A DNA stretch of 64,000 nucleotides from Candidatus Woesearchaeota archaeon (GTDB lineage: Archaea > Nanobdellota > Nanobdellia > Woesearchaeales > UBA12501), in assembly GCA_030651375.1 (NCBI GenBank), contig JAUSFM010000003.1, forward strand, positions 62,001 to 126,000. The letters are read 5' to 3'. The position numbers and the translations under genes are program-made. Of this stretch, positions 1 through 64,000 are shown one piece after another; the first letter of the stretch is position 1, and every line of letters starts with the position of its first letter. The notes beneath the pieces are model-generated. The model ran no database searches. It saw only the letters and a list, made by a program, of their open reading frames with translations, and had not been told where the DNA came from.

Positions 1-370
1 GAAATGGCTTGACTTGGAGTTCCCAACCGTCAGCGGTGATGCAGGTGAATGAGTCATCCACTCTGCTTCTGTTTCGCCGAACCGAGCGCTTGATAAACGC
101 AGGATTAATCTCATATCTTTTGACATCAGTAAACGCAGAATCGCCTTGCACCCGCTCAACTTCGAAGGTAACATCAATGTGCTGTTTCTTCATGTCGCGC
201 GTCAGCGTCATCAGGTTTGCAGAAACCGTGCGGTGCTCAACCAGTACCGGCTCAAGACTTGGCGTCTCTCCCAGAATCTCGTTATTGAACAATGCAGGGG
301 CAATCAGCTTATACCATCGTTTCTTCTTCCAAACGTCAATGGTGCGCTGAACTTTTGCCGGTTGTGCCAT
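1..370 (-). CDS. rps3ae: Ribosomal protein eS1 (S3Ae), C-terminus outside window
   Basis: Reading leftward from the ATG at 370, the translation begins MAQPAKVQRTIDVWKKKRWY and runs open to the window edge (about 123 residues). The KKRWYKL and API/ALFNNEILGE start, the LTRDMKKQ segment and the RSVRRNRSRVDDS segment match archaeal eS1, a small-subunit ribosomal protein. The gene is leaderless: a TTTATAAA box is centred 27.5 bases upstream. Only the N-terminal half or so is present. This gene is one of the best single pieces of evidence that the contig is archaeal. Confidence 0.93.
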   Translation of the reverse strand, partial: MAQPAKVQRTIDVWKKKRWYKLIAPALFNNEILGETPSLEPVLVEHRTVSANLMTLTRDMKKQHIDVTFEVERVQGDSAFTDVKRYEINPAFIKRSVRRNRSRVDDSFTCITADGWELQVKPF

Positions 371-393
371 AGAACTGGCTTGAAGACAGGTGG

Positions 394-401
394 TTTATAA
401 A
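394..401 (-). promoter_or_regulatory. TATA box of eS1
   Basis: TTTATAAA centred 27.5 bases before the ATG at 370, the spacing seen repeatedly in this window for leaderless genes. Confidence 0.7.
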
Positions 402-454
402 GTTAATGGTTAGCCGCTGGTTAAAAAGCCATAATTGCACCCATAGCCGTAAGG

Positions 455-507
455 TTTAAATAGGTAGACTTTTTGCACCTTGATTGTAACCTTAAGAACT
501 AAGGTTA
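455..507 (+). promoter_or_regulatory. TATA box plus hairpin at transcript start
   Basis: TTTAAATA at 455-462 predicts transcription from about 485. The expected start is followed at once by a perfect inverted repeat: TAACCTTA (487-494), five-base loop, TAAGGTTA (500-507). It can act as a repressor operator or a 5' hairpin in the roughly 44-base leader of the gene at 529. Confidence 0.5.
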
Positions 508-528
508 TCTGTTTATGGGCTGAGGGAT

Positions 529-1848
529 ATGAGTTTTCGATATCTAGCAGAAGCGATTGGGGGACTACCAGTGACCACAGAACCGTCAGGTCTTACACTT
601 AGGGACCGATTATTTCCACGATTCAGTCTAGTGCCAGGTGTGAGCCCGGGCCAAACTGATGAAACTCCCCAACTACCCGATGCAAGGAATTATGTATTCC
701 TTATCGGAGGACCTACTGGTTCTGGTAAATCAGCTCTTGTTGCCCGTTTACAAAAAGTTGAAATTGCTTCTCGTGAAATGACCCGTGAAAAACGTCCTGT
801 CGGCGATGAACAGGATGTTACTATTACCCGTGCTCAGTTTGAAGAGCGCGACGGGTTTGGCAATTATCTTTTTAGGTATAGTATTCCTTACAGCAAAGAT
901 GCAACTGGGCGTCCGGCACTATATGGGTTTCCACGGCACAATCTTACTTTGTTGGAAGAACGCGATATGGTTCTTATGCTTGGCAATCCAGATGCAGTCA
1001 GAACTGCATATGACGCGTTAACAGACGTGGGGGTTTCTGTTGTTCCGATTCTTATTACACCGGACACTCCACAAGACCTTGAAACGCGTTTAGCATTGCG
1101 TGAAACCGATGATGCGTCACGAAAGTCAAGAATAGATATTGTTCGGGAAAATTTTCAAAAACATATAGAACTTGCAAAAGATGATGTTTATAGTCATGTT
1201 TTACACAACAATAATTCAAACAGAATGAGAAAGGAATGGAAACACAAACACGAAAGAATCTCCCTGACCGATGCCCTCGTTCGTTCAACAGCAACACGTA
1301 TTGATGTAACCTACGCTCGTTTGTCACAGGTCATTGCCTTTTATCAAGCAATAAAAGGACTTGTTCCGGTTCCTGATCCCGGTACGGTTCTCCGGCTCTA
1401 TGCAGAAACATGCTGTGCAGCATTTTTTGGACGTTCAGTTGACGAAATAAAAACAGAACGGGGAGTGACGAATGGCCTTTCAGGACTTGAACAGCTTAAA
1501 TTAATTATGGATGATATTCGATATCGTTTAAAAACCGACGGAAAAGTTCCTTTAAACACTAAACAATTTGCCAGTTCAATGCCATTTAGCTCTGATTACC
1601 TCCGAGAAACATACTGGTTGACTGACATTGAAGTTCCCCGACGCAGAAAAATGGTTCTCCACCTTAACCGGCGTGTTGCTGCAGAAGATGATGAGAGAAA
1701 TCTTGACGAATTCTTCCGATCTGCATTAGGGTCGCCTTTGGGGCGTCCGATGACTGATGAACAAGGTAATCGGGTCTTTAGTCTGACGGATCGTTGTTAT
1801 AACCATGATTGGTATTCTTCAGTTGCTGTTCGCTATACCCCAAAATAA
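529..1848 (+). CDS. Guanylate-kinase-like P-loop protein with long C-terminal region
   Basis: 439 residues. A Walker A motif (GGPTGSGKS) lies at about residues 60-68. It is followed by the order typical of guanylate kinase-fold enzymes: a TREKRPVGDEQD stretch, a FEERDGFGNYLFRYSIPY stretch and a YGFP segment. The first 200 residues therefore look like a GMP-kinase-type domain. The second half (about 230 residues, charged, mostly helical) is not recognised; normal guanylate kinases are about 200 residues. Whether it is a true nucleotide kinase, a ribose-phosphate kinase or a signalling relative cannot be decided here. It has its own promoter and is convergent with the AbrB-PhoU gene. Confidence 0.65.
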   Translation: MSFRYLAEAIGGLPVTTEPSGLTLRDRLFPRFSLVPGVSPGQTDETPQLPDARNYVFLIGGPTGSGKSALVARLQKVEIASREMTREKRPVGDEQDVTITRAQFEERDGFGNYLFRYSIPYSKDATGRPALYGFPRHNLTLLEERDMVLMLGNPDAVRTAYDALTDVGVSVVPILITPDTPQDLETRLALRETDDASRKSRIDIVRENFQKHIELAKDDVYSHVLHNNNSNRMRKEWKHKHERISLTDALVRSTATRIDVTYARLSQVIAFYQAIKGLVPVPDPGTVLRLYAETCCAAFFGRSVDEIKTERGVTNGLSGLEQLKLIMDDIRYRLKTDGKVPLNTKQFASSMPFSSDYLRETYWLTDIEVPRRRKMVLHLNRRVAAEDDERNLDEFFRSALGSPLGRPMTDEQGNRVFSLTDRCYNHDWYSSVAVRYTPK

Positions 1849-1852
1849 AAGA

Positions 1853-2797
1853 TTATAATTCTAAAATCATTTTTGTCTGCGTAAGATAAACCACCAGCTC
1901 ATTAATCTGGCCCATACGGTTGATAAGCATAAGCTCTTCAGGAATAAATTTCTTCAATGGCTTGTAGATTGAGGATATTATCCGCTGGCGAAGCTCATAC
2001 AAATCCTTAATTTTTGTCTCTTCATATTTGTAAAAAAGGTCATAATATCTGTCGAAGGTCAATCCAATCTGCTCTATAATCCGTATCGTTTCACTCTTTG
2101 GCGGCGCCGTGAAAAAAATGAGAAAATCCCGTGCGGTCCACTTCAGAACATCGACAATATCCTCGAGACTTGCAACCAGATAATACATTGTTGGAATATT
2201 TTGATGCTGTTCATAGTTGTGTTTGTTGAGGAGGCGTAAGATATAACTAATAAACCGCGTGAGATTATCATGCCGCTCTTCCATCGTCTCAAGAATCTCC
2301 CGGTTATTATTTTTTATCCCATCAACTACTTCCTTTGTCATTTCATTGATAAGAATAAAAATTCTGCGGAGGATAGTGTCAAAATCCTTTCCTGAATGCT
2401 CAAGAATATTTTTGATGACACACCTATTTTCTTTTTGTTCTACCACCTCAACCCCTATCAGGCGACGTACCTCATCATTAATGATTGTGCTCACTTTTAC
2501 TTCTGTTCCAATTCGAAGGTGCGTGGTGAGAATATTTGAATAGGTGAGCGTTATAATGTCATACCCCTTGCGATAAGCGCTTCGTACACAGAGAAGAATC
2601 GACGTTCGATCAAGATTTGAAACATCAATAGTGACTTCGTTCAGTTTAAACTCTTTTTCAGTTCCTATCAGAAGCTTGTTTCCACTTTCTTCTACTTCAA
2701 GTTCGTCCCCCTTCTGGAGGTTGTACTTCTTTGCCCATGCACGTGGTAACGAGACGAGTTGTGTTGAATTACCAATTTGAATGATTTTTCGCTTAAT
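1853..2797 (-). CDS. AbrB-PhoU family regulator, probable ATT start
   Basis: The frame is open from a stop near 2825 to 1853. From 2797 it encodes a SpoVT/AbrB swapped-hairpin domain (IQIGNSTQLVSLPRAWA, then KGDELEVEE) followed by a helical PhoU-like region, about 314 residues. This is the usual architecture of archaeal PhoU-like regulators tied to phosphate or metal uptake. No ATG, GTG or TTG precedes the AbrB domain in frame; a GTG start at 2494 would delete that domain. ATT at 2795-2797 has GGTGG six bases upstream and falls where homologues start. A frameshift with the out-of-frame ATG at 2812-2814 is the alternative. Confidence 0.75.
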   Translation of the reverse strand: MKRKIIQIGNSTQLVSLPRAWAKKYNLQKGDELEVEESGNKLLIGTEKEFKLNEVTIDVSNLDRTSILLCVRSAYRKGYDIITLTYSNILTTHLRIGTEVKVSTIINDEVRRLIGVEVVEQKENRCVIKNILEHSGKDFDTILRRIFILINEMTKEVVDGIKNNNREILETMEERHDNLTRFISYILRLLNKHNYEQHQNIPTMYYLVASLEDIVDVLKWTARDFLIFFTAPPKSETIRIIEQIGLTFDRYYDLFYKYEETKIKDLYELRQRIISSIYKPLKKFIPEELMLINRMGQINELVVYLTQTKMILEL

Positions 2798-2812
2798 AGG
2801 TAACCACCCACC
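2795..2812 (-). promoter_or_regulatory. Ribosome site supporting an ATT start
   Basis: On the minus strand GGTGGGTGG is followed by six bases and ATT AAG CGA. GGTGA/GGTGG-type sites precede other start codons in this window, so spacing and sequence favour ATT as the initiator of the AbrB-PhoU gene. Confidence 0.5.
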
Positions 2813-2968
2813 ATGTAGAATGCCTTACTTATATTTAAATATATTGATAAAATATCAATTTTATATAAACCTTGGAAAAAGTTTAAGGTTTATATAAAGT
2901 ATAACGAAAAACTATATATAAACAACTGATTATGTAGTGTTCATCAAGACAATCAAACTCAAATCATA

Positions 2969-3082
2969 CTCAGCACACAAGCAAAACCTGGGGTGGGGTG
3001 AAGCGAAAGCTTCACGTCCCACCGCTATATTCCTTTGATCCCGAGTATCGCATAACACTCTCAGCACATAAGCAAAATCTGG
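2969..3082 (+). repeat. Two-copy direct repeat, 23 bases, period 91
   Basis: Copies at 2969-2991 and 3060-3082 differ only at two C/T positions. Both lead into a G-rich stem, and both right arms resemble CGTCyCCACC, so the repeated unit includes structure as well as sequence. Confidence 0.8.
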
Positions 3083-3122
3083 ATGTGTGGGGCTCGTCTC
3101 CACCATCCATTTTTTCTTTTTT
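3081..3122 (+). terminator. Hairpin followed by T-run
   Basis: The stem at 3081-3108 (GGAT/ATCC outer, GTGGGG/CTCCAC inner) is directly followed by TTTTTTCTTTTTTC, resembling a T-rich archaeal terminator with a hairpin. Confidence 0.5.
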
Positions 3123-3252
3123 CTCGTACTTTCTCTTTTCTCATCGTTTATACAAATACGACCTTACGTTGTACACAGTACGACACACTATATACTGTAT
3201 AAGGCGAAGGTATATATCTTTTGTTCACTTCTGTACTACCGGGGTGGTTAGC

Positions 3253-3390
3253 ATGCGCAGAAAAACCGATTGGGGACCGAGCATCTACTTTCATGACCCG
3301 ATGAAACAACGATTGCGTGACTATGAAGACATTCACGCAATGGCAGACGACTTTGATATGTATGATTTGAGCAACGACTTAGTATATTAA
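3253..3390 (+). CDS. Hypothetical 45-residue protein
   Basis: The ATG at 3253 has a strong GGGGTGG site six bases upstream, and a GGTATATATC box at about 3210-3219 places the transcript start near 3240. The product is charged (MRRKTDWGPS start, acidic C-terminus rich in Asp and Tyr) with no membrane segment. The frame is open further upstream, but that part is low-complexity and overlaps the candidate RNA, so the short form is preferred. A near-palindrome GTTGTAC-ACA-GTACGAC at about 3169-3185 may be an operator. Function unknown. Confidence 0.5.
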   Translation: MRRKTDWGPSIYFHDPMKQRLRDYEDIHAMADDFDMYDLSNDLVY

Positions 3391-3449
3391 GAAACATCCA
3401 CTAATGGTAAACCGCAGGCAAAGATGCAATGCTACGCACATAGAATTTT

Positions 3450-4136
3450 TTATTTCCCGGTAGGTTGTTCTAATGGCTCTTCGATAAATGCGTGATAGTC
3501 ACGCACTGCCATAGTTAATTGATGGCGAAACCGAGGATCACCCGCAGCTATCCTCGCCACTAAATCATCTTTTTTAAATTTCTGAACCGCCAATGTTTCT
3601 CCCAATCCGTTACTATCGTCTTCACCACCACCTTCGCTACTGCATTGAACTTCACCACGGTATACACCAGCATAAACACTGGTACGGGTACGCTTCATCC
3701 AACGCGCATGTGTTTCTCGGTCAATCCGATAGGCACCCATCCATGGTCGAAAATCAATAGGGCGGACAACAGCATGGTCAATCAGATTATCGAGACGAAG
3801 TCGAGCACGATACTCTTCAAGCGAACCAGCAATAATAATGTCCACATTTATCTCTTCACGGCCCTCCCGCAAAAGGGCAGTGTTAGGGTCTTCGTCTATC
3901 GCAATATGTCCTGAAGCGGTCTCGCTCCAAAGAAGCGGATCTTCACGGCGGTTAGATCGCTGTACTGAAAAAAATCCGTCTTCAGGATGCGTCAGAAGAA
4001 GAAGTACTGAGGGGACTGCAAAGGGACTCTCTCCGTTGGTAATAGCATATTCCCTCTGTTTGTTAAGGATGTCTCTCTTTGTTCCGGTCTCAACAATAGT
4101 GCCTTGTTGATCATACGCATGGATAAGCTCGGGCAT
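3450..4136 (-). CDS. Nudix hydrolase
   Basis: 228 residues. The Nudix box is complete except for the last Gly: G76, E82, R90-E91 and E94-E95, followed by INV. Residues 43-75 give the usual leading beta strands. The family hydrolyses nucleoside diphosphates linked to another group; the length and the SxTASGH lead-in also resemble isopentenyl-diphosphate isomerase relatives, so the substrate is not assignable. A TATA-like box centred about 27 bases upstream implies a leaderless message. Confidence 0.8.
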   Translation of the reverse strand: MPELIHAYDQQGTIVETGTKRDILNKQREYAITNGESPFAVPSVLLLLTHPEDGFFSVQRSNRREDPLLWSETASGHIAIDEDPNTALLREGREEINVDIIIAGSLEEYRARLRLDNLIDHAVVRPIDFRPWMGAYRIDRETHARWMKRTRTSVYAGVYRGEVQCSSEGGGEDDSNGLGETLAVQKFKKDDLVARIAAGDPRFRHQLTMAVRDYHAFIEEPLEQPTGK

Positions 4137-4192
4137 ACAGGGCGGATAGCGAGAAACAATATAAAACTTTCTTTAGCACTTCTTAAACCTAT

Positions 4193-6220
<2,028 letters not shown>

Positions 6221-6401
6221 TTACTCCTTTTTCTATGATTTTGACACGGCTTTCTTTTATAAATCTTTTCGTTTTAGAATGGGGTTATACGGCTTATAAA
6301 TGTTTAATTTGAGTGTTTGGGGAAACAAGAGATTTACAAGTACGGCACTCGGAATTACCCCAGTAAAGATTTAAATACAACTACCATTCTGGAGCGGTAC
6401 A

Positions 6402-6899
6402 ATGGTTTTTAAGGGAGTCAGAGACTGGTACATGAGAAGACAAGGCATGACTCCTTTTGATCCTCAAGAATTAGAAACAATGCTCGGAAGAGAATTTTAT
6501 CTTGTAGTTATGGGAACGGCAGCACGAGAAAGAATGCTTCGAAGATTCGATGGTAAACTTGCTGAAGTTCCATCGGGAAGTGTACTTGAAATTAAATCTC
6601 GCGACCATTCACGCGTTGATGGATATGTAATCGGAAGCATCGCAAAAGCAGAATATGACGATGGCCGTGCTGTTGGGGACGATATTAGTGCTGTACAGAA
6701 AAGTTTCGTACTAACACTTGATGGTGTTGACCTATCACAACCAGCGAAGCCAATACTATCAGGAAGAACTCAAGAACATGGATTGTTAGACAATTCTCTT
6801 GCGCCGAATTGGGCACCAATGACGGTGCATCTTTGTGACGTTGTCGAATACAAATCTCTTGGGTCCGTAGCTACTGGTGCTCAACTATTTGGAAGATAA
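6402..6899 (+). CDS. Hypothetical protein, 165 residues
   Basis: The gene has a TTTAAATA box centred 28.5 bases before the ATG, so it is leaderless. The product is soluble with mixed charge and no recognised motif. The middle part (GSVLEIKSRDHSRVDGYVIG) suggests a beta-rich fold. It is convergent with the methyltransferase at 6922-7581. No function proposed. Confidence 0.7.
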   Translation: MVFKGVRDWYMRRQGMTPFDPQELETMLGREFYLVVMGTAARERMLRRFDGKLAEVPSGSVLEIKSRDHSRVDGYVIGSIAKAEYDDGRAVGDDISAVQKSFVLTLDGVDLSQPAKPILSGRTQEHGLLDNSLAPNWAPMTVHLCDVVEYKSLGSVATGAQLFGR

Positions 6900-6921
6900 G
6901 ATTCTAAAAAATATCATGCTC

Positions 6922-7581
6922 TTATCTTTTATGTAAAACATATACATCCGCAGTCTGTCCCGCAGTGCCGGTTGTTTGGCGAAGCTCATATCCCGTTATA
7001 GAACAGGTATCCAAAAATGAATGAAATTTTGGCCGACTATACCAATTGTTATGAAATCCTCTTCTATCTTTCAGATGGATATTTCTGCCAATCGGAATTA
7101 AGGCGTGGAAAAAGTCAATAATGACGGTATCTCGTGCGACTCGTAATGATTCATGTATCGCATCTTCATAGGCAGGGAGATGTTCTAAAATATGTTTTAA
7201 TAAGACTGCATCAAACGTGGCATCTCTGAAGGGGAGTTCTTGAACGTTTGCTCTCACAAATGTTGAATCAGGATGCCTTTGTTTTGCGACATGTAACATA
7301 TACCTGCTCGCATCTAATCCGGTATAATCAATACCTAATCCGTATTTGTCATAGCCGGTTTTTTCAGTAGCAGGCCCGCAGGCTACATCAAGCAGTGACG
7401 TTGGATTTGTTTCCCGAAGAATGCGGCGCAGGAGCGACCGTTCTGTATCTTCCACATTGGATAGGTGATTAACAAGAGCATGTAAATCTTCATCTGGTGC
7501 AGAATCCCAATAATGGGTAAAACCATTAGATACTCCTGCGCGTACGACCGAGTGTGCAAATACTGCTATGTCTCTAAGCAT
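6922..7581 (-). CDS. Class I SAM-dependent methyltransferase
   Basis: 219 residues from the ATG at 7581. Motif I is LLDVACGPATEKTG, followed by GLDAS, NVQELPFRDATFDAV and LKHILEHL, the order of Methyltransf_11-type enzymes. The motif I glycines are partly replaced (ACGPAT). The frame also has a TTG at 7599, but TTATATAAAA at 7601-7610 is about 24 bases from the ATG at 7581 and would overlap an earlier start's leader. Substrate unknown. Confidence 0.8.
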   Translation of the reverse strand: MLRDIAVFAHSVVRAGVSNGFTHYWDSAPDEDLHALVNHLSNVEDTERSLLRRILRETNPTSLLDVACGPATEKTGYDKYGLGIDYTGLDASRYMLHVAKQRHPDSTFVRANVQELPFRDATFDAVLLKHILEHLPAYEDAIHESLRVARDTVIIDFFHALIPIGRNIHLKDRRGFHNNWYSRPKFHSFLDTCSITGYELRQTTGTAGQTADVYVLHKR

Positions 7582-7658
7582 GCGTTTAGAAAATAACAAG
7601 TTATATAAAAGCGTTTTCCCACCAACCTTTTTATATTCCCCTTCTTTAGTGATTCTTC

Positions 7659-8273
7659 ATGGACCTTTCCGATATAAAAAAACTGCCTCCAGAGGAGCGG
7701 CTGAAAAAGCTCAAGGAGCTTGAAACAGAGCGGAAAAAAGAAATCGAAGAAGCCAGAAAACTGGTGGCGCAAAGCGAGCATGAAATTGCATTGGAAGAAA
7801 TCAAGCGCGACATTCCCATTCCCCAAATGACGTCGGTTGATGTGGGCATGCTGTTCTCACCCGAAGAAAAAGAACTTTTTAAGTCAAAACGATTCACCGG
7901 AGAAAAGATAAAAGAACAAAAAGAAATCATCCCGAGCGAGCACATCGACCAGCTTGAGAAAATGATTGAAGATGAAAAAGAGGGCATTGAGCGGTTTCAG
8001 CGAACGCACGGTGGAAAGCCGCAGCAGTACGGCCTGCTTCTCGAAAAAACACTCGAAGCGGAAAACAAGCTCGCCTCGATTTACGACGCTGCCAAGGCGG
8101 GCAACGTTTCGTACGACCAGATGAAAACCGTTGAATACCTGCAGGACAAGACCGAAAAAGCAATGATGTACAAAGGCATTACCGATGAAGAGAAACGGCA
8201 CCTTGAAGCAAACGAGCGGCTTATCGACGGCATCCGTGGGTCATATCGCCGGCGGGATGAGTTTGGGCTGTGA
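7659..8273 (+). CDS. Coiled-coil protein, hypothetical
   Basis: 204 residues, very rich in Glu, Lys and Leu. Residues 1-55 and about 85-200 have heptad-like patterns, typical of a long coiled coil. No signal peptide, membrane segment or catalytic motif is seen. A TTTTTATATT box about 27 bases upstream gives a leaderless start. It may be structural or an adaptor; no assignment. Confidence 0.65.
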   Translation: MDLSDIKKLPPEERLKKLKELETERKKEIEEARKLVAQSEHEIALEEIKRDIPIPQMTSVDVGMLFSPEEKELFKSKRFTGEKIKEQKEIIPSEHIDQLEKMIEDEKEGIERFQRTHGGKPQQYGLLLEKTLEAENKLASIYDAAKAGNVSYDQMKTVEYLQDKTEKAMMYKGITDEEKRHLEANERLIDGIRGSYRRRDEFGL

Positions 8274-8279
8274 GTAAAT

Positions 8280-9494
8280 CTAAACAGTCGGCGGTGTAAT
8301 GGAGAGCATTTCATGCACTGCCCCATAGCTTGCTTTGAGTGCCTCATACGCTTGTTGCCGCCTGGTAGAGGGAGTAAGCGGAAAATCGACGATCAGGTTG
8401 TATAATGCAGCTGCTGCCTGGAGCCGTTCCGTTGTTTTCGGGGCACGTTTTTTACGGTCACGATTGGTGCTGATAACTTCAGCGGCCAGTGCTTCAAGTT
8501 TCTGGAACATTTCTGCAGGGTTTTGGTATGGGAACTGTTCAAGGGTTTGACAGCGAAGCTGTACGCCCGTGCGCCGATCTTTTCCTGAACCATACAACAG
8601 ATTGGTATGAACACCAGTTTTCTGCTCCAGTGAATGAAGGCCAATCTTCCAGGGCATATCATCTTCTGAAAAAACTTTTCGCTCAGGTATGCCGTTTTCA
8701 CGTGCAAAATCAACCAACGGAGTATCGCGTAACACAATGTACCGGATATCTAATTTTTGTGCCAGATACAGCGCTGAAGCGACTGAGGCATACACTTCAT
8801 GAATGCTTGATTCTCTTACTTTTTCACCAGAATTTTTATCATAGCCACGCCAATGGTTTAATCGTGAAACATCCGGCCCTTCTTGATGTTGAATGCCATC
8901 CATAAAAAGAACTGGTTCACCATTTTGATTGATGCAAATAAATGAACGCTGATAGAGCGTGAACGGCATAGCGTCTCGTTGTTTTTCTTTTTCGATAACA
9001 AAAAGTGAACCACCCATTTGTGCGTCATGAAGCGCCTTCATATGTGAGCGCGTGGTATCACGCAGATGATCATGCCACGTGTCGCAGGGCTCGCTCATAC
9101 GCGTCAATAACGCGCCAAAGGCAGGAACAGAAAAATTATAGGGCTGGACAAAGTGCATCTTGGGCTGTTCAGGCCGTTCAGAATACGACAGAACCGCGTT
9201 TTGTTCGCCACGCAGCACTAATTGATGATACTTGTCCATTAATCGGGTGAAGTTTTCCTGTTCATTTTTTTTTAGGTCGTGAGTTATCGCGCGCTGGGCA
9301 AGCCGATATATCTCAACCAATGGCCATACAGTTAACAGAGCAATATTTCGCTTAAGTTCCTCTTCAGGAATTTCAGACGTAAGCGGGCGTATTTTGGCCG
9401 CCATGTCCCGAACAACTTCTTCGTGCGCCAGAAGCGGTTCTTTAGTTTTGTAGTACGTTATAATCTCATCGAGTGTTGGAACAGCAATAACCAT
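8280..9494 (-). CDS. Hypothetical protein, 404 residues
   Basis: The ATG at 9494 lies 26.5 bases from the centre of a TATTTAAA box, so the start is well supported. The protein is soluble, with a helical N-terminal part and a mixed central region containing YIVLRDTPLVDFARENG, and a basic patch (NRDRKKRAPKTTERLQ) near residue 345. No family recognised. It ends 6 bases from the convergent coiled-coil gene. Confidence 0.7.
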   Translation of the reverse strand: MVIAVPTLDEIITYYKTKEPLLAHEEVVRDMAAKIRPLTSEIPEEELKRNIALLTVWPLVEIYRLAQRAITHDLKKNEQENFTRLMDKYHQLVLRGEQNAVLSYSERPEQPKMHFVQPYNFSVPAFGALLTRMSEPCDTWHDHLRDTTRSHMKALHDAQMGGSLFVIEKEKQRDAMPFTLYQRSFICINQNGEPVLFMDGIQHQEGPDVSRLNHWRGYDKNSGEKVRESSIHEVYASVASALYLAQKLDIRYIVLRDTPLVDFARENGIPERKVFSEDDMPWKIGLHSLEQKTGVHTNLLYGSGKDRRTGVQLRCQTLEQFPYQNPAEMFQKLEALAAEVISTNRDRKKRAPKTTERLQAAAALYNLIVDFPLTPSTRRQQAYEALKASYGAVHEMLSITPPTV

Positions 9495-9641
9495 ACAGTT
9501 TATGACATATGACTCCTATTTAAACCTTCCTCTGTTTACCACTTGTTGATAGTATTATTTGACTGAATTATTTTATCCATCAAAAAATTAATAAACATCG
9601 AGACAAACGGAAGGTATCAACAGCCAAAAAGAGGAGTTTGC

Positions 9642-10661
9642 ATGCCAAAAAAAGAGAAAGAAAAAGAGAAGGACATAGATGTTAACCGTTTTCTGAAAAC
9701 AATCAAGAACAAAGAGCTTCCTGAAGTAACTAAAAGTATCATGACCGGCCAGGTGCGCCGCAAGCTGGTTCTTGAGCAGATACGCAGAAACCTCCTGCTC
9801 GGCAGTATTCGCCAGCAAACATTCCGCACATGGATTGATCGGCTGTCATTCCCCCGCATTCTCACCGTGTGGCTTGGTATCATCATATTATTTGGCTTTT
9901 TCTACTCCTCGTTTGCAACCAGTCATTCTTACCTTCATTACAACCAGCTAAACCAAAATGTTGAGTCACTCAAAGATGCGGTCTATTTCAGTTTTGTCAC
10001 GGCAACAACAACGGGCTTCGGTGACATCGTACCCTTAGGATTCTTCAAACTGCTTGCTATCGTTGAAGTGCTGTTCGGCCTGCTTCTGCTTGCCTTGGTT
10101 ACCTCGAAACTCGTGTCCATCAAGCAGGACATCATACTTACTGAACTGTATGAATTTTCATTCGAGGAAAAGCTCAATCGGCTCCGTTCCTCTCTGTTAT
10201 ACTTCCGGCAAAACCTGAACCGCATCATGGGAAAAATTGAGGAAAACCATTTCCACAAACGGGACACCAGCGAAATCAATATCAATCTTTCTTCGTTCGA
10301 ACATATCCTCACTGAAATATTTGCCCTTGTCAGCAAATCACCTGAACATCAGTTTATCAAAAATCTCGACCCAGTCAACGCCGGCCTCATTCTGAACAGT
10401 GTCATCACCTCATTTGAAAAAGTGCATGAGTTGATTATACTTCTGGACCAGCACAAAATCCAGTGGCGCAGCGATGCAATACTCACGCTCATCCGCAAAA
10501 ACATTCTCCTGACTGAGGAACTGTTCATTAAAATGAATGCATCACATGCCATGACCAAAGGAATCAGCAACGACGTCAACACGCGCAAGAACAAAATCAT
10601 CAGCCAAATCAAGGGAAAACTGCCGGCGCCGACGGACAAGCCGCTGAATAAGTTTTTTTAA
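9642..10661 (+). CDS. Two-TM potassium channel
   Basis: 339 residues. A basic N-terminal region (Lys/Glu-rich first 12 residues) leads to TM1 at about 70-92, a pore loop with the filter TATTTGFGD near 119-127, and TM2 at about 132-152. The TTGFGD filter indicates K+ selectivity (Ion_trans_2 type). The 185-residue cytoplasmic C-terminus is helical and lacks an obvious RCK/TrkA-N Rossmann motif, so gating is unclear. GAGGAG lies upstream of the ATG as ribosome site. Confidence 0.85.
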   Translation: MPKKEKEKEKDIDVNRFLKTIKNKELPEVTKSIMTGQVRRKLVLEQIRRNLLLGSIRQQTFRTWIDRLSFPRILTVWLGIIILFGFFYSSFATSHSYLHYNQLNQNVESLKDAVYFSFVTATTTGFGDIVPLGFFKLLAIVEVLFGLLLLALVTSKLVSIKQDIILTELYEFSFEEKLNRLRSSLLYFRQNLNRIMGKIEENHFHKRDTSEININLSSFEHILTEIFALVSKSPEHQFIKNLDPVNAGLILNSVITSFEKVHELIILLDQHKIQWRSDAILTLIRKNILLTEELFIKMNASHAMTKGISNDVNTRKNKIISQIKGKLPAPTDKPLNKFF

Positions 10662-10742
10662 TATCACGCATACTCCTCCAAATTAAAAACTTTATAAACT
10701 CAAACAATATTAATCATGTTTATTCTTTGAAAAGAGGCCTCT

Positions 10743-12830
10743 ATGATATTCAACGAACGCGGACCCTACACGTACGCCAGCGCAATGGATTCTGAATACT
10801 TGCCAAACTCAACGCTTCTCGGCGTGCCGCTGTACGGTGACTCGCTTGCAGCACCAATTGAGGGCCCCCGAGGAGAGCCAACGATTAGCGTCGGCGAACT
10901 CGGACAAACCGTCGGCGAAGGCCGTGGATCAGGATCGTTTATTGAATCAGTACAGGCAGCAATCCGTGCAGGTGGTTCGCATATCGAATTAAGTTTGAGC
11001 GCGTCAGGCAGCGAACCAAATGTCGGCCCTGACCTCTACGGAAAAGAAAAACGGCGCGAAATCAGGGAAATTGCACGGGCAAACCAAATCAATATCGCAT
11101 CAGTCCACACCCCTGTTCAAGTCGTTGCAAACATGTCCGGATTTGCGGGTGAACAGCGCGGCTTTGTTGACGACCATCGCCATATCCAAGTCACTGAAGT
11201 AAAAAAAGCAATCCAGTTTGCGGCGGACACCACCGACGGTGCTGCTGTCATCGTGCATACGGGAGAATTCCAGCGCCCGTTTACCGAACAGTCATGGGCA
11301 CGGACAAAATACGGCGAATTTAAGCATTACGAAGAAGAAAAAGAGCGGTTCATTGCGTATGTTGTCGACGACAGAACCGGCCGAATCATGGGTGAGGCGA
11401 AGAAAAACATGATTGTGTACGAGCCGAAATATCAGACTGCGGAAACGCTGAATCAGATTGGCAGGCGGGACGAAAAAACCGGGCGCGTCCTCCAAAAGCA
11501 GGATTGGGTTGACATACATGGCCACTGGCTGAATCCGGACAACACCGATGACATGTTCGAGCGCGTGCCGGCATGGGACCAGTCAAAAACACGCTTTGAA
11601 ACAATTCCGCTTAAATGGGACGATTTTGTCGAACGGGCGCGCCAGTTCAATGAGCGTCACGCAACGGAAATCCAACAAGGAGCAAAAGACAAGATTTCAC
11701 CGGAAGAGATGTTCCAGCAAACACAATACCTCAATAATGCCTTGCGTTCGCGCGGCGGCTCGCTGTTTCACGGACGATATTATGCAGAAGAAAAAAAGGC
11801 GTATGACGAAGCAGTAAAAGCGCTCGACTATTTTCAGAAAATTGAAGACAAAACACCAAAAGAAGAGCAGTGGCGCATACTCAAGACACAGTTTAAAATA
11901 CAGCGTGGCGGACAGCAGGTTGCTGAATTTATTGGTTCACAGCAAAAAATGCCGACAGAAATCCTAAAAGAATTTGTTGAGCAGCAAAAAAATGCTATGC
12001 GGTACGCGCACGAAGCCTCTGCAGCGTCAGACGCAGAAGCAGACCGCATTATTGAGGACATGCACCATGTGATGAGCGTTGGCCGCTATGCAAAGAAAAA
12101 AACATCAGATTCATACGCAGAAGCAGGCATCTACGCAATGGATACCACGCGTGACCGAAATTTGCCGCGGCCATTATTTCTCGCGCCGGAAAATATTTTT
12201 CCGGAAATGGGCTATGGCAGCCATCCTGAAGAGCTTATCGAACTGGTGCAGAACTCGCGAAAAAAAATGGCGGAAAAGTTAATTGCAGAGCGCCACTGGA
12301 GTGAAGACAAGGCAAAAAAAGCAGCAGAAACGCACATCCGCGCAACGCTTGACACGGAACATTTAGGCATGTGGAAAAAACACTTTGTGAAAACTCCCGG
12401 CGAAACAGAAGACCAATTCAACGGCCGCTTCAACGCGTGGTACATGGATCAAGTCAAGAAAATGCAGGAATCTGGCATTATCGGCCACCTGCACATCGCT
12501 GATGGATTCGGCTTTGGCCACGGAAATCTCCCCGTAGGGCACGGAAACACGCCGGTTGTCGAAGCAGTTGAGTATCTCAAAAAGAAAGGCTACAAAGGGG
12601 CGTTTTTGTCAGAGGGATACGGCGATGCGCCGCGCATGATGCGCGACGCCTGGCGCGCCTTTGGCAGTCCGATTTACGCAATGGGCGGGCCAATGCGTCC
12701 CGGAGGGGCAACCCGATGGAATGATGTATCATTCGCATACTTTGGCCAGGCAGAATTTCCGCATTACATTTTTGGCGCGTATGCACCGTCCAATGACTGG
12801 ACGCTGTGGAGCCAGGTTCCAATGGAATAG
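10743..12830 (+). CDS. Sugar isomerase/AP-endonuclease-like TIM barrel protein with large insert
   Basis: 695 residues. The N-terminal part (GSFIESVQAAIRAGGSHIELSL, ASVHTP, AAVIVHTGE) and the C-terminal part (GHLHIADGFGFGHGNLPVGHG, then GYKGAFLSEG) match the beta strands and metal-ligand His/Asp/Glu positions of xylose-isomerase-like TIM barrels. Between them lie about 300 charged, helical residues, so the protein is more than twice the usual length of 250-300. The substrate is unknown. A TTTATAAA box at 10691-10698 gives a leader of about 22 bases. It is followed by DUF483 and a methyltransferase in the same direction with gaps of 29 and 11 bases, a probable operon. Confidence 0.7.
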   Translation: MIFNERGPYTYASAMDSEYLPNSTLLGVPLYGDSLAAPIEGPRGEPTISVGELGQTVGEGRGSGSFIESVQAAIRAGGSHIELSLSASGSEPNVGPDLYGKEKRREIREIARANQINIASVHTPVQVVANMSGFAGEQRGFVDDHRHIQVTEVKKAIQFAADTTDGAAVIVHTGEFQRPFTEQSWARTKYGEFKHYEEEKERFIAYVVDDRTGRIMGEAKKNMIVYEPKYQTAETLNQIGRRDEKTGRVLQKQDWVDIHGHWLNPDNTDDMFERVPAWDQSKTRFETIPLKWDDFVERARQFNERHATEIQQGAKDKISPEEMFQQTQYLNNALRSRGGSLFHGRYYAEEKKAYDEAVKALDYFQKIEDKTPKEEQWRILKTQFKIQRGGQQVAEFIGSQQKMPTEILKEFVEQQKNAMRYAHEASAASDAEADRIIEDMHHVMSVGRYAKKKTSDSYAEAGIYAMDTTRDRNLPRPLFLAPENIFPEMGYGSHPEELIELVQNSRKKMAEKLIAERHWSEDKAKKAAETHIRATLDTEHLGMWKKHFVKTPGETEDQFNGRFNAWYMDQVKKMQESGIIGHLHIADGFGFGHGNLPVGHGNTPVVEAVEYLKKKGYKGAFLSEGYGDAPRMMRDAWRAFGSPIYAMGGPMRPGGATRWNDVSFAYFGQAEFPHYIFGAYAPSNDWTLWSQVPME

Positions 12831-12859
12831 TTTGCAGATGGCAGTTTGGAGTTTGCAGC

Positions 12860-13765
12860 ATGAAAACAACAACATCAGTTCCACAACAACTGCTCTACAA
12901 AGGGAGAGACCTTCTGCACAGTTTTGAAACAATGGTTGATGCATTTGAAATTCTGTTCGTGCTGGAAGACCTCAAGCCGGTTGCGCGCGTTGAAATGCAC
13001 GAAGATTCCTATGCAAATCTGCATGATTTTTGCACGGCAAACAATCTTGCGCTCGAGCTTTCTTTTTTTAAAATTCTGAAGCAGGATAAAAACGAACCTG
13101 GATACGATCCGTCAAATACCACTGCATTAATGGCAAAAACCGACCACCCCAGCAAAGGACATTTTTTTGCGTACATTTCAAAATCACGCGATGATGCACA
13201 GCACACGCGATTTTATGAGCATATCCACAATGACGAAAAAATGGGCGAGATGCTCGGCTATCCGGCATGCTGTGTTCGTTTTTATCGCGACAATTATGAG
13301 AAAGCGGCAGAACTGCACGACGATTACTGCTTTTTCAGCATTGCCAACACTAAGGAGCATCCACCGTTTTACACGAACAATACCTTGCGTTTTTTTGACG
13401 TCGCGCTCCTGAGCCACTTTCCCTGCTCATTTGACTGTGTTGAATCGCTGTTTCAGGCAAAGCGGCGCCTTGAAGCCATACGAAAATATAATCCTGCCCT
13501 GGCAGGATATGTTGAAGACGTCCTGAAAGGGCCAGTCATTGCGCATACCAGCACCGGCATTCATGCGCTCAAGCACTGCAAGCGGCAGGGCGATAAACTG
13601 TTTTACAAGGATGTCTGGCTCACATCGCCAAATCCAATGCATAACCTTCTTATTTCAGGCAACAATGTCCAGCTGGTGAACCGGAACCATGTGAAAATTT
13701 TTCATGACAACACGCTGGTGCATGAGGAATTTGGGCCGGGTGTTGCGGCAATTGAATTTGAATAA
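12860..13765 (+). CDS. DUF483 family protein
   Basis: 301 residues from the ATG at 12860, preceded by GGAG about nine bases upstream; an upstream ATG at 12806 would overlap the preceding gene and is less likely. The motifs GYPACCVRFY (about residue 137) and HFPCSFDC (about 192) carry paired cysteines characteristic of DUF483, an archaeal family of unknown function, and may bind metal. Second gene of the 10743-14328 group. Confidence 0.75.
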   Translation: MKTTTSVPQQLLYKGRDLLHSFETMVDAFEILFVLEDLKPVARVEMHEDSYANLHDFCTANNLALELSFFKILKQDKNEPGYDPSNTTALMAKTDHPSKGHFFAYISKSRDDAQHTRFYEHIHNDEKMGEMLGYPACCVRFYRDNYEKAAELHDDYCFFSIANTKEHPPFYTNNTLRFFDVALLSHFPCSFDCVESLFQAKRRLEAIRKYNPALAGYVEDVLKGPVIAHTSTGIHALKHCKRQGDKLFYKDVWLTSPNPMHNLLISGNNVQLVNRNHVKIFHDNTLVHEEFGPGVAAIEFE

Positions 13766-13776
13766 GGTGACGTGGA

Positions 13777-14328
13777 ATGAATCGCACGCCTATTTTGAAA
13801 AGCATTGCTGACGAATACCATCTTCTTGCCGGGAAAATGCTTCAGAAAAAGACATTCATGAAACCAACGAGCATTGGCTATTTTGCCGGCGCGCGAATTG
13901 ATGACATTCACGATATTTTTGAGAAAATCCATCTGGAAAAATACAAAAAATTCATTGATCTTGGCAGTGGTGATGGTCGGGTAGTGCTGATGGCAGCGGC
14001 GTACACGAACGCGGTTGGTGTTGAATTAGATGATGAATTGTTTGCCACAGCACAGCGCATGCAGAAAAAGTTGGGAGTAAAACATGGGGCGCTGAAAAAA
14101 GCGTTGTTCGTCAAAAAAAATTATTTGACGGACATTCACCTCGGTGAATACGACGTCATTTTCATCAATCCAGACAATCCGTTGTATGAGCTTGAAAAAA
14201 AACTCGGGAAAGAAATGAAAAAAGATGCCATACTGATTGTGTACAATGCGGTGTATGCGCCGCTGAACATGAAACTCAAGAAGACGATTGGTGTCGGGCC
14301 GAGCGCAGGGTTTGTGTATACACTCTAA
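13777..14328 (+). CDS. Class I SAM-dependent methyltransferase
   Basis: 183 residues. Motif I is FIDLGSGDGRVVLMAA (about residues 64-79), followed by VGVELDDELFATAQ and YDVIFINPDNPLYELE. The N-terminal YFAGARIDDIHDIF lead-in resembles small archaeal methyltransferases with Dot1/PrmA-like folds that act on RNA or protein. GGTGA precedes the start, and it lies 11 bases after the DUF483 gene, so it is probably co-transcribed. Confidence 0.75.
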   Translation: MNRTPILKSIADEYHLLAGKMLQKKTFMKPTSIGYFAGARIDDIHDIFEKIHLEKYKKFIDLGSGDGRVVLMAAAYTNAVGVELDDELFATAQRMQKKLGVKHGALKKALFVKKNYLTDIHLGEYDVIFINPDNPLYELEKKLGKEMKKDAILIVYNAVYAPLNMKLKKTIGVGPSAGFVYTL

Positions 14329-14332
14329 CTAG

Positions 14333-14689
14333 TTATCTCACTTCAAAAATAAAGACAACCGGTGCAACATGTGTCTCATATTCCTTAGCATTTTTTTTAA
14401 TTTCGTTGAAGTCTAAAGTTCGAAGTTCTGAATCGTCTGTATCGCCGAAGACCAGTTCCCGAACAACGTCCCCGTTACGCACTGCTGAATAGTCTTTGGA
14501 AAATCGTGCTTTCCATGGTACACAATATGGGTGCCGTGGACTGATACACTTATCGTGATACCACACCTCAACTTTATCCCAAGCAACATCGTCAAGATCG
14601 GCGGTGCGCGGATCCGGAGGCGCACACGAAACAGCAGCTACAAAAAAGGCTGCAGAAATTCCACCTTTTAATTTGTCAATGAGAGTCAT
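14333..14689 (-). CDS. Small exported protein, lipoprotein-like
   Basis: 118 residues from the ATG at 14689, which is 26.5 bases from a CTTATAAG box. The N-terminus (MTLIDKLKGGISAAFFVAAV) is a hydrophobic export signal ending in SCAPP, close to a lipobox (AVSC). Two further cysteines lie in HDKCISPRHPYCVPW. The open frame extends upstream into the Nog1-like gene, but that part is an out-of-frame reading of the acidic repeat there. Function unknown. Confidence 0.6.
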   Translation of the reverse strand: MTLIDKLKGGISAAFFVAAVSCAPPDPRTADLDDVAWDKVEVWYHDKCISPRHPYCVPWKARFSKDYSAVRNGDVVRELVFGDTDDSELRTLDFNEIKKNAKEYETHVAPVVFIFEVR

Positions 14690-14732
14690 GAAGTAGAGAA
14701 AAAGTTGGCCACTTATAAGCTTTGCGGTAAAT

Positions 14733-15839
14733 TCATTCTTCCTTATTGTACTTGTTACTGGGATGGTCATCACCATCATCCTCATCGTCTTCTTCATCGC
14801 CGTCATCGTGAGAAACCCGCTCATACTCCTTTTTTTCAACCGGCATTTTTTCTTTCGGCGGCAAAAGAAGCAGGCGCTTTTTTAATTCTTCAATATCAGT
14901 AAAGAGTTCTTTTATTTTTTCTTTTTTTACCGCAGCAATAGTTTTGTCAACTACTTTTTTATCGGCAATGTCAGTCTTTGAGATGTAGACTACTATTTCC
15001 TTGCAATATTTTTTAACCGTTTCAAGTAATTTCAGCTGGTCTTCTTCCGGCACTTCATCCGTCGGGTCAAATACATACACCACAAGGTCGGCGCAGTGTT
15101 TCACCGCAAGGTACGCCTGCTTTTCGATGTCATTCATTTTTTCAAAGCGGTCAAGGGTGCCGGGCGCGTCGATGATTTGTATCTTTATTCCCGGCTCTTT
15201 GAGATACCCGGTGTTGATGTTTTTTGTTGTGAATGGGTACGCCTTGATTTCCGGCTTTGCTGTGGTCAATTTTGCAAGGAGCGTTGATTTTCCAACGTTG
15301 GGAAAGCCAAAAAGGCAGGCGGTTGGCATGGAGGTCTTGATGGTGGGAAACTCTTTCAGTATTTTCCTCATGTCGTCAAGCAATTTAAACTGGGGGTCAA
15401 CTTGTTTCAGAAACGATGCGATTCTGCCATAAAATGCGCGCCGGTGGTTGTTAATGTCAGCGATTGTTCGCGCAGCATCAATTTTATTGGAATAGTCCCG
15501 CTGTAATTCGTTGGCCTTGTCATGCATCCATTGCACTGCCCCCAGTGAATGTTTGAATTCGTGAAAGTCAAGGCGCAGGCGAACCAGTTCTTGATAGAAG
15601 CGAGGCAGCTCTGAAAAGTTTGGAAACGAACTCAAAATTTTGTGCAGTGCACGCGTAAGGTTCGCGGTGACTGTTTTTACCTTTATTTTTTCGATTGTTC
15701 TTGATTTTTGCAGGTTATCCATGCGCGTTTTTTCATCTTTCTTAGTGCGCATAATCCCTGCACGTTCAGTTGCTGCGTGAAACGCGTGATCGAGATAGGT
15801 GTCAGCAGTTTCAACTTTGAGGAGCTCTTGCATGTTCAT
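14733..15839 (-). CDS. Nog1-like GTPase (Obg/DRG group)
   Basis: 368 residues. A helical N-terminal domain of about 165 residues precedes a G domain with G1 GFPNVGKST (about residue 178), a switch segment with YPFTTKNINTGY, G3 DAPGTLDR and G4 SKTD. This order matches the archaeal Nog1 family, involved in large-subunit ribosome maturation in relatives. The C-terminus is a run of Asp/Glu (about 15 acidic residues). GTATATAT lies about 26 bases before the first ATG. Confidence 0.85.
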   Translation of the reverse strand: MNMQELLKVETADTYLDHAFHAATERAGIMRTKKDEKTRMDNLQKSRTIEKIKVKTVTANLTRALHKILSSFPNFSELPRFYQELVRLRLDFHEFKHSLGAVQWMHDKANELQRDYSNKIDAARTIADINNHRRAFYGRIASFLKQVDPQFKLLDDMRKILKEFPTIKTSMPTACLFGFPNVGKSTLLAKLTTAKPEIKAYPFTTKNINTGYLKEPGIKIQIIDAPGTLDRFEKMNDIEKQAYLAVKHCADLVVYVFDPTDEVPEEDQLKLLETVKKYCKEIVVYISKTDIADKKVVDKTIAAVKKEKIKELFTDIEELKKRLLLLPPKEKMPVEKKEYERVSHDDGDEEDDEDDGDDHPSNKYNKEE

Positions 15840-15939
15840 ATATTATTGGGGACAGGGAGGGTATATATGCCTTTCGCTTGAATGGAGTGGTGAAGAAAAA
15901 GCAAGCTTTATATTCCGTTATCGTGTCCCAGCGGCAGGA

Positions 15940-16013
15940 GGGCCTGTGGTCTAGCCCGGTATGACGCCACCTTCACACGGTGGAGATCCCCAGTTCAAAT
16001 CTGGGCAGGCCCA
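15940..16013 (+). tRNA. tRNA-Val (CAC)
   Basis: Acceptor stem GGGCCTG (15940-15946) pairs with CAGGCCC (16006-16012), with discriminator A at 16013. The anticodon stem is CCACC/GGTGG (15967-15971 with 15979-15983), with anticodon CAC at 15974-15976. The T arm is CCCAG-TTCAAAT-CTGGG. There is no encoded CCA and no intron. TTTATATT at 15907-15914 is in TATA position. Confidence 0.95.
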
Positions 16014-16140
16014 TTTTTAGTTCTGTTTTTGGTGCAGATATGACACGCAACCTATTTGGTTGACTGAGCAACGCGAAGCCCGCCCCGTAGTGTGCAAGCT
16101 TTTTTGCCGCAGCAAAAAAGATTGTTCCGGGCAGGCCCAT
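16003..16140 (+). repeat. tRNA 3'-end duplication (possible att scar)
   Basis: The last 11 bases of tRNA-Val plus one (GGGCAGGCCCAT, 16003-16014) recur exactly at 16129-16140. tRNA 3' ends are common integration targets, and a direct repeat of that end is what an excised or decayed element leaves. The 114 bases between them carry no gene. A chance or duplication origin is also possible because the repeat is only 12 bases. Confidence 0.5.
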
Positions 16141-16243
16141 ATCCGGTTTTAGGTAGTTGGTGGTATGTAGTCATATCTATTTCTTTTTGTTGTCCATTAT
16201 GCTGCACTAAACAATTTTATTGTTTCTTGGTTCTATAGCTGAT

Positions 16244-17047
16244 ATGGCAGACCACCCCTTAGGTTTTGACCCGACGCTTGCTGAAGATTCAGGTGAATGG
16301 CAGTTGGGAACGCTGCAGCGCATTGAAGACGCGCCTTCGTACCAGCCGCCTTCTCACCAACCAAAAAGCAAAGGCAACCGATTTCCGACAATTCCCCTTT
16401 TTCTTGTTTCCAGCGTTCTTGGCGGCAGTTTTGGCACATGGGCGATCCATGCACTGAACTGCAACGGCACGGTTGAAAATGGAATCGTCAACACGGCTGA
16501 AGCAGCACCAGCACAGCCAGAAACTACAACACTATCGACAAGTGCCGCACCACTCAGCGCAAACCGCGCACCGCATACCATAGACCCTGTTCCTGACATC
16601 CACGAAAATATCCAGCCACCTCACTACACGCCACGGCACGTTCTTACACCGCTGGAATCGCGGTTTTATTCAAAATTATCACCTAATAATCCTGCAAAGG
16701 ATCCCGTGTTGTATTGTCGGCAAGAAGGAAAAACGGTTATGTTATACAATGATATTGTTGATGTTATGCAGCCGCCAGCAAACGGCGGCAGTGACTGTGC
16801 GCATTTGTACCGCTCGCTCAAGGGAAAATATTTCTATGTCAGCAGGCAACTGGCAAAAGATTCAGACGATACCGTCCAAGGACTTCTTGGAAAACAAGCC
16901 GCGCGAGAATTGGATTACCGCGTCGAACGGAACGGCCGATTCCTGAAACAGGAAAAACCACACGGCATCAAAGTAGGAGACACTATTCATATTGCGCCAT
17001 ATCAGGAACGGGAAAGAAAAGAAAAAAGAGAATATAGCCGAAGATGA
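16244..17047 (+). CDS. Membrane-anchored protein with exported C-terminal domain
   Basis: 267 residues from the ATG at 16244, with a TTTTAT box about 26 bases upstream. About 47 polar residues precede one transmembrane segment (TIPLFLVSSVLGGSFGTWAIHA). A Pro/Ala/Thr-rich linker of about 80 residues and a C-terminal domain of about 110 residues follow, containing two cysteines and ending in a basic tail. The C-terminal VGDTIHIAP resembles a LysM-type ending, but this is weak. Function unknown. Confidence 0.6.
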   Translation: MADHPLGFDPTLAEDSGEWQLGTLQRIEDAPSYQPPSHQPKSKGNRFPTIPLFLVSSVLGGSFGTWAIHALNCNGTVENGIVNTAEAAPAQPETTTLSTSAAPLSANRAPHTIDPVPDIHENIQPPHYTPRHVLTPLESRFYSKLSPNNPAKDPVLYCRQEGKTVMLYNDIVDVMQPPANGGSDCAHLYRSLKGKYFYVSRQLAKDSDDTVQGLLGKQAARELDYRVERNGRFLKQEKPHGIKVGDTIHIAPYQERERKEKREYSRR

Positions 17048-17054
17048 TTTTTTA

Positions 17055-17486
17055 TCAAAACGCCCCCAGTATTGCACCCATCACCACAAGGATGACAAGT
17101 TCATGGGCATTATTGAGCAGGTACAGCTTGAATGGCTTGCCTTCCCATAACACCATGCCAAGACTGACGGTTGCGATAAATCCGAGCCAAACAAGGACTC
17201 CAATGAACGCGCCAGCAATCGCTCCGGGGTTGCTTATTTCCTTAATCACCAACGAAAGAACAAACGCCATGACCACATTCGACAAAAACGCTGCTGCATA
17301 ATATTTTCCCATGCCATTCTTCTTTGCTTTTTGCATAGTTGCGTCACTGACACCGCTCAATTTTATCCACACCTTGCCAAAGCAGGCAGGCGAGTACCAA
17401 AATGCACCGATTGCCATTGCTGTAACTGCTGCGCCGAGAACGGGAAATAATGAAATTCCTGCAAGTTGAAATGCCATAGGTATCAC
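17055..17486 (-). CDS. DUF1761 membrane protein
   Basis: 143 residues with four hydrophobic segments and the AIGAFWYSPACFGKVW motif typical of DUF1761. Two starts are possible: GTG at 17486, 27.5 bases from the shared TATA box and thus fitting a leaderless message, and ATG at 17477. Molecular role unknown. Confidence 0.75.
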   Translation of the reverse strand: MIPMAFQLAGISLFPVLGAAVTAMAIGAFWYSPACFGKVWIKLSGVSDATMQKAKKNGMGKYYAAAFLSNVVMAFVLSLVIKEISNPGAIAGAFIGVLVWLGFIATVSLGMVLWEGKPFKLYLLNNAHELVILVVMGAILGAF

Positions 17487-17509
17487 CGAAAATGGTTAGG
17501 AAAACAAAC

Positions 17510-17517
17510 TATATAAA
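17510..17517. promoter_or_regulatory. Shared TATA box for two divergent genes
   Basis: TATATAAA reads acceptably as a TATA box on both strands. Its centre is 27.5 bases from GTG 17486 (minus) and 27.5 bases from ATG 17541 (plus). No other TATA candidate lies between the two genes. Confidence 0.55.
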
Positions 17518-17540
17518 GTTAATGAAACAAATAGATGTCC

Positions 17541-17948
17541 ATGCGTAAAATATTCATCAACTGCGATGGCGGCAGCCGAGGAAATCCCGGGCCAGCAGCC
17601 ATTGGTGTAGTGCTCTGGGACGAGAAAAGAAAGAAGCTGAAAGCAGTGGGCGAACGTATTGGAAACACGACAAATAATGTGGCTGAATACACCGCGCTTA
17701 TTCGGGCGTTTGAACTTGCTGAAAAAAGTGACGCCCGCGAAGTGGAAGTCTGCATGGATTCTGAACTGGTGATTCGCCAGCTTCTTGGCCGGTATAAAAT
17801 TAAGGCTACGCATCTGCGCCCGCTGTTTGACAAAGTAAAAATGCTGGAAAAGCATTTTGAAAAGGTAACGTATAAATCGGTTCCACGCTCTGACCCGCAC
17901 CAACAGGAAGCTGACCGGCTGGTGAATGAAGCGCTTGATAATTTATAA
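17541..17948 (+). CDS. rnhA: Ribonuclease HI
   Basis: 135 residues from the second ATG; an ATG at 17535 adds two residues but sits too close to the TATA box. NCDGGSRGNPG holds the first catalytic Asp, NNVAEYTAL the Glu and MDSELV the second Asp; RSDPHQQEADRLVN supplies the last acidic position. The enzyme cuts RNA in RNA-DNA hybrids. Length matches compact RNase HI without an N-terminal hybrid-binding domain. Confidence 0.93.
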   Translation: MRKIFINCDGGSRGNPGPAAIGVVLWDEKRKKLKAVGERIGNTTNNVAEYTALIRAFELAEKSDAREVEVCMDSELVIRQLLGRYKIKATHLRPLFDKVKMLEKHFEKVTYKSVPRSDPHQQEADRLVNEALDNL

Positions 17949-18019
17949 ATTTCCCAAAAGCTTTTTATAGCAAAACCTCCACTTTCGGGGACAAAAAGCT
18001 CAATTGGAGGGACACTACT

Positions 18020-18124
18020 ATGGCACGTGAAGAACGGTTGTATGCGAAAGAAGCTGATGGTGACGACGGCGATGACGATGGTGGAGATGACACCGGCGAC
18101 GATGAAACGGATGATGAATCCTAA
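18020..18124 (+). CDS. Acidic microprotein, 34 residues
   Basis: GGAGG nine bases before the ATG and a TTTTTATA box about 54 bases before it give a complete expression signal. The first dozen residues are mixed (MAREERLYAKEA); the rest is almost only Asp, Gly, Glu and Thr. A T-run follows the stop. It resembles short acidic tails or Ca2+/DNA-mimic peptides, but no function can be assigned. Confidence 0.6.
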   Translation: MAREERLYAKEADGDDGDDDGGDDTGDDETDDES

Positions 18125-18130
18125 GTCGCT

Positions 18131-18163
18131 GTTTTTTTCTTATTCTTCTTTTTGACATTTTTG
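18131..18163 (+). terminator. T-rich terminator
   Basis: Several T-runs (TTTTTTT, TTTTT, TTTTT) begin seven bases after the stop of the acidic microprotein, typical of archaeal oligo-T termination. Confidence 0.5.
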
Positions 18164-18216
18164 TCCCACATTTGGTGGAAATCATTTTATCTATACTTAG
18201 CTTATACCACGACAGC

Positions 18217-19023
18217 ATGACCTATATGTCTCACTCAACCGGATACTGCATAAACAGCTGTATGACGCCTATAACTGCGTATCAGCCACGAATAAGCAAT
18301 TTAGAAGCTGCTGTTGAAACAGGTTACCATCAACCCCAGACCACAGACTTCAGACCCCAGACAATGATGGCGCACGCATACAATGCAACCAATGGCGCTT
18401 ACGCATTTAATCCTTCGTCAGATTATTCAGCGCCGCGTCCAATACATACACCATCAGCAGAACCATTCCTGAAGCCCAATCGACCGGTATCGCCGTTTGT
18501 CGGCGCCATTGAAGACATCGCCCATTACATCCAGCAGGCCTTTGAAGCAGTGACTGGCAGCACGCTGCCCAACGACGTGCTCATGGAAATCGTCACCAGA
18601 GATGAAATGAAGCAGCGCCATGAAAAAGTGGGTGGCGCATGGAGTCCGGGCATCCAAGGATTTTCAGTCAACAAACAAGGCTTTGGAAACAGCAGCATTG
18701 TCGTCAAGGAAAACGAGCTCGACAAACTGATGATTACTATTGGCCATGAAATCGGTCACATTATGACATTCACGCTCAACAACCAGCACGATGAAGAAGC
18801 AAAGGCGTTTGCCTTTGAGATGGCGTGGATTGAAGCATTGCAGGAACACAATATTGCCAACCTTGCCGCGTCAATCAATCCAAATCCGATGCCTGCATTA
18901 AATGGATTGCACGATGTCGCATTCATGTTCGTGCAAAAACAAATGAAACAAAAAGATAAAAACCCCCTTGATATTTTCAGGGAATTAAGCAGGGGAAAAC
19001 TAACAATCAATTACGCGATGTGA
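18217..19023 (+). CDS. HEXXH metallopeptidase-like protein
   Basis: 268 residues. ITIGHEIGHIMTF gives an HEXXH zinc site (H177, E178, H181). The nearby DEEAKAFAFEMAW segment, about 25 residues later, can supply the third ligand, as in gluzincin-type peptidases. The N-terminal 90 residues are low-complexity (Pro, Gln, Ala, Thr) without a clear signal peptide. It is followed four bases later by the 19028 gene, so the two are probably translated together. Confidence 0.65.
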   Translation: MTYMSHSTGYCINSCMTPITAYQPRISNLEAAVETGYHQPQTTDFRPQTMMAHAYNATNGAYAFNPSSDYSAPRPIHTPSAEPFLKPNRPVSPFVGAIEDIAHYIQQAFEAVTGSTLPNDVLMEIVTRDEMKQRHEKVGGAWSPGIQGFSVNKQGFGNSSIVVKENELDKLMITIGHEIGHIMTFTLNNQHDEEAKAFAFEMAWIEALQEHNIANLAASINPNPMPALNGLHDVAFMFVQKQMKQKDKNPLDIFRELSRGKLTINYAM

Positions 19024-19027
19024 ACCA

Positions 19028-19348
19028 ATGGGACAAGGATGCTGCGGTGGATATAGTGGAGCGCGCTACGCGCCTTTATTAGATTCAGCGATAGTACCCT
19101 ACGGCGCCTCGCGAGAATACAGTATGCGCCCGGAAATGAGCAAGCGCTTTGATGAAGCACACCATGCGCTCAACCCAACAGCGCACCTGCATGATTTTTA
19201 CAAGCCAAAAGCACAAATGCCGTATCAGCGCGCTGAAGATGGGCAAACTACAGCATTGCTTAATGAGACTGCATCAGCGAAGCTCACGTCACCCGCTGCG
19301 AAATACCGCGACGCGCGCATCCTGTACTGGAATGTTTCCGGCATCTAA
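19028..19348 (+). CDS. Hypothetical 106-residue protein
   Basis: Starts four bases after the peptidase-like gene. The N-terminus MGQGCCGGYSG has a CC pair and could be lipid-modified or metal-bound. The rest is Ala/Tyr-rich and probably unstructured. No family recognised; a substrate or partner of the upstream peptidase is possible from position only. Confidence 0.55.
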   Translation: MGQGCCGGYSGARYAPLLDSAIVPYGASREYSMRPEMSKRFDEAHHALNPTAHLHDFYKPKAQMPYQRAEDGQTTALLNETASAKLTSPAAKYRDARILYWNVSGI

Positions 19349-19413
19349 ACCAAAAACTAATTAAAGACGAATGTCGACAACGACCATACGACAAACGAAT
19401 CGGAGGAAATCAT

Positions 19414-19647
19414 ATGGCAAATGAAAATGTCAGCAAAGACGAACAAGTCGGATTTCACAAAGGAGCATTATCAACACTTGCAAAAGAGCGTGAGGAATTC
19501 CAGAAAGTCATTTCTATTGTTGAACAGCTTATGCAGATGCATGTCAAGGCGCTGAAAGAGCTCGGCGTTGACCTCGAAAAAATGGCACGCGACGCGTCCC
19601 AAAAATCGCAGGATAAAAAGAAAGTGCCGCTGGAAAGCGCGCTGTAA
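19414..19647 (+). CDS. Small helical protein, 77 residues
   Basis: GGAGG precedes the ATG by eight bases. The product is an amphipathic, coiled-coil-like helix (about residues 20-70) rich in Lys, Glu, Leu and Gln, with no membrane segment. It ends directly against the stop of the convergent phosphorylase gene. Function unknown. Confidence 0.65.
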   Translation: MANENVSKDEQVGFHKGALSTLAKEREEFQKVISIVEQLMQMHVKALKELGVDLEKMARDASQKSQDKKKVPLESAL

Positions 19648-20511
19648 TTAAGCGCAATATTTCTGAACAAGTTCTTCAGCAATTTGTCGTAACGCAGGAC
19701 AATATCCAGGAACCCTCTCCATTTTTCCCGGAATAATGTTGCCAACGAGCTGCACCAGTTTCGGTGGGTCGCGCGCAAATTCTTTTGCAGGAGGGACCAG
19801 CTCGTGCACATAACGCTGTACCACTGGCCCCATTTCGTGCATGATGCGCACTGTTTCGCCTTCATGGTTTGCATCAGTGTTCATGTCAACGACAAACGCG
19901 GCGCACGCGTAATGCAGGCCAAGCTGCATTGCCATTGATGCCTCCGGACAGAGCGTCATGCCGACAATATGAGCGTACTGCGCACGTTTAGTTCCTTCAG
20001 CAGCAGTGCCAAATCGGTCGCCGGGAATAGTTACATAAACGCCCGTACTCACGCTGGGAAAACACTGAGCAGCTTGAGTAAACAGAATTTTTTTAAGCCC
20101 TTCAGAGAAGGGGGGATTTGGGTTTGCATGAACAACAAGCCCGACGCCAAATAGGTTATCGTCTCTTCTACTTTCATCAATATAATCAACAGGTATAACA
20201 ATCTCTTTTACAGGCATGAAAGGAGTAAGACTTCCCACACAGCTAAATGCAACAACCGTCGTTGCACCCAACATTCGTGCCGCAATCAGATTTGCGCCGT
20301 ACTGCGTTGTACTTGGTGAATGGCGCACTGTTTCGTGGCGACCGTGACGCGGGATAAAAATGACACCATCAAATTCTTGATATTCGACACGACCATTGCC
20401 AAACCCATTAGAATGAAGTGTCTCAAATATCTGCCATTCTGCGTCCTGAAATTCAGGGCTGTCATTAATGCCCGAGCCGCCGATGATGGCAAGTTTTCCG
20501 TCAAGTGTCAT
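19648..20511 (-). CDS. MTAP/PNP-family nucleoside phosphorylase
   Basis: 287 residues. AIIGGSGINDSPEF is the N-terminal phosphate loop, FIPRHGRHETVRHSP the RHG motif and FSCVGSLTPF the GSL segment. MTLCPEASMAMQLG and VVDMNTDANHEGE are the substrate region; methylthioadenosine phosphorylases usually have VTDYD here. The enzyme cleaves a purine nucleoside or 5'-methylthioadenosine with phosphate, releasing base and sugar 1-phosphate. The canonical EGPRF loop reads PGDRFGTAAE, so substrate preference is open. Leaderless (box 27.5 bases upstream). Confidence 0.85.
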   Translation of the reverse strand: MTLDGKLAIIGGSGINDSPEFQDAEWQIFETLHSNGFGNGRVEYQEFDGVIFIPRHGRHETVRHSPSTTQYGANLIAARMLGATTVVAFSCVGSLTPFMPVKEIVIPVDYIDESRRDDNLFGVGLVVHANPNPPFSEGLKKILFTQAAQCFPSVSTGVYVTIPGDRFGTAAEGTKRAQYAHIVGMTLCPEASMAMQLGLHYACAAFVVDMNTDANHEGETVRIMHEMGPVVQRYVHELVPPAKEFARDPPKLVQLVGNIIPGKMERVPGYCPALRQIAEELVQKYCA

Positions 20512-20561
20512 ACGGCATCCATCAAAAGAAGATGTTTAAAAAGTTTTATATGGTAAACTAC

Positions 20562-21251
20562 TTATCTCCACATCTTCTTGAACTCATCGCCCGTCATGCA
20601 TACGCTTCCGCCAGCGCGCGTATCTCTGCAATATAATCCTTCTTCGCAGTCTGTTTCAGAGCGACAAGGTTCGCTGTGCGCACGTGGTGGCAGGCATTGG
20701 CCAATAAGATCTCGTTGTTTGACAGAAAAAATACACTTTAATCCGGCGGTACAGTCATAATCAACGGCACAATGCTCATTCAGCTGGCGTGGAATTTTTT
20801 CACACGTCATACTATCTGCACCTTCAAGAAGAACACAGGTAGTATTCTCGCCACAGTCCTCGCGTTTCTGGCACGTCTCGCCGGGCTTGCGCGGCGCGCG
20901 TTTGCATATCCAATGCAGCGCATCAGGATTTGTCTTAATACAGGCGAGGCCTGCATCACAGTCCTCATTCACTGTACAACGTATTCCTTCTGTTAACGGA
21001 GGCAAACAACTTTTTTCGCGCGCTGAAGAAAAAGCAAGCCGGCACGTGAGGAGGATTCCTTTTTCTTCAGAAAGTTTTTGACAGTCAGAAACAAAGAGGC
21101 ACTTTTGTGGCGTCTTGAATTCTTCTGCAACAATGAGGTTTCCGGTTGCAAAAAATGACGATGAGTGATAACCGACAACAACAGCTGCGATTAATCCGAC
21201 GATAACGTACAACGAATAGGCATCCCTTCTTTTTTCTCTTTTTTGTTTCAT
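20562..21251 (-). CDS. Cysteine-rich exported protein
   Basis: 229 residues. A basic start and one hydrophobic segment (YVIVGLIAAVVVGYHSSSFF) anchor or export it. The rest holds about 18 cysteines in repeated units (C-x5-DC-x(4-5)-L-x-C), similar to EB or Dickkopf-type disulfide modules; four such units are visible. It lies 16 bases after the MscS gene on the same strand, so co-transcription is likely. Probably an extracellular disulfide-bonded surface protein. Confidence 0.65.
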   Translation of the reverse strand: MKQKREKRRDAYSLYVIVGLIAAVVVGYHSSSFFATGNLIVAEEFKTPQKCLFVSDCQKLSEEKGILLTCRLAFSSAREKSCLPPLTEGIRCTVNEDCDAGLACIKTNPDALHWICKRAPRKPGETCQKREDCGENTTCVLLEGADSMTCEKIPRQLNEHCAVDYDCTAGLKCIFSVKQRDLIGQCLPPRAHSEPCRSETDCEEGLYCRDTRAGGSVCMTGDEFKKMWR

Positions 21252-21267
21252 ACACTATTCACTTTTT

Positions 21268-22359
21268 TCACTTCTTTTTCAGATACACGACGCGCGTCGG
21301 GAACGGAATTTCAATTTTGTACTTGTTCAGTGTTTTGTAGACGAGATTAACTGCCTCTTCGCGCTTGTCTTTCCGCTGTGTCACATCAGGCACCCAAAAC
21401 AAGGCTTTGAATTGCAATGCAAATTCGCCCATGTCAATGAATTTGACAGTTGACGGGGGGTCTTTCATAATCTCTTTCAGTCCTTTTAATGCGTCGCCAA
21501 TTGCTTTTTTGACCTTGTCAGGGTCAGTGCCGTAGGCAACATTAAAGGGAACCACAACGCGGGCGGAGAGATCTGGTAATTTGTAGTTGTGTACCTTTGA
21601 GTTTGCCAGCACACCATTGGGCAGGATGATGACTTCATTGTCGAGCGTCTTTATTTTTGTCGAGCGCAGGCCGACGTCAAGCACGGTGCCTTCTTCGCCC
21701 GAGTCCAGCTTGATGATGTCGCCGGTTCTGATTGCCTTGTCAAGAATCAGCGAAATGCCACCGAAAATGTTGGCGAGGCTGTCTTTTACGGCGAAGCCGA
21801 TGGCAAGACCTGCAATGCCGACGCCAGCGAGCAGGCCGCGTATGTCAAAGCCCCAGTACGAAAGAATGAACAAGGCGCAAAAAATCCAAAGGACGATTTT
21901 GACCATTTTGCGAAACAGGGGAAGCACCGCGTCGTCAACCGACGATTTTGTTCGTTGCGCCCAGTGATGGCCCCAATTGTCAATGATAATAATTATGATG
22001 CGAATAACGGCAATGGTTGCAAAAATAATGATGCTCGTGGTAATCAGTATTGAAATAAGTTCTCCTGCTTTTCCCACCATACCAAGAGGAAGAACTGCCA
22101 GCTTGATTCCAAACATTAACAGAATCAACGAAATCGGCCGCTTTGCTGTGTGGACCAGCTGGTCATCAATGGATGTGCTTGTTTTTGCCGTGACGCGCAG
22201 CACGATTTTTTCAGTAATCCACAAAAAAAGTTTGGAAAGAACGTAAAAGGCAATGAGGATGGCGAGCGCAAAGAGATACTTGTTGCCGATGGCGGTTTGT
22301 GCCTGATCGTAGAGGTTTGTTAAGGATGCAACATATGGAATCTGGAAAAGGCCAATCAT
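21268..22359 (-). CDS. MscS-type mechanosensitive channel
   Basis: 363 residues from the ATG at 22359, 26.5 bases from a TATTTAAA box. Four hydrophobic segments occupy residues 22-190. The pore-lining helix segment LLAGVGIAGLAIGFAVKDSLANIFGG is the MscS signature, and GTVLDVGLRSTKIKTLDNE followed by ILPNG is the beta domain. It opens on membrane tension to release solutes. An upstream extension to 22530 exists but runs through the divergent promoter. Confidence 0.92.
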   Translation of the reverse strand: MIGLFQIPYVASLTNLYDQAQTAIGNKYLFALAILIAFYVLSKLFLWITEKIVLRVTAKTSTSIDDQLVHTAKRPISLILLMFGIKLAVLPLGMVGKAGELISILITTSIIIFATIAVIRIIIIIIDNWGHHWAQRTKSSVDDAVLPLFRKMVKIVLWIFCALFILSYWGFDIRGLLAGVGIAGLAIGFAVKDSLANIFGGISLILDKAIRTGDIIKLDSGEEGTVLDVGLRSTKIKTLDNEVIILPNGVLANSKVHNYKLPDLSARVVVPFNVAYGTDPDKVKKAIGDALKGLKEIMKDPPSTVKFIDMGEFALQFKALFWVPDVTQRKDKREEAVNLVYKTLNKYKIEIPFPTRVVYLKKK

Positions 22360-22444
22360 ACATTCTTTCTGTTCAAGAAGGTATTTAAACTTTGTGCTGA
22401 TTAATATAAAAAGGTTTAAATAGTGATATGAATTTTCAATCACC

Positions 22445-23044
22445 ATGAGACGATTTATTGCATCATTGGGAGCAGCACTATATGTACTTGCCGCACCGCT
22501 GACGTGTTCAACGGTGTATGCACAAAACACGCCTGCAGAAAAAAAGCCATCAATTGAAAAGCAGGAAAACGAATGTGCACGCCAGTATAACGCATCAACA
22601 GAAGGGACGCCTGAACGAGCGACGACGGAAGCATGTTTTAAGCGAGTAAACGCATATCTTATGCAGGATTCAATAGCAAAAGAGCATGTAGCGGAAGTTG
22701 ATTTTGCTGTTGAAGGAGCGAGATTATATGTAACGACATTAGCCCTTCAACGTGATACTGATATAGAAAATCAAAGAATGATAAAATTAAACCAGTCAGT
22801 TGGTCTCGGTCTCGAAGATTTAGACCTTGCGCCTGAATGCGGCAGAGAAAAAGCAAAAGCGCTCGATGGTATTGATGCAACGATACGGAGTTTATTAGCA
22901 AAAGAAAGCGTTCTTGAATCGGGCGTTCCTGAATTAGTAACAAACAGATTGTATGCGGTGGCGAAAGAACAGCTCAGAGTCCAACTGCCGGCTGTTCGCG
23001 CAGAAGTAGCGGCGTATAATTGTTCTCTTCCGGCAACGCTGTAA
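22445..23044 (+). CDS. Exported hypothetical protein with signal peptide
   Basis: 199 residues. The signal peptide is about 26 residues with cleavage after VYA. The mature part is mainly helical with four cysteines (NECARQ, EACFKR, PECGRE, YNCSLP), probably two disulfides. A TTTAAATA box centred 26.5 bases upstream supports the start. No family recognised. Divergent from the MscS operon. Confidence 0.7.
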   Translation: MRRFIASLGAALYVLAAPLTCSTVYAQNTPAEKKPSIEKQENECARQYNASTEGTPERATTEACFKRVNAYLMQDSIAKEHVAEVDFAVEGARLYVTTLALQRDTDIENQRMIKLNQSVGLGLEDLDLAPECGREKAKALDGIDATIRSLLAKESVLESGVPELVTNRLYAVAKEQLRVQLPAVRAEVAAYNCSLPATL

Positions 23045-23056
23045 GCACCGTACGCC

Positions 23057-24349
23057 TTAAGTATCTAATTTCACAACTGCCTGCGCCAACTTATCGGAGT
23101 CGTGCCGCAGCAAATCTTTCTTGGTCATCAGATTTGCCGTCACAATTTCAGCGCCAAAGTCGCGGAGCCGGTCAAGTTCTTGTTCATCAGATTTTACTCG
23201 CCGTGCGCCTGCTTTTTTGTATTTTTCATACAGTTGTTCAGGCGCTTTTTCCTTGTTAATGAGAATAACATCAAGCACACCAATGCCGAGGTACTGTTCG
23301 ATTTTCGCAACATGGTCATACGCAGTGTACTGGTCGGTTTCGCCGGGCTGTGTCATGACATTGACGACGTATGCAAGTTTTGCTCGTGTTTTTCGCAGCG
23401 CTTCAGGAATGCCTTTAACAAGAATATTGGGAAGAATGCTAGTGTATAAACTTCCCGGCCCAAGCACCACAAGATCTGCACTTTTGATTGCCTCAACTGC
23501 TTTTCCATACGCAGAAACCTGCGGGTCCAAAAACAGGCGCTTGATTTCTGACTTATATTTTTTCTTGTGTTCCTCAACTTCCGGCTCTTCGCAAATTAGT
23601 TTCCCGTTTTCTAGTTCAGCGCAGAGATGAGTCGTGCCCAAGGAAACCGGAAGCACGCGGCCGCGTATTGCAAAAATTTTTGCAGTTTCCTCAACGCCCT
23701 TTTCAAAACTGCCGGTGACTTTTGCCATGGCTGTCAAGAGCATATTGCCAATTGGGTGGCCTTTGAATGTTCCTTCATTGAAGCGGTACTGGAGAAGTTT
23801 TGCCATGAGCGGCTCGGCGTCAGACAGCGCAACAATACAGTTTCTGATATCACCCGGCGGCAGCACACCATATTCCGTGCGCATGACTCTGCTGCTCTTC
23901 CCCTCGTCAGCAACCGTGATGATGGCAGTTATGTTGTTCGTGTATTTTTTCAGGCCGCTCAACAAGCTGTTCAATCCCGTGCCGCCGCCAATGACCACAA
24001 TATTTTTTCCTTTGTTCAACTCGGATGATTTGAAAATAAGATGCGCAATTCTGCCTCGTTTTTCCGGCGCCACGTAGTGTACAAACCTGCGGATGAGGTG
24101 CTTAAGTCCAAGCACAATACTGATAAGGCCGATGAAAAAAAGAAACAAAAGCAGCACAATGCGCGGGGAATACTGGCCAACAGAAAGGTGAAAAAACGAG
24201 TTTACCTGTTGGTCAAGCCGAGCCAGGAGTAAAAGGATTTCCTTTCCATAGGCGATGATGAAAAAAAGCATCAGCGAAAGAAAGCCGAGTACAATAAGAA
24301 ATACCCACCGTTTCAGATGGAGCCCGGGCATGAAGAGTTTTCGAAGCAT
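23057..24349 (-). CDS. YvcK/CofD-like protein with N-terminal membrane anchor
   Basis: 430 residues. Two hydrophobic segments (about 15-37 and 62-84) precede a CofD/YvcK domain that starts with VVIGGGTGLNSLLSGLKKY (about residue 117) and continues with VADEGKSSRVMRTEYGVLPPGDIRN and a PGSLYTSILPN segment. YvcK relatives bind UDP-sugars and influence central carbon flux and cell-envelope synthesis in bacteria. The envelope link is notable given the PBP locus in this window. Leaderless (box 27.5 bases upstream). Confidence 0.85.
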   Translation of the reverse strand: MLRKLFMPGLHLKRWVFLIVLGFLSLMLFFIIAYGKEILLLLARLDQQVNSFFHLSVGQYSPRIVLLLFLFFIGLISIVLGLKHLIRRFVHYVAPEKRGRIAHLIFKSSELNKGKNIVVIGGGTGLNSLLSGLKKYTNNITAIITVADEGKSSRVMRTEYGVLPPGDIRNCIVALSDAEPLMAKLLQYRFNEGTFKGHPIGNMLLTAMAKVTGSFEKGVEETAKIFAIRGRVLPVSLGTTHLCAELENGKLICEEPEVEEHKKKYKSEIKRLFLDPQVSAYGKAVEAIKSADLVVLGPGSLYTSILPNILVKGIPEALRKTRAKLAYVVNVMTQPGETDQYTAYDHVAKIEQYLGIGVLDVILINKEKAPEQLYEKYKKAGARRVKSDEQELDRLRDFGAEIVTANLMTKKDLLRHDSDKLAQAVVKLDT

Positions 24350-24395
24350 GGAAAGGAGAAATAAGGAGGGGGTTTAAAAACTTAATTGATGAATA

Positions 24396-24962
24396 TTAAG
24401 CACTCGCCATCGCTACTGGTTTTCCTGCAGTTTTGCTTTTCTCAACCATCTCAATCAGGCATTGGCACGGGAGTTTCTGTCGAGCTTTGTTGAGTGCGAT
24501 TTTTGCAGTGGTAACGTGCTCTTTTGAGGTGTTAATCTGAAAAATGATCTGATCCTTGAACACACGCGCTGCAATGCCGATTGGCTTGCCGAAAGACGCT
24601 GCCATGCCAGTGCTCATACGGTCTGCGCCAGCGCCGGATGCAAGCGGGTTTTCACGAAGGATGTGGTGAGGATAAATGCGGATTTTCAGGTGATAGTTTC
24701 CTTTGCCGATTTTCTCTTCCAGCACGCGGTTTGAGACTTGCCGTGCTGATTCGATAGCATTATGGCGAATTTGAAGGTTGCTCTTTGATTTCAGAAACAG
24801 TTGTACTGGAAACTGGTCGCTTTTATTCGCGCTGCCCATGTCATACCGCACGATTTTGCTGGCGGGGTTGGCTCTGATGTAGGATTTAGCTCTGAACTTT
24901 GAACGCCGAGTATAGGGACGTTCGAGCCGTCGATAGGAGATTGCTTTTCTAATGCTTACCAT
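24396..24962 (-). CDS. rpl10e: Ribosomal protein uL16 (archaeal L10e)
   Basis: 188 residues. RRLERPYTRRS at the start, VQLFLKSKSNLQIRHNAIESAR, HHILRENPLASGAGADRMSTGM and GKPIGIAARV are the conserved blocks of archaeal/eukaryotic uL16. It is a large-subunit protein near the peptidyl-transferase centre. The gene is leaderless: TTTATAAA is centred 27.5 bases upstream. Confidence 0.97.
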   Translation of the reverse strand: MVSIRKAISYRRLERPYTRRSKFRAKSYIRANPASKIVRYDMGSANKSDQFPVQLFLKSKSNLQIRHNAIESARQVSNRVLEEKIGKGNYHLKIRIYPHHILRENPLASGAGADRMSTGMAASFGKPIGIAARVFKDQIIFQINTSKEHVTTAKIALNKARQKLPCQCLIEMVEKSKTAGKPVAMASA

Positions 24963-24998
24963 AGACGCACAAAATTAGGCAGGGATTTATAAATGTTT

Positions 24999-25244
24999 CT
25001 ATCGCGGTTCTTGGCACTGCGCCACGGTCATCGAGTTTGTTTTAAAATAAGCAGCGCAATCGTTGCTAAGATTTAATGAACTGGTAAATTCTCCGCACCG
25101 CGCTGCGGACTGCCCCACGCCGACAGGGCTTTGGGAGAAGGTATCGAGACATTGTGCACAGCAGGATTGCTGAATGTTCTCAGCCGATGAAGCACATCCG
25201 CCTACGATGAACGTGAGAATTAAAAGAATGATTAGGTTGTTCAT
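24999..25244 (-). CDS. Small lipoprotein, cysteine-rich
   Basis: 81 residues from the ATG at 25244. MNNLIILLILTFIVGGCASS is a lipoprotein signal with lipobox VGGC. The mature part has six further cysteines including CCAQC. The longer frame upstream overlaps the divergent TerC-like gene and the shared TATA box and is rejected. Function unknown. Confidence 0.65.
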   Translation of the reverse strand: MNNLIILLILTFIVGGCASSAENIQQSCCAQCLDTFSQSPVGVGQSAARCGEFTSSLNLSNDCAAYFKTNSMTVAQCQEPR

Positions 25245-25266
25245 AGAAGGGAGATAAACAAACAAA

Positions 25267-25276
25267 TATTTAAATA
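25267..25276. promoter_or_regulatory. Palindromic TATA box, bidirectional
   Basis: TATTTAAATA is a perfect palindrome. Its centre (25271.5) is exactly 27.5 bases from ATG 25299 (plus) and 27.5 bases from ATG 25244 (minus), so one box can drive two leaderless divergent genes. Confidence 0.65.
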
Positions 25277-25298
25277 CTCGCCATCTTTTTGCATTCCT

Positions 25299-26246
25299 AT
25301 GTCCCTTGACATCCTTTCCATGATCATGACCGTTGTCGGCCTCTGCCTTTTTGAGACCGTCAGCAGCCTTGACAATGCAGTCATCAATGCAGAAGTTCTC
25401 CACACGATGAGCGCCCGTGCGCGGAAATGGTTCTTGTTGTGGGGCATGTTGTTTGCTGTTTTTATTGTCCGTGGTATTCTCCCTCTTATTATCATCTGGT
25501 GGACTGCGCCTCAACTCGGATTGTGGGGCGCGTTCACTGCAACATTCAGCTCTGATCCGCGAGCTGTTGCAGCCATAGAATCATCCGCCCCTGTTCTTCT
25601 TGTCGGCGGCGGCATTTTTTTGGTCTTTTTATTTTTCCACTGGCTGTTTTTGGAGCCGAAAATGTATGGCCTGCATACCGAGCGTACGGAGCGATTTTTT
25701 GAGCGCCATGGAGTCTGGTTTTTTGCGGTTGTTTCGATACTCCTTGCGGTCATCACCTGGTTTGCGCTGCAAAAAAATCCCCTGATGGCATTCAGTGCCG
25801 TGATTGGCTCAACGGCCTTTTTCATCACGCACGGCTTCAAGCAGAATGCCGAAAAGATGGAGCATCAGATGATACACGGCAAAGGACATATGAGTGACTG
25901 GAGCAAGATTATGTACCTTGAAGTGATTGACTCTACGTTTTCCATCGACGGTGTACTTGGAGCGTTTGCATTTACGCTTTCCATTCCGTTAATTCTGTTT
26001 GGTAATGGTCTCGGCGCTCTGGTTGTGCGACAAGTGACCATTGGAAACATTGAGCGCGTCAAGAAATACAAGCTCCTCAAGAATGGTGCTATGTATTCAA
26101 TTCTTATACTCGGTGCGATTATGATTGCAGAAAGCTTTGGCGTGCACATACCCAGCATTGTGCCACCGTTGACAACACTCGGGGTACTTGGATACTTCTT
26201 GTATCAGGCGAAGAAACAATTGAAAATGACGCAAGCTGCCAGTTGA
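25299..26246 (+). CDS. TerC/DUF475-like membrane protein
   Basis: 315 residues with eight or so hydrophobic segments. FETVSSLDNAVINAEVL near the start and YLEVIDSTFSIDGVLGAF past the middle are paired acidic membrane motifs typical of TerC/DUF475 proteins, linked in bacteria to metal (Mn) efflux or tellurite resistance. Substrate here is not known. It precedes the CNNM-like gene by 58 bases, and both families concern metal transport. Confidence 0.8.
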   Translation: MSLDILSMIMTVVGLCLFETVSSLDNAVINAEVLHTMSARARKWFLLWGMLFAVFIVRGILPLIIIWWTAPQLGLWGAFTATFSSDPRAVAAIESSAPVLLVGGGIFLVFLFFHWLFLEPKMYGLHTERTERFFERHGVWFFAVVSILLAVITWFALQKNPLMAFSAVIGSTAFFITHGFKQNAEKMEHQMIHGKGHMSDWSKIMYLEVIDSTFSIDGVLGAFAFTLSIPLILFGNGLGALVVRQVTIGNIERVKKYKLLKNGAMYSILILGAIMIAESFGVHIPSIVPPLTTLGVLGYFLYQAKKQLKMTQAAS

Positions 26247-26304
26247 TTAGTACGCCTTCTGCAAATAAATTTAAAAGCATCCTCCTCTTTTCAATAGCGT
26301 TCCG

Positions 26305-27279
26305 ATGGAAATAATCAAAATTGTCATTGTTATAGTGCTCGTTGTAGTGTCAGGGCTTTTTTCAGGACTGCTTCTGGGGCTGATGAGCCTGAGCCTCGAC
26401 ATGCTCCGGCGCAAAGTTGCGCTTAATAACCCTGCAGCGGTTCGCATCTACCCGTTGCGCAAGAAGAGCAACCAACTGCTCTGCACGCTTATTCTTGGCA
26501 ATGTGGCAGTTAACACCACCATTGCCTTGGTACTTGGTTCACTAACTTCAGGATTTATTGCAGGCGTCATTGCAACCAGCCTTATTGTGGTGTTTGGAGA
26601 GATTCTTCCCCAAGCATTCTTTGCTAAACATGGCCTTGTCTATGGGGCAAAGGCTGCTGGCCTCGTTGAGCTTTTGATGGTATTATTTTACCCTATCACA
26701 AAACCAATTGCGCTATTATTGGACAAGCTCGTTGGCGGGAATCTACCAACCATCTATTCACGCAAGGAGTTTCACCTCCTGCTCCGGCAGCAACGCACCC
26801 GGGCTGAGAAGCTTGGAAAGTCTGACATCGCGCACCACGAGTTTGACCTGCTTGAACGCGGCTTAGTATTGTCAGAGAAACGAGTAAAAGACATTATGAC
26901 TCCCTTCAATACTGCTTCAGTTATCAACCGAAACGCAGTGCTTGATAAGAAAGTCATCGGCATGTTTCGTGAACGCGGATATTCTCGTGTGCCGGTCTTT
27001 GACCCGGTGCGGCGGACTATTGTCGGCCTACTCTACGCAAAAGATCTTTTCCATATCAGCCCTGGTGACAAGGTGAAGGTTACCGTTGAAACAATGATGC
27101 GTAAAACTGTCCAGTACATCAGTCCTGATGACCGGCTTGACCGGGTATTGGAACTGTTTAAGAAAAAGCACACGCACTTATTTATTGTCAGAAATCATCG
27201 AGGGAAAATCACCGGCATTCTCAGCCTTGAAGATGTCCTTGAAGAAATTGTCGGTGAGATAATCGATGAGTATGATTAA
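26305..27279 (+). CDS. CNNM/CorC-type transporter (DUF21 plus CBS pair)
   Basis: 324 residues. The N-terminal DUF21 membrane domain (about residues 1-150; VSGLFSGLLLGLMSLSLDML, GEILPQA) is followed by two CBS motifs (VKDIMTPFNTASVIN and VETMMRKTVQYISPDD), ending in ILSLEDVLEEIVGEI. The family moves or senses Mg2+ and related divalent cations. The usual C-terminal CorC_HlyC domain is absent, so it is the short form. Confidence 0.88.
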   Translation: MEIIKIVIVIVLVVVSGLFSGLLLGLMSLSLDMLRRKVALNNPAAVRIYPLRKKSNQLLCTLILGNVAVNTTIALVLGSLTSGFIAGVIATSLIVVFGEILPQAFFAKHGLVYGAKAAGLVELLMVLFYPITKPIALLLDKLVGGNLPTIYSRKEFHLLLRQQRTRAEKLGKSDIAHHEFDLLERGLVLSEKRVKDIMTPFNTASVINRNAVLDKKVIGMFRERGYSRVPVFDPVRRTIVGLLYAKDLFHISPGDKVKVTVETMMRKTVQYISPDDRLDRVLELFKKKHTHLFIVRNHRGKITGILSLEDVLEEIVGEIIDEYD

Positions 27280-27309
27280 ATAACGAGCAAGCAACTGTGA
27301 GTGAGACAG

Positions 27310-28029
27310 TTATTCTACCATTCGGGCTTTAAAGGAAAAAGTTTCAAGGAGTGTTTGTGCAGTCATTGATTTATCGTCTGAAAAGAGATTGTTTGTAGCA
27401 TCCGCCAGAACAGCAGAAGTACCATGTAATCGATAGACAAGTAAGCCAACACGAAAATAGGTTTTAAGAACTGATTCCGAAGAGGCATTTGCTTGTGACT
27501 CTAATCGACCAAGAAGCGCTCGATTTTTATTGGAATCTTGGAGTTTGGCGATACGTTTTTCGAGCTGGCAAAGCTGCTCGAACTCGGGAATGTGTAGTTC
27601 AGGATCTTTATACTGGTAGATGACCAAGCTAAACAGAGAATCATCGTCGTCAAAACCGTGGATAACACCTCCCACTGAATTAGCAGAAACATCGGCACCA
27701 AGTTTGTGAGTATCATATGAAAATTGGAGGTATGCTAAATCACCCGGACTTGGTGTCACGACATCACCAACAGGATGGGTGTGAACAAGAAATAGTCCAT
27801 AGACGCCTTGTTGGTAAAGAACATCGGGCGCAGTTAAAACGCGTCGATTATCTCCTTTGAAAAGAGGATACTCAATCGTTCTTTTTCCAAGAGAGCGGTG
27901 CACTTCAAATCCCGCTTCGCGACCAGTACGACCAGTGAAACGAAGTGCCTGCACCATTTTTTGGGTAATACGTGGTGATGTTAACATACCATACAGAAAT
28001 GCACCGTTTATATGTTCACTATTTGCCAT
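27310..28029 (-). CDS. JAMM/MPN metalloprotease-like protein
   Basis: 239 residues. LVHTHPVGDVVTPSPGDL gives H83, H85, S94 and D97, the zinc-binding JAMM motif; E42 or E53 can be the upstream Glu. JAMM enzymes remove ubiquitin-like modifiers or cleave similar bonds. The C-terminal 120 residues are helical and unassigned. No ubiquitin-like gene is visible nearby. Confidence 0.75.
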   Translation of the reverse strand: MANSEHINGAFLYGMLTSPRITQKMVQALRFTGRTGREAGFEVHRSLGKRTIEYPLFKGDNRRVLTAPDVLYQQGVYGLFLVHTHPVGDVVTPSPGDLAYLQFSYDTHKLGADVSANSVGGVIHGFDDDDSLFSLVIYQYKDPELHIPEFEQLCQLEKRIAKLQDSNKNRALLGRLESQANASSESVLKTYFRVGLLVYRLHGTSAVLADATNNLFSDDKSMTAQTLLETFSFKARMVE

Positions 28030-28083
28030 ACTTGATCAAGAAAGGAAGGCATTAAAATAGTTTCCTCAATGCTTAAAAAGGTA

Positions 28084-29859
28084 TCACATCTCTTCTGGCG
28101 CCTCAATGCCCAAGAGTGCAAGCCCTGTTTTCAACACGTGCCGCACACAATGCGCCAAAAAGAGCCGCGCGTTACGCTGATCTTTTTCCGCCATGAGAAT
28201 CGGGCAGGCATGGTAAAATTCATTGAACGCCTGCGCCAACGCGATTAGATAGTTTGCCACCAGATTCGGCTTGAGTTTTTCAGCGCTTTCGAAAATAATG
28301 TCAGGAAACTGGTAAAGCAGTTTCACAATTTTTTTCTCCTGCCCTTGAGTCAGCATGCTGCTCTTGACGTGGTTGGCTTCGAAAAAGGAGTCAAGCAGAG
28401 AATCGCGGTCATGGTGCGGTGTGTTTTTCCGCAGCGCATCAAACAATGGCTCGTTTTGTTCCATAAATTTTTTGATGATTGAGTAAATGCGCGCATGGGC
28501 ATACTGGACATACGGCCCAGTCTCTCCCTCAAAAGAAATTGATTCATTGGGGTCGAACAGCATGTCCTTGGCCGGATCAATTTTGGCAAGGAAAAACTTC
28601 AGCGCGGCGATGCCAATTTTCTTGGCGCGGTCATTGATTTCATCATCGCTCAAGTCGCTGAATCGCTTCCGGATTTCAACCGCCGCAAGGTCGTGCATAT
28701 TCGCGATGATGTCATCGGCGTCAACCACCGTACCTTCACGGGATTTCATCCTGCCGGACGGCAGGTTGACCATGCCGTAGCTTAGATGGTGGCATTTTTC
28801 TGCTGGATACTTCAACAAGCCAAGGAGAGAAAACAATACCTTAAAGTGATGATCCTGTTCGTGTGCAACAACGTAGATGGACTGATCCAGCTTTTGGTCG
28901 TCAAACTTTAATTTTGCGAGGTACAAATCCTGCGTGATGTAGATAGAAGTGCCATCCGGCCGGAGCAGGATTTTTTTGCCGAGCCCCTGTTTCTGCAAGT
29001 CAGCGTAAATTGCGCCGGTCTCGTCTTTTTTGAAAATACCTTTTTCCACGCCATCAAAAACATTTTCTAAAACAATTTCTTTTCCCTTGTCATAAAAATC
29101 ACTTTCGTAGTAATACTTGTCAAAGTTCACGCCCAGTTTTTCATAGGTGTCTTCAAAGCCGCTGTACGCCCACGCGCTCATGAGCTTCCACAATTCGCGG
29201 GTATGCTTGTCGCCTGCTTCCCACTTGCGCAGCATCTCCTGCGCTTCTTGCTCAAGTTCAGGGTGCTCTTTTTCACGCTGGCAGTAGTCAACATAGAATT
29301 TTCCGACGAAATGGTCACTTTTGATGTTTGGCTGCGCATTGCCGCCCCATTTCTGGTAGGCGAGCATTGATTTGCAGATGTGAATGCCACGATCGTTGTT
29401 AAGGTTCGCCTGAATCACAGTGTGGCCCTGGAATTTGAGAATACGCGCAACGCTGGAGCCAAGCACAATGTTGCGCACATGGCCAAGGTGCAAGGGCTTG
29501 TTGGTATTTGGCGAGGGGTATTCAACCATGATTGTTTTTTCCTTCAGTGAAGGTTCTTTGCCATACTCCTCCTTTTCGTCGTGAATTTTGGCAAGCGTCA
29601 AACACGCCAATGCAGCGGGGTCGAAGAAAAAGTTGATGTAGGGGCCGGCGGCCTCGATTTTCTTGAAGGGCGCTTCAGGCGTAAGTTTTTTTGCGAACTC
29701 TTCTGCAATTTTTACCGGTGATTTTTTCAGTTCTTTTGCCAGCATGAAGCAGGGGTAGGCATAATCGCCCAGCGCGTCGTCGGGCGGGATTTCAATCAGA
29801 GATTCATCTGGCGCGATGAAAGCGTGCAGTATCTTGAGTATTGTTTTCTTGGGGTCCAT
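28084..29859 (-). CDS. argS: Arginyl-tRNA synthetase
   Basis: 591 residues. The class I signature PSPNTNKPLHLGHVRN lies near residue 125, RMKSREGTVV takes the KMSKS position, and a DALR anticodon-binding domain follows (YVQYAHARIYSI onward). The N-terminal additional domain with DYAYPCFMLAKELKK is present. It charges tRNA-Arg with arginine. Length is normal. Confidence 0.96.
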   Translation of the reverse strand: MDPKKTILKILHAFIAPDESLIEIPPDDALGDYAYPCFMLAKELKKSPVKIAEEFAKKLTPEAPFKKIEAAGPYINFFFDPAALACLTLAKIHDEKEEYGKEPSLKEKTIMVEYPSPNTNKPLHLGHVRNIVLGSSVARILKFQGHTVIQANLNNDRGIHICKSMLAYQKWGGNAQPNIKSDHFVGKFYVDYCQREKEHPELEQEAQEMLRKWEAGDKHTRELWKLMSAWAYSGFEDTYEKLGVNFDKYYYESDFYDKGKEIVLENVFDGVEKGIFKKDETGAIYADLQKQGLGKKILLRPDGTSIYITQDLYLAKLKFDDQKLDQSIYVVAHEQDHHFKVLFSLLGLLKYPAEKCHHLSYGMVNLPSGRMKSREGTVVDADDIIANMHDLAAVEIRKRFSDLSDDEINDRAKKIGIAALKFFLAKIDPAKDMLFDPNESISFEGETGPYVQYAHARIYSIIKKFMEQNEPLFDALRKNTPHHDRDSLLDSFFEANHVKSSMLTQGQEKKIVKLLYQFPDIIFESAEKLKPNLVANYLIALAQAFNEFYHACPILMAEKDQRNARLFLAHCVRHVLKTGLALLGIEAPEEM

Positions 29860-29915
29860 GGCGAAAAGGAAGTGGATTTAGGAAGATTGTTGAGGGTCAG
29901 TAGATGATTAGCAGA

Positions 29916-30155
29916 TTATTTTCGGCGTTTTCCATGACGGGCATTAATCAGGTGTTTGATTTCAGTAAGCTGGTGCTGGATTGTTTCAAGCCGGCGCGCG
30001 TTTTTGCGATCCTGAAACCATCGAATCATAAACGCAATGAAGTACAGGCCGAAAATGCCGCCGACGAGCAGCTGGATTTTGCGGAGAATAAAAACAAATT
30101 GGTTGCTCAAAGGCATGACAATATCCTGAAGGTTAAGGTCGCTGATGCTTACCAT
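29916..30155 (-). CDS. Small single-TM protein, 79 residues
   Basis: One transmembrane segment (about residues 26-46, LLVGGIFGLYFIAFMI) follows 25 residues. The basic C-terminal helix has coiled-coil character and ends KRRK. No family recognised. It may be read with ArgRS, which starts in the same direction downstream. Confidence 0.6.
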   Translation of the reverse strand: MVSISDLNLQDIVMPLSNQFVFILRKIQLLVGGIFGLYFIAFMIRWFQDRKNARRLETIQHQLTEIKHLINARHGKRRK

Positions 30156-30205
30156 GGATGGCCTCTTTTTTACTTTTTTATGGATGTTAGTTTTTCGTTG
30201 TCTTT

Positions 30206-30421
30206 TTATTTTGTTTCGTTGATGCTGATGTCAAGCTCTTCATCTTTGTGTGTTTCAACTTCTTCAACAACCTGTTTGAGCCGCTGCGCTTCATCTTCCA
30301 CTTTCACCAGGTAGGCAAGGTCGCCGAACTGGTCAAACGCACATTCCTTGCAGTAGTAGTCCGAGGTTCCCTTGATGCAGAACTGCGCTTCAGCATTGCA
30401 AATAAGGCATTTTTTCGCCAT
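30206..30421 (-). CDS. Zinc-ribbon microprotein, 71 residues
   Basis: From the ATG at 30421. CLICNAEAQFC and YYCKECAFDQFGD give a CxxC...CxxC zinc ribbon; the second half is an acidic helix. TTTTAAAA is centred 25.5 bases upstream. Similar small ribbons occur across archaea without known role. Confidence 0.7.
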   Translation of the reverse strand: MAKKCLICNAEAQFCIKGTSDYYCKECAFDQFGDLAYLVKVEDEAQRLKQVVEEVETHKDEELDISINETK

Positions 30422-30491
30422 AGGCACGGTAAGTTGGGCTTGTTTTAAAAAGTTTATGCTCGTCGGGGCAAAAAAAAGAAAGATAAAAAAA

Positions 30492-30677
30492 TTATTCATC
30501 CTCTGATTTTTTCTCATCATCATCTTCTGACTTATCATTCTCTTTGAGGTCATTCGCCTCATCATGGCCGTGGATGAAGGCGTCCTCTTCCGGAGAAATC
30601 TCATCATCATCGACACTGGACTCTTCACTGTCTGTTTCTTCCTCTTCTTCCAAGAAATCTTCTTGCATCTCCTCCAT
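30492..30677 (-). CDS. Highly acidic microprotein, 61 residues
   Basis: The ATG at 30677 has GGGTGAT immediately upstream as ribosome site (a GTG at 30686 is the alternative). More than half of the residues are Glu or Asp, with Ser; no hydrophobic core. Probably disordered. It resembles the acidic tails in the Nog1-like gene and the 18020 microprotein. Confidence 0.6.
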   Translation of the reverse strand: MEEMQEDFLEEEEETDSEESSVDDDEISPEEDAFIHGHDEANDLKENDKSEDDDEKKSEDE

Positions 30678-30823
30678 GTCTATCACCCTTTCTAAAATTA
30701 AGTTTTGAGAATGGAAGGATTGATTATATAAAGATTGTGATAATAGGTCGGGTACGTTGGGTGTAATAAAAATTGTATAAAATTGTCAAAAGAAATTTTT
30801 GATGGTACGTTCTTGTGTTGTAT

Positions 30824-31021
30824 CTAAACCTTAAAATTATCCCGCTCAAGCTCGTGCATGCGCTGTTCAAGTTGCTCGATTTTCCGCTCTTGAGCATGCT
30901 GCTGGTGGTACAAGTAGCGCGTCCAGCCAAAGACATTGGAGAGGTCGTGTTTTACTCGTACGAACGCCGTGCGTATCTGTTGCAATGAAGAGTCCGGATC
31001 GGTGAGCCAGTCGAATAGCAT
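30824..31021 (-). CDS. Small coiled-coil protein, 65 residues
   Basis: Leaderless, with TTTATAAG centred 28.5 bases upstream. The N-terminus (MLFDWLTDPD) leads into two helices; the last 25 residues form a heptad pattern (KIEQLEQRMHELERD). Two Trp and several Arg suggest a membrane-surface or nucleic-acid contact, but nothing specific. Confidence 0.6.
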   Translation of the reverse strand: MLFDWLTDPDSSLQQIRTAFVRVKHDLSNVFGWTRYLYHQQHAQERKIEQLEQRMHELERDNFKV

Positions 31022-31089
31022 GGTATGAAAGGAGTAAGATACTTGTTTATAAGCCTTTCTATTTATTTTTACTGTTGAGTAGTTAAATA

Positions 31090-31455
31090 TTAACGAACCA
31101 CTTCAACCTGCTCCATTGATTCAAAAGCGCGGTCACCGGTAACAAAAATGTGGCTGTGGTGCAGTGCAAAATGATAGCCAAAACAATCAATGTATGAAAA
31201 ACTTTTCTTTTGCTTTTTTTGGTTAAAGCGAAAGAGCATTGCTGCAGGGATTATATCTGCAGAAATATCAACCGCATACGGCGCAAAACGTTTCTGAAAA
31301 TAATCCGCAGTCTGCTGATTATATTTTTTTAACAAAAAAAAGTAGAGTTCCCCAAGATTACAATACAGCGTGATGGCGTCTGCTTCAAGATACGGGTCGT
31401 AGTTTTTATTTCCGTCGGCAATTTCAATAAGGGTGTAGGTATCAAGAAAATACAT
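31090..31455 (-). CDS. PIN-domain toxin (VapC-like)
   Basis: 121 residues. The first acidic residue is in FLDTYTLIEI, the Glu in NLGELYFFLL, the central Asp in FSYIDCFGYHFA and the last in VTGDRAFE. This is the four-acid pattern of PIN ribonucleases. It overlaps the antitoxin stop by one base. VapC toxins cut RNA; target unknown. Confidence 0.85.
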   Translation of the reverse strand: MYFLDTYTLIEIADGNKNYDPYLEADAITLYCNLGELYFFLLKKYNQQTADYFQKRFAPYAVDISADIIPAAMLFRFNQKKQKKSFSYIDCFGYHFALHHSHIFVTGDRAFESMEQVEVVR

Positions 31456-31694
31456 TAGTCAAACCTGCTTTCAAATTCTTCATCTATCTCTTTAAGTAAA
31501 ACATCTGTTGATTTGCCGGAAGTTGGGGTAAATTTTTTCAGCTCGCCGAAGATTGCACGGAGCGAGCCTGCTTTTTTTCGAACAATAACTTCCACCTCAT
31601 CATTAACCGCAAGATGCTCTTGGCACAGTTTTTCTTTTGGTAAAAGAATGCCCACTGAATTTCCCCACGCTTTAAGTTTAGTGACGGTTTCCAT
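31455..31694 (-). CDS. AbrB-type antitoxin (VapB-like)
   Basis: 79 residues. KAWGNSVGILLPKEKL followed by DEVEVIVRK is the swapped-hairpin AbrB DNA-binding domain; the acidic tail (LLKEIDEEFESRF) can insert into the toxin. First gene of the pair. Leaderless, under a palindromic operator. Confidence 0.85.
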   Translation of the reverse strand: METVTKLKAWGNSVGILLPKEKLCQEHLAVNDEVEVIVRKKAGSLRAIFGELKKFTPTSGKSTDVLLKEIDEEFESRFD

Positions 31695-31700
31695 ACAAGT

Positions 31701-31724
31701 TAATTATACGTATAATTATATAAA
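31701..31724 (-). promoter_or_regulatory. Operator and TATA box of the vapBC-type pair
   Basis: TAATTATACGTATAATTA (31701-31718) is a perfect 18-base palindrome between the antitoxin ATG (31694) and the TATA box (TTTATATAA on the minus strand, 31716-31724), which it overlaps by three bases. It covers the expected transcription start, the normal place for antitoxin autorepression. Confidence 0.65.
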
Positions 31725-31859
31725 TGTTGTGGTTCGAATGGAGTATTTAAAGACCACTACAAAGTGATAACAATAGAAAGGTTTATATACTCCCCCACAG
31801 TAATCTTTATCTATACCCTTCGAAAAAGGCATACAAAACAAGTACCAGGTGAAAAACAA

Positions 31860-31952
31860 ATGGTTACTCAAAATGATACTGAAGTTGTTATAGTCGGCGG
31901 CGGGCTTGCCGGCGTCAGCGCAGCGTATGAATTAGGAAAATCAGGTGAATGA
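31860..31952 (+). pseudogene. Truncated FAD/NAD(P)-binding protein, first 30 codons
   Basis: TTTATATA (about 31780) and GGTGA seven bases before the ATG give a normal start. The translation reads MVTQNDTEVVIVGGGLAGVS and ends after AAYELGKSGE. VVIVGGGLAGVSAAYEL is the first beta-alpha-beta of a Rossmann dinucleotide-binding domain, typical of FAD oxidoreductases of about 300-450 residues. The frame stops at TGA, immediately followed by a gene of different composition. It looks like the 5' stump of an interrupted gene; a leader-peptide role is the alternative. Confidence 0.65.
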
Positions 31953-33701
31953 ATGAAAACTTTAACGTCATTATTATTGTCTGTGTCGTTGTATTTTGGT
32001 GGTTGTTTGGATTCGGTTTCCAAACCTGCAACTCTATCAGACGTTGGGAGGAGTGTTGTTTCTGGTCGTGATGCAGGTTATGATGCTATTGTTAAGGGTG
32101 ATGTCAGTGTTAAGGATTCTTCAAATAATACTCCAGAGGTTAATTTGTCTAATATTTGTCGTGAAGGAATGAGGATTTATTCTGCTTGCGGTTTGAATGG
32201 TAATGGTTTGCAGTTTAGGTATTGTTTGGATGATAATACTTGGAGTAATTTGAGTGGTTGTGTTGATAATGATTCTTGTGTTGCAGGTTCACAGATTAAG
32301 TTTTATAATGCGGCTATTTTTACTCTTGATGTGGGAGAATGCAGGGCGGGTTTTTTAAGTTGTGATAGACAGGGCGAATCTTTTAAGTACATAATTTCTA
32401 CGCCTGAAGTTCTCCCTCGTCAAGATTTATGCAATGGTTTGAATGATGATTGTGATACTGATACTGATGAGGATTATAACGTCGGAATGCCTTGTAGTTT
32501 AGAAGTTGCTGGTTGCGTGTTTGGTGGTAATTATGTTTGTTTAGAAGATGGTCGTAGTACGATGTGTGTGCAGACAAATCCCGAACCTTTAAGGTGTGTT
32601 GATTCTGGAGTTCCTGAAAGAGACGCCGGTTTTCCAGAACGAGATGCTGGAGTTCCAGTAGATACTGGAATGCCAGATGTTGGTTATGATGCGCAAAATA
32701 GTGATTCGGGTATTCATGGAATAGATGTTGGTATTGTTCCGTCACCGGAGGTTTGTAATGGTGTAGATGATGACCTTGATGGGTTGGTTGATAATCTTGT
32801 GCCTGAATCTCGTTCTTGTGGTGTTAATTTAAGGGGTGTTGAGGAGCGTTATTGTGTTGATGGTGCTTGGTCTGTTTGGTCTGCTTGTGATAATTTTGAC
32901 CAATGTTTATTAGGAAATATAAGAGAATCTTATAATGGGCCTGATGGTACGTTAGGTGTTGGTGTTTGTAAGGCGCAAGTTGAACAATGTGTTGATGTTG
33001 ATGGTCTTGCACAGTATGTTATTGTCTCACCGCAGGTTTTGCCAAGTGTTGAAGTTTGTAATGCGAAAGATGATGACTGTAATCGTATTGTTGATGATGG
33101 TTTTGATGTTGGGCAAGCGTGTGAAGACTTATGCAGAGGTGCTGGAACAGTTCAGTGTCTTGGTGATGGGAATGGTACTTACTGTTTCACTATTAATATT
33201 CCCGGTCAATTATATAATGCAGATTTTGAACGAGCAATAACACCAGATGGAAGCGTGCCTTGTTGGGATGTTCGACAGGGAAGTCCGGGTGTTGTTTCTC
33301 TTGCAGAAGGGTATAATTCTTGTCAGGGACAAAACGCTCTTAGGGAACGAGAAGGAAACAATGAAGCATACATTGTTTCACAAGTAGTAAACTTACAAGA
33401 TAGAGTGGCAGATATTAATGCTAACCATTTGCAAATAACAGCAACAGACATTGTATCAAGCGCAAGTGATGTAGTAGGATTCGGAATTGCCTTTTATGAT
33501 GCAAATATGAACTTCATCAGCGAAAACTACCATGAGGGAATGGAAGGGTTTGAAAACGTGTGCAACCAACGAACAATCCAACAAGTAATACCGCCAAACA
33601 CGAACTATCTCGAAGTTCGCCTCACCGGAACAAACAATGGCGGAAATACTAATAATGCAACACACGACAACATCACATTAGACTATGCAATAATACAATA
33701 A
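31953..33701 (+). CDS. MopE-like cysteine-rich lipoprotein
   Basis: 582 residues. MKTLTSLLLSVSLYFGGC is a lipoprotein signal. Three CNG-x-DDD-type repeats (DLCNGLNDDCDTDTDEDY, EVCNGVDDDLDGLVDN, EVCNAKDDDCNRIVDDGF) are the putative metal-binding MopE motif. Between the first two is a Pro/Asp/Gly repeat with units like VPERDAG. The last 170 residues, rich in beta strands and Asn, resemble a carbohydrate-binding-type domain. GGTGA at 31944-31948 lies inside the preceding stump. Codons are dominated by T-ending forms (GTT, GAT, GGT, TGT) up to about 33200 and then shift to A/C-ending ones, unlike the neighbours; transfer is likely. Confidence 0.7.
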   Translation: MKTLTSLLLSVSLYFGGCLDSVSKPATLSDVGRSVVSGRDAGYDAIVKGDVSVKDSSNNTPEVNLSNICREGMRIYSACGLNGNGLQFRYCLDDNTWSNLSGCVDNDSCVAGSQIKFYNAAIFTLDVGECRAGFLSCDRQGESFKYIISTPEVLPRQDLCNGLNDDCDTDTDEDYNVGMPCSLEVAGCVFGGNYVCLEDGRSTMCVQTNPEPLRCVDSGVPERDAGFPERDAGVPVDTGMPDVGYDAQNSDSGIHGIDVGIVPSPEVCNGVDDDLDGLVDNLVPESRSCGVNLRGVEERYCVDGAWSVWSACDNFDQCLLGNIRESYNGPDGTLGVGVCKAQVEQCVDVDGLAQYVIVSPQVLPSVEVCNAKDDDCNRIVDDGFDVGQACEDLCRGAGTVQCLGDGNGTYCFTINIPGQLYNADFERAITPDGSVPCWDVRQGSPGVVSLAEGYNSCQGQNALREREGNNEAYIVSQVVNLQDRVADINANHLQITATDIVSSASDVVGFGIAFYDANMNFISENYHEGMEGFENVCNQRTIQQVIPPNTNYLEVRLTGTNNGGNTNNATHDNITLDYAIIQ

Positions 33702-33715
33702 AAAGGTTGAAACTA

Positions 33716-33952
33716 ATGAAAAAACAACAAAAAAATTCGGTGTTCACGGTGTTTATAGCTATTATTATCCTTTGGTTTATAGGTATATTGGTAGAAAAAT
33801 ACTTTTCCATTGATTTCATATATTCATCATTTGTAATGATTATTATTGGCTTAATATTCACCAATATCTATGAGACTAACGTGCATAAATCAAAAAGTTT
33901 AGACGTTAAATCAGAAAAAGGAGAACAAGAATACGATGATAGTGGCAGGTGA
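33716..33952 (+). CDS. Small membrane protein, 78 residues
   Basis: From the ATG at 33716, 14 bases after the lipoprotein gene. Two hydrophobic segments (about 9-25 and 30-50) and a charged tail. AT-rich like the other insert genes. No family recognised. Confidence 0.55.
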   Translation: MKKQQKNSVFTVFIAIIILWFIGILVEKYFSIDFIYSSFVMIIIGLIFTNIYETNVHKSKSLDVKSEKGEQEYDDSGR

Positions 33953-33957
33953 AAAAG

Positions 33958-34308
33958 ATGGAAGATACTGATTTAATAAGATATGTTACTCTTGTCTTTA
34001 TTGCAATGATTATATTTATTATTATAACTTCATTGACTGGTATTTCTTATATTACAACAGATAATGGCAGTCATGTTGGGTACGTGACGGCAGTTGAGGA
34101 TAACGGTTTGTTTTTTAAGACGACGACTGTTTATTTTAAGTCAGATGTTCAGAGTACGCAGGAGGATAAGTATTGTGTTATTAATGCTGGTTTAAAATCC
34201 ATTTTGAAGGGTGCTGCCCAGAATCATAATCGTATCGAAATTCAATACTACGACCAGTTTTCAAAAGATATTTCCGAGCTATGGCGCGGTAAAGACGGCG
34301 ATGTTTGA
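33958..34308 (+). CDS. Membrane-anchored small protein, 116 residues
   Basis: GGTGA (33948-33952), overlapping the preceding stop, is five bases before the ATG. One N-terminal membrane segment (about 12-28) precedes a soluble domain with GYVTAVEDNGLFFKTTTVYF and QSTQEDKYCV, a pattern I associate from memory with short conserved proteins in bacterial candidate-phyla genomes; this needs a search. Third gene of the insert. Confidence 0.55.
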   Translation: MEDTDLIRYVTLVFIAMIIFIIITSLTGISYITTDNGSHVGYVTAVEDNGLFFKTTTVYFKSDVQSTQEDKYCVINAGLKSILKGAAQNHNRIEIQYYDQFSKDISELWRGKDGDV

Positions 34309-34366
34309 AATGCTGGATCGTTATCAGAAACAGGTTGATGATATTAGTTGTGCAGTGATGAAGTAA
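34301..34366 (+). other. Short frame at insert end, possible 3' remnant
   Basis: A 21-codon frame overlaps the previous stop (ATG 34301, TAA 34364-34366). In the same frame the reading is open some codons upstream. It could be the 3' stump of the gene interrupted at 31952, or mere read-through sequence; the translation is too short to decide. Confidence 0.2.
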
Positions 34367-34437
34367 TTTTTTAATTTATTTTTCTTTTAGTTTGATTATA
34401 AGTCTAGTTTAAATACCCCTCCTTATTCTCATCTTGT

Positions 34438-34950
34438 ATGACTGCTGATTTAGAAAAATTACTGGAAATCAAAGAACCGCCCAGAAAAAAAGCCATGAAG
34501 TGGATTAAGCGCTATGGCCCCGCTGAAATAGTTGGAACCATAACCGCGGTCGTCGCCTCATTTTATGCGTTCAAGGCAACAAAAGAGGGCATTGCAGGTG
34601 AAGCAGCGGCGGCGTATGCTGGCGCCATTGGAGAGAGCATTGGATTTTACAGTACGGTATTTTTATATGATCTTCGACAAGATTATAAGGCAGTGAAAAA
34701 AGAAGGAAGAGCATACACCATCACTGATGCTCTCAAAGTCGCGCGAAATGAGATCGTCGAATTCGGCGTTGCTGAATATTTCGATACTGCACTGTTACGG
34801 CCATTCTGCATAGGTGTTGGCGCACGAATCGGCGGTCAGGGATGGGGCGTCATGGCAGGCAAACTTGCTGCTGATGTGCTTTTTTATGCGCAGGCAATTG
34901 TTATACGAGAACAGCAGGAAAAAAGAGGATGGATTAGAAATAGTGAATAG
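34438..34950 (+). CDS. Small membrane protein, 170 residues
   Basis: Leaderless, TTTAAATA centred 26.5 bases upstream. After a charged N-terminus there are weakly hydrophobic segments (about 32-50 and 55-78) with many Ala/Gly, and a further one near 135-160. No known family. It marks the return to normal composition after the insert. Confidence 0.65.
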   Translation: MTADLEKLLEIKEPPRKKAMKWIKRYGPAEIVGTITAVVASFYAFKATKEGIAGEAAAAYAGAIGESIGFYSTVFLYDLRQDYKAVKKEGRAYTITDALKVARNEIVEFGVAEYFDTALLRPFCIGVGARIGGQGWGVMAGKLAADVLFYAQAIVIREQQEKRGWIRNSE

Positions 34951-34978
34951 GTTCTTGCATCTTGGAGATTAAAGAGAT

Positions 34979-35401
34979 TTATTCCACACTCTGCTGCCGA
35001 AGCATTGCAATTGGCTTTCTTCCCTGTGCGCCGGCGTCGGTCTCGTGCCAGAACTGAATGTGCTTCTCGCCGAGTTGCCAGCAGAGGCAGATGATTCGAT
35101 TGTCAATCGTGGAGTAGAAATCAACAAGCCCGGTGTCAATATCTTTGACCACACAGCCGGCATCCAAAAGCCGGTGGAGGATGGTGTAAAATTCTGCAGA
35201 AATCGTGTGGAACTGGTGGTTGAGCTTGACGGCGCTGACCAGGTTTTGGTGGTCATCGTCATATTCAAACGACACTGAACGGAGCAGGGCAATTGCTTTG
35301 TTGAGCTCCTGCAACTTGAGCATTTGCACCTCAAGCGTGGCAAGCACGCGGTTTGCTTCCTCTACGGTGAGGAACTTTTTGTTTTCACCCTCTATTTCCA
35401 T
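34979..35401 (-). CDS. DUF2203 family protein
   Basis: 140 residues. A helical first half precedes GCVVKDIDTGLVDFYSTID, LCWQLGEKHIQFWHE and the GRKPI ending, the conserved core of DUF2203. Function of the family is unknown. Leaderless: TATATATA is centred 27.5 bases upstream. Confidence 0.8.
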   Translation of the reverse strand: MEIEGENKKFLTVEEANRVLATLEVQMLKLQELNKAIALLRSVSFEYDDDHQNLVSAVKLNHQFHTISAEFYTILHRLLDAGCVVKDIDTGLVDFYSTIDNRIICLCWQLGEKHIQFWHETDAGAQGRKPIAMLRQQSVE

Positions 35402-35480
35402 GGATAGTTCTATTGGTTGTCGTCTATATATACTTTTTGGTGAAAATCAGCAGTTTTAATGATTAGTAATTAGAATTAAG

Positions 35481-35744
35481 TTAAATGCTCTGTTTTCCGG
35501 TAATCGTAAGAATGGCCTTGTCTAACACAATATGGACCTCATCAAGGTCGTTGATGACAATGTCGTTGCCTTCGAGGTAGTATGAGATGTTGATGAGGTC
35601 ATTAATCCGCACTTTTTCAATGTTGGGGTATTCCAGCATCTCTTTCGGCACTTCGCCGGTCTTGTGTGGGTTGTTTTTCGTAAACAGGTTCACAATTGCA
35701 GTTTTATACTTATTCGTGCCAATGCGTGGCTTCCTGCCGACCAT
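35481..35744 (-). CDS. Hypothetical protein, 87 residues, start uncertain
   Basis: From ATG 35744 (MVGRKPRIGTNKYKTAI). The TATAAAAA box at 35813-35820 predicts transcription from about 35790, so a TTG at 35777 adding 11 residues is equally possible. The protein has a basic start and a beta-rich C-terminal half (VRINDLINISYYLEGNDIVI). No family recognised. Confidence 0.6.
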   Translation of the reverse strand: MVGRKPRIGTNKYKTAIVNLFTKNNPHKTGEVPKEMLEYPNIEKVRINDLINISYYLEGNDIVINDLDEVHIVLDKAILTITGKQSI

Positions 35745-35947
35745 GAGACTTTTGATATGGTACGTTTTTTGTTCCAAGTGAATAACCCCACTAAGCGTTT
35801 TCAGAAGGTAACTATAAAAAGATTGTGGAAATAGGATAATGAACAACTGCGTTCAAAGACGATTGGCGCAATATTTATAAAACAAGAGAACATAAAAAGA
35901 AGAAAACAAAAATAGGAATAGGCAACAAAAGAAAAAAGAGGGATAGG

Positions 35948-36712
35948 GTGGATACTTCACTCGTACAGGCGCCTGCAACAACAAAGAAGGTCGTCTTCTC
36001 AATTATCATGCTGGTTGCCCTGCTTGCCGCTGCAACAATCCTGCTCACCAAGCAACAGAACGGCCAGCAGAATCCAGGAGAGGCGTTCAGCAATGCTATC
36101 AACATTGTACTTCATCTTGGTATCCCCAGTGATGCACAAGACAGCGGCCTGCTCGTGCTGATTTCAATTGCAGGTGCGGTCATTACGGTCTATCTCACGT
36201 TAATTTTTGTCAGGGCAGTGTATACTGATGCAATGAAAAAAAGTGTCCAGGAGGCGAAACTCGTGAAAAAAATAAATGAGCTTTCCAATCATTATATCAT
36301 CTGCGGCGGCGGGAGTCTCGGCTTCAGCGTCGGCAAGGCACTCATCAAGCGAGGCATGCCCGCAGTGGTAATCGACAGCGACAATGAACGTGTTGCCGAA
36401 TTGAATGCAGCCGGCGTTCCGGCCATTGAAGGCGACTGTTTTGAGAAAGAATATCTGAAACAAGCAGGTATCATGAAGGCAAAAACAGTCATTGCCTGCC
36501 TCAATGATGATGGGGATAACGTACTCGTCACGATGTTGGTCAAGGAGATGAATCCCAACGTGAAAGTGATTGCCGAAGCAACGTATGATAAATATGTCAA
36601 CCAGCTCAAGCGTGCCGGCGCCGATGAAGTCGTTCTCCCCCGTGAAATCGGCGGCATGTACATTGCAAAGATTGCTGCCGGCGGAAGCACAGCCGGTGTG
36701 AATCCGCCGTAA
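35948..36712 (+). CDS. Two-TM protein with RCK/TrkA-N domain, channel-like but no K+ filter
   Basis: 254 residues, GTG start. TM1 at about 16-34 and TM2 at about 73-95 flank a segment where a K+ channel pore would be, but it reads NIVLHLGIPSDAQD instead of TVGYGD. After TM2 comes a Rossmann RCK domain (HYIICGGGSLGFSVGKALI, then VVIDSD and AIEGDCFEKE). It could be a regulatory subunit, a channel for another ion or a degenerate channel. The RCK_C domain is missing. Confidence 0.75.
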   Translation: MDTSLVQAPATTKKVVFSIIMLVALLAAATILLTKQQNGQQNPGEAFSNAINIVLHLGIPSDAQDSGLLVLISIAGAVITVYLTLIFVRAVYTDAMKKSVQEAKLVKKINELSNHYIICGGGSLGFSVGKALIKRGMPAVVIDSDNERVAELNAAGVPAIEGDCFEKEYLKQAGIMKAKTVIACLNDDGDNVLVTMLVKEMNPNVKVIAEATYDKYVNQLKRAGADEVVLPREIGGMYIAKIAAGGSTAGVNPP

Positions 36713-36770
36713 AATAAGACACATAAGACGTCAGAATGTACTGAAGAAGAAAAGAAGTTTGGCTTTTTAA

Positions 36771-36983
36771 TTAGTGGCTTTTTACTTTTCGCACCACAAT
36801 CGGCTCGCCTTTCTCCATATAAAATTCAACAACATCATTGGTGGAAAGGTTCATGTTTGCTTCAAATTGAAGATTGCTCTTGAATTTTCCTTTAACCGGA
36901 GCGAGAAATCCGCGCGTGCTGGTTATTCCCTTGTGCGAAGCATGATGCACCCGCGCAAGCATTATTTGTTTTTTGTCTGCCAT
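36771..36983 (-). CDS. Small basic protein, 70 residues
   Basis: MADKKQIMLARVHHASHKGI start, basic with a beta-rich pattern and ending VVRKVKSH. TTTATAAA at 37011-37018 leaves a five-base leader. It could be a small nucleic-acid-binding beta-barrel, but no family is recognised. Confidence 0.6.
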   Translation of the reverse strand: MADKKQIMLARVHHASHKGITSTRGFLAPVKGKFKSNLQFEANMNLSTNDVVEFYMEKGEPIVVRKVKSH

Positions 36984-37027
36984 AGTTAATCAATAGCTGG
37001 TGATTCAGAATTTATAAAGTTTTATGT

Positions 37028-37546
37028 TCACGGCACGTGGACATAGAACAGAAGCGGTGCAGAAGCGTACATGGTGCCATCTGCTTTGTTAACAGTTACG
37101 GTGTAGGTATATGTTTTTCCATTATCCGCGCCGTTATTAACAACTGCAATGCCGACTTTTGTTTTTTCTTTTGATTTTATTTTTTCTTTTCGTGATTCGC
37201 CGCATGGTGGCAAGGTTTGAAGTCCAGTTGGGCAAGAGCCCTGCGCACCGTTTAATTGGATAGTAAACTCTTCTTCATTGGGAAGCACGTTCTCAACCAC
37301 CACACCAAAGAATGCAGGCTTGCTGCCATCCAAGGTTCTTGTTGAGGCCGGCAGGCACACGCGCTCGGCAGAGGCGCAGGCAAGGTCTTGAATCGCGCGG
37401 TCAGCGTCTTTGAAGCTGGTTTCAGCCAGCTGGGAACTTGTTGAGAACATATCTTTGACAAATTTGATGCCGAACGCGAATACAACAATGGCGATGGTGA
37501 GCATAACGAACATATTTACTGATAATTCCATAGCGCGCTTGTTCAT
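37028..37546 (-). CDS. Pilin-like protein (class III signal peptide)
   Basis: 172 residues from the ATG at 37546, eight bases after GGTGA. MNKRAMELSVNMFVMLTIAI is a short basic start followed by a hydrophobic helix with Glu, the pattern processed by archaeal prepilin peptidases. The exported domain has four cysteines and a beta-sandwich pattern. Third gene of the 38360-37028 run with 12-base and 16-base gaps; a pilus, archaellum or surface-fibre role is likely. Confidence 0.75.
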   Translation of the reverse strand: MNKRAMELSVNMFVMLTIAIVVFAFGIKFVKDMFSTSSQLAETSFKDADRAIQDLACASAERVCLPASTRTLDGSKPAFFGVVVENVLPNEEEFTIQLNGAQGSCPTGLQTLPPCGESRKEKIKSKEKTKVGIAVVNNGADNGKTYTYTVTVNKADGTMYASAPLLFYVHVP

Positions 37547-37570
37547 AGTCATGTTCACCGAGCGTCACGT

Positions 37571-37798
37571 TTATGCGTGGCGTACAATCTCGAACTCTTT
37601 CACGATAATGATCATGAAGATGACGAGAATAACGGCGCCGCTTACAAACAGCAGCAGGGCATCCTGCAGCGCGGCAAAGCCCTTGGTGTAGAGCTCGTAC
37701 ATGCCGGCAGCCATGATCAAGAAGCCAAGCCACAAAAATTTGTCCAGCACGAGCTTCATGATTTTAAATTCCTGCTCTGAAGTGAGGCGTCGTTTCAT
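37571..37798 (-). CDS. Small two-TM protein of the pilin cluster
   Basis: 75 residues with two hydrophobic segments (about 17-37 and 42-66). GGTGA precedes the ATG. Located between two pilin-like genes, it may be an assembly or anchor protein; no family recognised. Confidence 0.6.
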   Translation of the reverse strand: MKRRLTSEQEFKIMKLVLDKFLWLGFLIMAAGMYELYTKGFAALQDALLLFVSGAVILVIFMIIIVKEFEIVRHA

Positions 37799-37814
37799 TG
37801 GTTCACCGTTTCAT

Positions 37815-38360
37815 CTATTCGACTGATACAAAAAAGGATTTCTTGGCGTAGGCACCACCATTAAGCTGAAGGTTACAAGAGTGCGTTGTCCGGTCAGCGG
37901 TTGATGGAATTGAGATAATCATCTTCTGAACATCAATTTCTCCCTGTTTTAAATCGCGTGACGAAGGAAACGTCGTTAGCGCATCTGCTGGCAGCGACTC
38001 ACCTTTCAGTGGAGTGCCACATTCTGCTGAGATAGTGTAACTGTTCCCTGATTCTCCAGTTGTTTCCACATTTTTAATGCCAAAATAAATTTCTCGCGTT
38101 TCTCCGCGTTTGAGAGTGATATCTTCCTGGTTCAGCGTGAGCTTTGCAGAGGATGTCCGGAGTTGCTCAATCATCTGGTTCTTGATGTCTTCACCGACCT
38201 GCTCAAGCTGGCCGGTTGTTTTTTTGAAGAGTCCTTTCATGAATGCCAGCCCAAGGCTAAGCATGGTTATTGCAAGAATTAAAACAACAATCGCGTTGAT
38301 AGAAAGTTCAAGTGCGCCTTTTTTTGAATGTCGAAGTAATGGTTTATTGAGGTTATACAT
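37815..38360 (-). CDS. Pilin-like protein (class III signal peptide)
   Basis: 181 residues from the ATG at 38360, with GGTGGG upstream (GTG 38369 is less likely). The start RHSKKGALELSINAIVVLIL gives a KKG cleavage site, Glu at +3 and a hydrophobic helix. The rest is a beta-rich exported domain with two cysteines. The ELSxN pattern is shared with the pilin-like gene at 37028. First gene of the cluster, TTTATAAA at about 38401-38408. Confidence 0.78.
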   Translation of the reverse strand: MYNLNKPLLRHSKKGALELSINAIVVLILAITMLSLGLAFMKGLFKKTTGQLEQVGEDIKNQMIEQLRTSSAKLTLNQEDITLKRGETREIYFGIKNVETTGESGNSYTISAECGTPLKGESLPADALTTFPSSRDLKQGEIDVQKMIISIPSTADRTTHSCNLQLNGGAYAKKSFFVSVE

Positions 38361-38439
38361 GTAACCCACCTCTTTTTCTTTTCTATTTTAACTTCTTTTA
38401 GTTTATAAAGTTGTTGGTTTATTCTGTTTTATTGTTGGT

Positions 38440-41016
38440 TTATTTCACCACGATCTTCCCATTTTTCCGCGCAACGACAACGCGGTCACTGATCGTGTTG
38501 GTAAGATATTTTTCCGGCTCTTTCAACACCTCAAGAGCGTTTATCGTCGCGGCATCATCCGTGCCGACAACAACGAGCGCGGAAAAGCCGGTATCGAGTT
38601 GATAGGCACGAATCACTGCTTCGCCTTGCTGCGCACCGAGGAAGCATTCAGTTTCTGTGGTGCCAAATCCGACAATGTCAGCAGTGGCTGGATTTTCGCA
38701 GGGGCTGCCGATAACAATGCGGTTGCCGGGTTTCTGTTTATCCAGAGGGGAAATCACATCGCTTCGCTTCACGAGTTTCTTGAATGTTGTTGGATAGACA
38801 TTCAGGAAGCCGAACAGTTGATAGTAGGGTGCCGTGATAGTAAGTGTTGATTGATTCTGGCTGTCCGCATCCGTGAGCGCGGCGCTCATTCCAAATTCAG
38901 TCATGCCTACGGAGGTATCAGTCTTGTTAATTTCAAGTGTGTGGTTGATGATGACATCAGTCCTGCTTGAATTAAATCCCGAGAGCCACGTGCCGCTGAC
39001 GTCGGATACATTCACGTCGAGATGTTTGAACACCGGATCAAAGAATGGGCGGAAGTCAAGCTCGTCTCGACGCGTGTCTTCATACAGTTCGTTGGTCTGG
39101 TACGCAATGCGTGGCTCAAGAGAAGCGCTGAAGTTGAAGTCACCGCCGGATGAGGCGCGCAGGGTAATGCCAGTATCCAAAAAATCGCCATCACCGTTCA
39201 GGTCGGCAACAACGGCGCCGGTTGTTTCGTTGGTCACATTGAAGGTGAATGTTGATTTGCCAAGGTCAAAAAAGCCGAGGCCGGTGGTTGCGTCGTACGA
39301 AACTTCGTACGTTGGGTCGCGCTCGTTTTCTTGATGGTCAGGGTTGACTTCCCGCAGCGTGAGGATATTATTGAGCGCGTCAAGCGTATCATATGTCAAA
39401 AAGTATGATTGTGTTTCTGATTTCAGGAAGAAATATTCATTCTCGCCGATAGATTCGCTTTCATTGACCACGAGATCATAAAAGGAGCTTCCGCTTTTTT
39501 TGCCGTAGGACAGATTCGTGCATGCATCGTCAACACAGCTCACTGCATCAAAATCATACCACACACCATCCATGTTCTGCCATTTCAAGCGATAAGCATC
39601 TTTACCGCGCGGATGGAACAGGTACTCGAAGGTTTTTTGCTGGTCGCGAACCGATTTCAAGGGGAGAATGCCGAGATAGTCAAGCTCAAACAGATTCAGG
39701 AAGTTCCCTTTTTTCCCGAGCTCGATTTTTTCTGATTGTGTGCTCATTTTTCCCGAGCCGTAGATATCGTCAGACGCAAGGTATTTCAGCTCAATTGATT
39801 TGACCTGTACTTTGGCAAAATCATAGATGCCGTCGTCACGTGTGGTGACAATGCTCACATCAACGTTGGGCAGCTGCTCATTGTTCCATAATACGGTGGA
39901 TCCGACAAATTCACCGAGTTCATTGATGCGGCTGGGTGATGTCGTGTTAGTATCAACCAGCTCAATGTTGTCGCCAAAATAAAATTCAACCCGATCAAGG
40001 CCATCTTCCTCGTTGCCTTCATTTTCAAGAATTTCATGGACAGCAATGCTGCGGTTGTGCGCCGCAGGAATAATGCTGGATTCGTCGTCAACCATTGGTT
40101 TCATGCGCTGGCCGTTGATCTCAAATATCGTGTTGTTAGCGTTGATGAACACCGGCTTGATGGTCACGTATTCGCCGTCAATGTCATACGTTCGTTCCTG
40201 TCCTTCAGCAAGCACATCCTTGATGCCGCCGACCAGCGTGAGGGCAAGCGAGTATTGCGCAAGGTGGTGTGCGTCAATGAGGATGTATTCTTTGCCCCAC
40301 AAACTGACCTCGGTGTCGGGCGTGGTTGTTGACTGTAGGCGGCCGCCGGTTGCAGTGATGCGGTTGACTGACTCAAGCGCTGGCAAAAATGTAATTTTGT
40401 AGCGGTAGGTTTCATTTTCCTGTTTCACAAAAAGATACGGCCGGGGAACGCGGTCGTTATCTTCTGGATCAAGGCGATACTCGACACGGCCGCGCGGCAT
40501 GAACAATGTTTCCGTGTACTGGTAACGGTCGTAGAGGTTTAATTGCGAACCAATGCATAAGAGCGTCAGCTCGTGGCATGAAACGCCCGGCCATTCGCCA
40601 TCAGCGCCGCCGACATAGTCAACGCCGATTTCAAGCTCATCGCTCTCCGCAGTTTCAGTCGGAACAAGTTTTTGGTTGAGGTCAAGCGCAGCAGCGCGAA
40701 GAGTGTCTGATGCGTTGGGAGAGACGATGATAAAACCATCGAGAAGGTGCGAGTCAGGCTTGAAAAAAGCGGAGGGGTAGGAAGAGAGAGAAAGAGGTTC
40801 TGTTTTTTTGGCTAGACGCAGAGAAGGAGGAGCTGAAACAGATGGTGATGAGGTAACGCCAACGCCATAATCAGCGAGTTCCGACAGAGTGTTGGATGAT
40901 CGCGGCGCAATGGGTGTCGAGGAACGGGGCACAAGCTCAACAACAAGAGCGACTGACGTAACTAAAAGTACGCAAAGCAAGCTACCTAAAACTACCCAAA
41001 GGTACTGTTTTTTCAT
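38440..41016 (-). CDS. S-layer-like surface protein
   Basis: 858 residues. N-terminal hydrophobic export segment (about 6-27), long beta-rich body with several NxT/NxS sites, and a C-terminal module containing GNRIVIGSPCENPATADIVG and SALVVVGTDDAATINAL, resembling the archaeal S-layer C-terminal pattern with a conserved Cys. Ends in VVVARKNGKIVVK. GAGGT lies five bases before the ATG. Likely the main or an accessory cell-surface lattice protein. Confidence 0.75.
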   Translation of the reverse strand: MKKQYLWVVLGSLLCVLLVTSVALVVELVPRSSTPIAPRSSNTLSELADYGVGVTSSPSVSAPPSLRLAKKTEPLSLSSYPSAFFKPDSHLLDGFIIVSPNASDTLRAAALDLNQKLVPTETAESDELEIGVDYVGGADGEWPGVSCHELTLLCIGSQLNLYDRYQYTETLFMPRGRVEYRLDPEDNDRVPRPYLFVKQENETYRYKITFLPALESVNRITATGGRLQSTTTPDTEVSLWGKEYILIDAHHLAQYSLALTLVGGIKDVLAEGQERTYDIDGEYVTIKPVFINANNTIFEINGQRMKPMVDDESSIIPAAHNRSIAVHEILENEGNEEDGLDRVEFYFGDNIELVDTNTTSPSRINELGEFVGSTVLWNNEQLPNVDVSIVTTRDDGIYDFAKVQVKSIELKYLASDDIYGSGKMSTQSEKIELGKKGNFLNLFELDYLGILPLKSVRDQQKTFEYLFHPRGKDAYRLKWQNMDGVWYDFDAVSCVDDACTNLSYGKKSGSSFYDLVVNESESIGENEYFFLKSETQSYFLTYDTLDALNNILTLREVNPDHQENERDPTYEVSYDATTGLGFFDLGKSTFTFNVTNETTGAVVADLNGDGDFLDTGITLRASSGGDFNFSASLEPRIAYQTNELYEDTRRDELDFRPFFDPVFKHLDVNVSDVSGTWLSGFNSSRTDVIINHTLEINKTDTSVGMTEFGMSAALTDADSQNQSTLTITAPYYQLFGFLNVYPTTFKKLVKRSDVISPLDKQKPGNRIVIGSPCENPATADIVGFGTTETECFLGAQQGEAVIRAYQLDTGFSALVVVGTDDAATINALEVLKEPEKYLTNTISDRVVVARKNGKIVVK

Positions 41017-41134
41017 GTTACCTCAATTCTCAAAGGTATCAGAACATATTTTGGTAAGATTTGTTTATAAAGTTAGTGAAGAAAAACCTGAATATTTCGA
41101 TATCTTTATATACATTTCATTAGTTATAGAGCCT

Positions 41135-41362
41135 ATGGAAAAAAATTATAATTATACCGTGTTGATAGAACAAGATGAAGATGGAGTGTATGTAGCAAAA
41201 GTTCCTGACATTCCCGGATGTTATACACAAGGAAAAACAGTTCAGGAGGTATTAGAGCGAATTAAAGAAGCTATTGAAGTTTGTTTGGAAGCAGAAAAAT
41301 CAGAACAGTATCAACCATTAAAGTTTGTAGGCGTCCAGCAGGTTGAGGTTACTTCTGTATGA
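41135..41362 (+). CDS. hicB: HicB-type antitoxin
   Basis: 75 residues. YTVLIEQDEDGVYVAKVPDIPGCYTQGKTVQEVLERIKEA is summarised by the motifs DGVYVAKVPDIPGCYTQG and VLERIKEAI, the HicB fold. TTTATATA is centred 26.5 bases upstream, so leaderless. Its stop overlaps the toxin start as ATGA. No extra DNA-binding domain is seen. Confidence 0.88.
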   Translation: MEKNYNYTVLIEQDEDGVYVAKVPDIPGCYTQGKTVQEVLERIKEAIEVCLEAEKSEQYQPLKFVGVQQVEVTSV

Positions 41363-41592
41363 GCAAGTTAGTTCTTATTTCTGGAAAACAGATGTGTAAA
41401 TTGTTGGAAAAAATAGGGTTTCAAAAAATATGCCAAAAAGGAAGCCATATTCGGTACAAACACCCTGATGGCCGCCTTACTGTTGTTCCCGTACACAGTA
41501 ACGAAGATCTGGGGAAAGGGTTGTTGAAAGAAATTCTAAATCAGATTAAGATGGATAGAGACGAGTACGAGAGATTAAGAAGAAAAGTGTAG
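41359..41592 (+). CDS. hicA: HicA-type toxin
   Basis: 77 residues. SGKQMCKLLEKIGF, then GSHIRYKHPDGR with the catalytic His in GSH, VVPVHSNEDLGKGLLKEIL. HicA toxins are mRNA interferases with a double-stranded RNA-binding fold. Antitoxin first, toxin second, four-base overlap. Confidence 0.9.
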   Translation: MSKLVLISGKQMCKLLEKIGFQKICQKGSHIRYKHPDGRLTVVPVHSNEDLGKGLLKEILNQIKMDRDEYERLRRKV

Positions 41593-41594
41593 AT

Positions 41595-43886
41595 TTACCC
41601 AACCGTCCCTGTATCAAGCTCAACAGCAATATCTCCGGATTTCGTTTTCAGCTTCTTATTCCCATAGAACACTTTTTTATTTTTCACCACGAGCGCCGCC
41701 TTAAAAAATTCGTCAATGGTAAGCTCGCGTTTGGGCGTTGATTCAATCCCGTCAACAACAATCGCATCGCCAGGCATAGAATTTTTCGGTGCTTCAAGAA
41801 TCCGCACAATTTTCTTGCCACCCGTTTCTGTGCTTTCTTTGCTTCCTGCCAACAGCATTCCATGGCTCATCTCGCCACGCAATTTCGCCGGCGCAAGGTT
41901 GGCAACAACAACGACCTTTTTGCCGAGGAGTTGTTCAGGTGTGTAGTAATCAGCAAGCCCTGAGATAATCTGCACCTTTTTCGGCCCGAGATCAATTTGT
42001 TCGATGTACAGCTTGTCGGCATTCGGATGGCGACGCACGTCAACAATAGCCGCAACACGAAGGTCAACAAAGGATAAAGGATCAGACTCTTTTTTTTCTT
42101 TTGCTCCCGCTTTTGATTTTCCCTTGAAGCGTTCCCTAAATCCTTGAATTTCTGGGTCTTCGAGTTTTCTGAAGAGTGGCCGTGGCTGATTTATTTTGTG
42201 CCCTTTGTTCAGCGGCTGTTTCAGCGCAGAGTCCCAAACAAATGGTTCTTTGTCTTTCAGGTTCAGCTGCCGGAAAATCTCACGGGAGGTAAACGGCAAA
42301 AAGGGCTCGGCAATAACCGCAAGGTCGCGTACCATGTTCACGCAAATGTTAAGCACGGTACCGCAGCGTGTTTTTTCTCCTTTTTTCAGCAGCGTCCACG
42401 GTTCATTTTCTTGGAAGTATTGATTGCATAATTTTGAAATCGCCATGAAATGGCGCATCGCGTCTTTCAGCTTGACGTGCTGGAGCAAGTTGGTGAGAAC
42501 ATCAATCTCACCGTCGATATGGTTGATGAATGCCCGGTCTTTGTCAGCGAGCTTTGCATCAGGAACTGTGCTTTCAAAATATTTTTCAAGAAACACCAGC
42601 GTTCGGTTGACAAAGTTTCCGAAATTGGCGAGCAGTTCATGATTATTTTTTTCCTGAAAATCATTCCAGTTAAATTGGGTATCTTGTGTTTCCGGCCGGT
42701 TTGTCAGAAGATAATACCGCCAGACATCCGGAGGGACGCCGGTGCTCATCGCGTCGTCGCCGAATACACCACTTCCTGAACTTTTTGAAAATTTGCCGTC
42801 TTCGTAATTGAGATATTCAGTGGAACTGATGTGGTGGAGCAGATTCCAGTCATCGCCCGTGCCAATAAGCGAGCCGGGAAAGAGAATGGTGTGGAACGGA
42901 ATATTATCTTTTGCCATGAATTGGTATAAATGAACATCGTGTGCCTGCCACCAGTTTTTCCATTCGTTTGCAGGTTTGTTTTGTTTGGCAAACTCATGCG
43001 CGGTGATTGAGGGATAGCCGATGGGCGCATCGAACCAGACGTAAAACACTTTTTTTTCAAAGCCCTTCAGTGGAACCGGCACGCCCCAGGTGAGGTCGCG
43101 TGTGATGCACCGTTCTTTGAGCCCTTCCTTGAGCCACGCGTTGGTCACGGTGATTGCGTTTGACGACCAGAAACCATCAATGCTCTGCTTTTTGACCCAC
43201 GCGGCAAGTTTTGGCTGCAATTTTGCAAGATTAACAAAAAGGTGTTCCGATGTTTTGATAATTGGTTTTGACGTGCAGACCTTGCAGGTCGGATTTTTCA
43301 GTTCAGTGGCATTGAGGAGCTTGCCGCAGGATTCGCACTGGTCACCGCGGGCGCGCGAATAATTGCAGTGCGGACAACTGCCTTCGATGAACCGGTCGGC
43401 GAGAAATTTTTTGCAGTGTTCGCAAAAGAGCTGTTCAACATGTTTTTTAGTGATGTAACCGTTTTTGTTGAGCTTCAGAAAAATGTCTTGCGTAATTTTG
43501 GTGTGTGTATCCGTCGATGTTCTGCCCAGTGTGCAGTCAAAGCTGCAGCCGAACCACTCGTAAATCTGTTTGTGGATGGCATAATATTTGTCGCAAATCT
43601 GTTTTGGCGTAACGCCCTCTTCCAATGCCTTTGTTTCAGTTGCGGTGCCGTGCTCGTCCGTGCCGCAGATGTAGAGGGTTTCATGGCCGGTGCTTCTGCA
43701 GAAACGGGCAAACACATCTGCCGACAGCACACAGCCGATTATGTTGCCGAGATGCGGGACGTTGTTGACGTACGGCAGCGCGCTGGTGATAAGGATTTTT
43801 TGGGGTGCTGACGCTTGCTGTGCTTGCTTTTTCGCTGGTTTTGTTTTTTTTGCCTTGCTCGCTGTTGTTTTTTTCCGCTGCGCCAT
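41595..43886 (-). CDS. metG: Methionyl-tRNA synthetase with C-terminal tRNA-binding domain
   Basis: 763 residues. A Lys/Ala-rich tail of about 25 residues, then YVNNVPHLGNIIG (HIGH position, about residue 44), four-Cys zinc knuckles (CEHCKKF, CPHCNYS, CESCGK, CKVC) and KFSKSSG (KMSKS, about 365). After about residue 605 comes an EMAP/Trbp111-like tRNA-binding OB fold (DLRVAAIVDVRRHPNADKLY). Leaderless, box centred 28.5 bases upstream. Confidence 0.97.
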   Translation of the reverse strand: MAQRKKTTASKAKKTKPAKKQAQQASAPQKILITSALPYVNNVPHLGNIIGCVLSADVFARFCRSTGHETLYICGTDEHGTATETKALEEGVTPKQICDKYYAIHKQIYEWFGCSFDCTLGRTSTDTHTKITQDIFLKLNKNGYITKKHVEQLFCEHCKKFLADRFIEGSCPHCNYSRARGDQCESCGKLLNATELKNPTCKVCTSKPIIKTSEHLFVNLAKLQPKLAAWVKKQSIDGFWSSNAITVTNAWLKEGLKERCITRDLTWGVPVPLKGFEKKVFYVWFDAPIGYPSITAHEFAKQNKPANEWKNWWQAHDVHLYQFMAKDNIPFHTILFPGSLIGTGDDWNLLHHISSTEYLNYEDGKFSKSSGSGVFGDDAMSTGVPPDVWRYYLLTNRPETQDTQFNWNDFQEKNNHELLANFGNFVNRTLVFLEKYFESTVPDAKLADKDRAFINHIDGEIDVLTNLLQHVKLKDAMRHFMAISKLCNQYFQENEPWTLLKKGEKTRCGTVLNICVNMVRDLAVIAEPFLPFTSREIFRQLNLKDKEPFVWDSALKQPLNKGHKINQPRPLFRKLEDPEIQGFRERFKGKSKAGAKEKKESDPLSFVDLRVAAIVDVRRHPNADKLYIEQIDLGPKKVQIISGLADYYTPEQLLGKKVVVVANLAPAKLRGEMSHGMLLAGSKESTETGGKKIVRILEAPKNSMPGDAIVVDGIESTPKRELTIDEFFKAALVVKNKKVFYGNKKLKTKSGDIAVELDTGTVG

Positions 43887-43957
43887 GAAATGGTAAAAGT
43901 GAAGAAAGAGTATTTAAATGTTGATGATTTTTTATGCTGGGATAACAGATTTACCCA

Positions 43958-44398
43958 TCAATCCTCATCAGCCGTATCGTCGTCTTTCTTTCCTTTTTTC
44001 TTCTTCCCAGCGGCAAGTTTTTTCGTGATGCCAATTTTCTGTCCGCAACTCGCGCAGGGAAACACAACCGCCTTGACGCCTTGGAATGAAACGCGATTGA
44101 ATGGCACACTTGCTTCTCCTGCTTTTCCACAGCTGGGACAGGTGTATTTGACATCGCAGGTCAGCGTCGGCTCATAGTCGTCTTTAGGAACAGTATGTTT
44201 GCATGCAGGGCACTGATATTCTTTTGCGCGGATTTTGATATGGCCGTCATCGGCTTTCGGCTTGTGCATTTGCTCCTTGCCGCATTTCGGGCATGCTTTG
44301 CGAAGCACCCACGCCATTGCTTTTCCCTTGCCGTTGTCGAGCAGGCGGCGGGTAAAGTAGACACATTCATCCATTGATTCTGGTTCGCGGAGAGCCAT
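43958..44398 (-). CDS. Multi-zinc-ribbon protein, 146 residues
   Basis: CPKCGKEQ, CPACKH, CPSCGK and CASCGQ give four CxxC knuckles, two complete zinc ribbons. The N-terminal half is basic, the C-terminus is Lys-rich then acidic. A nucleic-acid or transcription-associated role is plausible. GAGGTGG lies upstream of the ATG. It starts 11 bases after the lipoprotein gene on the same strand. Confidence 0.75.
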   Translation of the reverse strand: MALREPESMDECVYFTRRLLDNGKGKAMAWVLRKACPKCGKEQMHKPKADDGHIKIRAKEYQCPACKHTVPKDDYEPTLTCDVKYTCPSCGKAGEASVPFNRVSFQGVKAVVFPCASCGQKIGITKKLAAGKKKKGKKDDDTADED

Positions 44399-44409
44399 AC
44401 GTCCACCTC

Positions 44410-45312
44410 TTATGAAGATGCTGGAGCTGCTGAAGCAGCCTTGAGTTTTGCTGACCTCACTGGTTCAGTCAGCAGCTTCCATTGTGAAGGAAAGACAATA
44501 CTTGAAGGGTTGATAAAGAGATCCTTGTGTTTTGACTGGTCAAAATTCACAAAGATTGAATCACGCGATTTACCCGCTTTGTTATGCAGGTCAGTGTTGC
44601 AGTATTCATTGATAATTGCTTTGTTGACCTTGAGCTGGTCCCATATGAGTTCATTGGGTGAATAATAAAATACTGGCTTTTGGTCCCCGACACCGACAAA
44701 AGGCACCGCAGGGTTGGTATTGCCGGTCAATAATTCGTCAAGATAATATTTTGCTGTTGCAGCAGTTTTTGCCGATTGGTTCAATGCGTCGATTGAGGCA
44801 AACAGGACGGGCTGTTCACGGCAGTAAAATCCGTCTCCGACAAGACCCTGCACGCCGGATGCGTAGGCGAGATGGAATTTTTCCTGTGATTCAATCATTT
44901 TCATGCGCGCATCAACAAGAAGCGCGCCCAGCTGCTGCGGTGTTCTGCTGTCGGGCGCAAGAGCAAAAACTAATTCAGGAGTTATAGAGCTGACTGGATC
45001 AATTTTTTTTCGTAGATCCTCAAGATCGCGTTTGATGTGGGGAATTAATTTTTCATCAGCCATCAGGCCGAAAAGCGCCTCTTGTTTGAATGAGATTCCA
45101 TATTTGTCATCAATAAGGACAATGGCGCCAAACATATCTTCAAACGTGTTCAGTGATCCAAAGTTGAGCGGCTTGTTGACGTCGATATTAGTAGCATTAT
45201 CTTTTGTTTGGTACACGCTGGTACCATTGTGCTGATAGAGTTTCAGACAGCCGGAAAGGAGCAGTGGAACAAGTACAAGAAAAAGGCCGATGCGTTGTCG
45301 TGACATATTCAT
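44410..45312 (-). CDS. Lipoprotein, 300 residues
   Basis: The signal peptide (LFLVLVPLLLSGC) ends in a lipobox LSGC. The mature protein is mostly helical with two cysteines, and no family is recognised. AAGGTG lies seven bases before the ATG at 45312 (a second ATG is at 45306). A 16-base tandem repeat lies just upstream. Probably first of an operon with the zinc-ribbon gene. Confidence 0.7.
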   Translation of the reverse strand: MNMSRQRIGLFLVLVPLLLSGCLKLYQHNGTSVYQTKDNATNIDVNKPLNFGSLNTFEDMFGAIVLIDDKYGISFKQEALFGLMADEKLIPHIKRDLEDLRKKIDPVSSITPELVFALAPDSRTPQQLGALLVDARMKMIESQEKFHLAYASGVQGLVGDGFYCREQPVLFASIDALNQSAKTAATAKYYLDELLTGNTNPAVPFVGVGDQKPVFYYSPNELIWDQLKVNKAIINEYCNTDLHNKAGKSRDSIFVNFDQSKHKDLFINPSSIVFPSQWKLLTEPVRSAKLKAASAAPASS

Positions 45313-45318
45313 ACAAAC

Positions 45319-45350
45319 ACCTTGGATAATTTGAACCTTGGATAATTTGA
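45319..45350. repeat. Perfect 16-base tandem duplication
   Basis: ACCTTGGATAATTTGA occurs twice without a gap (45319-45334, 45335-45350) in the leader of the lipoprotein gene. On the minus strand each copy includes CAAGGT, part of the ribosome site, so the duplication may affect translation. Confidence 0.8.
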
Positions 45351-45359
45351 TTGTACAGC

Positions 45360-46211
45360 TTAGCTCAATTTTTTGACTTCAATACTTATTGCAGGAGCCA
45401 ACACGCGGTTGTACCGTGGGCATTGCTTGAATGGAATTTTGTTTTTCTGGCAATACTCAATCAATGCCGATTGCTCTGCGGCGCTTGAAAAAACTGCCAC
45501 CACATTGATAGCAACGCTTTGCCGGTGAATAATTGTATGATGAACAAGGTCGCTTTTTATGTTTTGTGCTTTTGCACTTAAAAAGGCGACGCGGCTTTTT
45601 AAGGCGGTGAGTTTTTGGAGGAGAAGCGCAGTATCAAAAAGTGGTTGCACAAGACGCACTGTCGGTGCAAATTCTTCGGCGAATTGGGTAAGATAGTTTT
45701 CTTTGCACGACAAACAGCCGCCGGTGCCCACATTGACCAGCTTGTCCAGGCCAAAGCTGCACACTTTGATGTCGCTGTCATACGACGGAAGAAACCCGAT
45801 GCTGCCGGAGATGTCTTCAATCACAAGGCAGTTATTTTTTTTGCAGATTGAGATGATGTCTTCCATCGGCTGCTGCACAAAATAGCCGCCGAGGCTTTGG
45901 ATGAGAATGGCTGCAGCGGTTGTTGATGTTATTTTTTCTTTCAAATCAGCGAGGTCGATGAGGCCGTTGTCGGTTTTCACCTCGACAATGTTGAAGCCGA
46001 GCAATTTTGGCAGCGTTTGATAGGACAGCCAACCGGCTTGGTCGGGAATGAGAATGGTTGGGTAAGCGGCAGTCGGTTTTCGGTGTTCGATTGATGCGCA
46101 TTTCACTATGTGCAGCGCTAACAAAATCGCTCCATCGCCGCGATGGGTGAGCTGAATATGGGAATGGCTGGTAAGAGATTTTAATTGTTCAATAACGCCG
46201 TGCTGTTCCAT
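45360..46211 (-). CDS. PLP-dependent enzyme, fold type I, short
   Basis: 283 residues. VIEDISGSIG holds the PLP-contacting Asp and CSFGLDKLVNVGTGG the Schiff-base Lys in a DegT/aminotransferase-like setting; ILIQSLGGYFVQQ is the loop before. The usual C-terminal small domain is shortened (family proteins are 350-400 residues). Could be an aminotransferase or a cysteine-desulfurase relative. Leaderless, TTTTTAAA centred 26.5 bases upstream. Confidence 0.75.
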   Translation of the reverse strand: MEQHGVIEQLKSLTSHSHIQLTHRGDGAILLALHIVKCASIEHRKPTAAYPTILIPDQAGWLSYQTLPKLLGFNIVEVKTDNGLIDLADLKEKITSTTAAAILIQSLGGYFVQQPMEDIISICKKNNCLVIEDISGSIGFLPSYDSDIKVCSFGLDKLVNVGTGGCLSCKENYLTQFAEEFAPTVRLVQPLFDTALLLQKLTALKSRVAFLSAKAQNIKSDLVHHTIIHRQSVAINVVAVFSSAAEQSALIEYCQKNKIPFKQCPRYNRVLAPAISIEVKKLS

Positions 46212-46286
46212 AGCCAGCGAAAACAGGGCAGGGTTTTTAAACCTTTCTTCAAAAACATTTTAAAAGACTGGTAGTATACAACGAGT

Positions 46287-46514
46287 ATGATCCGCAAACA
46301 GATGCGCAGCAGGACAAAGAGGTTTCTCAGCGCAGCAGGGCTGGCAAGCATTGTGCTTGGGGCGCCGAGCGCCTTAGAGTCGCTGCTTACCTACAACCTG
46401 CGGGCAGCCGTACTGCCGGGCTTGTTTATTGTCGGCGGCTTGCTGCTTATCAACATGGTTGTTCGTGAACAGCTCCCCACGACGCACCGGCGAAAAAAAG
46501 GAATCTTTTGGTAA
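46287..46514 (+). CDS. Small membrane protein, 75 residues
   Basis: Basic N-terminus and two hydrophobic segments (about 13-29 and 38-60), basic end. TTTTAAAA centred 25.5 bases upstream. No family recognised. Confidence 0.55.
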   Translation: MIRKQMRSRTKRFLSAAGLASIVLGAPSALESLLTYNLRAAVLPGLFIVGGLLLINMVVREQLPTTHRRKKGIFW

Positions 46515-46875
46515 ATGTGTTGTAAAAAAAACTGCATCAGCTATCACGAAACGGATAGTGAATTGATGCATAATTGGTGGTGTGTAGTGTGTCAACAGCC
46601 ACTACAAAAACGGGTTCGCATTGTAAACAAAGTGGGGGCAAGGAAAAAATGTGGTCTGCACATTCTGATTTTTCTTGAAGGGCGAAAAACCGGCGCCGGT
46701 TTTTCGCCGCGCGGTTTTTTCGTGACCGTGCTACTGCATCGGTTATTTCCTTACCAGTTCATTCCTTGCCGTTACCGTCGTGACATTGGCTGATGCAGAA
46801 ACACACCACCCACTACACACCATATCGGCTGATGGAGATACATGCACATTAAAAAATAATCCGGGAATCGAAGAG
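46515..46875. repeat. Gene-free region with palindrome and inverted repeats
   Basis: About 360 bases without a convincing gene. A perfect 26-base palindrome sits at 46682-46707 (arms GCGAAAAACCGGC / GCCGGTTTTTCGC). A 12-base inverted pair TGGTGTGTAGTG (46578-46589) / CACTACACACCA (46811-46822) and a 10-base pair CTGCATCAGC (46532-46541) / GCTGATGCAG (46789-46798) flank it, and a shorter GCTGATG recurs at about 46828. These look like remains of a small mobile element or a large folded RNA. A 92-codon frame here is judged spurious. Confidence 0.6.
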
Positions 46876-46905
46876 TTTAAATAACCTCCAGTACGCTGGT
46901 GTCCA

Positions 46906-47421
46906 ATGAAAGAAAACTACTACGACGCCATCGCCGCTGGCTATGAAGAACTGCACCGTGACGAGCAGGAAAAGAAAATTGCGCTGGTCAAAAAATATCT
47001 TAAAGTAAAACAAACAAACCTGCTTCTTGACGTCGGCTGCGGCACCGGCATAACGTCGAATTTTCCGTGCGATGTGGTTGGACTTGACCCGTCGAAAAAA
47101 CTGCTGGAACGGTTCAACGCGCCGCTCGCGAAAAGCGTGAAAACAATTTGCGCACCGGCAGAGAAAATGCCGTTGCCCGACAAGAAGTTTGATGTTGTTG
47201 TGTCAATCACCGCGCTTCAGAATTTTGACGATGCAGAAAGAGGGATTAAAGAAATGTGCCGCGTTGGAAAGAAAAACGCGCGCTATGCGATTAGTTTTCT
47301 GAAGAAGTCGCCAAAGAAAGAAAAATTGGCCGTGCTGATACACAAATATTTTGTGGTGACGAAAGAGATTGAAGAGGAGAAAGATGCCATATTTTTTGGT
47401 CGAAGAAAGGGGAAGATTTAA
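46906..47421 (+). CDS. Class I SAM-dependent methyltransferase
   Basis: 171 residues. The start ENYYDAIAAGYEELH, motif I LLDVGCGTGITSNF, VGLDPSKKLLERF and PLPDKKFDVVVSITALQNF are typical of Methyltransf_11 enzymes. Leaderless: TTTAAATA centred 26.5 bases upstream. Short C-terminal basic tail. Substrate unknown. Confidence 0.82.
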   Translation: MKENYYDAIAAGYEELHRDEQEKKIALVKKYLKVKQTNLLLDVGCGTGITSNFPCDVVGLDPSKKLLERFNAPLAKSVKTICAPAEKMPLPDKKFDVVVSITALQNFDDAERGIKEMCRVGKKNARYAISFLKKSPKKEKLAVLIHKYFVVTKEIEEEKDAIFFGRRKGKI

Positions 47422-47447
47422 ATATTCTAAAGCAGCACCCGAGAGAT

Positions 47448-47660
47448 ATGAGAACGTTTACTGCACTACTGGAAAAAGAAGAGGATATGTATGTTGCCAC
47501 CTGCCCTGAAGTAGGGACGGTGAGCCAAGGGCATACCATTGAAGAAGCTGTTGCAAACCTGCAAGAAGCAACAAAACTGTACCTTGAAGAATTCCCGTGC
47601 AAAGAAACAAAGCGCCCGCTTCTGACCACATTCGAGGTAGCTGAAGTTGCGCATGCTTAA
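47448..47660 (+). CDS. hicB: HicB-type antitoxin, second pair
   Basis: 70 residues. FTALLEKEEDMYVATCPEVG, TVSQGHTIEEAVANLQEA: HicB fold. TTTAAATA is centred 27.5 bases upstream. Stop overlaps the toxin start by eight bases. Sequence differs strongly from the pair at 41135, so these are separate acquisitions rather than a recent duplication. Confidence 0.88.
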   Translation: MRTFTALLEKEEDMYVATCPEVGTVSQGHTIEEAVANLQEATKLYLEEFPCKETKRPLLTTFEVAEVAHA

Positions 47661-47877
47661 GAAAATTTCTGGAAAAGAATGCATCAAAATTCTATGTAAC
47701 AAATTCGGTTTTGTGATGGTTCGCCAGACTGGAAGCCATGGGATTCTTAAGAAAGAAACGCCACAAGGAGCAGTCGGAACAGTAGTTTCATTGCACAAAG
47801 AATTAAAGATTGGAACGCTTAAGGGAATTCTCCGGCTTGGCAAAGTCGAGGAAGAAGATTTTGCAGAATATCAATAA
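47653..47877 (+). CDS. hicA: HicA-type toxin, second pair
   Basis: 74 residues from the ATG at 47653 (a TTG at 47647 is the alternative). SGKECIKILCNKFGF, RQTGSHGILKK with the catalytic His, and SLHKELKIGTLKGILRLGKV match HicA. Confidence 0.88.
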   Translation: MLKKISGKECIKILCNKFGFVMVRQTGSHGILKKETPQGAVGTVVSLHKELKIGTLKGILRLGKVEEEDFAEYQ

Positions 47878-47950
47878 ATGAGTAAGCTGATTTTCTTTTG
47901 AATTAGAGAATAGCAGAAAATTTTTAAATGCACCTTCACTGCTATTGGTA

Positions 47951-48286
47951 ATGGATGGAACAACAATAGCAGATGCTGCACAAAGTGCTGTTTATACCGC
48001 AGGCACCCTGGGGAGCTTGTATTTATCATTGAGATATATCGTTAAACCGATGATAATTTCGATTGCCCCGATTGCATCTATTCTTGAATTCCAGAGAGAC
48101 CTGTATACAACAGCAGTAACAGAGAGGGCACGAATTGCCATAGAGTTAGGTAAAGCAGGAAGATCTCCTAAGGATATTTCAGATATTTTGGACGCAAGTG
48201 TTCAGATACCGGTGATCGAACACGACGCTATTCTTAAGCAAGAAGTTCAGCAAAGGCAACCCGTTGCTGAAACCCCAGTAAGCTGA
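47951..48286 (+). CDS. Hypothetical protein, 111 residues
   Basis: The ATG at 47951 has TTTAAATG centred 24.5 bases upstream. Residues 12-45 are moderately hydrophobic (one or two membrane helices); the rest is a charged helix. No family recognised. Confidence 0.55.
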   Translation: MDGTTIADAAQSAVYTAGTLGSLYLSLRYIVKPMIISIAPIASILEFQRDLYTTAVTERARIAIELGKAGRSPKDISDILDASVQIPVIEHDAILKQEVQQRQPVAETPVS

Positions 48287-48391
48287 TTTTTTTCGAAAGA
48301 AAAAGGTAATCCTTCTCATCAACAACTGATTACATATCGCTTCTTTACCACCACTATCTTTTTAAGTCTCGCACACACAAAATTAATTTTA

Positions 48392-49270
48392 ATGGCTCGA
48401 CTTTCAGTTGATGATATTCAAGACCACGCATGGGAATTTCCCAAGTCCGACAATCCGTTTGAGCTTGCTCATGGATATGGGCCTAATGTCCATATACTGA
48501 ATGACCCCCTCCTTCTCGCAATGATTGCAAAAATCGGCCATCCCCAGACCGATCAGTCATCGGCACTGCGTGCGCTGGGTTATTTTTATCAAGCCGCGAT
48601 GCACCACGTCGTGCGCAATGAAGTTGGCACGAATGATAGTGATATAGAAACGCGAATGTCGGCACATGATCCCGACCACGCGCGGTACACTGGCCCCATG
48701 CCCAGCGATGAGCACGGCATAGTTCTCGTTTCCATCCTGCGCGGCGGCGCGCCGGCAACAGAAAAAGCAAAAGAGTATCTTGCGTTCGCAACCGGAAGGC
48801 CTGTGCGCACCGATTATATCATGGCAAACCGCACAACTGATGAAGGGCACCACGTCACTGGCTGCGCGGTTTCTGGAGCAAAACTTGCGGAGAATCCATC
48901 GGTTGACTCAAAAATACTCGTTGTTACCGACCCTATGGGGGCGACCGGCGGCACAATTCTTGGAGCGCGCGATTTATACACGGGGAAATTGGGATTGATG
49001 AATGCAAACTTTCCGCTGCCAGAAAGAGTAGGAACATACGACAGAATGGTTGCGGTGCACCTCATCGTTGCGCCGGAATATCTTGTGCGCATGGAGAAAG
49101 AGTTTCCTGACCTTCGAATTTACGCAGGCCGTGTTGACCGGGGCTTGAGCCATCCTGACGCCTTGAAAGCGCCTCCCGGCACCATGCGAAGTTTGGAGCG
49201 TGGGCTCAATGACCGCCAGTATATTCTTCCCGGCGCCGGCGATTTGGGCGCGGTGTTTTCAGGCGAGTAG
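48392..49270 (+). CDS. upp: Uracil phosphoribosyltransferase family protein
   Basis: 292 residues. VLVSILRGGAPATEKAKEYL is the PRTase core, DPMGATGGTILGA the PRPP-binding loop, and the end NDRQYILPGAGDLGAVFSG is the uracil-binding hood of UPRT. It makes UMP from uracil and PRPP. It is longer than bacterial UPRT (about 210) because of an N-terminal extension and an insert around the HHVTGCAVSGA segment. Part of nucleotide salvage with the phosphorylase at 19648. Confidence 0.85.
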   Translation: MARLSVDDIQDHAWEFPKSDNPFELAHGYGPNVHILNDPLLLAMIAKIGHPQTDQSSALRALGYFYQAAMHHVVRNEVGTNDSDIETRMSAHDPDHARYTGPMPSDEHGIVLVSILRGGAPATEKAKEYLAFATGRPVRTDYIMANRTTDEGHHVTGCAVSGAKLAENPSVDSKILVVTDPMGATGGTILGARDLYTGKLGLMNANFPLPERVGTYDRMVAVHLIVAPEYLVRMEKEFPDLRIYAGRVDRGLSHPDALKAPPGTMRSLERGLNDRQYILPGAGDLGAVFSGE

Positions 49271-49340
49271 AAACCGGGAATAAAGAGTAAAAAAATATAA
49301 AAGTATAAAAAATAATAGAAATAATATATATCTGTATTCT

Positions 49341-49424
49341 TCAATCACCGCAGCAACAGGATGAACAGGATTCTGATTCCTTGCTCTCTGTTTTTGCTGA
49401 TGATGCCTTTTTCTTCTTTGCCAT
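49341..49424 (-). CDS. Lys/Cys-rich microprotein, 27 residues
   Basis: The ATG at 49424 is preceded by GGTGATC with three bases spacing; TATTTAAA at 49457-49464 predicts transcription about ten bases before the ATG. The product starts MAKKKKASSAKTE and ends CSSCCCGD: a Lys-rich head and five-Cys tail. CxxCCC suggests metal binding. The full promoter, ribosome site and frame make it convincing despite its size. Confidence 0.6.
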   Translation of the reverse strand: MAKKKKASSAKTESKESESCSSCCCGD

Positions 49425-49523
49425 AGTGATCACCAAAGTTTGAAAAGATGCGCTGGTATTTAAAGTTGATTCCGAGCGCAATATTTAAATATCATCAACC
49501 CTCTGATGGTCAAAACGAGGTGC

Positions 49524-50306
49524 ATGGTGAAAATCCGCGAGCTGTTGGCGACGATTATGCTGGCATTCAACCCAGCCAAGTATGACGTCCTCGCCGCCCA
49601 GAGCAAGCGAAAGGCGATGTGGTACTTCTGCTGTATGGTATTTCTCGTTTTTATCATCACGTCGGTGCTGATGGTTCCCAACCTGCTTACCCTGCCGCAG
49701 TATTTGCACGAGGAAATTGCCAAGTTTGACCAGCTGAAGCTGAATGTGGAGTACCAGCAAAAAGAGCCGGTTAGGATTACACAAAATATGCCGATTCTTA
49801 CTGTTGACACGATTAATGAGCATACTGATATCGATGAGGGAACCGTGCTGATAACCAAGAACGCAATTTTCTATCGATTCCTTCCATTCGGGCCCGGCAC
49901 AAAAATAGTTACCGGCGAAGAAAACAGCCTGCAAGGCGTTAATGTTATCTTGATGATTTTGTTTGTCGCCGCACTGCCGGTGCTGCTCATTGGTGTATTC
50001 CTGTACGGCCTGATAAAATATTTGTTGGTTATCATCCTTGCCGCATGCATTGGATTGGTTGTTGCACGGTGTGTGCACTACGGCCTGACATTCAGAGAAG
50101 TATTCAACATCAGCATGTTCGCCGGCACACCGCTGGTGGTGCTTGGCCTGCTGACAAAACCATTTATCCCGTCGCTGGGTTATCTTGAGTATGTGATTTT
50201 CTTGGTGTATTTCTTCCTCGGCTGCATCAAAGTAGGTGACTTTGAGGAAGTAAAGCGGCGTTCCCAGCGCAGTGGAAAAGACCATGAGTTTCAAGAGTAC
50301 AAATAG
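49524..50306 (+). CDS. Multi-pass membrane protein (DUF1189/Yip1-like)
   Basis: 260 residues from ATG 49524 (ATG 49506 adds six; the TATA box at 49482-49491 predicts transcription from about 49513, favouring the later one). One N-terminal membrane helix, an exported domain of about 100 residues, then four helices. NPAKYDVLAAQSKRKAMWYF and the overall layout resemble DUF1189. Function unknown. Confidence 0.7.
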   Translation: MVKIRELLATIMLAFNPAKYDVLAAQSKRKAMWYFCCMVFLVFIITSVLMVPNLLTLPQYLHEEIAKFDQLKLNVEYQQKEPVRITQNMPILTVDTINEHTDIDEGTVLITKNAIFYRFLPFGPGTKIVTGEENSLQGVNVILMILFVAALPVLLIGVFLYGLIKYLLVIILAACIGLVVARCVHYGLTFREVFNISMFAGTPLVVLGLLTKPFIPSLGYLEYVIFLVYFFLGCIKVGDFEEVKRRSQRSGKDHEFQEYK

Positions 50307-50372
50307 GATACATGAGCACCACAAACTTTTTAAAAACAAGTAGGTGCAGGGAAATAAAAGTGGTGATTGATT

Positions 50373-51032
50373 TTGTTGGATGTTGAAAAAATTCAGCGCG
50401 TCGGCAAACTGGCAGGTGAACTTCTTAGCAGTGGCATGGCCAAAGACAGCCAAGACGCCATGCGCAAGGCAGAAGACATGCTTCTCAAGCGCCAAGATAC
50501 ACACTTGGCCAGCCCATTTATGGATAATTCGAATTCTCACGAACAACAACCAATGAGAATAAAAAAAGAAGAGGATGTTGATTACAGCATTATTATCCGC
50601 AAGTTTACCAGCATGGTGGACGAGCAGAAGCGCGAAGTTGAAACGCTGAAAGCAATGATTTCTCAAATGCAAAAAGAAGTTCAGGAAATAAAATATGCAG
50701 CGCCACGGCGGTATGAAACTCCTCCGCAAACCATGCAAACAATGGCACCGCAAGAAACAAGCGCGCCGGCATCGTCTTATGTTCCTCAACCACAACCATT
50801 AACTGGCTTTGGTGAGAACGTCGCGGTGAGCAGGTCGGTTCCGACGTCAGGCGCACCGACACGAGGTAGTGTTCCCATTATCGGCCCTGATGGCAAGCCA
50901 TTTGCAGTGCAGCCGCGCATCGGCGGCGGAGATAATATTCCAACGGTCGGCAACAATCCGCGAAGCGGCGACTACAAATCATCCGATGTTTCTATTGAGA
51001 AATTTTTCTATTCTGGCTCGAAGAAGAGATAG
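50373..51032 (+). CDS. Coiled-coil protein with Pro/Gln-rich tail, TTG start
   Basis: About 219 residues. No ATG is near the start; TTG at 50373 with GGTGA seven bases before is preferred. A predicted coiled coil (about 70-110, VDEQKREVETLKAMISQMQK) is followed by a Pro/Gln/Ser-rich region and a basic end (FFYSGSKKR). No family recognised. Confidence 0.65.
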   Translation: MLDVEKIQRVGKLAGELLSSGMAKDSQDAMRKAEDMLLKRQDTHLASPFMDNSNSHEQQPMRIKKEEDVDYSIIIRKFTSMVDEQKREVETLKAMISQMQKEVQEIKYAAPRRYETPPQTMQTMAPQETSAPASSYVPQPQPLTGFGENVAVSRSVPTSGAPTRGSVPIIGPDGKPFAVQPRIGGGDNIPTVGNNPRSGDYKSSDVSIEKFFYSGSKKR

Positions 51033-51088
51033 ATAAATAAGATAGATATAAAGGAAGATTTATAAATATGCTCTTCTGACTGAGACGT

Positions 51089-53827
51089 ATGAAAATGAAC
51101 TGGATGAGCCTCTTTGTACTGGTTGTACTAAGTGTTTTTATCAGTGTGTTCTTGTCTTCGGCCATAGTTGCTGCTGAAGAACAGGCGAGTATTCAGACAC
51201 CCAACAATCTCCTTGAAATACAAGAGGCAATTGGTGCGGTACGAGCGGAACTCACTGCCGATGACCTTTCAGCGTTAACTGGCGGATTATTCAAAACAGC
51301 GCTCGGCAATTCTGAGTATCATCAATTTGTGCGGTTTAAAGCCGAAGAAGGTGAAGAAACAATCAATTCAGGGGCTGTTGTCTTTGCCACAAATTCCCAA
51401 AACGTCACGGGTGATTATCTTTTTTTCGGCGCAAACACCACCATTCTTGAATATGCACTTGTGTTTGATGACGGCATAAGCAGCAAAATCAGTGCAGGTT
51501 CCGCAGAAGATTTTGTTGGAAAAAAATTAAATATTCTTGGGAGCACATACACCATACAATCGGCAGCAGTTGATGGCGAAGAAGTGACCATATCTCTTGC
51601 CCAAGACAATACCACTCTCCAGTTTTCTGATAGCTCGTTTGCAGATGCTGACTTTTCAAATCACCCGTTAGTCAACAATCAAGAGATTGTTGATGGAAAA
51701 GTAAAAATTGAAGGATTTCGAGATGGTGATGTACTAACTATCAACTCTTTACGATATCGTATAACACCATCCTCTGATGTGTATGTCGTTCCAGGTCATG
51801 GAATTAAAGAATATCTCTCACAGCCAGAAGCTTTTTTAACAGATAATTGGGATATCCAATATGATGGATTAACTGATACGGGCGTATCAATTGTTCGGTT
51901 CAACTCCAAGGGAGATAATGCGTATGACCTGCAGTTTATGAACACTGAAGGACTTGAATATGATGTCCCTTTTGTTGACAATTCAGGAGATTCACTCTCG
52001 CAAGCGTTTAAAATGGGTGATGATGATAATGACCTTGTCGTCTTTGAAGGAAAGCTTGCAGAAGATTCAGTTGACGGCAGACGATTTACCACTAATCATC
52101 CCGGCTTTGATACTTGTGGAAATTTTTTCCCGATTGATGACCAAGACTGGTTTATTCTTACTTCTTCGAATGGCATAACACATATCTTACGTTATGAACA
52201 TATAGATGTAATAAATAAGACACTCAAATTTACTGACGACGCAGGACCTGAATATAGTTTCAATTACACTACCGAAAACCTCCCTAACGAATGTATTCTC
52301 GGAAAAACAAACATCAGGTTTGGCAATACGTCTTTTACCACTTACATTTCGAACGGAAATCAGGGCGCAGGCGATGCCGGCATTGGAAAATATCCTCTGA
52401 TTGTAGATATGAATGAAGATGGAAAAATTGACTTCAAACAAGTTCCTATCCGCGTGCAGGGTGGCGGGTTGCTACGGCTGTGGAATGTTGATAATCTTGC
52501 TTCACATTTTAACTACCCGTCAAATAACGAACAGGAAGACATAGAGAAATATCTTAATCTTTCAGCAGTGCATAATGGTGGTTCTAATCATTTTGGAGAA
52601 ACCTATCTTCGTGCTAATACAGACTCTCACGGCCAATTTGATGCGTCTATAATCACGGTGGCTGATGCCAGTGAAATGAGTGGACAAAAACCTTCTTTTG
52701 ATGGTAACGGTGTCCTCGATACTGGAAAAGATGAGATCATAAACATTACTATCTCTGGCGTGGCTGGCAACAAAGTTAACTTGAACGTTTCAAGCCCTCA
52801 AAAAGTGTATGATCCACCCAGATATCCCTTGCAGGTTACTTTACTGGAACTATTCCCCTTTTTTAATGAATCATTGATACAAGGAATGTCGACATACGGA
52901 TTATTTTTTGAGCAAACAGATGAATCAAGCACAAACGATGCAAACGATCTGACTATCGAATATCCATTAAGCCAGCGTGGTGGAAATGTAAACATCGTTA
53001 TGAATGATACTCTCATAAACAATATTTGCATCATCGCGTTTGAAGAAAATGAATATGTATCGCCCTGTGAAAGTTTGAATCTTTCAGAATATTCGGACCA
53101 TCCAGTCACCGGCATGACAATAACGGTTGAAGGATATGGCATGATTGATTTCGGCAATTCAAGTTTAAATCTGACAGACTCTGATCCGGATTTGTATCTG
53201 AATATTCTTCCGAATAATATAACTCTTCAAAGCACAGTGCTTAATGTTCCTGCCACGCTTACCCTATACGATCTTTCATTTGTCAATCCAGAAATACTCG
53301 TCAATGGACAGCCATGCTCCAGCAATGAATGTGTTATCTTAAATTACACTAATGGAACGCTGGTCTTTTCAGTGCCGCACTTTTCTTCGTATTCTGCTGG
53401 AGAAAAACAGCCAGCGCCACCTGCACAAAGCACCTCATCGATAGGCGGAGGCGGTGGGGGCGGAGGAGGCAGTAGAAAAAATACACAAGTACCGCAACAA
53501 ACAAATCAGCAGGTTCAATCAACTACACCAGTGGTCTCAGTTCCTGTCTCTGTTTCACCGTCTGCCCTTCAAGAACAAATTTCTGAATCTCCTGCTGAAA
53601 CAGCATCTCAAGAAGAATCACTCGGACTCAACCAAGAAGCAGACGCAGGACTTTCCGGCGTGACTGGAGCAGTGACTGCTGATGTTTCTGCAAGCAACAA
53701 ATCGGCGAAGATCAAGTCTATTGTTTCTCTTTTTATAGGAGTAGCATTACTCTATGGGTTTTTCAAATTGAAGGAAAGAAGAAGTGACCAGATTAATAAA
53801 CACAACAAAGAATTAAAAAAGGAGTAG
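51089..53827 (+). CDS. S-layer-like surface protein with C-terminal anchor
   Basis: 912 residues. Signal peptide about 29 residues (cleavage near VAAEE). A long beta-rich body with many NxT/NxS sites follows, then a nine-Gly run (about residue 785), a Gln/Pro/Ser-rich stalk and a C-terminal membrane helix (IVSLFIGVALLYGFFKL) with basic end. Layout matches a cell-wall-spanning surface protein. TTTATAAA centred 26.5 bases upstream. Different in sequence from the S-layer-like gene at 38440. Confidence 0.75.
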   Translation: MKMNWMSLFVLVVLSVFISVFLSSAIVAAEEQASIQTPNNLLEIQEAIGAVRAELTADDLSALTGGLFKTALGNSEYHQFVRFKAEEGEETINSGAVVFATNSQNVTGDYLFFGANTTILEYALVFDDGISSKISAGSAEDFVGKKLNILGSTYTIQSAAVDGEEVTISLAQDNTTLQFSDSSFADADFSNHPLVNNQEIVDGKVKIEGFRDGDVLTINSLRYRITPSSDVYVVPGHGIKEYLSQPEAFLTDNWDIQYDGLTDTGVSIVRFNSKGDNAYDLQFMNTEGLEYDVPFVDNSGDSLSQAFKMGDDDNDLVVFEGKLAEDSVDGRRFTTNHPGFDTCGNFFPIDDQDWFILTSSNGITHILRYEHIDVINKTLKFTDDAGPEYSFNYTTENLPNECILGKTNIRFGNTSFTTYISNGNQGAGDAGIGKYPLIVDMNEDGKIDFKQVPIRVQGGGLLRLWNVDNLASHFNYPSNNEQEDIEKYLNLSAVHNGGSNHFGETYLRANTDSHGQFDASIITVADASEMSGQKPSFDGNGVLDTGKDEIINITISGVAGNKVNLNVSSPQKVYDPPRYPLQVTLLELFPFFNESLIQGMSTYGLFFEQTDESSTNDANDLTIEYPLSQRGGNVNIVMNDTLINNICIIAFEENEYVSPCESLNLSEYSDHPVTGMTITVEGYGMIDFGNSSLNLTDSDPDLYLNILPNNITLQSTVLNVPATLTLYDLSFVNPEILVNGQPCSSNECVILNYTNGTLVFSVPHFSSYSAGEKQPAPPAQSTSSIGGGGGGGGGSRKNTQVPQQTNQQVQSTTPVVSVPVSVSPSALQEQISESPAETASQEESLGLNQEADAGLSGVTGAVTADVSASNKSAKIKSIVSLFIGVALLYGFFKLKERRSDQINKHNKELKKE

Positions 53828-53867
53828 GATAGTAGAGTAATAGTACATCAAAAAAAAGAGGTGCCCC

Positions 53868-55178
53868 ATGGCCGGCTATGAAGATTTTGTTCATCTTGAG
53901 TATAAGCCAAAAGAGACTGACCTTCTTGTTAGCTTTCAGGTGCATGTGCCGTCATGGGAAACCGTCAAGCGCAGTGTGGGCGCAGTTGCGTCAGAAAGTT
54001 CTGTCGGAACATGGGCAAGTGTCGCTGGATTAAAATATGAGCATGTCAAAAAAGTTGCCGGACGAGTGTATGAAATAAAAAAGCATGGAAACGCCTACTG
54101 GGTAAAAATCGCGTATCCGCAAGACCATTTCGAAGCAGGCAACATGAGCCAGATTCTCGCAAGCATTGCCGGCAATGTATTCGGCATGAAAGCAGTGTCC
54201 GGCCTCCGATTGCAGGACATCCGCTGGCCAAAAAAGATTGTCAAGAGTTTTCCCGGTCCGCAGTTTGGCATTCCGGGCGTGAGAAAAATATTCAAAGAAT
54301 ACAAACGCCCCTTGATGTTGAGCGTACCGAAGCCGAAAGTGGGTATGACGGTTGCCGAGCATTGCGAAATTGGCCGGCAGATATGGAGCGGCGGGCTTGA
54401 CCTTCTGAAAGACGACGAAAATCTGACGAATCAAACATTCAACCCATTCACCAAGCGCGTGGCACTGGCGCACAAAATCAGGGAAAAAATTGAAAAGCAG
54501 ACCGGAGAAAAGAAAAGTTATCTCATCAACGTCACGTCAGGCACCTACAAAGAGATGGAAAAGCGCGTCAAGTTTGTCGCAAACCTCGGCTGGGAATATG
54601 TAATGATTGATATTATCACCGCAGGATGGAACGCTGTGCATAGCCTCCGCGAACTCTGCCAAGATTATGGCCTTGCAATTCATGCGCACCGCGCGTTTCA
54701 CGGCGCGTTTACCCGCGTGCCAACCCACGGCTTTTCAATGCTGGCAACCGCAGAAGTCGCGCGCTTGTTGGGAGTTGATAATCTTCATATTGGAACAGCA
54801 GGCGTGGGAAAACTCGTCGGCAGCAAAGAAGAAGTGCTTGAGATACAAGAGCATATCACCAAAAATACTATTGCGCCAAATCACGCAACGCATGGACTGG
54901 GGGAAAACTGGCAGAATATGCGGTCCACATTTCCCGCATCGTCAGGTGGCCTGCATCCGACCATTCTTCCACCGGTGCTTGACCGCATGGGCACGAACAT
55001 CATGCTGCAAATCGGCGGCGGCATCCACGGCCATCCGAAAGGAAGTTATGCAGGAGCGCGGGCAATGCGTGAAGCAGTTGAGGCATACATGGATGGCAGA
55101 AGCATGGAAGAAGCTGCAAAAACGTGCGTCGAACTGCGCCAGGCGCTGGAACACTTTGGATATATGCGGCCGCGGTAG
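53868..55178 (+). CDS. rbcL: Form III RuBisCO large subunit
   Basis: 436 residues. All main active-site residues are seen: K155 and K157 in VPKPKVGM, the carbamylated Lys K181 with D183 and E184 in GLDLLKDDEN, H272 and H274 in HAHRAFH, and K315 in GTAGVGKLVG. Converts ribulose 1,5-bisphosphate and CO2 to two 3-phosphoglycerate. The length and the YGLAIHAHRAF style are of archaeal form III, which works in AMP/nucleoside salvage rather than the Calvin cycle. GAGGTG precedes the ATG. No small subunit nearby. Confidence 0.95.
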   Translation: MAGYEDFVHLEYKPKETDLLVSFQVHVPSWETVKRSVGAVASESSVGTWASVAGLKYEHVKKVAGRVYEIKKHGNAYWVKIAYPQDHFEAGNMSQILASIAGNVFGMKAVSGLRLQDIRWPKKIVKSFPGPQFGIPGVRKIFKEYKRPLMLSVPKPKVGMTVAEHCEIGRQIWSGGLDLLKDDENLTNQTFNPFTKRVALAHKIREKIEKQTGEKKSYLINVTSGTYKEMEKRVKFVANLGWEYVMIDIITAGWNAVHSLRELCQDYGLAIHAHRAFHGAFTRVPTHGFSMLATAEVARLLGVDNLHIGTAGVGKLVGSKEEVLEIQEHITKNTIAPNHATHGLGENWQNMRSTFPASSGGLHPTILPPVLDRMGTNIMLQIGGGIHGHPKGSYAGARAMREAVEAYMDGRSMEEAAKTCVELRQALEHFGYMRPR

Positions 55179-55182
55179 ACGT

Positions 55183-56130
55183 TCATCCAAATATTCTTGT
55201 ATTCAAATTTTCAGCAACCAGCACAATCTTCTGCGCGTACGTCGCCGTATCTCCATTCGGCAATCGTCCGTACGGCTTAAGAAAACCGGTTGCCGACGTA
55301 CTTCCTAATCCGGCATTGTAGGCGGACCACGCTGCAAGCACGTTGCCGTTGCGCGCTTTCAAACTGTCAGCAATGTACCGCGCCATAGAAGGAACCGCAT
55401 GCGCACCGATAGTGCGTTGGTCAAAGTCATTCAAAAAAGCGCGGTCGTCTTCGTTGAAAATATCGCGACTGGAAATATTAGCTGCAAAAAAAAGTTTGAA
55501 TTCCTCTTTTGCCCGGCGTGCTGCTTCTTCAACCGCGGGAATTTCTTTTTTTTCCCGCTGCGAGCCGTTTTTTTTGTAGGCGCGCAGGGTTGCAGACAAG
55601 GATTCATACTCGCGCTGTTTTCCTGCAAGTTCAGGAAGCTGGTACGGCGACCGATAGTGCTCGGAAAGATCGCCGGCGCACACGAGATTGAATGGCTTGT
55701 CACGCGCAGTCGGCGCGATGAATTGGGCAACACCGACGGCAAGTGCAGAAGAAACTGCAAATTCATAGAACAATGACTCGACATACAAGCCGGCGACAAG
55801 AAGTGCCGGGTCAACCGGATGGATTGATTTATTTTTTTGGCAGCTTTCGACGGCAAGGGTGGTGATTTCCTCAAGCCGCGCTTCAAGCGAGTATTTCACG
55901 TCGTAAAACGGCTGTTTCCAGACGCCGAACGGCTGATTTGGCGGATGGTTTTGTTTCAAAAAATCCATTGTGGCGCTGCGCAATTTTCGTGTGTACCACC
56001 AGCCGCTGACGCCGTTGGGCGGCTCATAATTTTTTGGAAGAAGAATCGTAACCGGTGATTCTGCAACAAAATGCAGGCAGGATGCAAGCGGCAAACTGCC
56101 AAGCACAGCAAGAAAACTGCGGCGGTCCAT
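55183..56130 (-). CDS. Lytic transglycosylase-like lipoprotein, Tat-type signal
   Basis: 315 residues from the ATG at 56130, 26.5 bases from a TATA-like box. MDRRSFLAVLGSLPLASC has a twin-arginine RRSFL motif and a lipobox (LASC18). Residues 106-140 (DPALLVAGLYVESL with E118, then SALAVGVAQFIAPTA) and SAYNAGLG near 285 follow the SLT/goose-lysozyme pattern, with E118 as catalytic acid. Such enzymes cut murein glycan strands. A helical insert separates the halves. Divergent from the class A PBP gene, 90 bases away; stop is four bases from the RuBisCO stop. Confidence 0.75.
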   Translation of the reverse strand: MDRRSFLAVLGSLPLASCLHFVAESPVTILLPKNYEPPNGVSGWWYTRKLRSATMDFLKQNHPPNQPFGVWKQPFYDVKYSLEARLEEITTLAVESCQKNKSIHPVDPALLVAGLYVESLFYEFAVSSALAVGVAQFIAPTARDKPFNLVCAGDLSEHYRSPYQLPELAGKQREYESLSATLRAYKKNGSQREKKEIPAVEEAARRAKEEFKLFFAANISSRDIFNEDDRAFLNDFDQRTIGAHAVPSMARYIADSLKARNGNVLAAWSAYNAGLGSTSATGFLKPYGRLPNGDTATYAQKIVLVAENLNTRIFG

Positions 56131-56220
56131 ACTAAACAACAGGATGAGCAGTGTTATAGTTTGTTGTTGTGGAGCATGCTACAACACAGGTTTAAATTGA
56201 GAAGGGCAATGAATAAACCA
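56131..56220. promoter_or_regulatory. Divergent promoter region, transglycosylase and PBP
   Basis: Two TATA boxes in 90 bases: TTATAG at 56154-56159 (minus, for ATG 56130) and TTTAAATT at 56191-56198 (plus, for ATG 56221), each centred 26.5 bases from the start. Adjacent divergent promoters suggest joint control. Confidence 0.55.
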
Positions 56221-58449
56221 ATGCACAGCCACATTGCAGACGAGGAAATAGCTGAACGCGGAATAACTGAAACTTCAACCAAAAAAGAAAAAGGGCTGGT
56301 GCGAAGAGTTGCCACAAAAATAGGCGCGTATGTTCTTGCCGGAAGCATCGCTCTCGGCGCAGCGCTGGGCGTTGAACAGTTTGGAAGCCCGATACAGCGT
56401 TATGTGGGAAAAATAATGGTGGAGCACGAACAGGGAATTCTTGAACAAACTAATAACCGTGTCGCAAAAAAACTTGACGATATACTCGACCAGCTTAGCC
56501 CAGTACCGCTCAAAACGCTTGTACAACAGTATGCGCAGGAGCGAAGTGATGGAACAATAACACTGCTCGACCGCACCAAGACACCGTTTGCTGAACGCCC
56601 GCAGTATCAGGGAAAAGTGGTGCAGGACCGCACACGCGTAATCTGGAAATCTCTCGACGAAATTTCGCCGTATCTCGCCGCTGCAACCGTCGCGGCAGAG
56701 GACCGCCGATTTGAGCATCACGGCGCATGGGACCCTGCGGCCGCAATCAGCGCAGCAGCAGACATTGCAGCAGCAAGGGTGCAAGGGAAAAAAACATACC
56801 CCCGTGGCGCAAGCACCATAGCCATCCAGCTTGCTGATAACCTGCTCTGCCCCGCATGGAATCCACCGTACGCGTGCACGGCTGATAATAAGTTGGTGCA
56901 CAAAATGAGGGAATGGCTGCTTGCCGCAAAAATTGAGTCCGTGTCATCAAAAAAAGATATTCTTGAAACGTATTTGAACAGTGCTTATTTTGGGTATGAA
57001 CCAAGGAGCAAAGCGCATTTGGTCGGCGTTGAAGCAGCGGCACAGCATTATTTCGGCAAACAGGCAGTATCGCTTGACGCAGGAGAATCAGTTTTGCTGG
57101 TTGCGATGATAAAAAAGCCATCGCGGTATGGCACGCGGGCGTATGCAGATTTTTCACAGGGGAAATTGTCAACGGCTGCAGTAAACGGGCTTGTGCAGCG
57201 CGCGCAGTACGCAATTGAATCATTTGGTGAGATGAGCAGAAATGGAGAATTTCAACAGCCGTACTATGCAGCGATTAAACAAGACGATGTGCAGCGCATT
57301 ATCGCACAGCTTCATTATCGGAATCTGCCATTTGTGCGGCCGACGCCGGCAACGCCGCGTGAGCGCGCGTATGAATTTGAAGACGTGGTGCTTCAGCAGC
57401 TCGAAAAACTAAAATTGCCGGCGCATGGTGACGTAACTATTGAAACAACGCTTGATCCGGGGCTGCAGGATTTTTCACGCGATGTGCTGCGCCGCTCCAT
57501 TGAAAAAATACGCGCAAGCGGCGCGCCAAAGCCGGAATACCTAAACGGCTCTATCGTCGTCGTTGACACCGAAAATCAAGAACTTCTTTCCGTGGTCGGC
57601 GGATTGGGCATTGACCGCAACGATTATATCAACCGCGCCCTGCGACGCACGTCGGTTGGTTCTGGCTTTAAGCCGTTCATCACGTGGATGTATCTCGAGC
57701 AGGGCGGCCACATCACGGATACGTTCAAGGATGCGCCGAAAGTGCTCACGTACCAGTTCGCGCCGGGAAAAACAAAAACGTACCGGCCGGGAAATTTCAA
57801 GGGCCACTTCAGCTACCAGAACATCACGCTTGAGCAGGCGCTTGCCGAGTCAAAAAACACGATTTTTGCCGAAGTAAATTTCAACCTGATTCGTGATCTC
57901 GGCGCAGAAAAAATGAAACACGCGCTCAATATGCTCGGCATGGGACTTGAGCAGTACTGGCTTTCGTCGGTGCTCGGCACTGAAGTTGCGCCGCTTGATT
58001 TTGCCGGCGCGTTTTCAATATTTGCCAACGGAGGGACGGTGCATTTAAACGAGACCGGCATGGTAAACCTTGACCCGCTTAAAAAAATTGTGTACCATGA
58101 TCCGACAACCGGCGCTGAAAAAATATATCCTGAAACCGGCACCGCGTATGCAGCAATAACCCCACAGCATAGCGAAACGCTCGACCACGCATTGAGAAAA
58201 GTGGTAGTGGAAGGCACGGGAAAAAGAGCAGATATCACGGGGTATGACATTCGCGGCAAAACAGGCACGGGCCTCGCCAGCTTTATGTTTGTCGGATACG
58301 AGCCAGCGCTTGACCGGCTCGTGCTGGTGCAGTTCAGCTCTGACGAGCCTGCAGCAACCGGCCGGCTGAAATTAACGGGCGGTGAATGGGCTGCGCCGGC
58401 GGCAAAAGAAATATTCCAGTATATGATTGACCATCAGAAGCAGAGTTAG
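56221..58449 (+). CDS. Class A penicillin-binding protein (GT51 plus transpeptidase)
   Basis: 742 residues; ATG 56221 fits a leaderless message, ATG 56209 adds four. A membrane helix (about 33-52) is followed by the GT51 domain: E160 in AAEDRRFEHHG, R195-T199 in RGASTIAIQLADN (bacterial GGSTITQQ), and E249 in ILETYLNSAYFG. The transpeptidase domain has S481/K484 in VGSGFKPF (SxxK), S544-N546 (SKN) and K680-G682 (KTG). All motifs needed to polymerise lipid II-type glycan and cross-link peptides are present. Archaea normally lack murein. Composition matches neighbours, so it is settled in this genome or long acquired. Confidence 0.9.
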   Translation: MHSHIADEEIAERGITETSTKKEKGLVRRVATKIGAYVLAGSIALGAALGVEQFGSPIQRYVGKIMVEHEQGILEQTNNRVAKKLDDILDQLSPVPLKTLVQQYAQERSDGTITLLDRTKTPFAERPQYQGKVVQDRTRVIWKSLDEISPYLAAATVAAEDRRFEHHGAWDPAAAISAAADIAAARVQGKKTYPRGASTIAIQLADNLLCPAWNPPYACTADNKLVHKMREWLLAAKIESVSSKKDILETYLNSAYFGYEPRSKAHLVGVEAAAQHYFGKQAVSLDAGESVLLVAMIKKPSRYGTRAYADFSQGKLSTAAVNGLVQRAQYAIESFGEMSRNGEFQQPYYAAIKQDDVQRIIAQLHYRNLPFVRPTPATPRERAYEFEDVVLQQLEKLKLPAHGDVTIETTLDPGLQDFSRDVLRRSIEKIRASGAPKPEYLNGSIVVVDTENQELLSVVGGLGIDRNDYINRALRRTSVGSGFKPFITWMYLEQGGHITDTFKDAPKVLTYQFAPGKTKTYRPGNFKGHFSYQNITLEQALAESKNTIFAEVNFNLIRDLGAEKMKHALNMLGMGLEQYWLSSVLGTEVAPLDFAGAFSIFANGGTVHLNETGMVNLDPLKKIVYHDPTTGAEKIYPETGTAYAAITPQHSETLDHALRKVVVEGTGKRADITGYDIRGKTGTGLASFMFVGYEPALDRLVLVQFSSDEPAATGRLKLTGGEWAAPAAKEIFQYMIDHQKQS

Positions 58450-58525
58450 TTTTTGCCGTTGGTGTTTTTAGTTGTTGTTCTTGCTACACTATAAGTTTTT
58501 ATCACTGGCAAAACCACAGAAAAGA

Positions 58526-59896
58526 ATGGCACACCAAACACATCATTCTTTGATCGGGCGAATCGTCCGCTGGGGAAGTATCACCACACTGGTAGCCGGT
58601 GGCGCAGTGGGAACGTATATGCTCGTTGCAGAGACACCGTTTACCGAGAATATTTCTCTGGTGAGCAAAAGTTATGCCGCTGCAAAAATTGACACCGCGA
58701 TTGGCTGGGGGCACCGCGCGCTCACGACTGACCCTGCCGAACTTATGGACGATGTACGCAGCATGGGAGAAAAAGTTGAAAAAGTGTTAAGAGAATACCG
58801 CGGCCCGATTGCAACCGGTGAATTTGACGGCGTACTTGAAAGCATTCGCGGCATGCTTGAAGACCAGCGCACAACAATTTCAAACTACCGAACGAGCCAG
58901 GCAAACCAGATTGCAGCGGAACGAGAACTCACGCAGTGCATCATTCAAGTTGACGCTCTTTCACAATTAGCGCATGCCGTCGATAAAGCGCGCGATACAG
59001 TGCCCGGATGCACGCAAGCGCTTCAAAATTATCAGAATGTGCAAAAAGCAGCTGCGCCAGCAGGCGAATCAAAAAAATTAGGAAAGCCAACAGCGCAGCA
59101 GCTTGCGGCTGAATCAAAACGAATTCAGCAGCAGGCAGCAGGGCTTGAGCGCCTTGCATCGTGCGCAGAAACAATGGTGACTGCGTATGGCGCGTTTGAC
59201 GCGGCGCAGCAAAAACTCGAGCAGGCACAGCAAGGGAAGAATGCACACCAGCCAAAAGATATGTACGAAGCAGCATGTCTCATGAAAGGATTGGCTGTGT
59301 ATGCTCCGGTTATGGAACGTAGAGAGCTAAACGGGCTTCTTGATACGCTGACCGGCCAGATGCGTGGATTTTACGACGGAGAATCGCGCTATGCCCGCGA
59401 CCGTGACGCCGCATACCATGCGCTGAGTACGATGAATGTTGATGATGTTTCACAAGCGCGAAAAAGTATTGACGCGCGCGTTGAGGGAAGTGTGCGCATA
59501 CGCTTCTTTGTTGAAGATGTGCAGGCGCTTTCGCGCATGCCAAAACAGTATCGTGTTGAAGCGGCACGGTTTCTTGCGGAGTCAGTCTATGCCTCATCGC
59601 CTGAAGAGGGCGAACAGCTTGCGCGCATGCTTGCCCCGAAAATGTCGTCGGCAGTTGTGCGCGAGATGGCAGCTGCATTGCCAGCAGAAGAACAGCGGCG
59701 ATTGTATGGTGAGCTCGGCGCGCAACTAACGCCACCATCGACAAATACCGCGCCGTTCCAGCAGCCTCTGCAGCAACCGATGGGAAGTGCGCCGGGAAGT
59801 GCACACTATGACGCGGAAGACCGGCCAGCACAAACATACACACCACCTATTCCTGAAAAAGGATTTTTGCAAAGAGTGATTGAAAAAATATTGTAG
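58526..59896 (+). CDS. Membrane-anchored helical protein, Pro/Gln tail
   Basis: 456 residues from the ATG at 58526. One N-terminal membrane helix (about 14-34) then a helical, Ala/Gln/Arg-rich exterior or interior domain with six or so cysteines (about residues 130-275), and a C-terminal region with PLQQPMGSAPGS and a short amphipathic end PIPEKGFLQRVIEKIL. Follows the PBP by 76 bases in the same direction with its own weak TATA-like box. Not recognised; probably a partner of the PBP locus. Confidence 0.65.
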   Translation: MAHQTHHSLIGRIVRWGSITTLVAGGAVGTYMLVAETPFTENISLVSKSYAAAKIDTAIGWGHRALTTDPAELMDDVRSMGEKVEKVLREYRGPIATGEFDGVLESIRGMLEDQRTTISNYRTSQANQIAAERELTQCIIQVDALSQLAHAVDKARDTVPGCTQALQNYQNVQKAAAPAGESKKLGKPTAQQLAAESKRIQQQAAGLERLASCAETMVTAYGAFDAAQQKLEQAQQGKNAHQPKDMYEAACLMKGLAVYAPVMERRELNGLLDTLTGQMRGFYDGESRYARDRDAAYHALSTMNVDDVSQARKSIDARVEGSVRIRFFVEDVQALSRMPKQYRVEAARFLAESVYASSPEEGEQLARMLAPKMSSAVVREMAAALPAEEQRRLYGELGAQLTPPSTNTAPFQQPLQQPMGSAPGSAHYDAEDRPAQTYTPPIPEKGFLQRVIEKIL

Positions 59897-59951
59897 AAAA
59901 AAACAAAAGAATAAGGAACGAAGAATAAGGAACAAGTAGAGGAGGGAGACT

Positions 59952-60683
59952 ATGAACAATCGACGATTTCATGACCAAAAAAAAGCAGGAGGATATGTAA
60001 CAATAAAGCGCGTGCTTACCACGGTAGGCGCAGCAGGATGCGTGTACATCGGCACATGGCTCTCGAGCCCGACGCTGAACGAATCACTCGAACGGGTAAC
60101 AGCAGCGGCAACAGAAAGTGGCGAAGCAAGCGCCGCCGTTGGATATCGAGTTATGGACACGGCACTGCAGAGCTCAAAACAAGATGTGATAAAAGTGTTG
60201 GGGGACGTGCATGCAAAAGCGCCTGAAGCGTTTCAGCGATTTGTCAATCTAGCGTATGCAGTCAACGCGCTCAATGGCAGCACGCCCGGCCAGCTTGACC
60301 CGACACGATTGGGAAATGTGGTATTGGGTGAAGCGTCGATTGGCCAGCGTGATGGCACGATTTCTGTTGAATATCAACAGCCCGGCAGCGCGCCGCAAAG
60401 TTACGCAGTCCGCACATTTAATGGAGACAACGGGCTTGAGCTCGTGCTGCAGCGCACCGGACTTGCGCCTATTTCAGTTGGCCCGCCTGCACTGACCGTG
60501 CCAAATGCACCAATGTCGCCGGGAGTTGTGTACCAACAACCGCAGCAGCCTGCACCGTTGTCAAGTGCACCGGCACCGTATCACGCGGCGGCCGGAAGTG
60601 GAGCAACGTATGCGCCAGCACCATCGGTATCAGCAGCACCGATTCCAAGCATCGGCAGCTTGTTCAAAACAGTGACGCACTAA
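59952..60683 (+). CDS. Membrane-anchored protein with Pro/Ala/Gln-rich tail
   Basis: 243 residues, GGAGGGAG before the ATG. A basic start, one hydrophobic segment (about 19-38), about 120 residues of mixed domain, then a Pro/Ala/Gln/Ser-rich tail ending PIPSIGSLFKTVTH. The end shares PIPxxGxL with the preceding protein. The stop overlaps the next start (TAATG). Confidence 0.65.
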   Translation: MNNRRFHDQKKAGGYVTIKRVLTTVGAAGCVYIGTWLSSPTLNESLERVTAAATESGEASAAVGYRVMDTALQSSKQDVIKVLGDVHAKAPEAFQRFVNLAYAVNALNGSTPGQLDPTRLGNVVLGEASIGQRDGTISVEYQQPGSAPQSYAVRTFNGDNGLELVLQRTGLAPISVGPPALTVPNAPMSPGVVYQQPQQPAPLSSAPAPYHAAAGSGATYAPAPSVSAAPIPSIGSLFKTVTH

Positions 60684-61000
60684 TGAGCACCATGAACACC
60701 GCACCAATCGCAGAGACGCTGAATGCAACCGAACAGATACGTTCCACACTGTGGAACGCGCTGCAGCTCGAAGAGCCACGCTACACCATGGCTGACCGCG
60801 TTATGCTCGCGGCAGCATCGGTATTTGGCGAACGCGCATATCGGCGGATGGAACACGCAGTTAACCAGCAGCATGTTCCGGGTGTCATCGCTGACCTCGA
60901 CCGGTTTGCGCATGATTTGAAGCGGGAACTGGGCAATGCGTACCGAGGAGGGAAAGAGGGAAGTGTTCAGTGCGAGACAGCGCGAGTTTATATCGCTTGA
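60683..61000 (+). CDS. Hypothetical helical protein, 105 residues
   Basis: Starts by one-base overlap with the preceding stop, so translationally coupled. Soluble, helical, Arg/Glu/Ala-rich; no family recognised. Position suggests a role with the membrane-anchored proteins. Confidence 0.6.
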   Translation: MSTMNTAPIAETLNATEQIRSTLWNALQLEEPRYTMADRVMLAAASVFGERAYRRMEHAVNQQHVPGVIADLDRFAHDLKRELGNAYRGGKEGSVQCETARVYIA

Positions 61001-61142
61001 CGAGCATACAAAAAATGATTCAAAAATAAAAATTCAAAAAATAAAAGTAATAAAAATAATTGAAAATAAAGCTTGAAAAAATAAAAGAAAATAAAACAAT
61101 AAAAATGAACAATAAGAATCATTTTTCACGGAGGGAACGAAC
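61001..61142. repeat. A-rich spacer with long-range inverted repeat
   Basis: The 142-base spacer is about 65 percent A. AAAAATGATTC (61011-61021) and GAATCATTTTT (61116-61126) are perfect 11-base inverted arms 94 bases apart, just before the GGAGGG site of the next gene. They may fold the transcript or bring two protein sites together. Confidence 0.5.
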
Positions 61143-62423
61143 ATGGCAGACAAAGATGGTAACGGAAAGGAAGGAACAGACCATTCTATTGATGAAAAAA
61201 ATTGGGAGCAAATAGAGAAAGAGCTCCGCGCTGAAGGGGCATCAGGGACAGGAACAAATGGTGCTTATACAACGACGACACAGCAGCAAAACGGCTCAAA
61301 TGGAACAGGCACGAAACGCGGCGGACTTGAAGGAGCAGTAAATGCACCTGACCTTGCACAGATGTACCATGTAAACGGCGCAGGAAATGGATCACAGAAT
61401 CCGCTCACCGCAAAAGCAAAAGAATTGGGACTGCTTGAGGGCATTAACCTTCCCGGCACGCAGAGAGAATTAGATACTATGCAGAAACAGGCAGAAGAAA
61501 CACCAAATTTTCTTGAGCAAAAAATGAAGTTCCTCGCTGATGTAAAGGTAGAAGATTATTACGGCACACTGGATGGGGCGCTGATCGGCGTTGCCCGAAG
61601 AATGGGAACGAAAGTATATGGAACAGTGCAAGGCTGGGTTGATAACCGGGTGAAAAAAGGACTTAAGGATATGGTTCGCTCAGACCTTGAAGAGCAGGCA
61701 ACAAAATTACGCGCAAATGTTGAGCGATATGAAAAGATTTCTGGCGAGCTAAGCAAGGTTGGCGAGAAATATTCGCAACGGAGCATTGTTGGAAATGCCA
61801 TGCTACAACAGGAAACCTACCCAAAAATAGCGGAGGGATATAAAGAGATAGAGCGGCTCAACAAAGATCTCGCAGCAGCAACACAATCGGGAGATTTCAC
61901 GAAGGCCCATGCAGCACGCATGGAAGGGAACCGAAAAGAAAAAGAAGTTGCTGAACAAGAAAACTTTTATGAACGCCTTGATTTCCGCGTGAAGGCAGCA
62001 AGGACAGCAACCACCGCAGTGGAGGGGCTCATCGAGCGTGCTACCAGGTATTCAAGCATGACGCAGCGCTACCTTATGGCGGTTGAAGAAAAAATCTCAA
62101 TGTTAGGAATGGTCGACGAGATTGCCGGCATCCAGTTTGAAATAACGCCCGCGAATCTTGAGAACCTCGACTTTCTGTTGAGCGACGCAGGAAACATGAT
62201 CGGTGCAAGGGGCTGTGAAATCAATCACGCCATTCAAGCAGGTGGAGACCCGACACGGGGACCAGACTTGAAGCCGGACTACCTCGCAAGCGACGCAGAA
62301 GCCATGCGAACTGAAACGTACCGAAGTGATAGAAGGGCACGCATTGAGCGGCTCCACTCGGAACGCGTCAGCCAGTTGAATGAAGCGGCGGCAGCGTACG
62401 AGACTCCACCTCCATCGGCGTGA
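61143..62423 (+). CDS. Soluble coiled-coil protein, 426 residues
   Basis: GGAGGG lies before the ATG. The first 90 residues are disordered (Gly/Asn/Thr/Gln). Residues about 110-340 are mostly helical with coiled-coil character, including MVRSDLEEQATKLRANVERY and LNKDLAAATQSGDF. No signal peptide or membrane helix. The last residues are ETPPPSA. No family recognised; a scaffold between the membrane proteins and the AAA+ ATPase is possible. Confidence 0.65.
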   Translation: MADKDGNGKEGTDHSIDEKNWEQIEKELRAEGASGTGTNGAYTTTTQQQNGSNGTGTKRGGLEGAVNAPDLAQMYHVNGAGNGSQNPLTAKAKELGLLEGINLPGTQRELDTMQKQAEETPNFLEQKMKFLADVKVEDYYGTLDGALIGVARRMGTKVYGTVQGWVDNRVKKGLKDMVRSDLEEQATKLRANVERYEKISGELSKVGEKYSQRSIVGNAMLQQETYPKIAEGYKEIERLNKDLAAATQSGDFTKAHAARMEGNRKEKEVAEQENFYERLDFRVKAARTATTAVEGLIERATRYSSMTQRYLMAVEEKISMLGMVDEIAGIQFEITPANLENLDFLLSDAGNMIGARGCEINHAIQAGGDPTRGPDLKPDYLASDAEAMRTETYRSDRRARIERLHSERVSQLNEAAAAYETPPPSA

Positions 62424-62494
62424 TTCTTTTAGTTTTTATTTTTTTCTGTTTTTATTTTTAATTTATTTTTGATCTTGAGTGAGGAAAGTACCCC

Positions 62495-64000
62495 ATGATG
62501 CCAGATGTGATACAAATTGACGGACAAGCGCTGCGCGAAGGCAGGAAACAGGCAAAGTCACGCATGCAGCTGTGGGGCTTTACAACACCACTACAGTATC
62601 ATGTCGGTGGGAGAAACACAAAAGAAGATTTAGAAAAAGTAGTCACCAGCGCCGAACAAACATATGGGTTATATGAAGCAGTGATGAAAACACTGTTACC
62701 ACTGAATCCATTGGGAAAAAGTGATGAGGTCATAGCAAAAAAAGCGCTTAATTTGTATGCATTATATGTTGGGTGCAGTGAAGGGCTCGAGGCGCTGGCG
62801 AATGGGCAGGATAGTGGCGCACATATTGAACGGCAAGCGAGTATCCCGATCGGCGAATTCGGATTTGGTATTGGAAAACCTGATGAATACCGCCCTGCGC
62901 TTGATAACCTGTTGAAGTATCACACAAAATTATTTAAAACTGGCACACCGGCACTGGCGCTGCAGAGAGAATTTTTGGCAGTGATGAAAAAAACAATTGA
63001 GCGTGAAATGCAGCAGCAGGCGTATGAAACAGTCACGGGGCAGCTTGCGGGAGTAACGCTCGCTGTTAACGAAAGAATGTACCGCGGCTTTGAAAATGGT
63101 ATGCAGCCATCAGTCGAGGCAGCTCAGTCCCCTGAAATCGTTCAGCGCCTTTCGGTGAGCAAAAATCCGGGTGAAATCGTCGTCATTGGCAATGATGAGG
63201 CGCTGGGTGAGATGAGCGGGATGGTAAAACAGCTTTTGCTGTATGATCCGGCATCCCAAACAAATGTCGCATTTGAGGGAGTGAAGCCGGTTGCGACGCT
63301 GTTGTTCGGCCCGCCCGGCACGGGAAAAACAACTATCATCAAGCGGTTGTATGCTGAAGCACAGACAGCAGCTACGCATAAGGGCGTGCCTGTGCAATGG
63401 GTTAATTTTGATAACAGCTTTAAGGACATGTACCACGGCAATGATGTCAAAAATTTGATGCGGCGATTCGACCAGCTCAAGGATCCTCGAAAGATAAGCA
63501 TTGGCTCGGTCGAGGATGTCGACAGCGTGCTGCAGGCGAGAAGCGCGCATGACGCGTCGCACATCGAATCGCAGGCGATTAATGTGTTTCTCAATGAGCT
63601 TGATGGGCTGCTGACGGAGTACCGCGGAAATTATATTCTGATTTTTACGACGAATCATGTTGAAAAAATGGATAGCGCGCTCATGAACAGGATAACGCAG
63701 CATTTTGAAATCCGCGGGCCGCAAACACCCGTTGAATACGCACAGTTGTTCCGGTATAAGATGGGCGATGCACTGCCGCGGGTCCAAATGGATAAAGATG
63801 GCTGGCAGGAATTTTGCAGGCGCTGCGTGGAGTACAGCTTTTCAGGCCGGGACATTGACAAAATAGCTGCGGTGGCAAGAAAGTATGTGGTTAACGCAGA
63901 CGGCATAACGCCAGCGATACAAACGCTTCCACCAAATGAACAGCGCACAGCACTCGCCAAAATGCGAAGGCCGGTAGACGCAGGGTATATTTTGCACGAG
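62495..64000 (+). CDS. AAA+ ATPase, C-terminus outside window
   Basis: The frame starts at ATG 62495 (GAGG ten bases upstream; ATG 62498 also possible) and is open to the edge, at least 502 residues. An N-terminal region of about 220 helical residues precedes GPPGTGKTT (Walker A, about residue 271), a modified Walker B (SIGSVEDVD), sensor 1 (LIFTTN), MNRITQHF with the Arg finger position, and sensor 2-like FSGRDIDKI. It resembles classic AAA remodelling ATPases (FtsH/Cdc48/katanin type) but the N-terminal region is unfamiliar. Last visible gene of the PBP locus. Confidence 0.8.
   Translation, partial: MMPDVIQIDGQALREGRKQAKSRMQLWGFTTPLQYHVGGRNTKEDLEKVVTSAEQTYGLYEAVMKTLLPLNPLGKSDEVIAKKALNLYALYVGCSEGLEALANGQDSGAHIERQASIPIGEFGFGIGKPDEYRPALDNLLKYHTKLFKTGTPALALQREFLAVMKKTIEREMQQQAYETVTGQLAGVTLAVNERMYRGFENGMQPSVEAAQSPEIVQRLSVSKNPGEIVVIGNDEALGEMSGMVKQLLLYDPASQTNVAFEGVKPVATLLFGPPGTGKTTIIKRLYAEAQTAATHKGVPVQWVNFDNSFKDMYHGNDVKNLMRRFDQLKDPRKISIGSVEDVDSVLQARSAHDASHIESQAINVFLNELDGLLTEYRGNYILIFTTNHVEKMDSALMNRITQHFEIRGPQTPVEYAQLFRYKMGDALPRVQMDKDGWQEFCRRCVEYSFSGRDIDKIAAVARKYVVNADGITPAIQTLPPNEQRTALAKMRRPVDAGYILHE

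Follow-up and report, generated by a model that had tools for sequence, protein, structure and literature searches.

A predicted class A penicillin-binding protein and a lytic transglycosylase are encoded side by side in a DPANN archaeon apparently incapable of making lipid II

In a Candidatus Woesearchaeota archaeon we identified a gene for an apparently intact class A penicillin-binding protein (PBP) next to a divergent gene for a predicted lytic transglycosylase, in a genome that seems to lack the means of making lipid II, the substrate of such a PBP. The reading that we favour, with a probability of roughly 40%, is that these are native archaeal proteins that form a peptidoglycan-remodelling unit acting on the cell wall of a partner bacterium or on scavenged lipid II. 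In the proposed mechanism, the secreted or lipid-anchored transglycosylase would cut glycan strands and open the mesh, and the membrane-anchored PBP would polymerise lipid II and cross-link stem peptides outside the membrane. The lipid II or stem peptides would be supplied by the bacterial partner at the contact site, because the archaeon seems not to make this substrate, and the archaeon would either cut and re-knit the partner's wall or graft itself onto it. On the inner side, anchored helical proteins, coiled coils and an AAA+ ATPase would provide the scaffold and the control. That the partner is a bacterium, what the substrate is, how the parts are arranged across the membrane, and that the ATPase and coiled coils serve the PBP are our inferences. 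The bolder formulation, in which some DPANN archaea keep a complete synthase whose substrate they do not make, tap the lipid II of bacterial partners and cut and re-knit the wall at the contact with an ATPase-driven scaffold on the archaeal side, across the domain border, appears doubtful to us at present.

The window, by which we mean the whole stretch of 64,000 nucleotides analysed here, corresponds to positions 62,001–126,000 of contig JAUSFM010000003.1 of Candidatus Woesearchaeota archaeon (GCA_030651375.1), a genome of 1.30 Mb in 23 contigs with a completeness of 100% and a contamination of 0.91%. The locus comprises the following genes:

55183..56139, minus strand: predicted lytic transglycosylase with an SLT domain (PF01464, 35.9 bits, cut-off 21.3), 318 amino acids (aa) from the listed TTG
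56221..58449, plus strand: predicted class A PBP with GT51 and transpeptidase domains (PF00912, PF00905, PDB matches) and an N-terminal anchor, 742 aa from ATG
58526..59896, plus strand: helical protein of 456 aa with a weak N-terminal hydrophobic stretch and a proline-rich tail ending in PIPEKGFLQRVIEKIL
59952..60683, plus strand: protein of 243 aa with a weak N-terminal hydrophobic stretch and a proline-rich tail ending in PIPSIGSLFKTVTH
60683..61000, plus strand: soluble protein of 105 aa, no family above cut-off
61143..62423, plus strand: charged, coiled-coil-like (by composition) soluble protein of 426 aa
62495..64000, plus strand, ending at L002:10231 past the window: AAA ATPase of 578 aa at full length (PF00004, 69.7 bits, cut-off 21.2)

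The transglycosylase gene diverges from the PBP gene, which is followed by five co-directional genes, and the intergenic gaps in this co-directional row are shorter than 150 bases. Calling of open reading frames recovered every gene named in a preliminary description of this DNA where it had been placed, and extending the row to the right, as that description had asked, showed that it continues on the same strand with a 541-aa P-loop ATPase, a 608-aa charged coiled-coil-like protein, TrmB and an FAD oxidase. The product of the gene at 62495 is a classical AAA ATPase, with the Walker A motif GPPGTGKT and an AAA domain over its cut-off; the 541-aa protein carries a Walker A motif and matches no family. 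The products of the genes at 58526, 59952, 60683 and 61143 gave no family over cut-off in the Pfam search. Those at 58526 and 59952 had been described as membrane proteins with a common tail motif. Both do have an N-terminal hydrophobic stretch, but their best 19-residue hydropathy means (1.38 and 1.25, respectively) fall under the usual threshold of 1.6. The tail motif is real: the pattern P[ILV]P..G.[LIVF] occurs within the last 30 residues in 2 of the 273 open reading frames of the fetched loci, which are precisely these two. An AF2 model of the 456-aa protein was all-helical, at a pLDDT of 44 that makes it unusable. The N-terminus of the transglycosylase features a hydrophobic signal (hydropathy 1.75) with the motifs RRSFL and LASC, which we take to be Tat-like and lipobox-like, respectively, and catalytic-looking VES and AYNAG motifs were recognised by eye. 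This protein is predicted to be a secreted or lipid-anchored murein cutter.

The surroundings of the locus are archaeal. A type III RuBisCO gene adjoins the transglycosylase gene (573 bits, cut-off 497), an archaeal-type LysRS lies to the right of the cluster (193.7 bits, cut-off 147.6), and the GC3 of the PBP gene is housekeeping-like (0.53, compared with 0.54 for MetRS and FolC). By these sequence features the host of the locus is an archaeon. Across the genes of the PBP cluster GC3 ranges from 0.42 to 0.59, whereas it is 0.36–0.39 in a stretch from L002:18522 to L003:12549, with genes on one strand for kinase-like proteins, for proteins that are secreted or anchored, and for a PP2C phosphatase that has a hydrophobic segment. 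We therefore excluded this stretch from the cluster; it is possibly a signalling island of separate origin. Its gene at L003:10591–12549 encodes a protein of 652 aa that carries a signal peptide and shows, by eye, an outer-membrane beta-barrel-like pattern that is odd for an archaeon; a family search with this product gave none. A similar-looking gene (L019:16530–18575) is found in another genome, G010, about 6 kb from the PBP gene of that genome. Elsewhere in the window, at 31953–33701, we observed a 582-aa product whose start resembles a signal and which repeats motifs of the CNGxDDDxDG type, by which it is presumably MopE-like.

Both catalytic domains of the PBP scored over their Pfam cut-offs, Transgly (GT51, PF00912) with 131.3 bits (cut-off 27) and Transpeptidase (PF00905) with 69.8 bits (cut-off 22.1). 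The N-terminal anchor, at residues 84–102 of the long open reading frame, has a hydropathy of 1.61, which is borderline against 1.6. An AlphaFold model built from 13 sequences reached a pLDDT of 72.9, and the 50 matches listed by a structure search with it were solely PBPs or peptidoglycan glycosyltransferases, with a poor domain placement (TM 0.34–0.51 on the query). The domains, their order, the catalytic motifs and the N-terminal anchor are common to this protein and bacterial class A PBPs (PBP1A/PBP1B, e.g., PDB 4oon, 5u2g, 5hlb). In contrast to these, its host is an archaeon in whose genome FtsW, MraY and MurG were not found, it groups with two archaeal PBPs apart from the bacterial class A PBPs, and it scored 257 bits against the cut-off of 508.75 for the PBP1A subfamily (TIGR02074), outside which it thus falls.

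The source of lipid II was addressed by a search for the families FtsW/RodA, MraY/WecA, MurG C-domain, Mur ligase middle domain and Ddl C-domain. It covered 28 genomes, 14 with GT51, including that of the window, and 14 without. FtsW/RodA was absent from all 28; MraY/WecA was present in 6, the MurG C-domain and the Mur ligase middle domain in 12 each, and the Ddl C-domain in 9. In the window's own genome the family search found no FtsW, MraY/WecA or MurG. Its sole Mur ligase match, a 426-aa protein (41.9 bits), reads as FolC, and its Ddl match is a 311-aa Ddl-like ATP-grasp protein (66 bits). A complete lipid II pathway in this genome was accordingly not supported, and within the families searched the host archaeon seems unable to make the substrate of its PBP. 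The class A PBP thus stands in a genome where the FtsW, MraY and MurG steps of such a pathway were not found. This is the key point that was missing from the preliminary description, and together the lack of FtsW in all 28 genomes, the lack of MraY and MurG in the own genome and the FolC-like nature of the Mur ligase match argue for a substrate drawn from a partner's wall.

Several Mur ligases (three matches) are present in just one of the 14 GT51 genomes, G005; six of the others, including the window's own, have one match each, and seven have none. Of the six single matches, only that of the own genome was inspected. Two of the three Mur ligases of G005 share a contig with MraY and MurG. On a G005 locus (L020, G005:C2:9001-29000), positions 1–15000 hold murA-, murB-, murG-, mraY-, murF- and murC-like, GT51 and flippase-like genes, several of them named by eye. 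The G005 contig stems either from a bacterial contaminant or from an archaeon that possesses a lipid II pathway.

Alternatively, the PBP could build or cross-link an envelope polymer of the archaeon itself, from a lipid-linked precursor that is scavenged or of another type, as part of a machine for growth of its own envelope or for division. The combination of an anchored PBP, helical partners and an ATPase does resemble a growth machine, a Ddl-like ATP-grasp protein is encoded in the genome, and the PBP is maintained within an archaeal gene context. However, MraY/WecA, MurG and FtsW family members are missing from the genome, a putative S-layer protein is encoded to the right of the cluster on the same contig (38 bits, below its own cut-off of 110), and 9 of the 10 genomes of the window's family lack such a PBP. 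We thus consider this explanation unlikely. Some considerations weigh against our preferred reading of an enzyme pair working on a partner's wall: the Ddl-like ATP-grasp protein is present, the active site of GT51 requires membrane-bound lipid II, and we know of no route from an archaeal membrane to the lipid II of a partner.

The grouping of the PBP, transglycosylase, helical, coiled-coil and ATPase genes was evaluated by comparison with other contigs. The closest PBP with a full neighbourhood, in genome G107, is 28% identical to the window PBP over 630 aa. After it come, in order, a helical membrane protein (330 aa), a small membrane protein (116 aa), a coiled-coil-like protein (390 aa), a P-loop ATPase (524 aa) and a further helical protein (503 aa); an FAD oxidase and a TrmB that are 34% and 37% identical, respectively, to those of the window flank this block. 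On the Woesearchaeota-titled contig described below, homologues of two G107 proteins lie one on either side of the PBP. The middle proteins of the window and G107 proved unalignable by BLAST, phmmer, hhalign and shuffled Smith–Waterman comparison beyond a weak ATPase match. In the shuffle test, the score between the 578-aa AAA ATPase and the 524-aa ATPase was reached in 0 of 300 shuffles, that between the 243-aa protein and a 164-aa protein in 2 of 300 and that between the 456-aa and 330-aa proteins in 13 of 300, all weak results given that 18 pairs were tried. G107 therefore resembles the window in its gene order, with clear homology confined to the PBP and to the TrmB and oxidase that border the block. 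A search of 193 genomes of the order for the 541-aa ATPase found it in 1, the window's own.

The preliminary description had made its idea depend on the neighbouring genes accompanying the PBP in other genomes. Similar gene types and homologues of the flanking genes do accompany it in G107, but neither homology of the middle genes nor recurrence of the second ATPase was observed. Alternatively, the unit might consist of the PBP and the transglycosylase, with an unrelated adjacent operon made up of the helical, coiled-coil and ATPase genes. This would agree with the limited homology of the middle genes to G107 and with the restriction of the 541-aa ATPase to one genome, but the similar order of gene types with an equivalent flanking TrmB and oxidase in G107 and the single co-directional row with gaps below 150 bases speak against it, and we judge such a division of the row improbable. 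These genes likely belong to one predicted system, although the middle genes are without proven relatives, which also counts against the reading of a partner-directed unit. Of the system proposed earlier, an undescribed envelope locus is supported; a single machine, its reach across the membrane and a role as a weapon remain proposals. Two other assignments found no support: an anti-phage defence module, for which the family matches were generic AAA, kinase and SLT with marginal SIR2 and JetC (E 0.005), and a virus module, since viral contigs gave one PBP relative and none for three other queries.

The catalytic residues were compared in an alignment (A2) of 13 archaeal PBPs including that of the window, the others being 18–29% identical to it. 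Its invariant columns are largely catalytic. They comprise E160, D161, S198, Q203 and Y251 of GT51, and in the transpeptidase S481/K484 (SxxK), S544/N546 (SxN) and K680–T683 (KTG at K680–G682); the residues are given their usual roles in such enzymes. The second GT51 glutamate, E239, is a glutamate in 8 of 13 sequences, including the window PBP, an aspartate in 4 and a glycine in 1. The window PBP therefore looks like an intact bifunctional class A enzyme. The invariance of E160, SxxK, SxN and KTG in all 13, together with both domains scoring over cut-off, argues for a working synthase applied to a partner's wall. It also bears on the proposal that the transpeptidase half alone matters, anchoring archaeal surface proteins to bacterial stem peptides, trimming these peptides or soaking up beta-lactams. 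The transpeptidase triad is invariant in 13 of 13, as this proposal would have it, but GT51 residues E160, D161, S198 and Q203 are equally invariant, and we regard a role restricted to one half as quite improbable.

PBPs of this kind recur in the order: GT51 was identified in 14 of 193 genomes, 13 of them over cut-off, and in 15 of 371 genomes of a sample of the phylum, including three of family f90 of the same class. Of the 10 genomes in the family to which the window belongs, only the window's own encodes a relative of the PBP. The three f90 genera (L149, L150, L151) carry the PBP beside one recurring pair of archease-like genes (named by eye), and the Mur ligase middle domain was found in none of these three genomes; the f90 PBP thus looks archaeal and vertically inherited, and its setting is in line with a partner's wall as target. 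The window PBP has its closest named relative on contig L065, whose title reads Candidatus Woesearchaeota archaeon. In a quick tree, rebuilt without the three longest archaeal rows, the PBPs of the window, G107 and L065 formed one group (SH-aLRT 99 and 100 in the two builds), those of f90, G171, G109, G168 and G117 a second, and those of G010 and G113 were placed among bacteria. The tree leaves out G005, G108 and G040 and takes in L022 and L029, which are outside A2; its 27 bacterial rows were chosen by us from 79 bacterial loci, themselves biased by a pattern search. Within this tree, the well-supported branches force at least two origins for the archaeal PBPs.

Between G109 and G168, which belong to one genus, the PBPs (L021:1042–3582 and L023:9314–12127) are 40% identical over 833 positions, whereas seven neighbouring genes are 61–85% identical, a rapid change with fixed catalytic residues. 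This faster divergence might fit a partner-facing protein and, with the housekeeping-like GC3 of the window PBP, favours activity on a partner's wall. The GT51 contig of G113 carries a bacterial-looking EF-G (by eye) and may be contamination. For the window itself, bacterial contamination or a chimeric contig, suggested by the fact that PBPs are as a rule bacterial and by the partly bacterial-looking GT51 contigs of G113 and G005, is very improbable and was rejected on the archaeal genes flanking both sides, the matching GC3, the related PBP on the Woesearchaeota-titled contig, the GT51 of the single-contig genome G010 and the f90 synteny. On the sequence record, such PBPs are maintained in several archaeal lineages.

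Wall-cutting enzymes accompany these PBPs. The own genome has four SLT matches, and SLT was identified in 13 of 14 GT51 genomes compared with 98 of 179 others (one-sided Fisher p 0.0038, relatedness ignored); among the 135 better genomes the counts were 10 of 11 with GT51 and 72 of 124 without (p 0.028, relatedness again ignored). On the Woesearchaeota-titled contig, a single small gene separates the PBP from an N-acetylmuramoyl-L-alanine amidase (59 bits, cut-off 27). The enrichment of SLT, the hydrolase beside the window PBP and this nearby amidase point to remodelling of a partner's wall, against which it counts that SLT is in any case widespread in the order (111 of 193 genomes).

For murein-like lytic transglycosylases of DPANN, an attack on bacterial walls or binding to them has been proposed (PMC8204110, PMC9723730, PMC10936187). 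Those of Pacearchaeota and Woesearchaeota (PMC8204110, PMC9723730) are likewise SLT-type cutters proposed to act on bacterial walls, but reach up to 3,000 aa, compared with 318 aa here, and the accessible sections of these papers do not mention a neighbouring synthase. Archaeal peptidoglycan hydrolases are described, in the accessible part of another report, as killing bacteria (PMC12352652); the bacterial wall is the target in common, with hydrolases only in that case and a synthase plus a hydrolase in ours. Pseudomurein synthesis in methanogens also yields an archaeal wall polymer, but the genome of the window lacks the Mur ligase set, and the accessible text of that paper (PMC11915815) contains none of the terms penicillin, transglycosylase, transpeptidase and DPANN. 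A literature search of titles and the starts of abstracts, with preprints and most subscription papers outside its range, retrieved no report of a DPANN PBP. Lytic transglycosylases of DPANN are thus already published. The window PBP is itself a known kind of enzyme, and what appears new is its setting, as a peptidoglycan synthase in a cell seemingly without the ability to make the precursors.

The general view is that DPANN archaea live on other cells. Bacterial partners would be indicated by an intact synthase in cells that apparently cannot make lipid II, and such a case calls into question the rule of thumb by which a cell with a class A PBP has murein of its own. If the PBP and transglycosylase do act on a partner's wall, they would amount to an apparatus with which a cell of one domain remodels the wall of a cell of another.

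Follow-up and report, generated by a model that had tools for sequence, protein, structure and literature searches.

Textbooks describe Archaea as lacking both murein and penicillin-binding proteins (PBPs). An earlier note, made from the DNA alone, had nevertheless described a complete class A PBP on an archaeal contig. Is this gene truly archaeal, and on what would its product act? We analysed a stretch of 64,000 nucleotides (the window; positions 62001-126000 of contig C3) from the genome of a Candidatus Woesearchaeota archaeon (G000; 1.297 Mb, 23 contigs, 100% complete, 0.91% contaminated).

The PBP gene and its archaeal setting

The PBP lies in an open reading frame of 792 codons (56071..58449, forward strand). 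The ATG at 56209 is the likely start, favoured by the upstream sequence, and yields a protein of 746 residues; the start given earlier, 56221, is indeed an in-frame ATG but lies four codons 3' of the likelier one. The frame is intact and both Pfam domains score far above their cut-offs, which bears out the description of a complete class A-type PBP. The features of the locus are as follows.

53868..55178, forward: RuBisCO large subunit (PF00016, E 2.1e-81), form III according to the earlier note and its context; a neighbour of archaeal context, outside the wall module.
55183..56139, reverse: SLT lytic transglycosylase lipoprotein, divergent from the PBP gene (PF01464, E 6.3e-9, 35.9 bits against a cut-off of 21.3), with, by eye, an AYNAG motif, a twin-arginine signal (MDRRSFLAVLGSLPLASC) and a candidate catalytic E121 within a VESLF motif.
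56209..58449, forward: class A-type PBP with predicted N-terminal membrane anchor, GT51 domain and transpeptidase domain (Pfam, alignment, AlphaFold2/Foldseek, TIGR02074 score).
56320..56379, forward: predicted N-terminal transmembrane anchor, approximately residues 34-53 of the 742-residue form (hydropathy maximum; model confidence is low there).
56626..57141, forward: GT51 transglycosylase domain (PF00912 Transgly, E 3.1e-38, 131.4 bits against a Pfam cut-off of 27; residue table), with E160 and E231 intact, Asp206 in place of Lys/Arg in motif 2 and an insertion between motifs 2 and 3.
57547..58416, forward: DD-transpeptidase domain (PF00905 Transpeptidase, E 2.5e-19, 70.1 bits against a Pfam cut-off of 22.1; residue table), with SxxK, SxN and KTG intact.
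58472..59896, forward: anchored coiled-coil-like protein of no family, 22 bp downstream of the PBP (Pfam, hydropathy).
59952..60683, forward: small N-terminally anchored protein of no family (ORF list, Pfam, hydropathy).
60683..61000, forward: small protein of no family (ORF list, Pfam).
61143..62423, forward: coiled-coil-like protein of no family (ORF list, Pfam).
62495..64000, forward: AAA ATPase of 578 residues, extending beyond the window end (PF00004, 4.3e-19).

AlphaFold2, with 34 sequences as input, modelled the PBP at a pLDDT of 79.9 and a pTM of 0.72, with most of the transpeptidase domain above 85. Foldseek matched this model to E. coli PBP1b, S. aureus PBP2 and A. baumannii PBP1a (E-values of about 1e-27 to 1e-21), and among solved structures its nearest relatives are class A PBPs that carry the annotation PBP1A. 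Whole-chain TM scores reach only 0.4-0.5; a different relative placement of the two domains and of the low-confidence N-terminus would lead to such values. The overall fold, as modelled, is that of a class A PBP. The protein shares with the bacterial class A PBPs (PBP1a/1b/2; TIGR02074, PF00912 with PF00905) their domain order, fold, E160/E231 and the SxxK, SxN and KTG motifs, and its hydropathy suggests that it may have an N-terminal anchor as they do. It differs from them in the Asp at the motif-2 Lys/Arg position, in its archaeal owner, in the lack of any lipid II pathway found, and in its score against TIGR02074, the PBP1A subfamily, of 257.2 bits, under the curated cut-off of 508.75. The homologue in another genome of the phylum (L057, from G004) passes this cut-off with 582.2 bits.

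Archaeal genes lie on either side of the PBP on the 262-kb contig C3: L16p/L10e and MetRS upstream, an Rpb11-type RNA polymerase subunit and NDK downstream, where an archaeal EF-2-like gene was also recognised by eye. Among the contig neighbours listed in the earlier note, RuBisCO (Pfam) and uL16 were confirmed, and eS1 was recognised by eye only; the archaeal-style promoters that it described were likewise inspected by eye alone. That note had also considered a bacterial contaminant joined at 55-56 kb; neither GC content nor tetranucleotide composition changes abruptly there (z at most 1). Of 371 genomes of the phylum, 15 contain the PBP family as counted by PF00912, and one of these, G004, is a single contig. 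Several members of the family adjoin archaeal translation genes, such as L7Ae, S28e and EF-2 (G214) or EF-1-alpha (G058), all neighbours assigned by eye. A bin of 23 contigs leaves some room for a binning or assembly error that joined a bacterial stretch to an archaeal contig, but the length of the contig, its archaeal flanks, its unbroken composition and the presence of the family in 14 further genomes, one of them a single contig, make such an error barely credible. Contamination was rejected in view of contig context, composition and recurrence across genomes.

Relatives, gene order and catalytic residues

The best named relative of the PBP comes from another Candidatus Woesearchaeota genome (L101, JACRKI010000156.1, 3e-54); the remaining named matches are all bacterial, mostly at 25-30% identity and spread over many phyla. 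No mobile source is visible, the best matches in plasmid and phage records being PBPs at about 26-29% identity. The IQ-TREE phylogeny comprised 37 rows, with the very long branches L064, L065, L066 and L070 omitted; similarity to the query decided which bacterial rows entered it, and neither CPR nor Firmicutes are among them. The window PBP, L101 and L067 form a clade (support 100/100) to which none of the sampled bacteria belongs. This makes contamination or a recent transfer unlikely, and the nesting within a single recent bacterial clade that the earlier note had named as a counter-indication was not seen among the sampled bacteria. Eight DPANN PBPs stand opposite all the bacteria and two further DPANN rows (branch 96/86), and the data do not reject a grouping of the ten DPANN rows (p-AU 0.133).

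L067 belongs to a genome (G088) from another family of Woesearchaeales. Both there and in the genome analysed here, a stretch of about 12 kb holds the PBP together with FAD oxidoreductase and TrmB-like genes. The intervening genes of the two loci have a like architecture (anchored proteins, coiled coil, AAA) and no detectable similarity, save a weak one between the window AAA ATPase and a P-loop protein at the matching place (Z 5.0). Both L067 and L101 also have a membrane-anchored protein directly after the PBP, common to the two of them (Z 30) and with no detectable similarity to the window protein at 58472..59896. A conserved operon with L067 was considered and rejected: only the PBP, FAD oxidoreductase and TrmB genes are clearly homologous, the AAA gene is weakly so, and the small anchored proteins show no homology. 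A separate stretch (L055:8522-17881), which directly follows the PBP cluster, encodes a 915-residue protein with a protein-kinase match (PF00069) and, next to it, proteins that by eye resemble another kinase and a PP2C-type phosphatase.

We compared residues in an alignment of 34 PBPs (the window PBP, L067, L101 and 31 others). Invariant in all 34 are E160, D161, S198, Q203, S481, K484, S544, N546 and K680-T681-G682-T683. In the window PBP, E160-D161 stand in GT51 motif 1, S481-K484 form SxxK, S544-N546 SxN and K680-G682 KTG, in agreement with the earlier assignment of E160, S481/K484, S544 and K680. The second GT51 glutamate had been placed at E249, a column that varies freely among bacteria; it is E231 of motif 3 (K-x-x-E) that is conserved as an acid (E or D in 34 of 34 rows). 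Together with this misassignment, two substitutions overturn the statement that every core motif is intact. Position 206 of motif 2 (Q-x-x-K/R) is K or R in 31 of the 31 other PBPs and Asp in the window PBP, L067 and L101 alone, while the motif-3 Arg position 227, variable and mostly Arg in bacteria, is His in the window PBP and His or Trp across its clade. The motif-2 Lys of GT51 enzymes aids binding of the lipid II pyrophosphate; a basic residue there is usual, yet no requirement of the Pfam family. Judged from the residues, D206 would lower the claim of normal polymerase activity and not that of homology, and GT51 polymerase activity is plausible but uncertain. By its motifs, the transpeptidase site is complete. 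The DPANN PBPs are only about 20-30% identical, and the invariance of the transpeptidase triad and of the GT51 acids despite this divergence implies selection for catalysis.

A recently acquired bacterial gene with little or no function would fit the patchy occurrence of the PBP, found in 15 of 371 genomes and in none of the three other genomes of its own family. The deep archaeal clade, the catalytic residues conserved at 20-30% identity, the gene order partly common to another family (PBP, then AAA, then FAD oxidoreductase and TrmB) and the lack of a close bacterial relative make this highly improbable. The PBP gene is confirmed as real, intact, archaeal and long-resident.

Lipid II supply and wall-cutting enzymes

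Does the organism make the substrate of a class A PBP? The lipid II pathway was tested family by family for MurB, MurC-F, MraY, MurG, MurJ and SEDS, a set outside which MurA and Ddl lay, using profile searches that each found matches in at least 10 control genomes. No MurB, MurC-F, MraY/WecA, MurG or SEDS was found above cut-off in the genome, and MurJ gave a sub-cut-off match only, which was not counted. The sole Mur_ligase_M match (377.6 bits) is FolC and was rejected as a Mur ligase; the Mur_ligase_M matches of G214 and G090 are FolC-like as well. Since none of the searched lipid II enzymes was found in a 100%-complete genome, the organism very probably cannot make lipid II. De novo murein synthesis by the archaeon was rejected on the same grounds, and the earlier suggestion that the PBP builds a murein-like layer is, for the archaeon by itself, not supported. 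Most PBP-bearing genomes have no mur genes. Methanogens make an archaeal wall polymer, pseudomurein, through Mur-like ligases and MraY-like enzymes (PMC11915815, whose main text mentions neither penicillin nor transpeptidase), whereas the genome studied here has no MraY family match and no Mur ligase besides FolC.

The archaeon might instead take up bacterial lipid II or muropeptides and use them for a murein-like layer around itself. The predicted anchoring of the PBP in the archaeon's own membrane would suit such a layer, as would the MurA-MurB pairs or almost complete set of mur genes in relatives of the same order, but the genome has no lipid II enzyme or above-cut-off MurJ among those searched and no lipid II uptake is known, and we consider this scenario improbable.

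Wall-cutting enzymes are encoded in the genome. Three SLT matches exceed the cut-off and one lies below it; of the three, one is the neighbour of the PBP and another an apparent paralogue with a similar signal. There are also two Amidase_2 matches, one of them about 83 kb downstream on C3 in a protein of 2263 residues (L186:1076-7867; G000:C3:201076-207867) that has a signal-like N-terminus and carries Amidase_2 near its C-terminal end. Close to the L101 PBP lies an Amidase_3 gene instead of an SLT gene. SLT matches occur in 13 of 15 PBP-positive and 155 of 356 PBP-negative genomes (Fisher p about 0.001, ignoring kinship), an association that may partly reflect kinship or lifestyle. Co-occurrence of Amidase_2 with the PBP was examined and dismissed, as G000 is the sole Amidase_2 holder among the PBP-positive genomes.

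An orphan PBP with a wall-cutting neighbour and no lipid II of its own would most likely work on the wall of a bacterial neighbour. Action on a bacterial partner's wall, one of the roles raised in the earlier note, is thus favoured by the SLT neighbour gene and by the absence of the lipid II enzymes searched for. We propose, at what we judge to be an even chance, that this PBP, predicted to be anchored in the membrane at the archaeal cell surface, has as its substrate the peptidoglycan or lipid II of a bacterial host or partner, cutting and joining together with the SLT protein. The partner bacterium would supply the peptidoglycan or lipid II. Where the cells touch, the divergent SLT lipoprotein would open glycan strands and the PBP would join or seal peptide, perhaps glycan too; the outcome would be attachment or entry without the partner bursting. 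This proposal draws on both PBP domains and the fold, the conserved catalytic residues and the archaeal residence seen in contig and tree. It also draws on the head-to-head SLT gene, the Amidase_3 gene beside the L101 PBP, the SLT and Amidase_2 genes of the genome, the distribution of SLT among PBP-positive and PBP-negative genomes, and the lipid II enzymes not found. Against it, no host is known, no route has been demonstrated from an anchor in the archaeal membrane to lipid II in the membrane of another cell, GT51 is possibly weakened or altered, the SLT-PBP association is uncorrected for phylogeny and Amidase_2 does not co-occur.

D206 and H227 may weaken or alter GT51 activity and leave the transpeptidase alone at work. 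In this strongest rival, GT51 would serve for binding, its enzymatic activity lost or altered, and a DD-transpeptidase or carboxypeptidase would tie the archaeon to the stem peptides of its partner, or trim them, which sidesteps the gap of reaching lipid II in another cell. The Asp confined to the window PBP, L067 and L101 and the intact transpeptidase motifs speak for such a role, but GT51 retains E160, E231, S198, Q203 and K228 and still scores 131 bits with PF00912, and we regard the role as rather unlikely. The clade-specific changes, which surround the expected donor site, and the mur genes missing from most PBP genomes would also agree with an enzyme that polymerises or crosslinks an archaeal surface polymer other than murein, built on another lipid carrier. 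Such an enzyme is distinctly unlikely, given that the motifs typical of D-Ala-D-Ala transpeptidases are invariant and that peptidoglycan hydrolase genes adjoin.

Joint cutting and joining of a bacterial partner's wall agrees with the repair of wall defects by class A PBPs of bacteria (PMC7002073) and with two publications in which bacterial walls are taken to be the target of lytic transglycosylases from Woesearchaeota (PMC8204110, PMC9723730). The large lytic transglycosylases of Woesearchaeota and Pacearchaeota (fam00969, PMC8204110; GH23, PMC9723730) come from the same lineage and have the same presumed target, bacterial peptidoglycan, and SLT genes are present here too. Those proteins cut the wall, whereas the window PBP is, by its sequence, of a synthase and crosslinking enzyme type; the word penicillin is absent from the main text of both papers. 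Archaeal peptidoglycan hydrolases that kill bacteria (PMC12352652) are likewise archaeal and aimed at bacterial walls, but are hydrolases and not PBPs. A parallel in way of working may be the reported remodelling of prey peptidoglycan by enzymes of Bdellovibrio (PMC3276566), where a small attacker edits its partner's wall with osmotic stability kept. Bdellovibrio is a bacterium with its own murein, and its enzymes are different ones. In the literature searched, with subscription papers and preprints outside its scope, archaeal murein hydrolases are described and no DPANN PBP was found. The protein appears to be an archaeal PBP of a known enzyme class and of putative function, carried by a symbiont-like archaeon. 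A long-resident archaeal PBP family without a lipid II supply points to bacterial partners of uncultured DPANN archaea, and offers a testable handle on the interaction through penicillin labelling, lipid II assays and imaging.

Murein-type genes elsewhere in Woesearchaeales

In another genome of Woesearchaeales, G330, two contigs together encode most of a lipid II pathway, and both include archaeal genes as well (TruD, a YGR210-like GTPase, a KaiC-type ATPase and topoisomerase VI A and B). One contig carries MurA, MurB, MurG, MraY, MurF, a FemAB-like gene, MurC, a monofunctional GT51 and a flippase-type gene (L058/L059, G330:C2:8417-21206), and the second carries MurE (L016/L071, G330:C7:27031-28473). 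MurA, MurB, MurF and MurE exceed their NCBIfam cut-offs; MurC, MraY and MurG lie below the equivalog cut-offs, with those families still their best match. MurD, PF00905 and SEDS were searched for in G330 and not found.

Adjacent murA-murB genes are present in five genomes of Woesearchaeales family f26 (L194, 8536-11488; L195, 5862-7857; L196, 9320-11409; L197, 8648-10731; L198, 7543-9650), and the pair adjoins exosome and proteasome-type genes, by eye, in G090 and G214. These pairs suggest UDP-MurNAc synthesis without Mur ligases. Woesearchaeales may form a graded set, from orphan PBPs that edit bacterial walls, as in the window, through MurA-MurB pairs to G330 with nearly the whole pathway among archaeal genes, so that some members make or remodel true murein-type material; we put this forward tentatively, as somewhat short of an even bet.

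Two further genomes of the order contain PF00905 matches without GT51 (L083, G134:C80:3722-4342; L094, G121:C7:64146-64448), perhaps class B PBPs, relatives of beta-lactamases or contaminants. The MurB portion of L194 lies inside a longer open reading frame, fused to a glycosyltransferase-like stretch.
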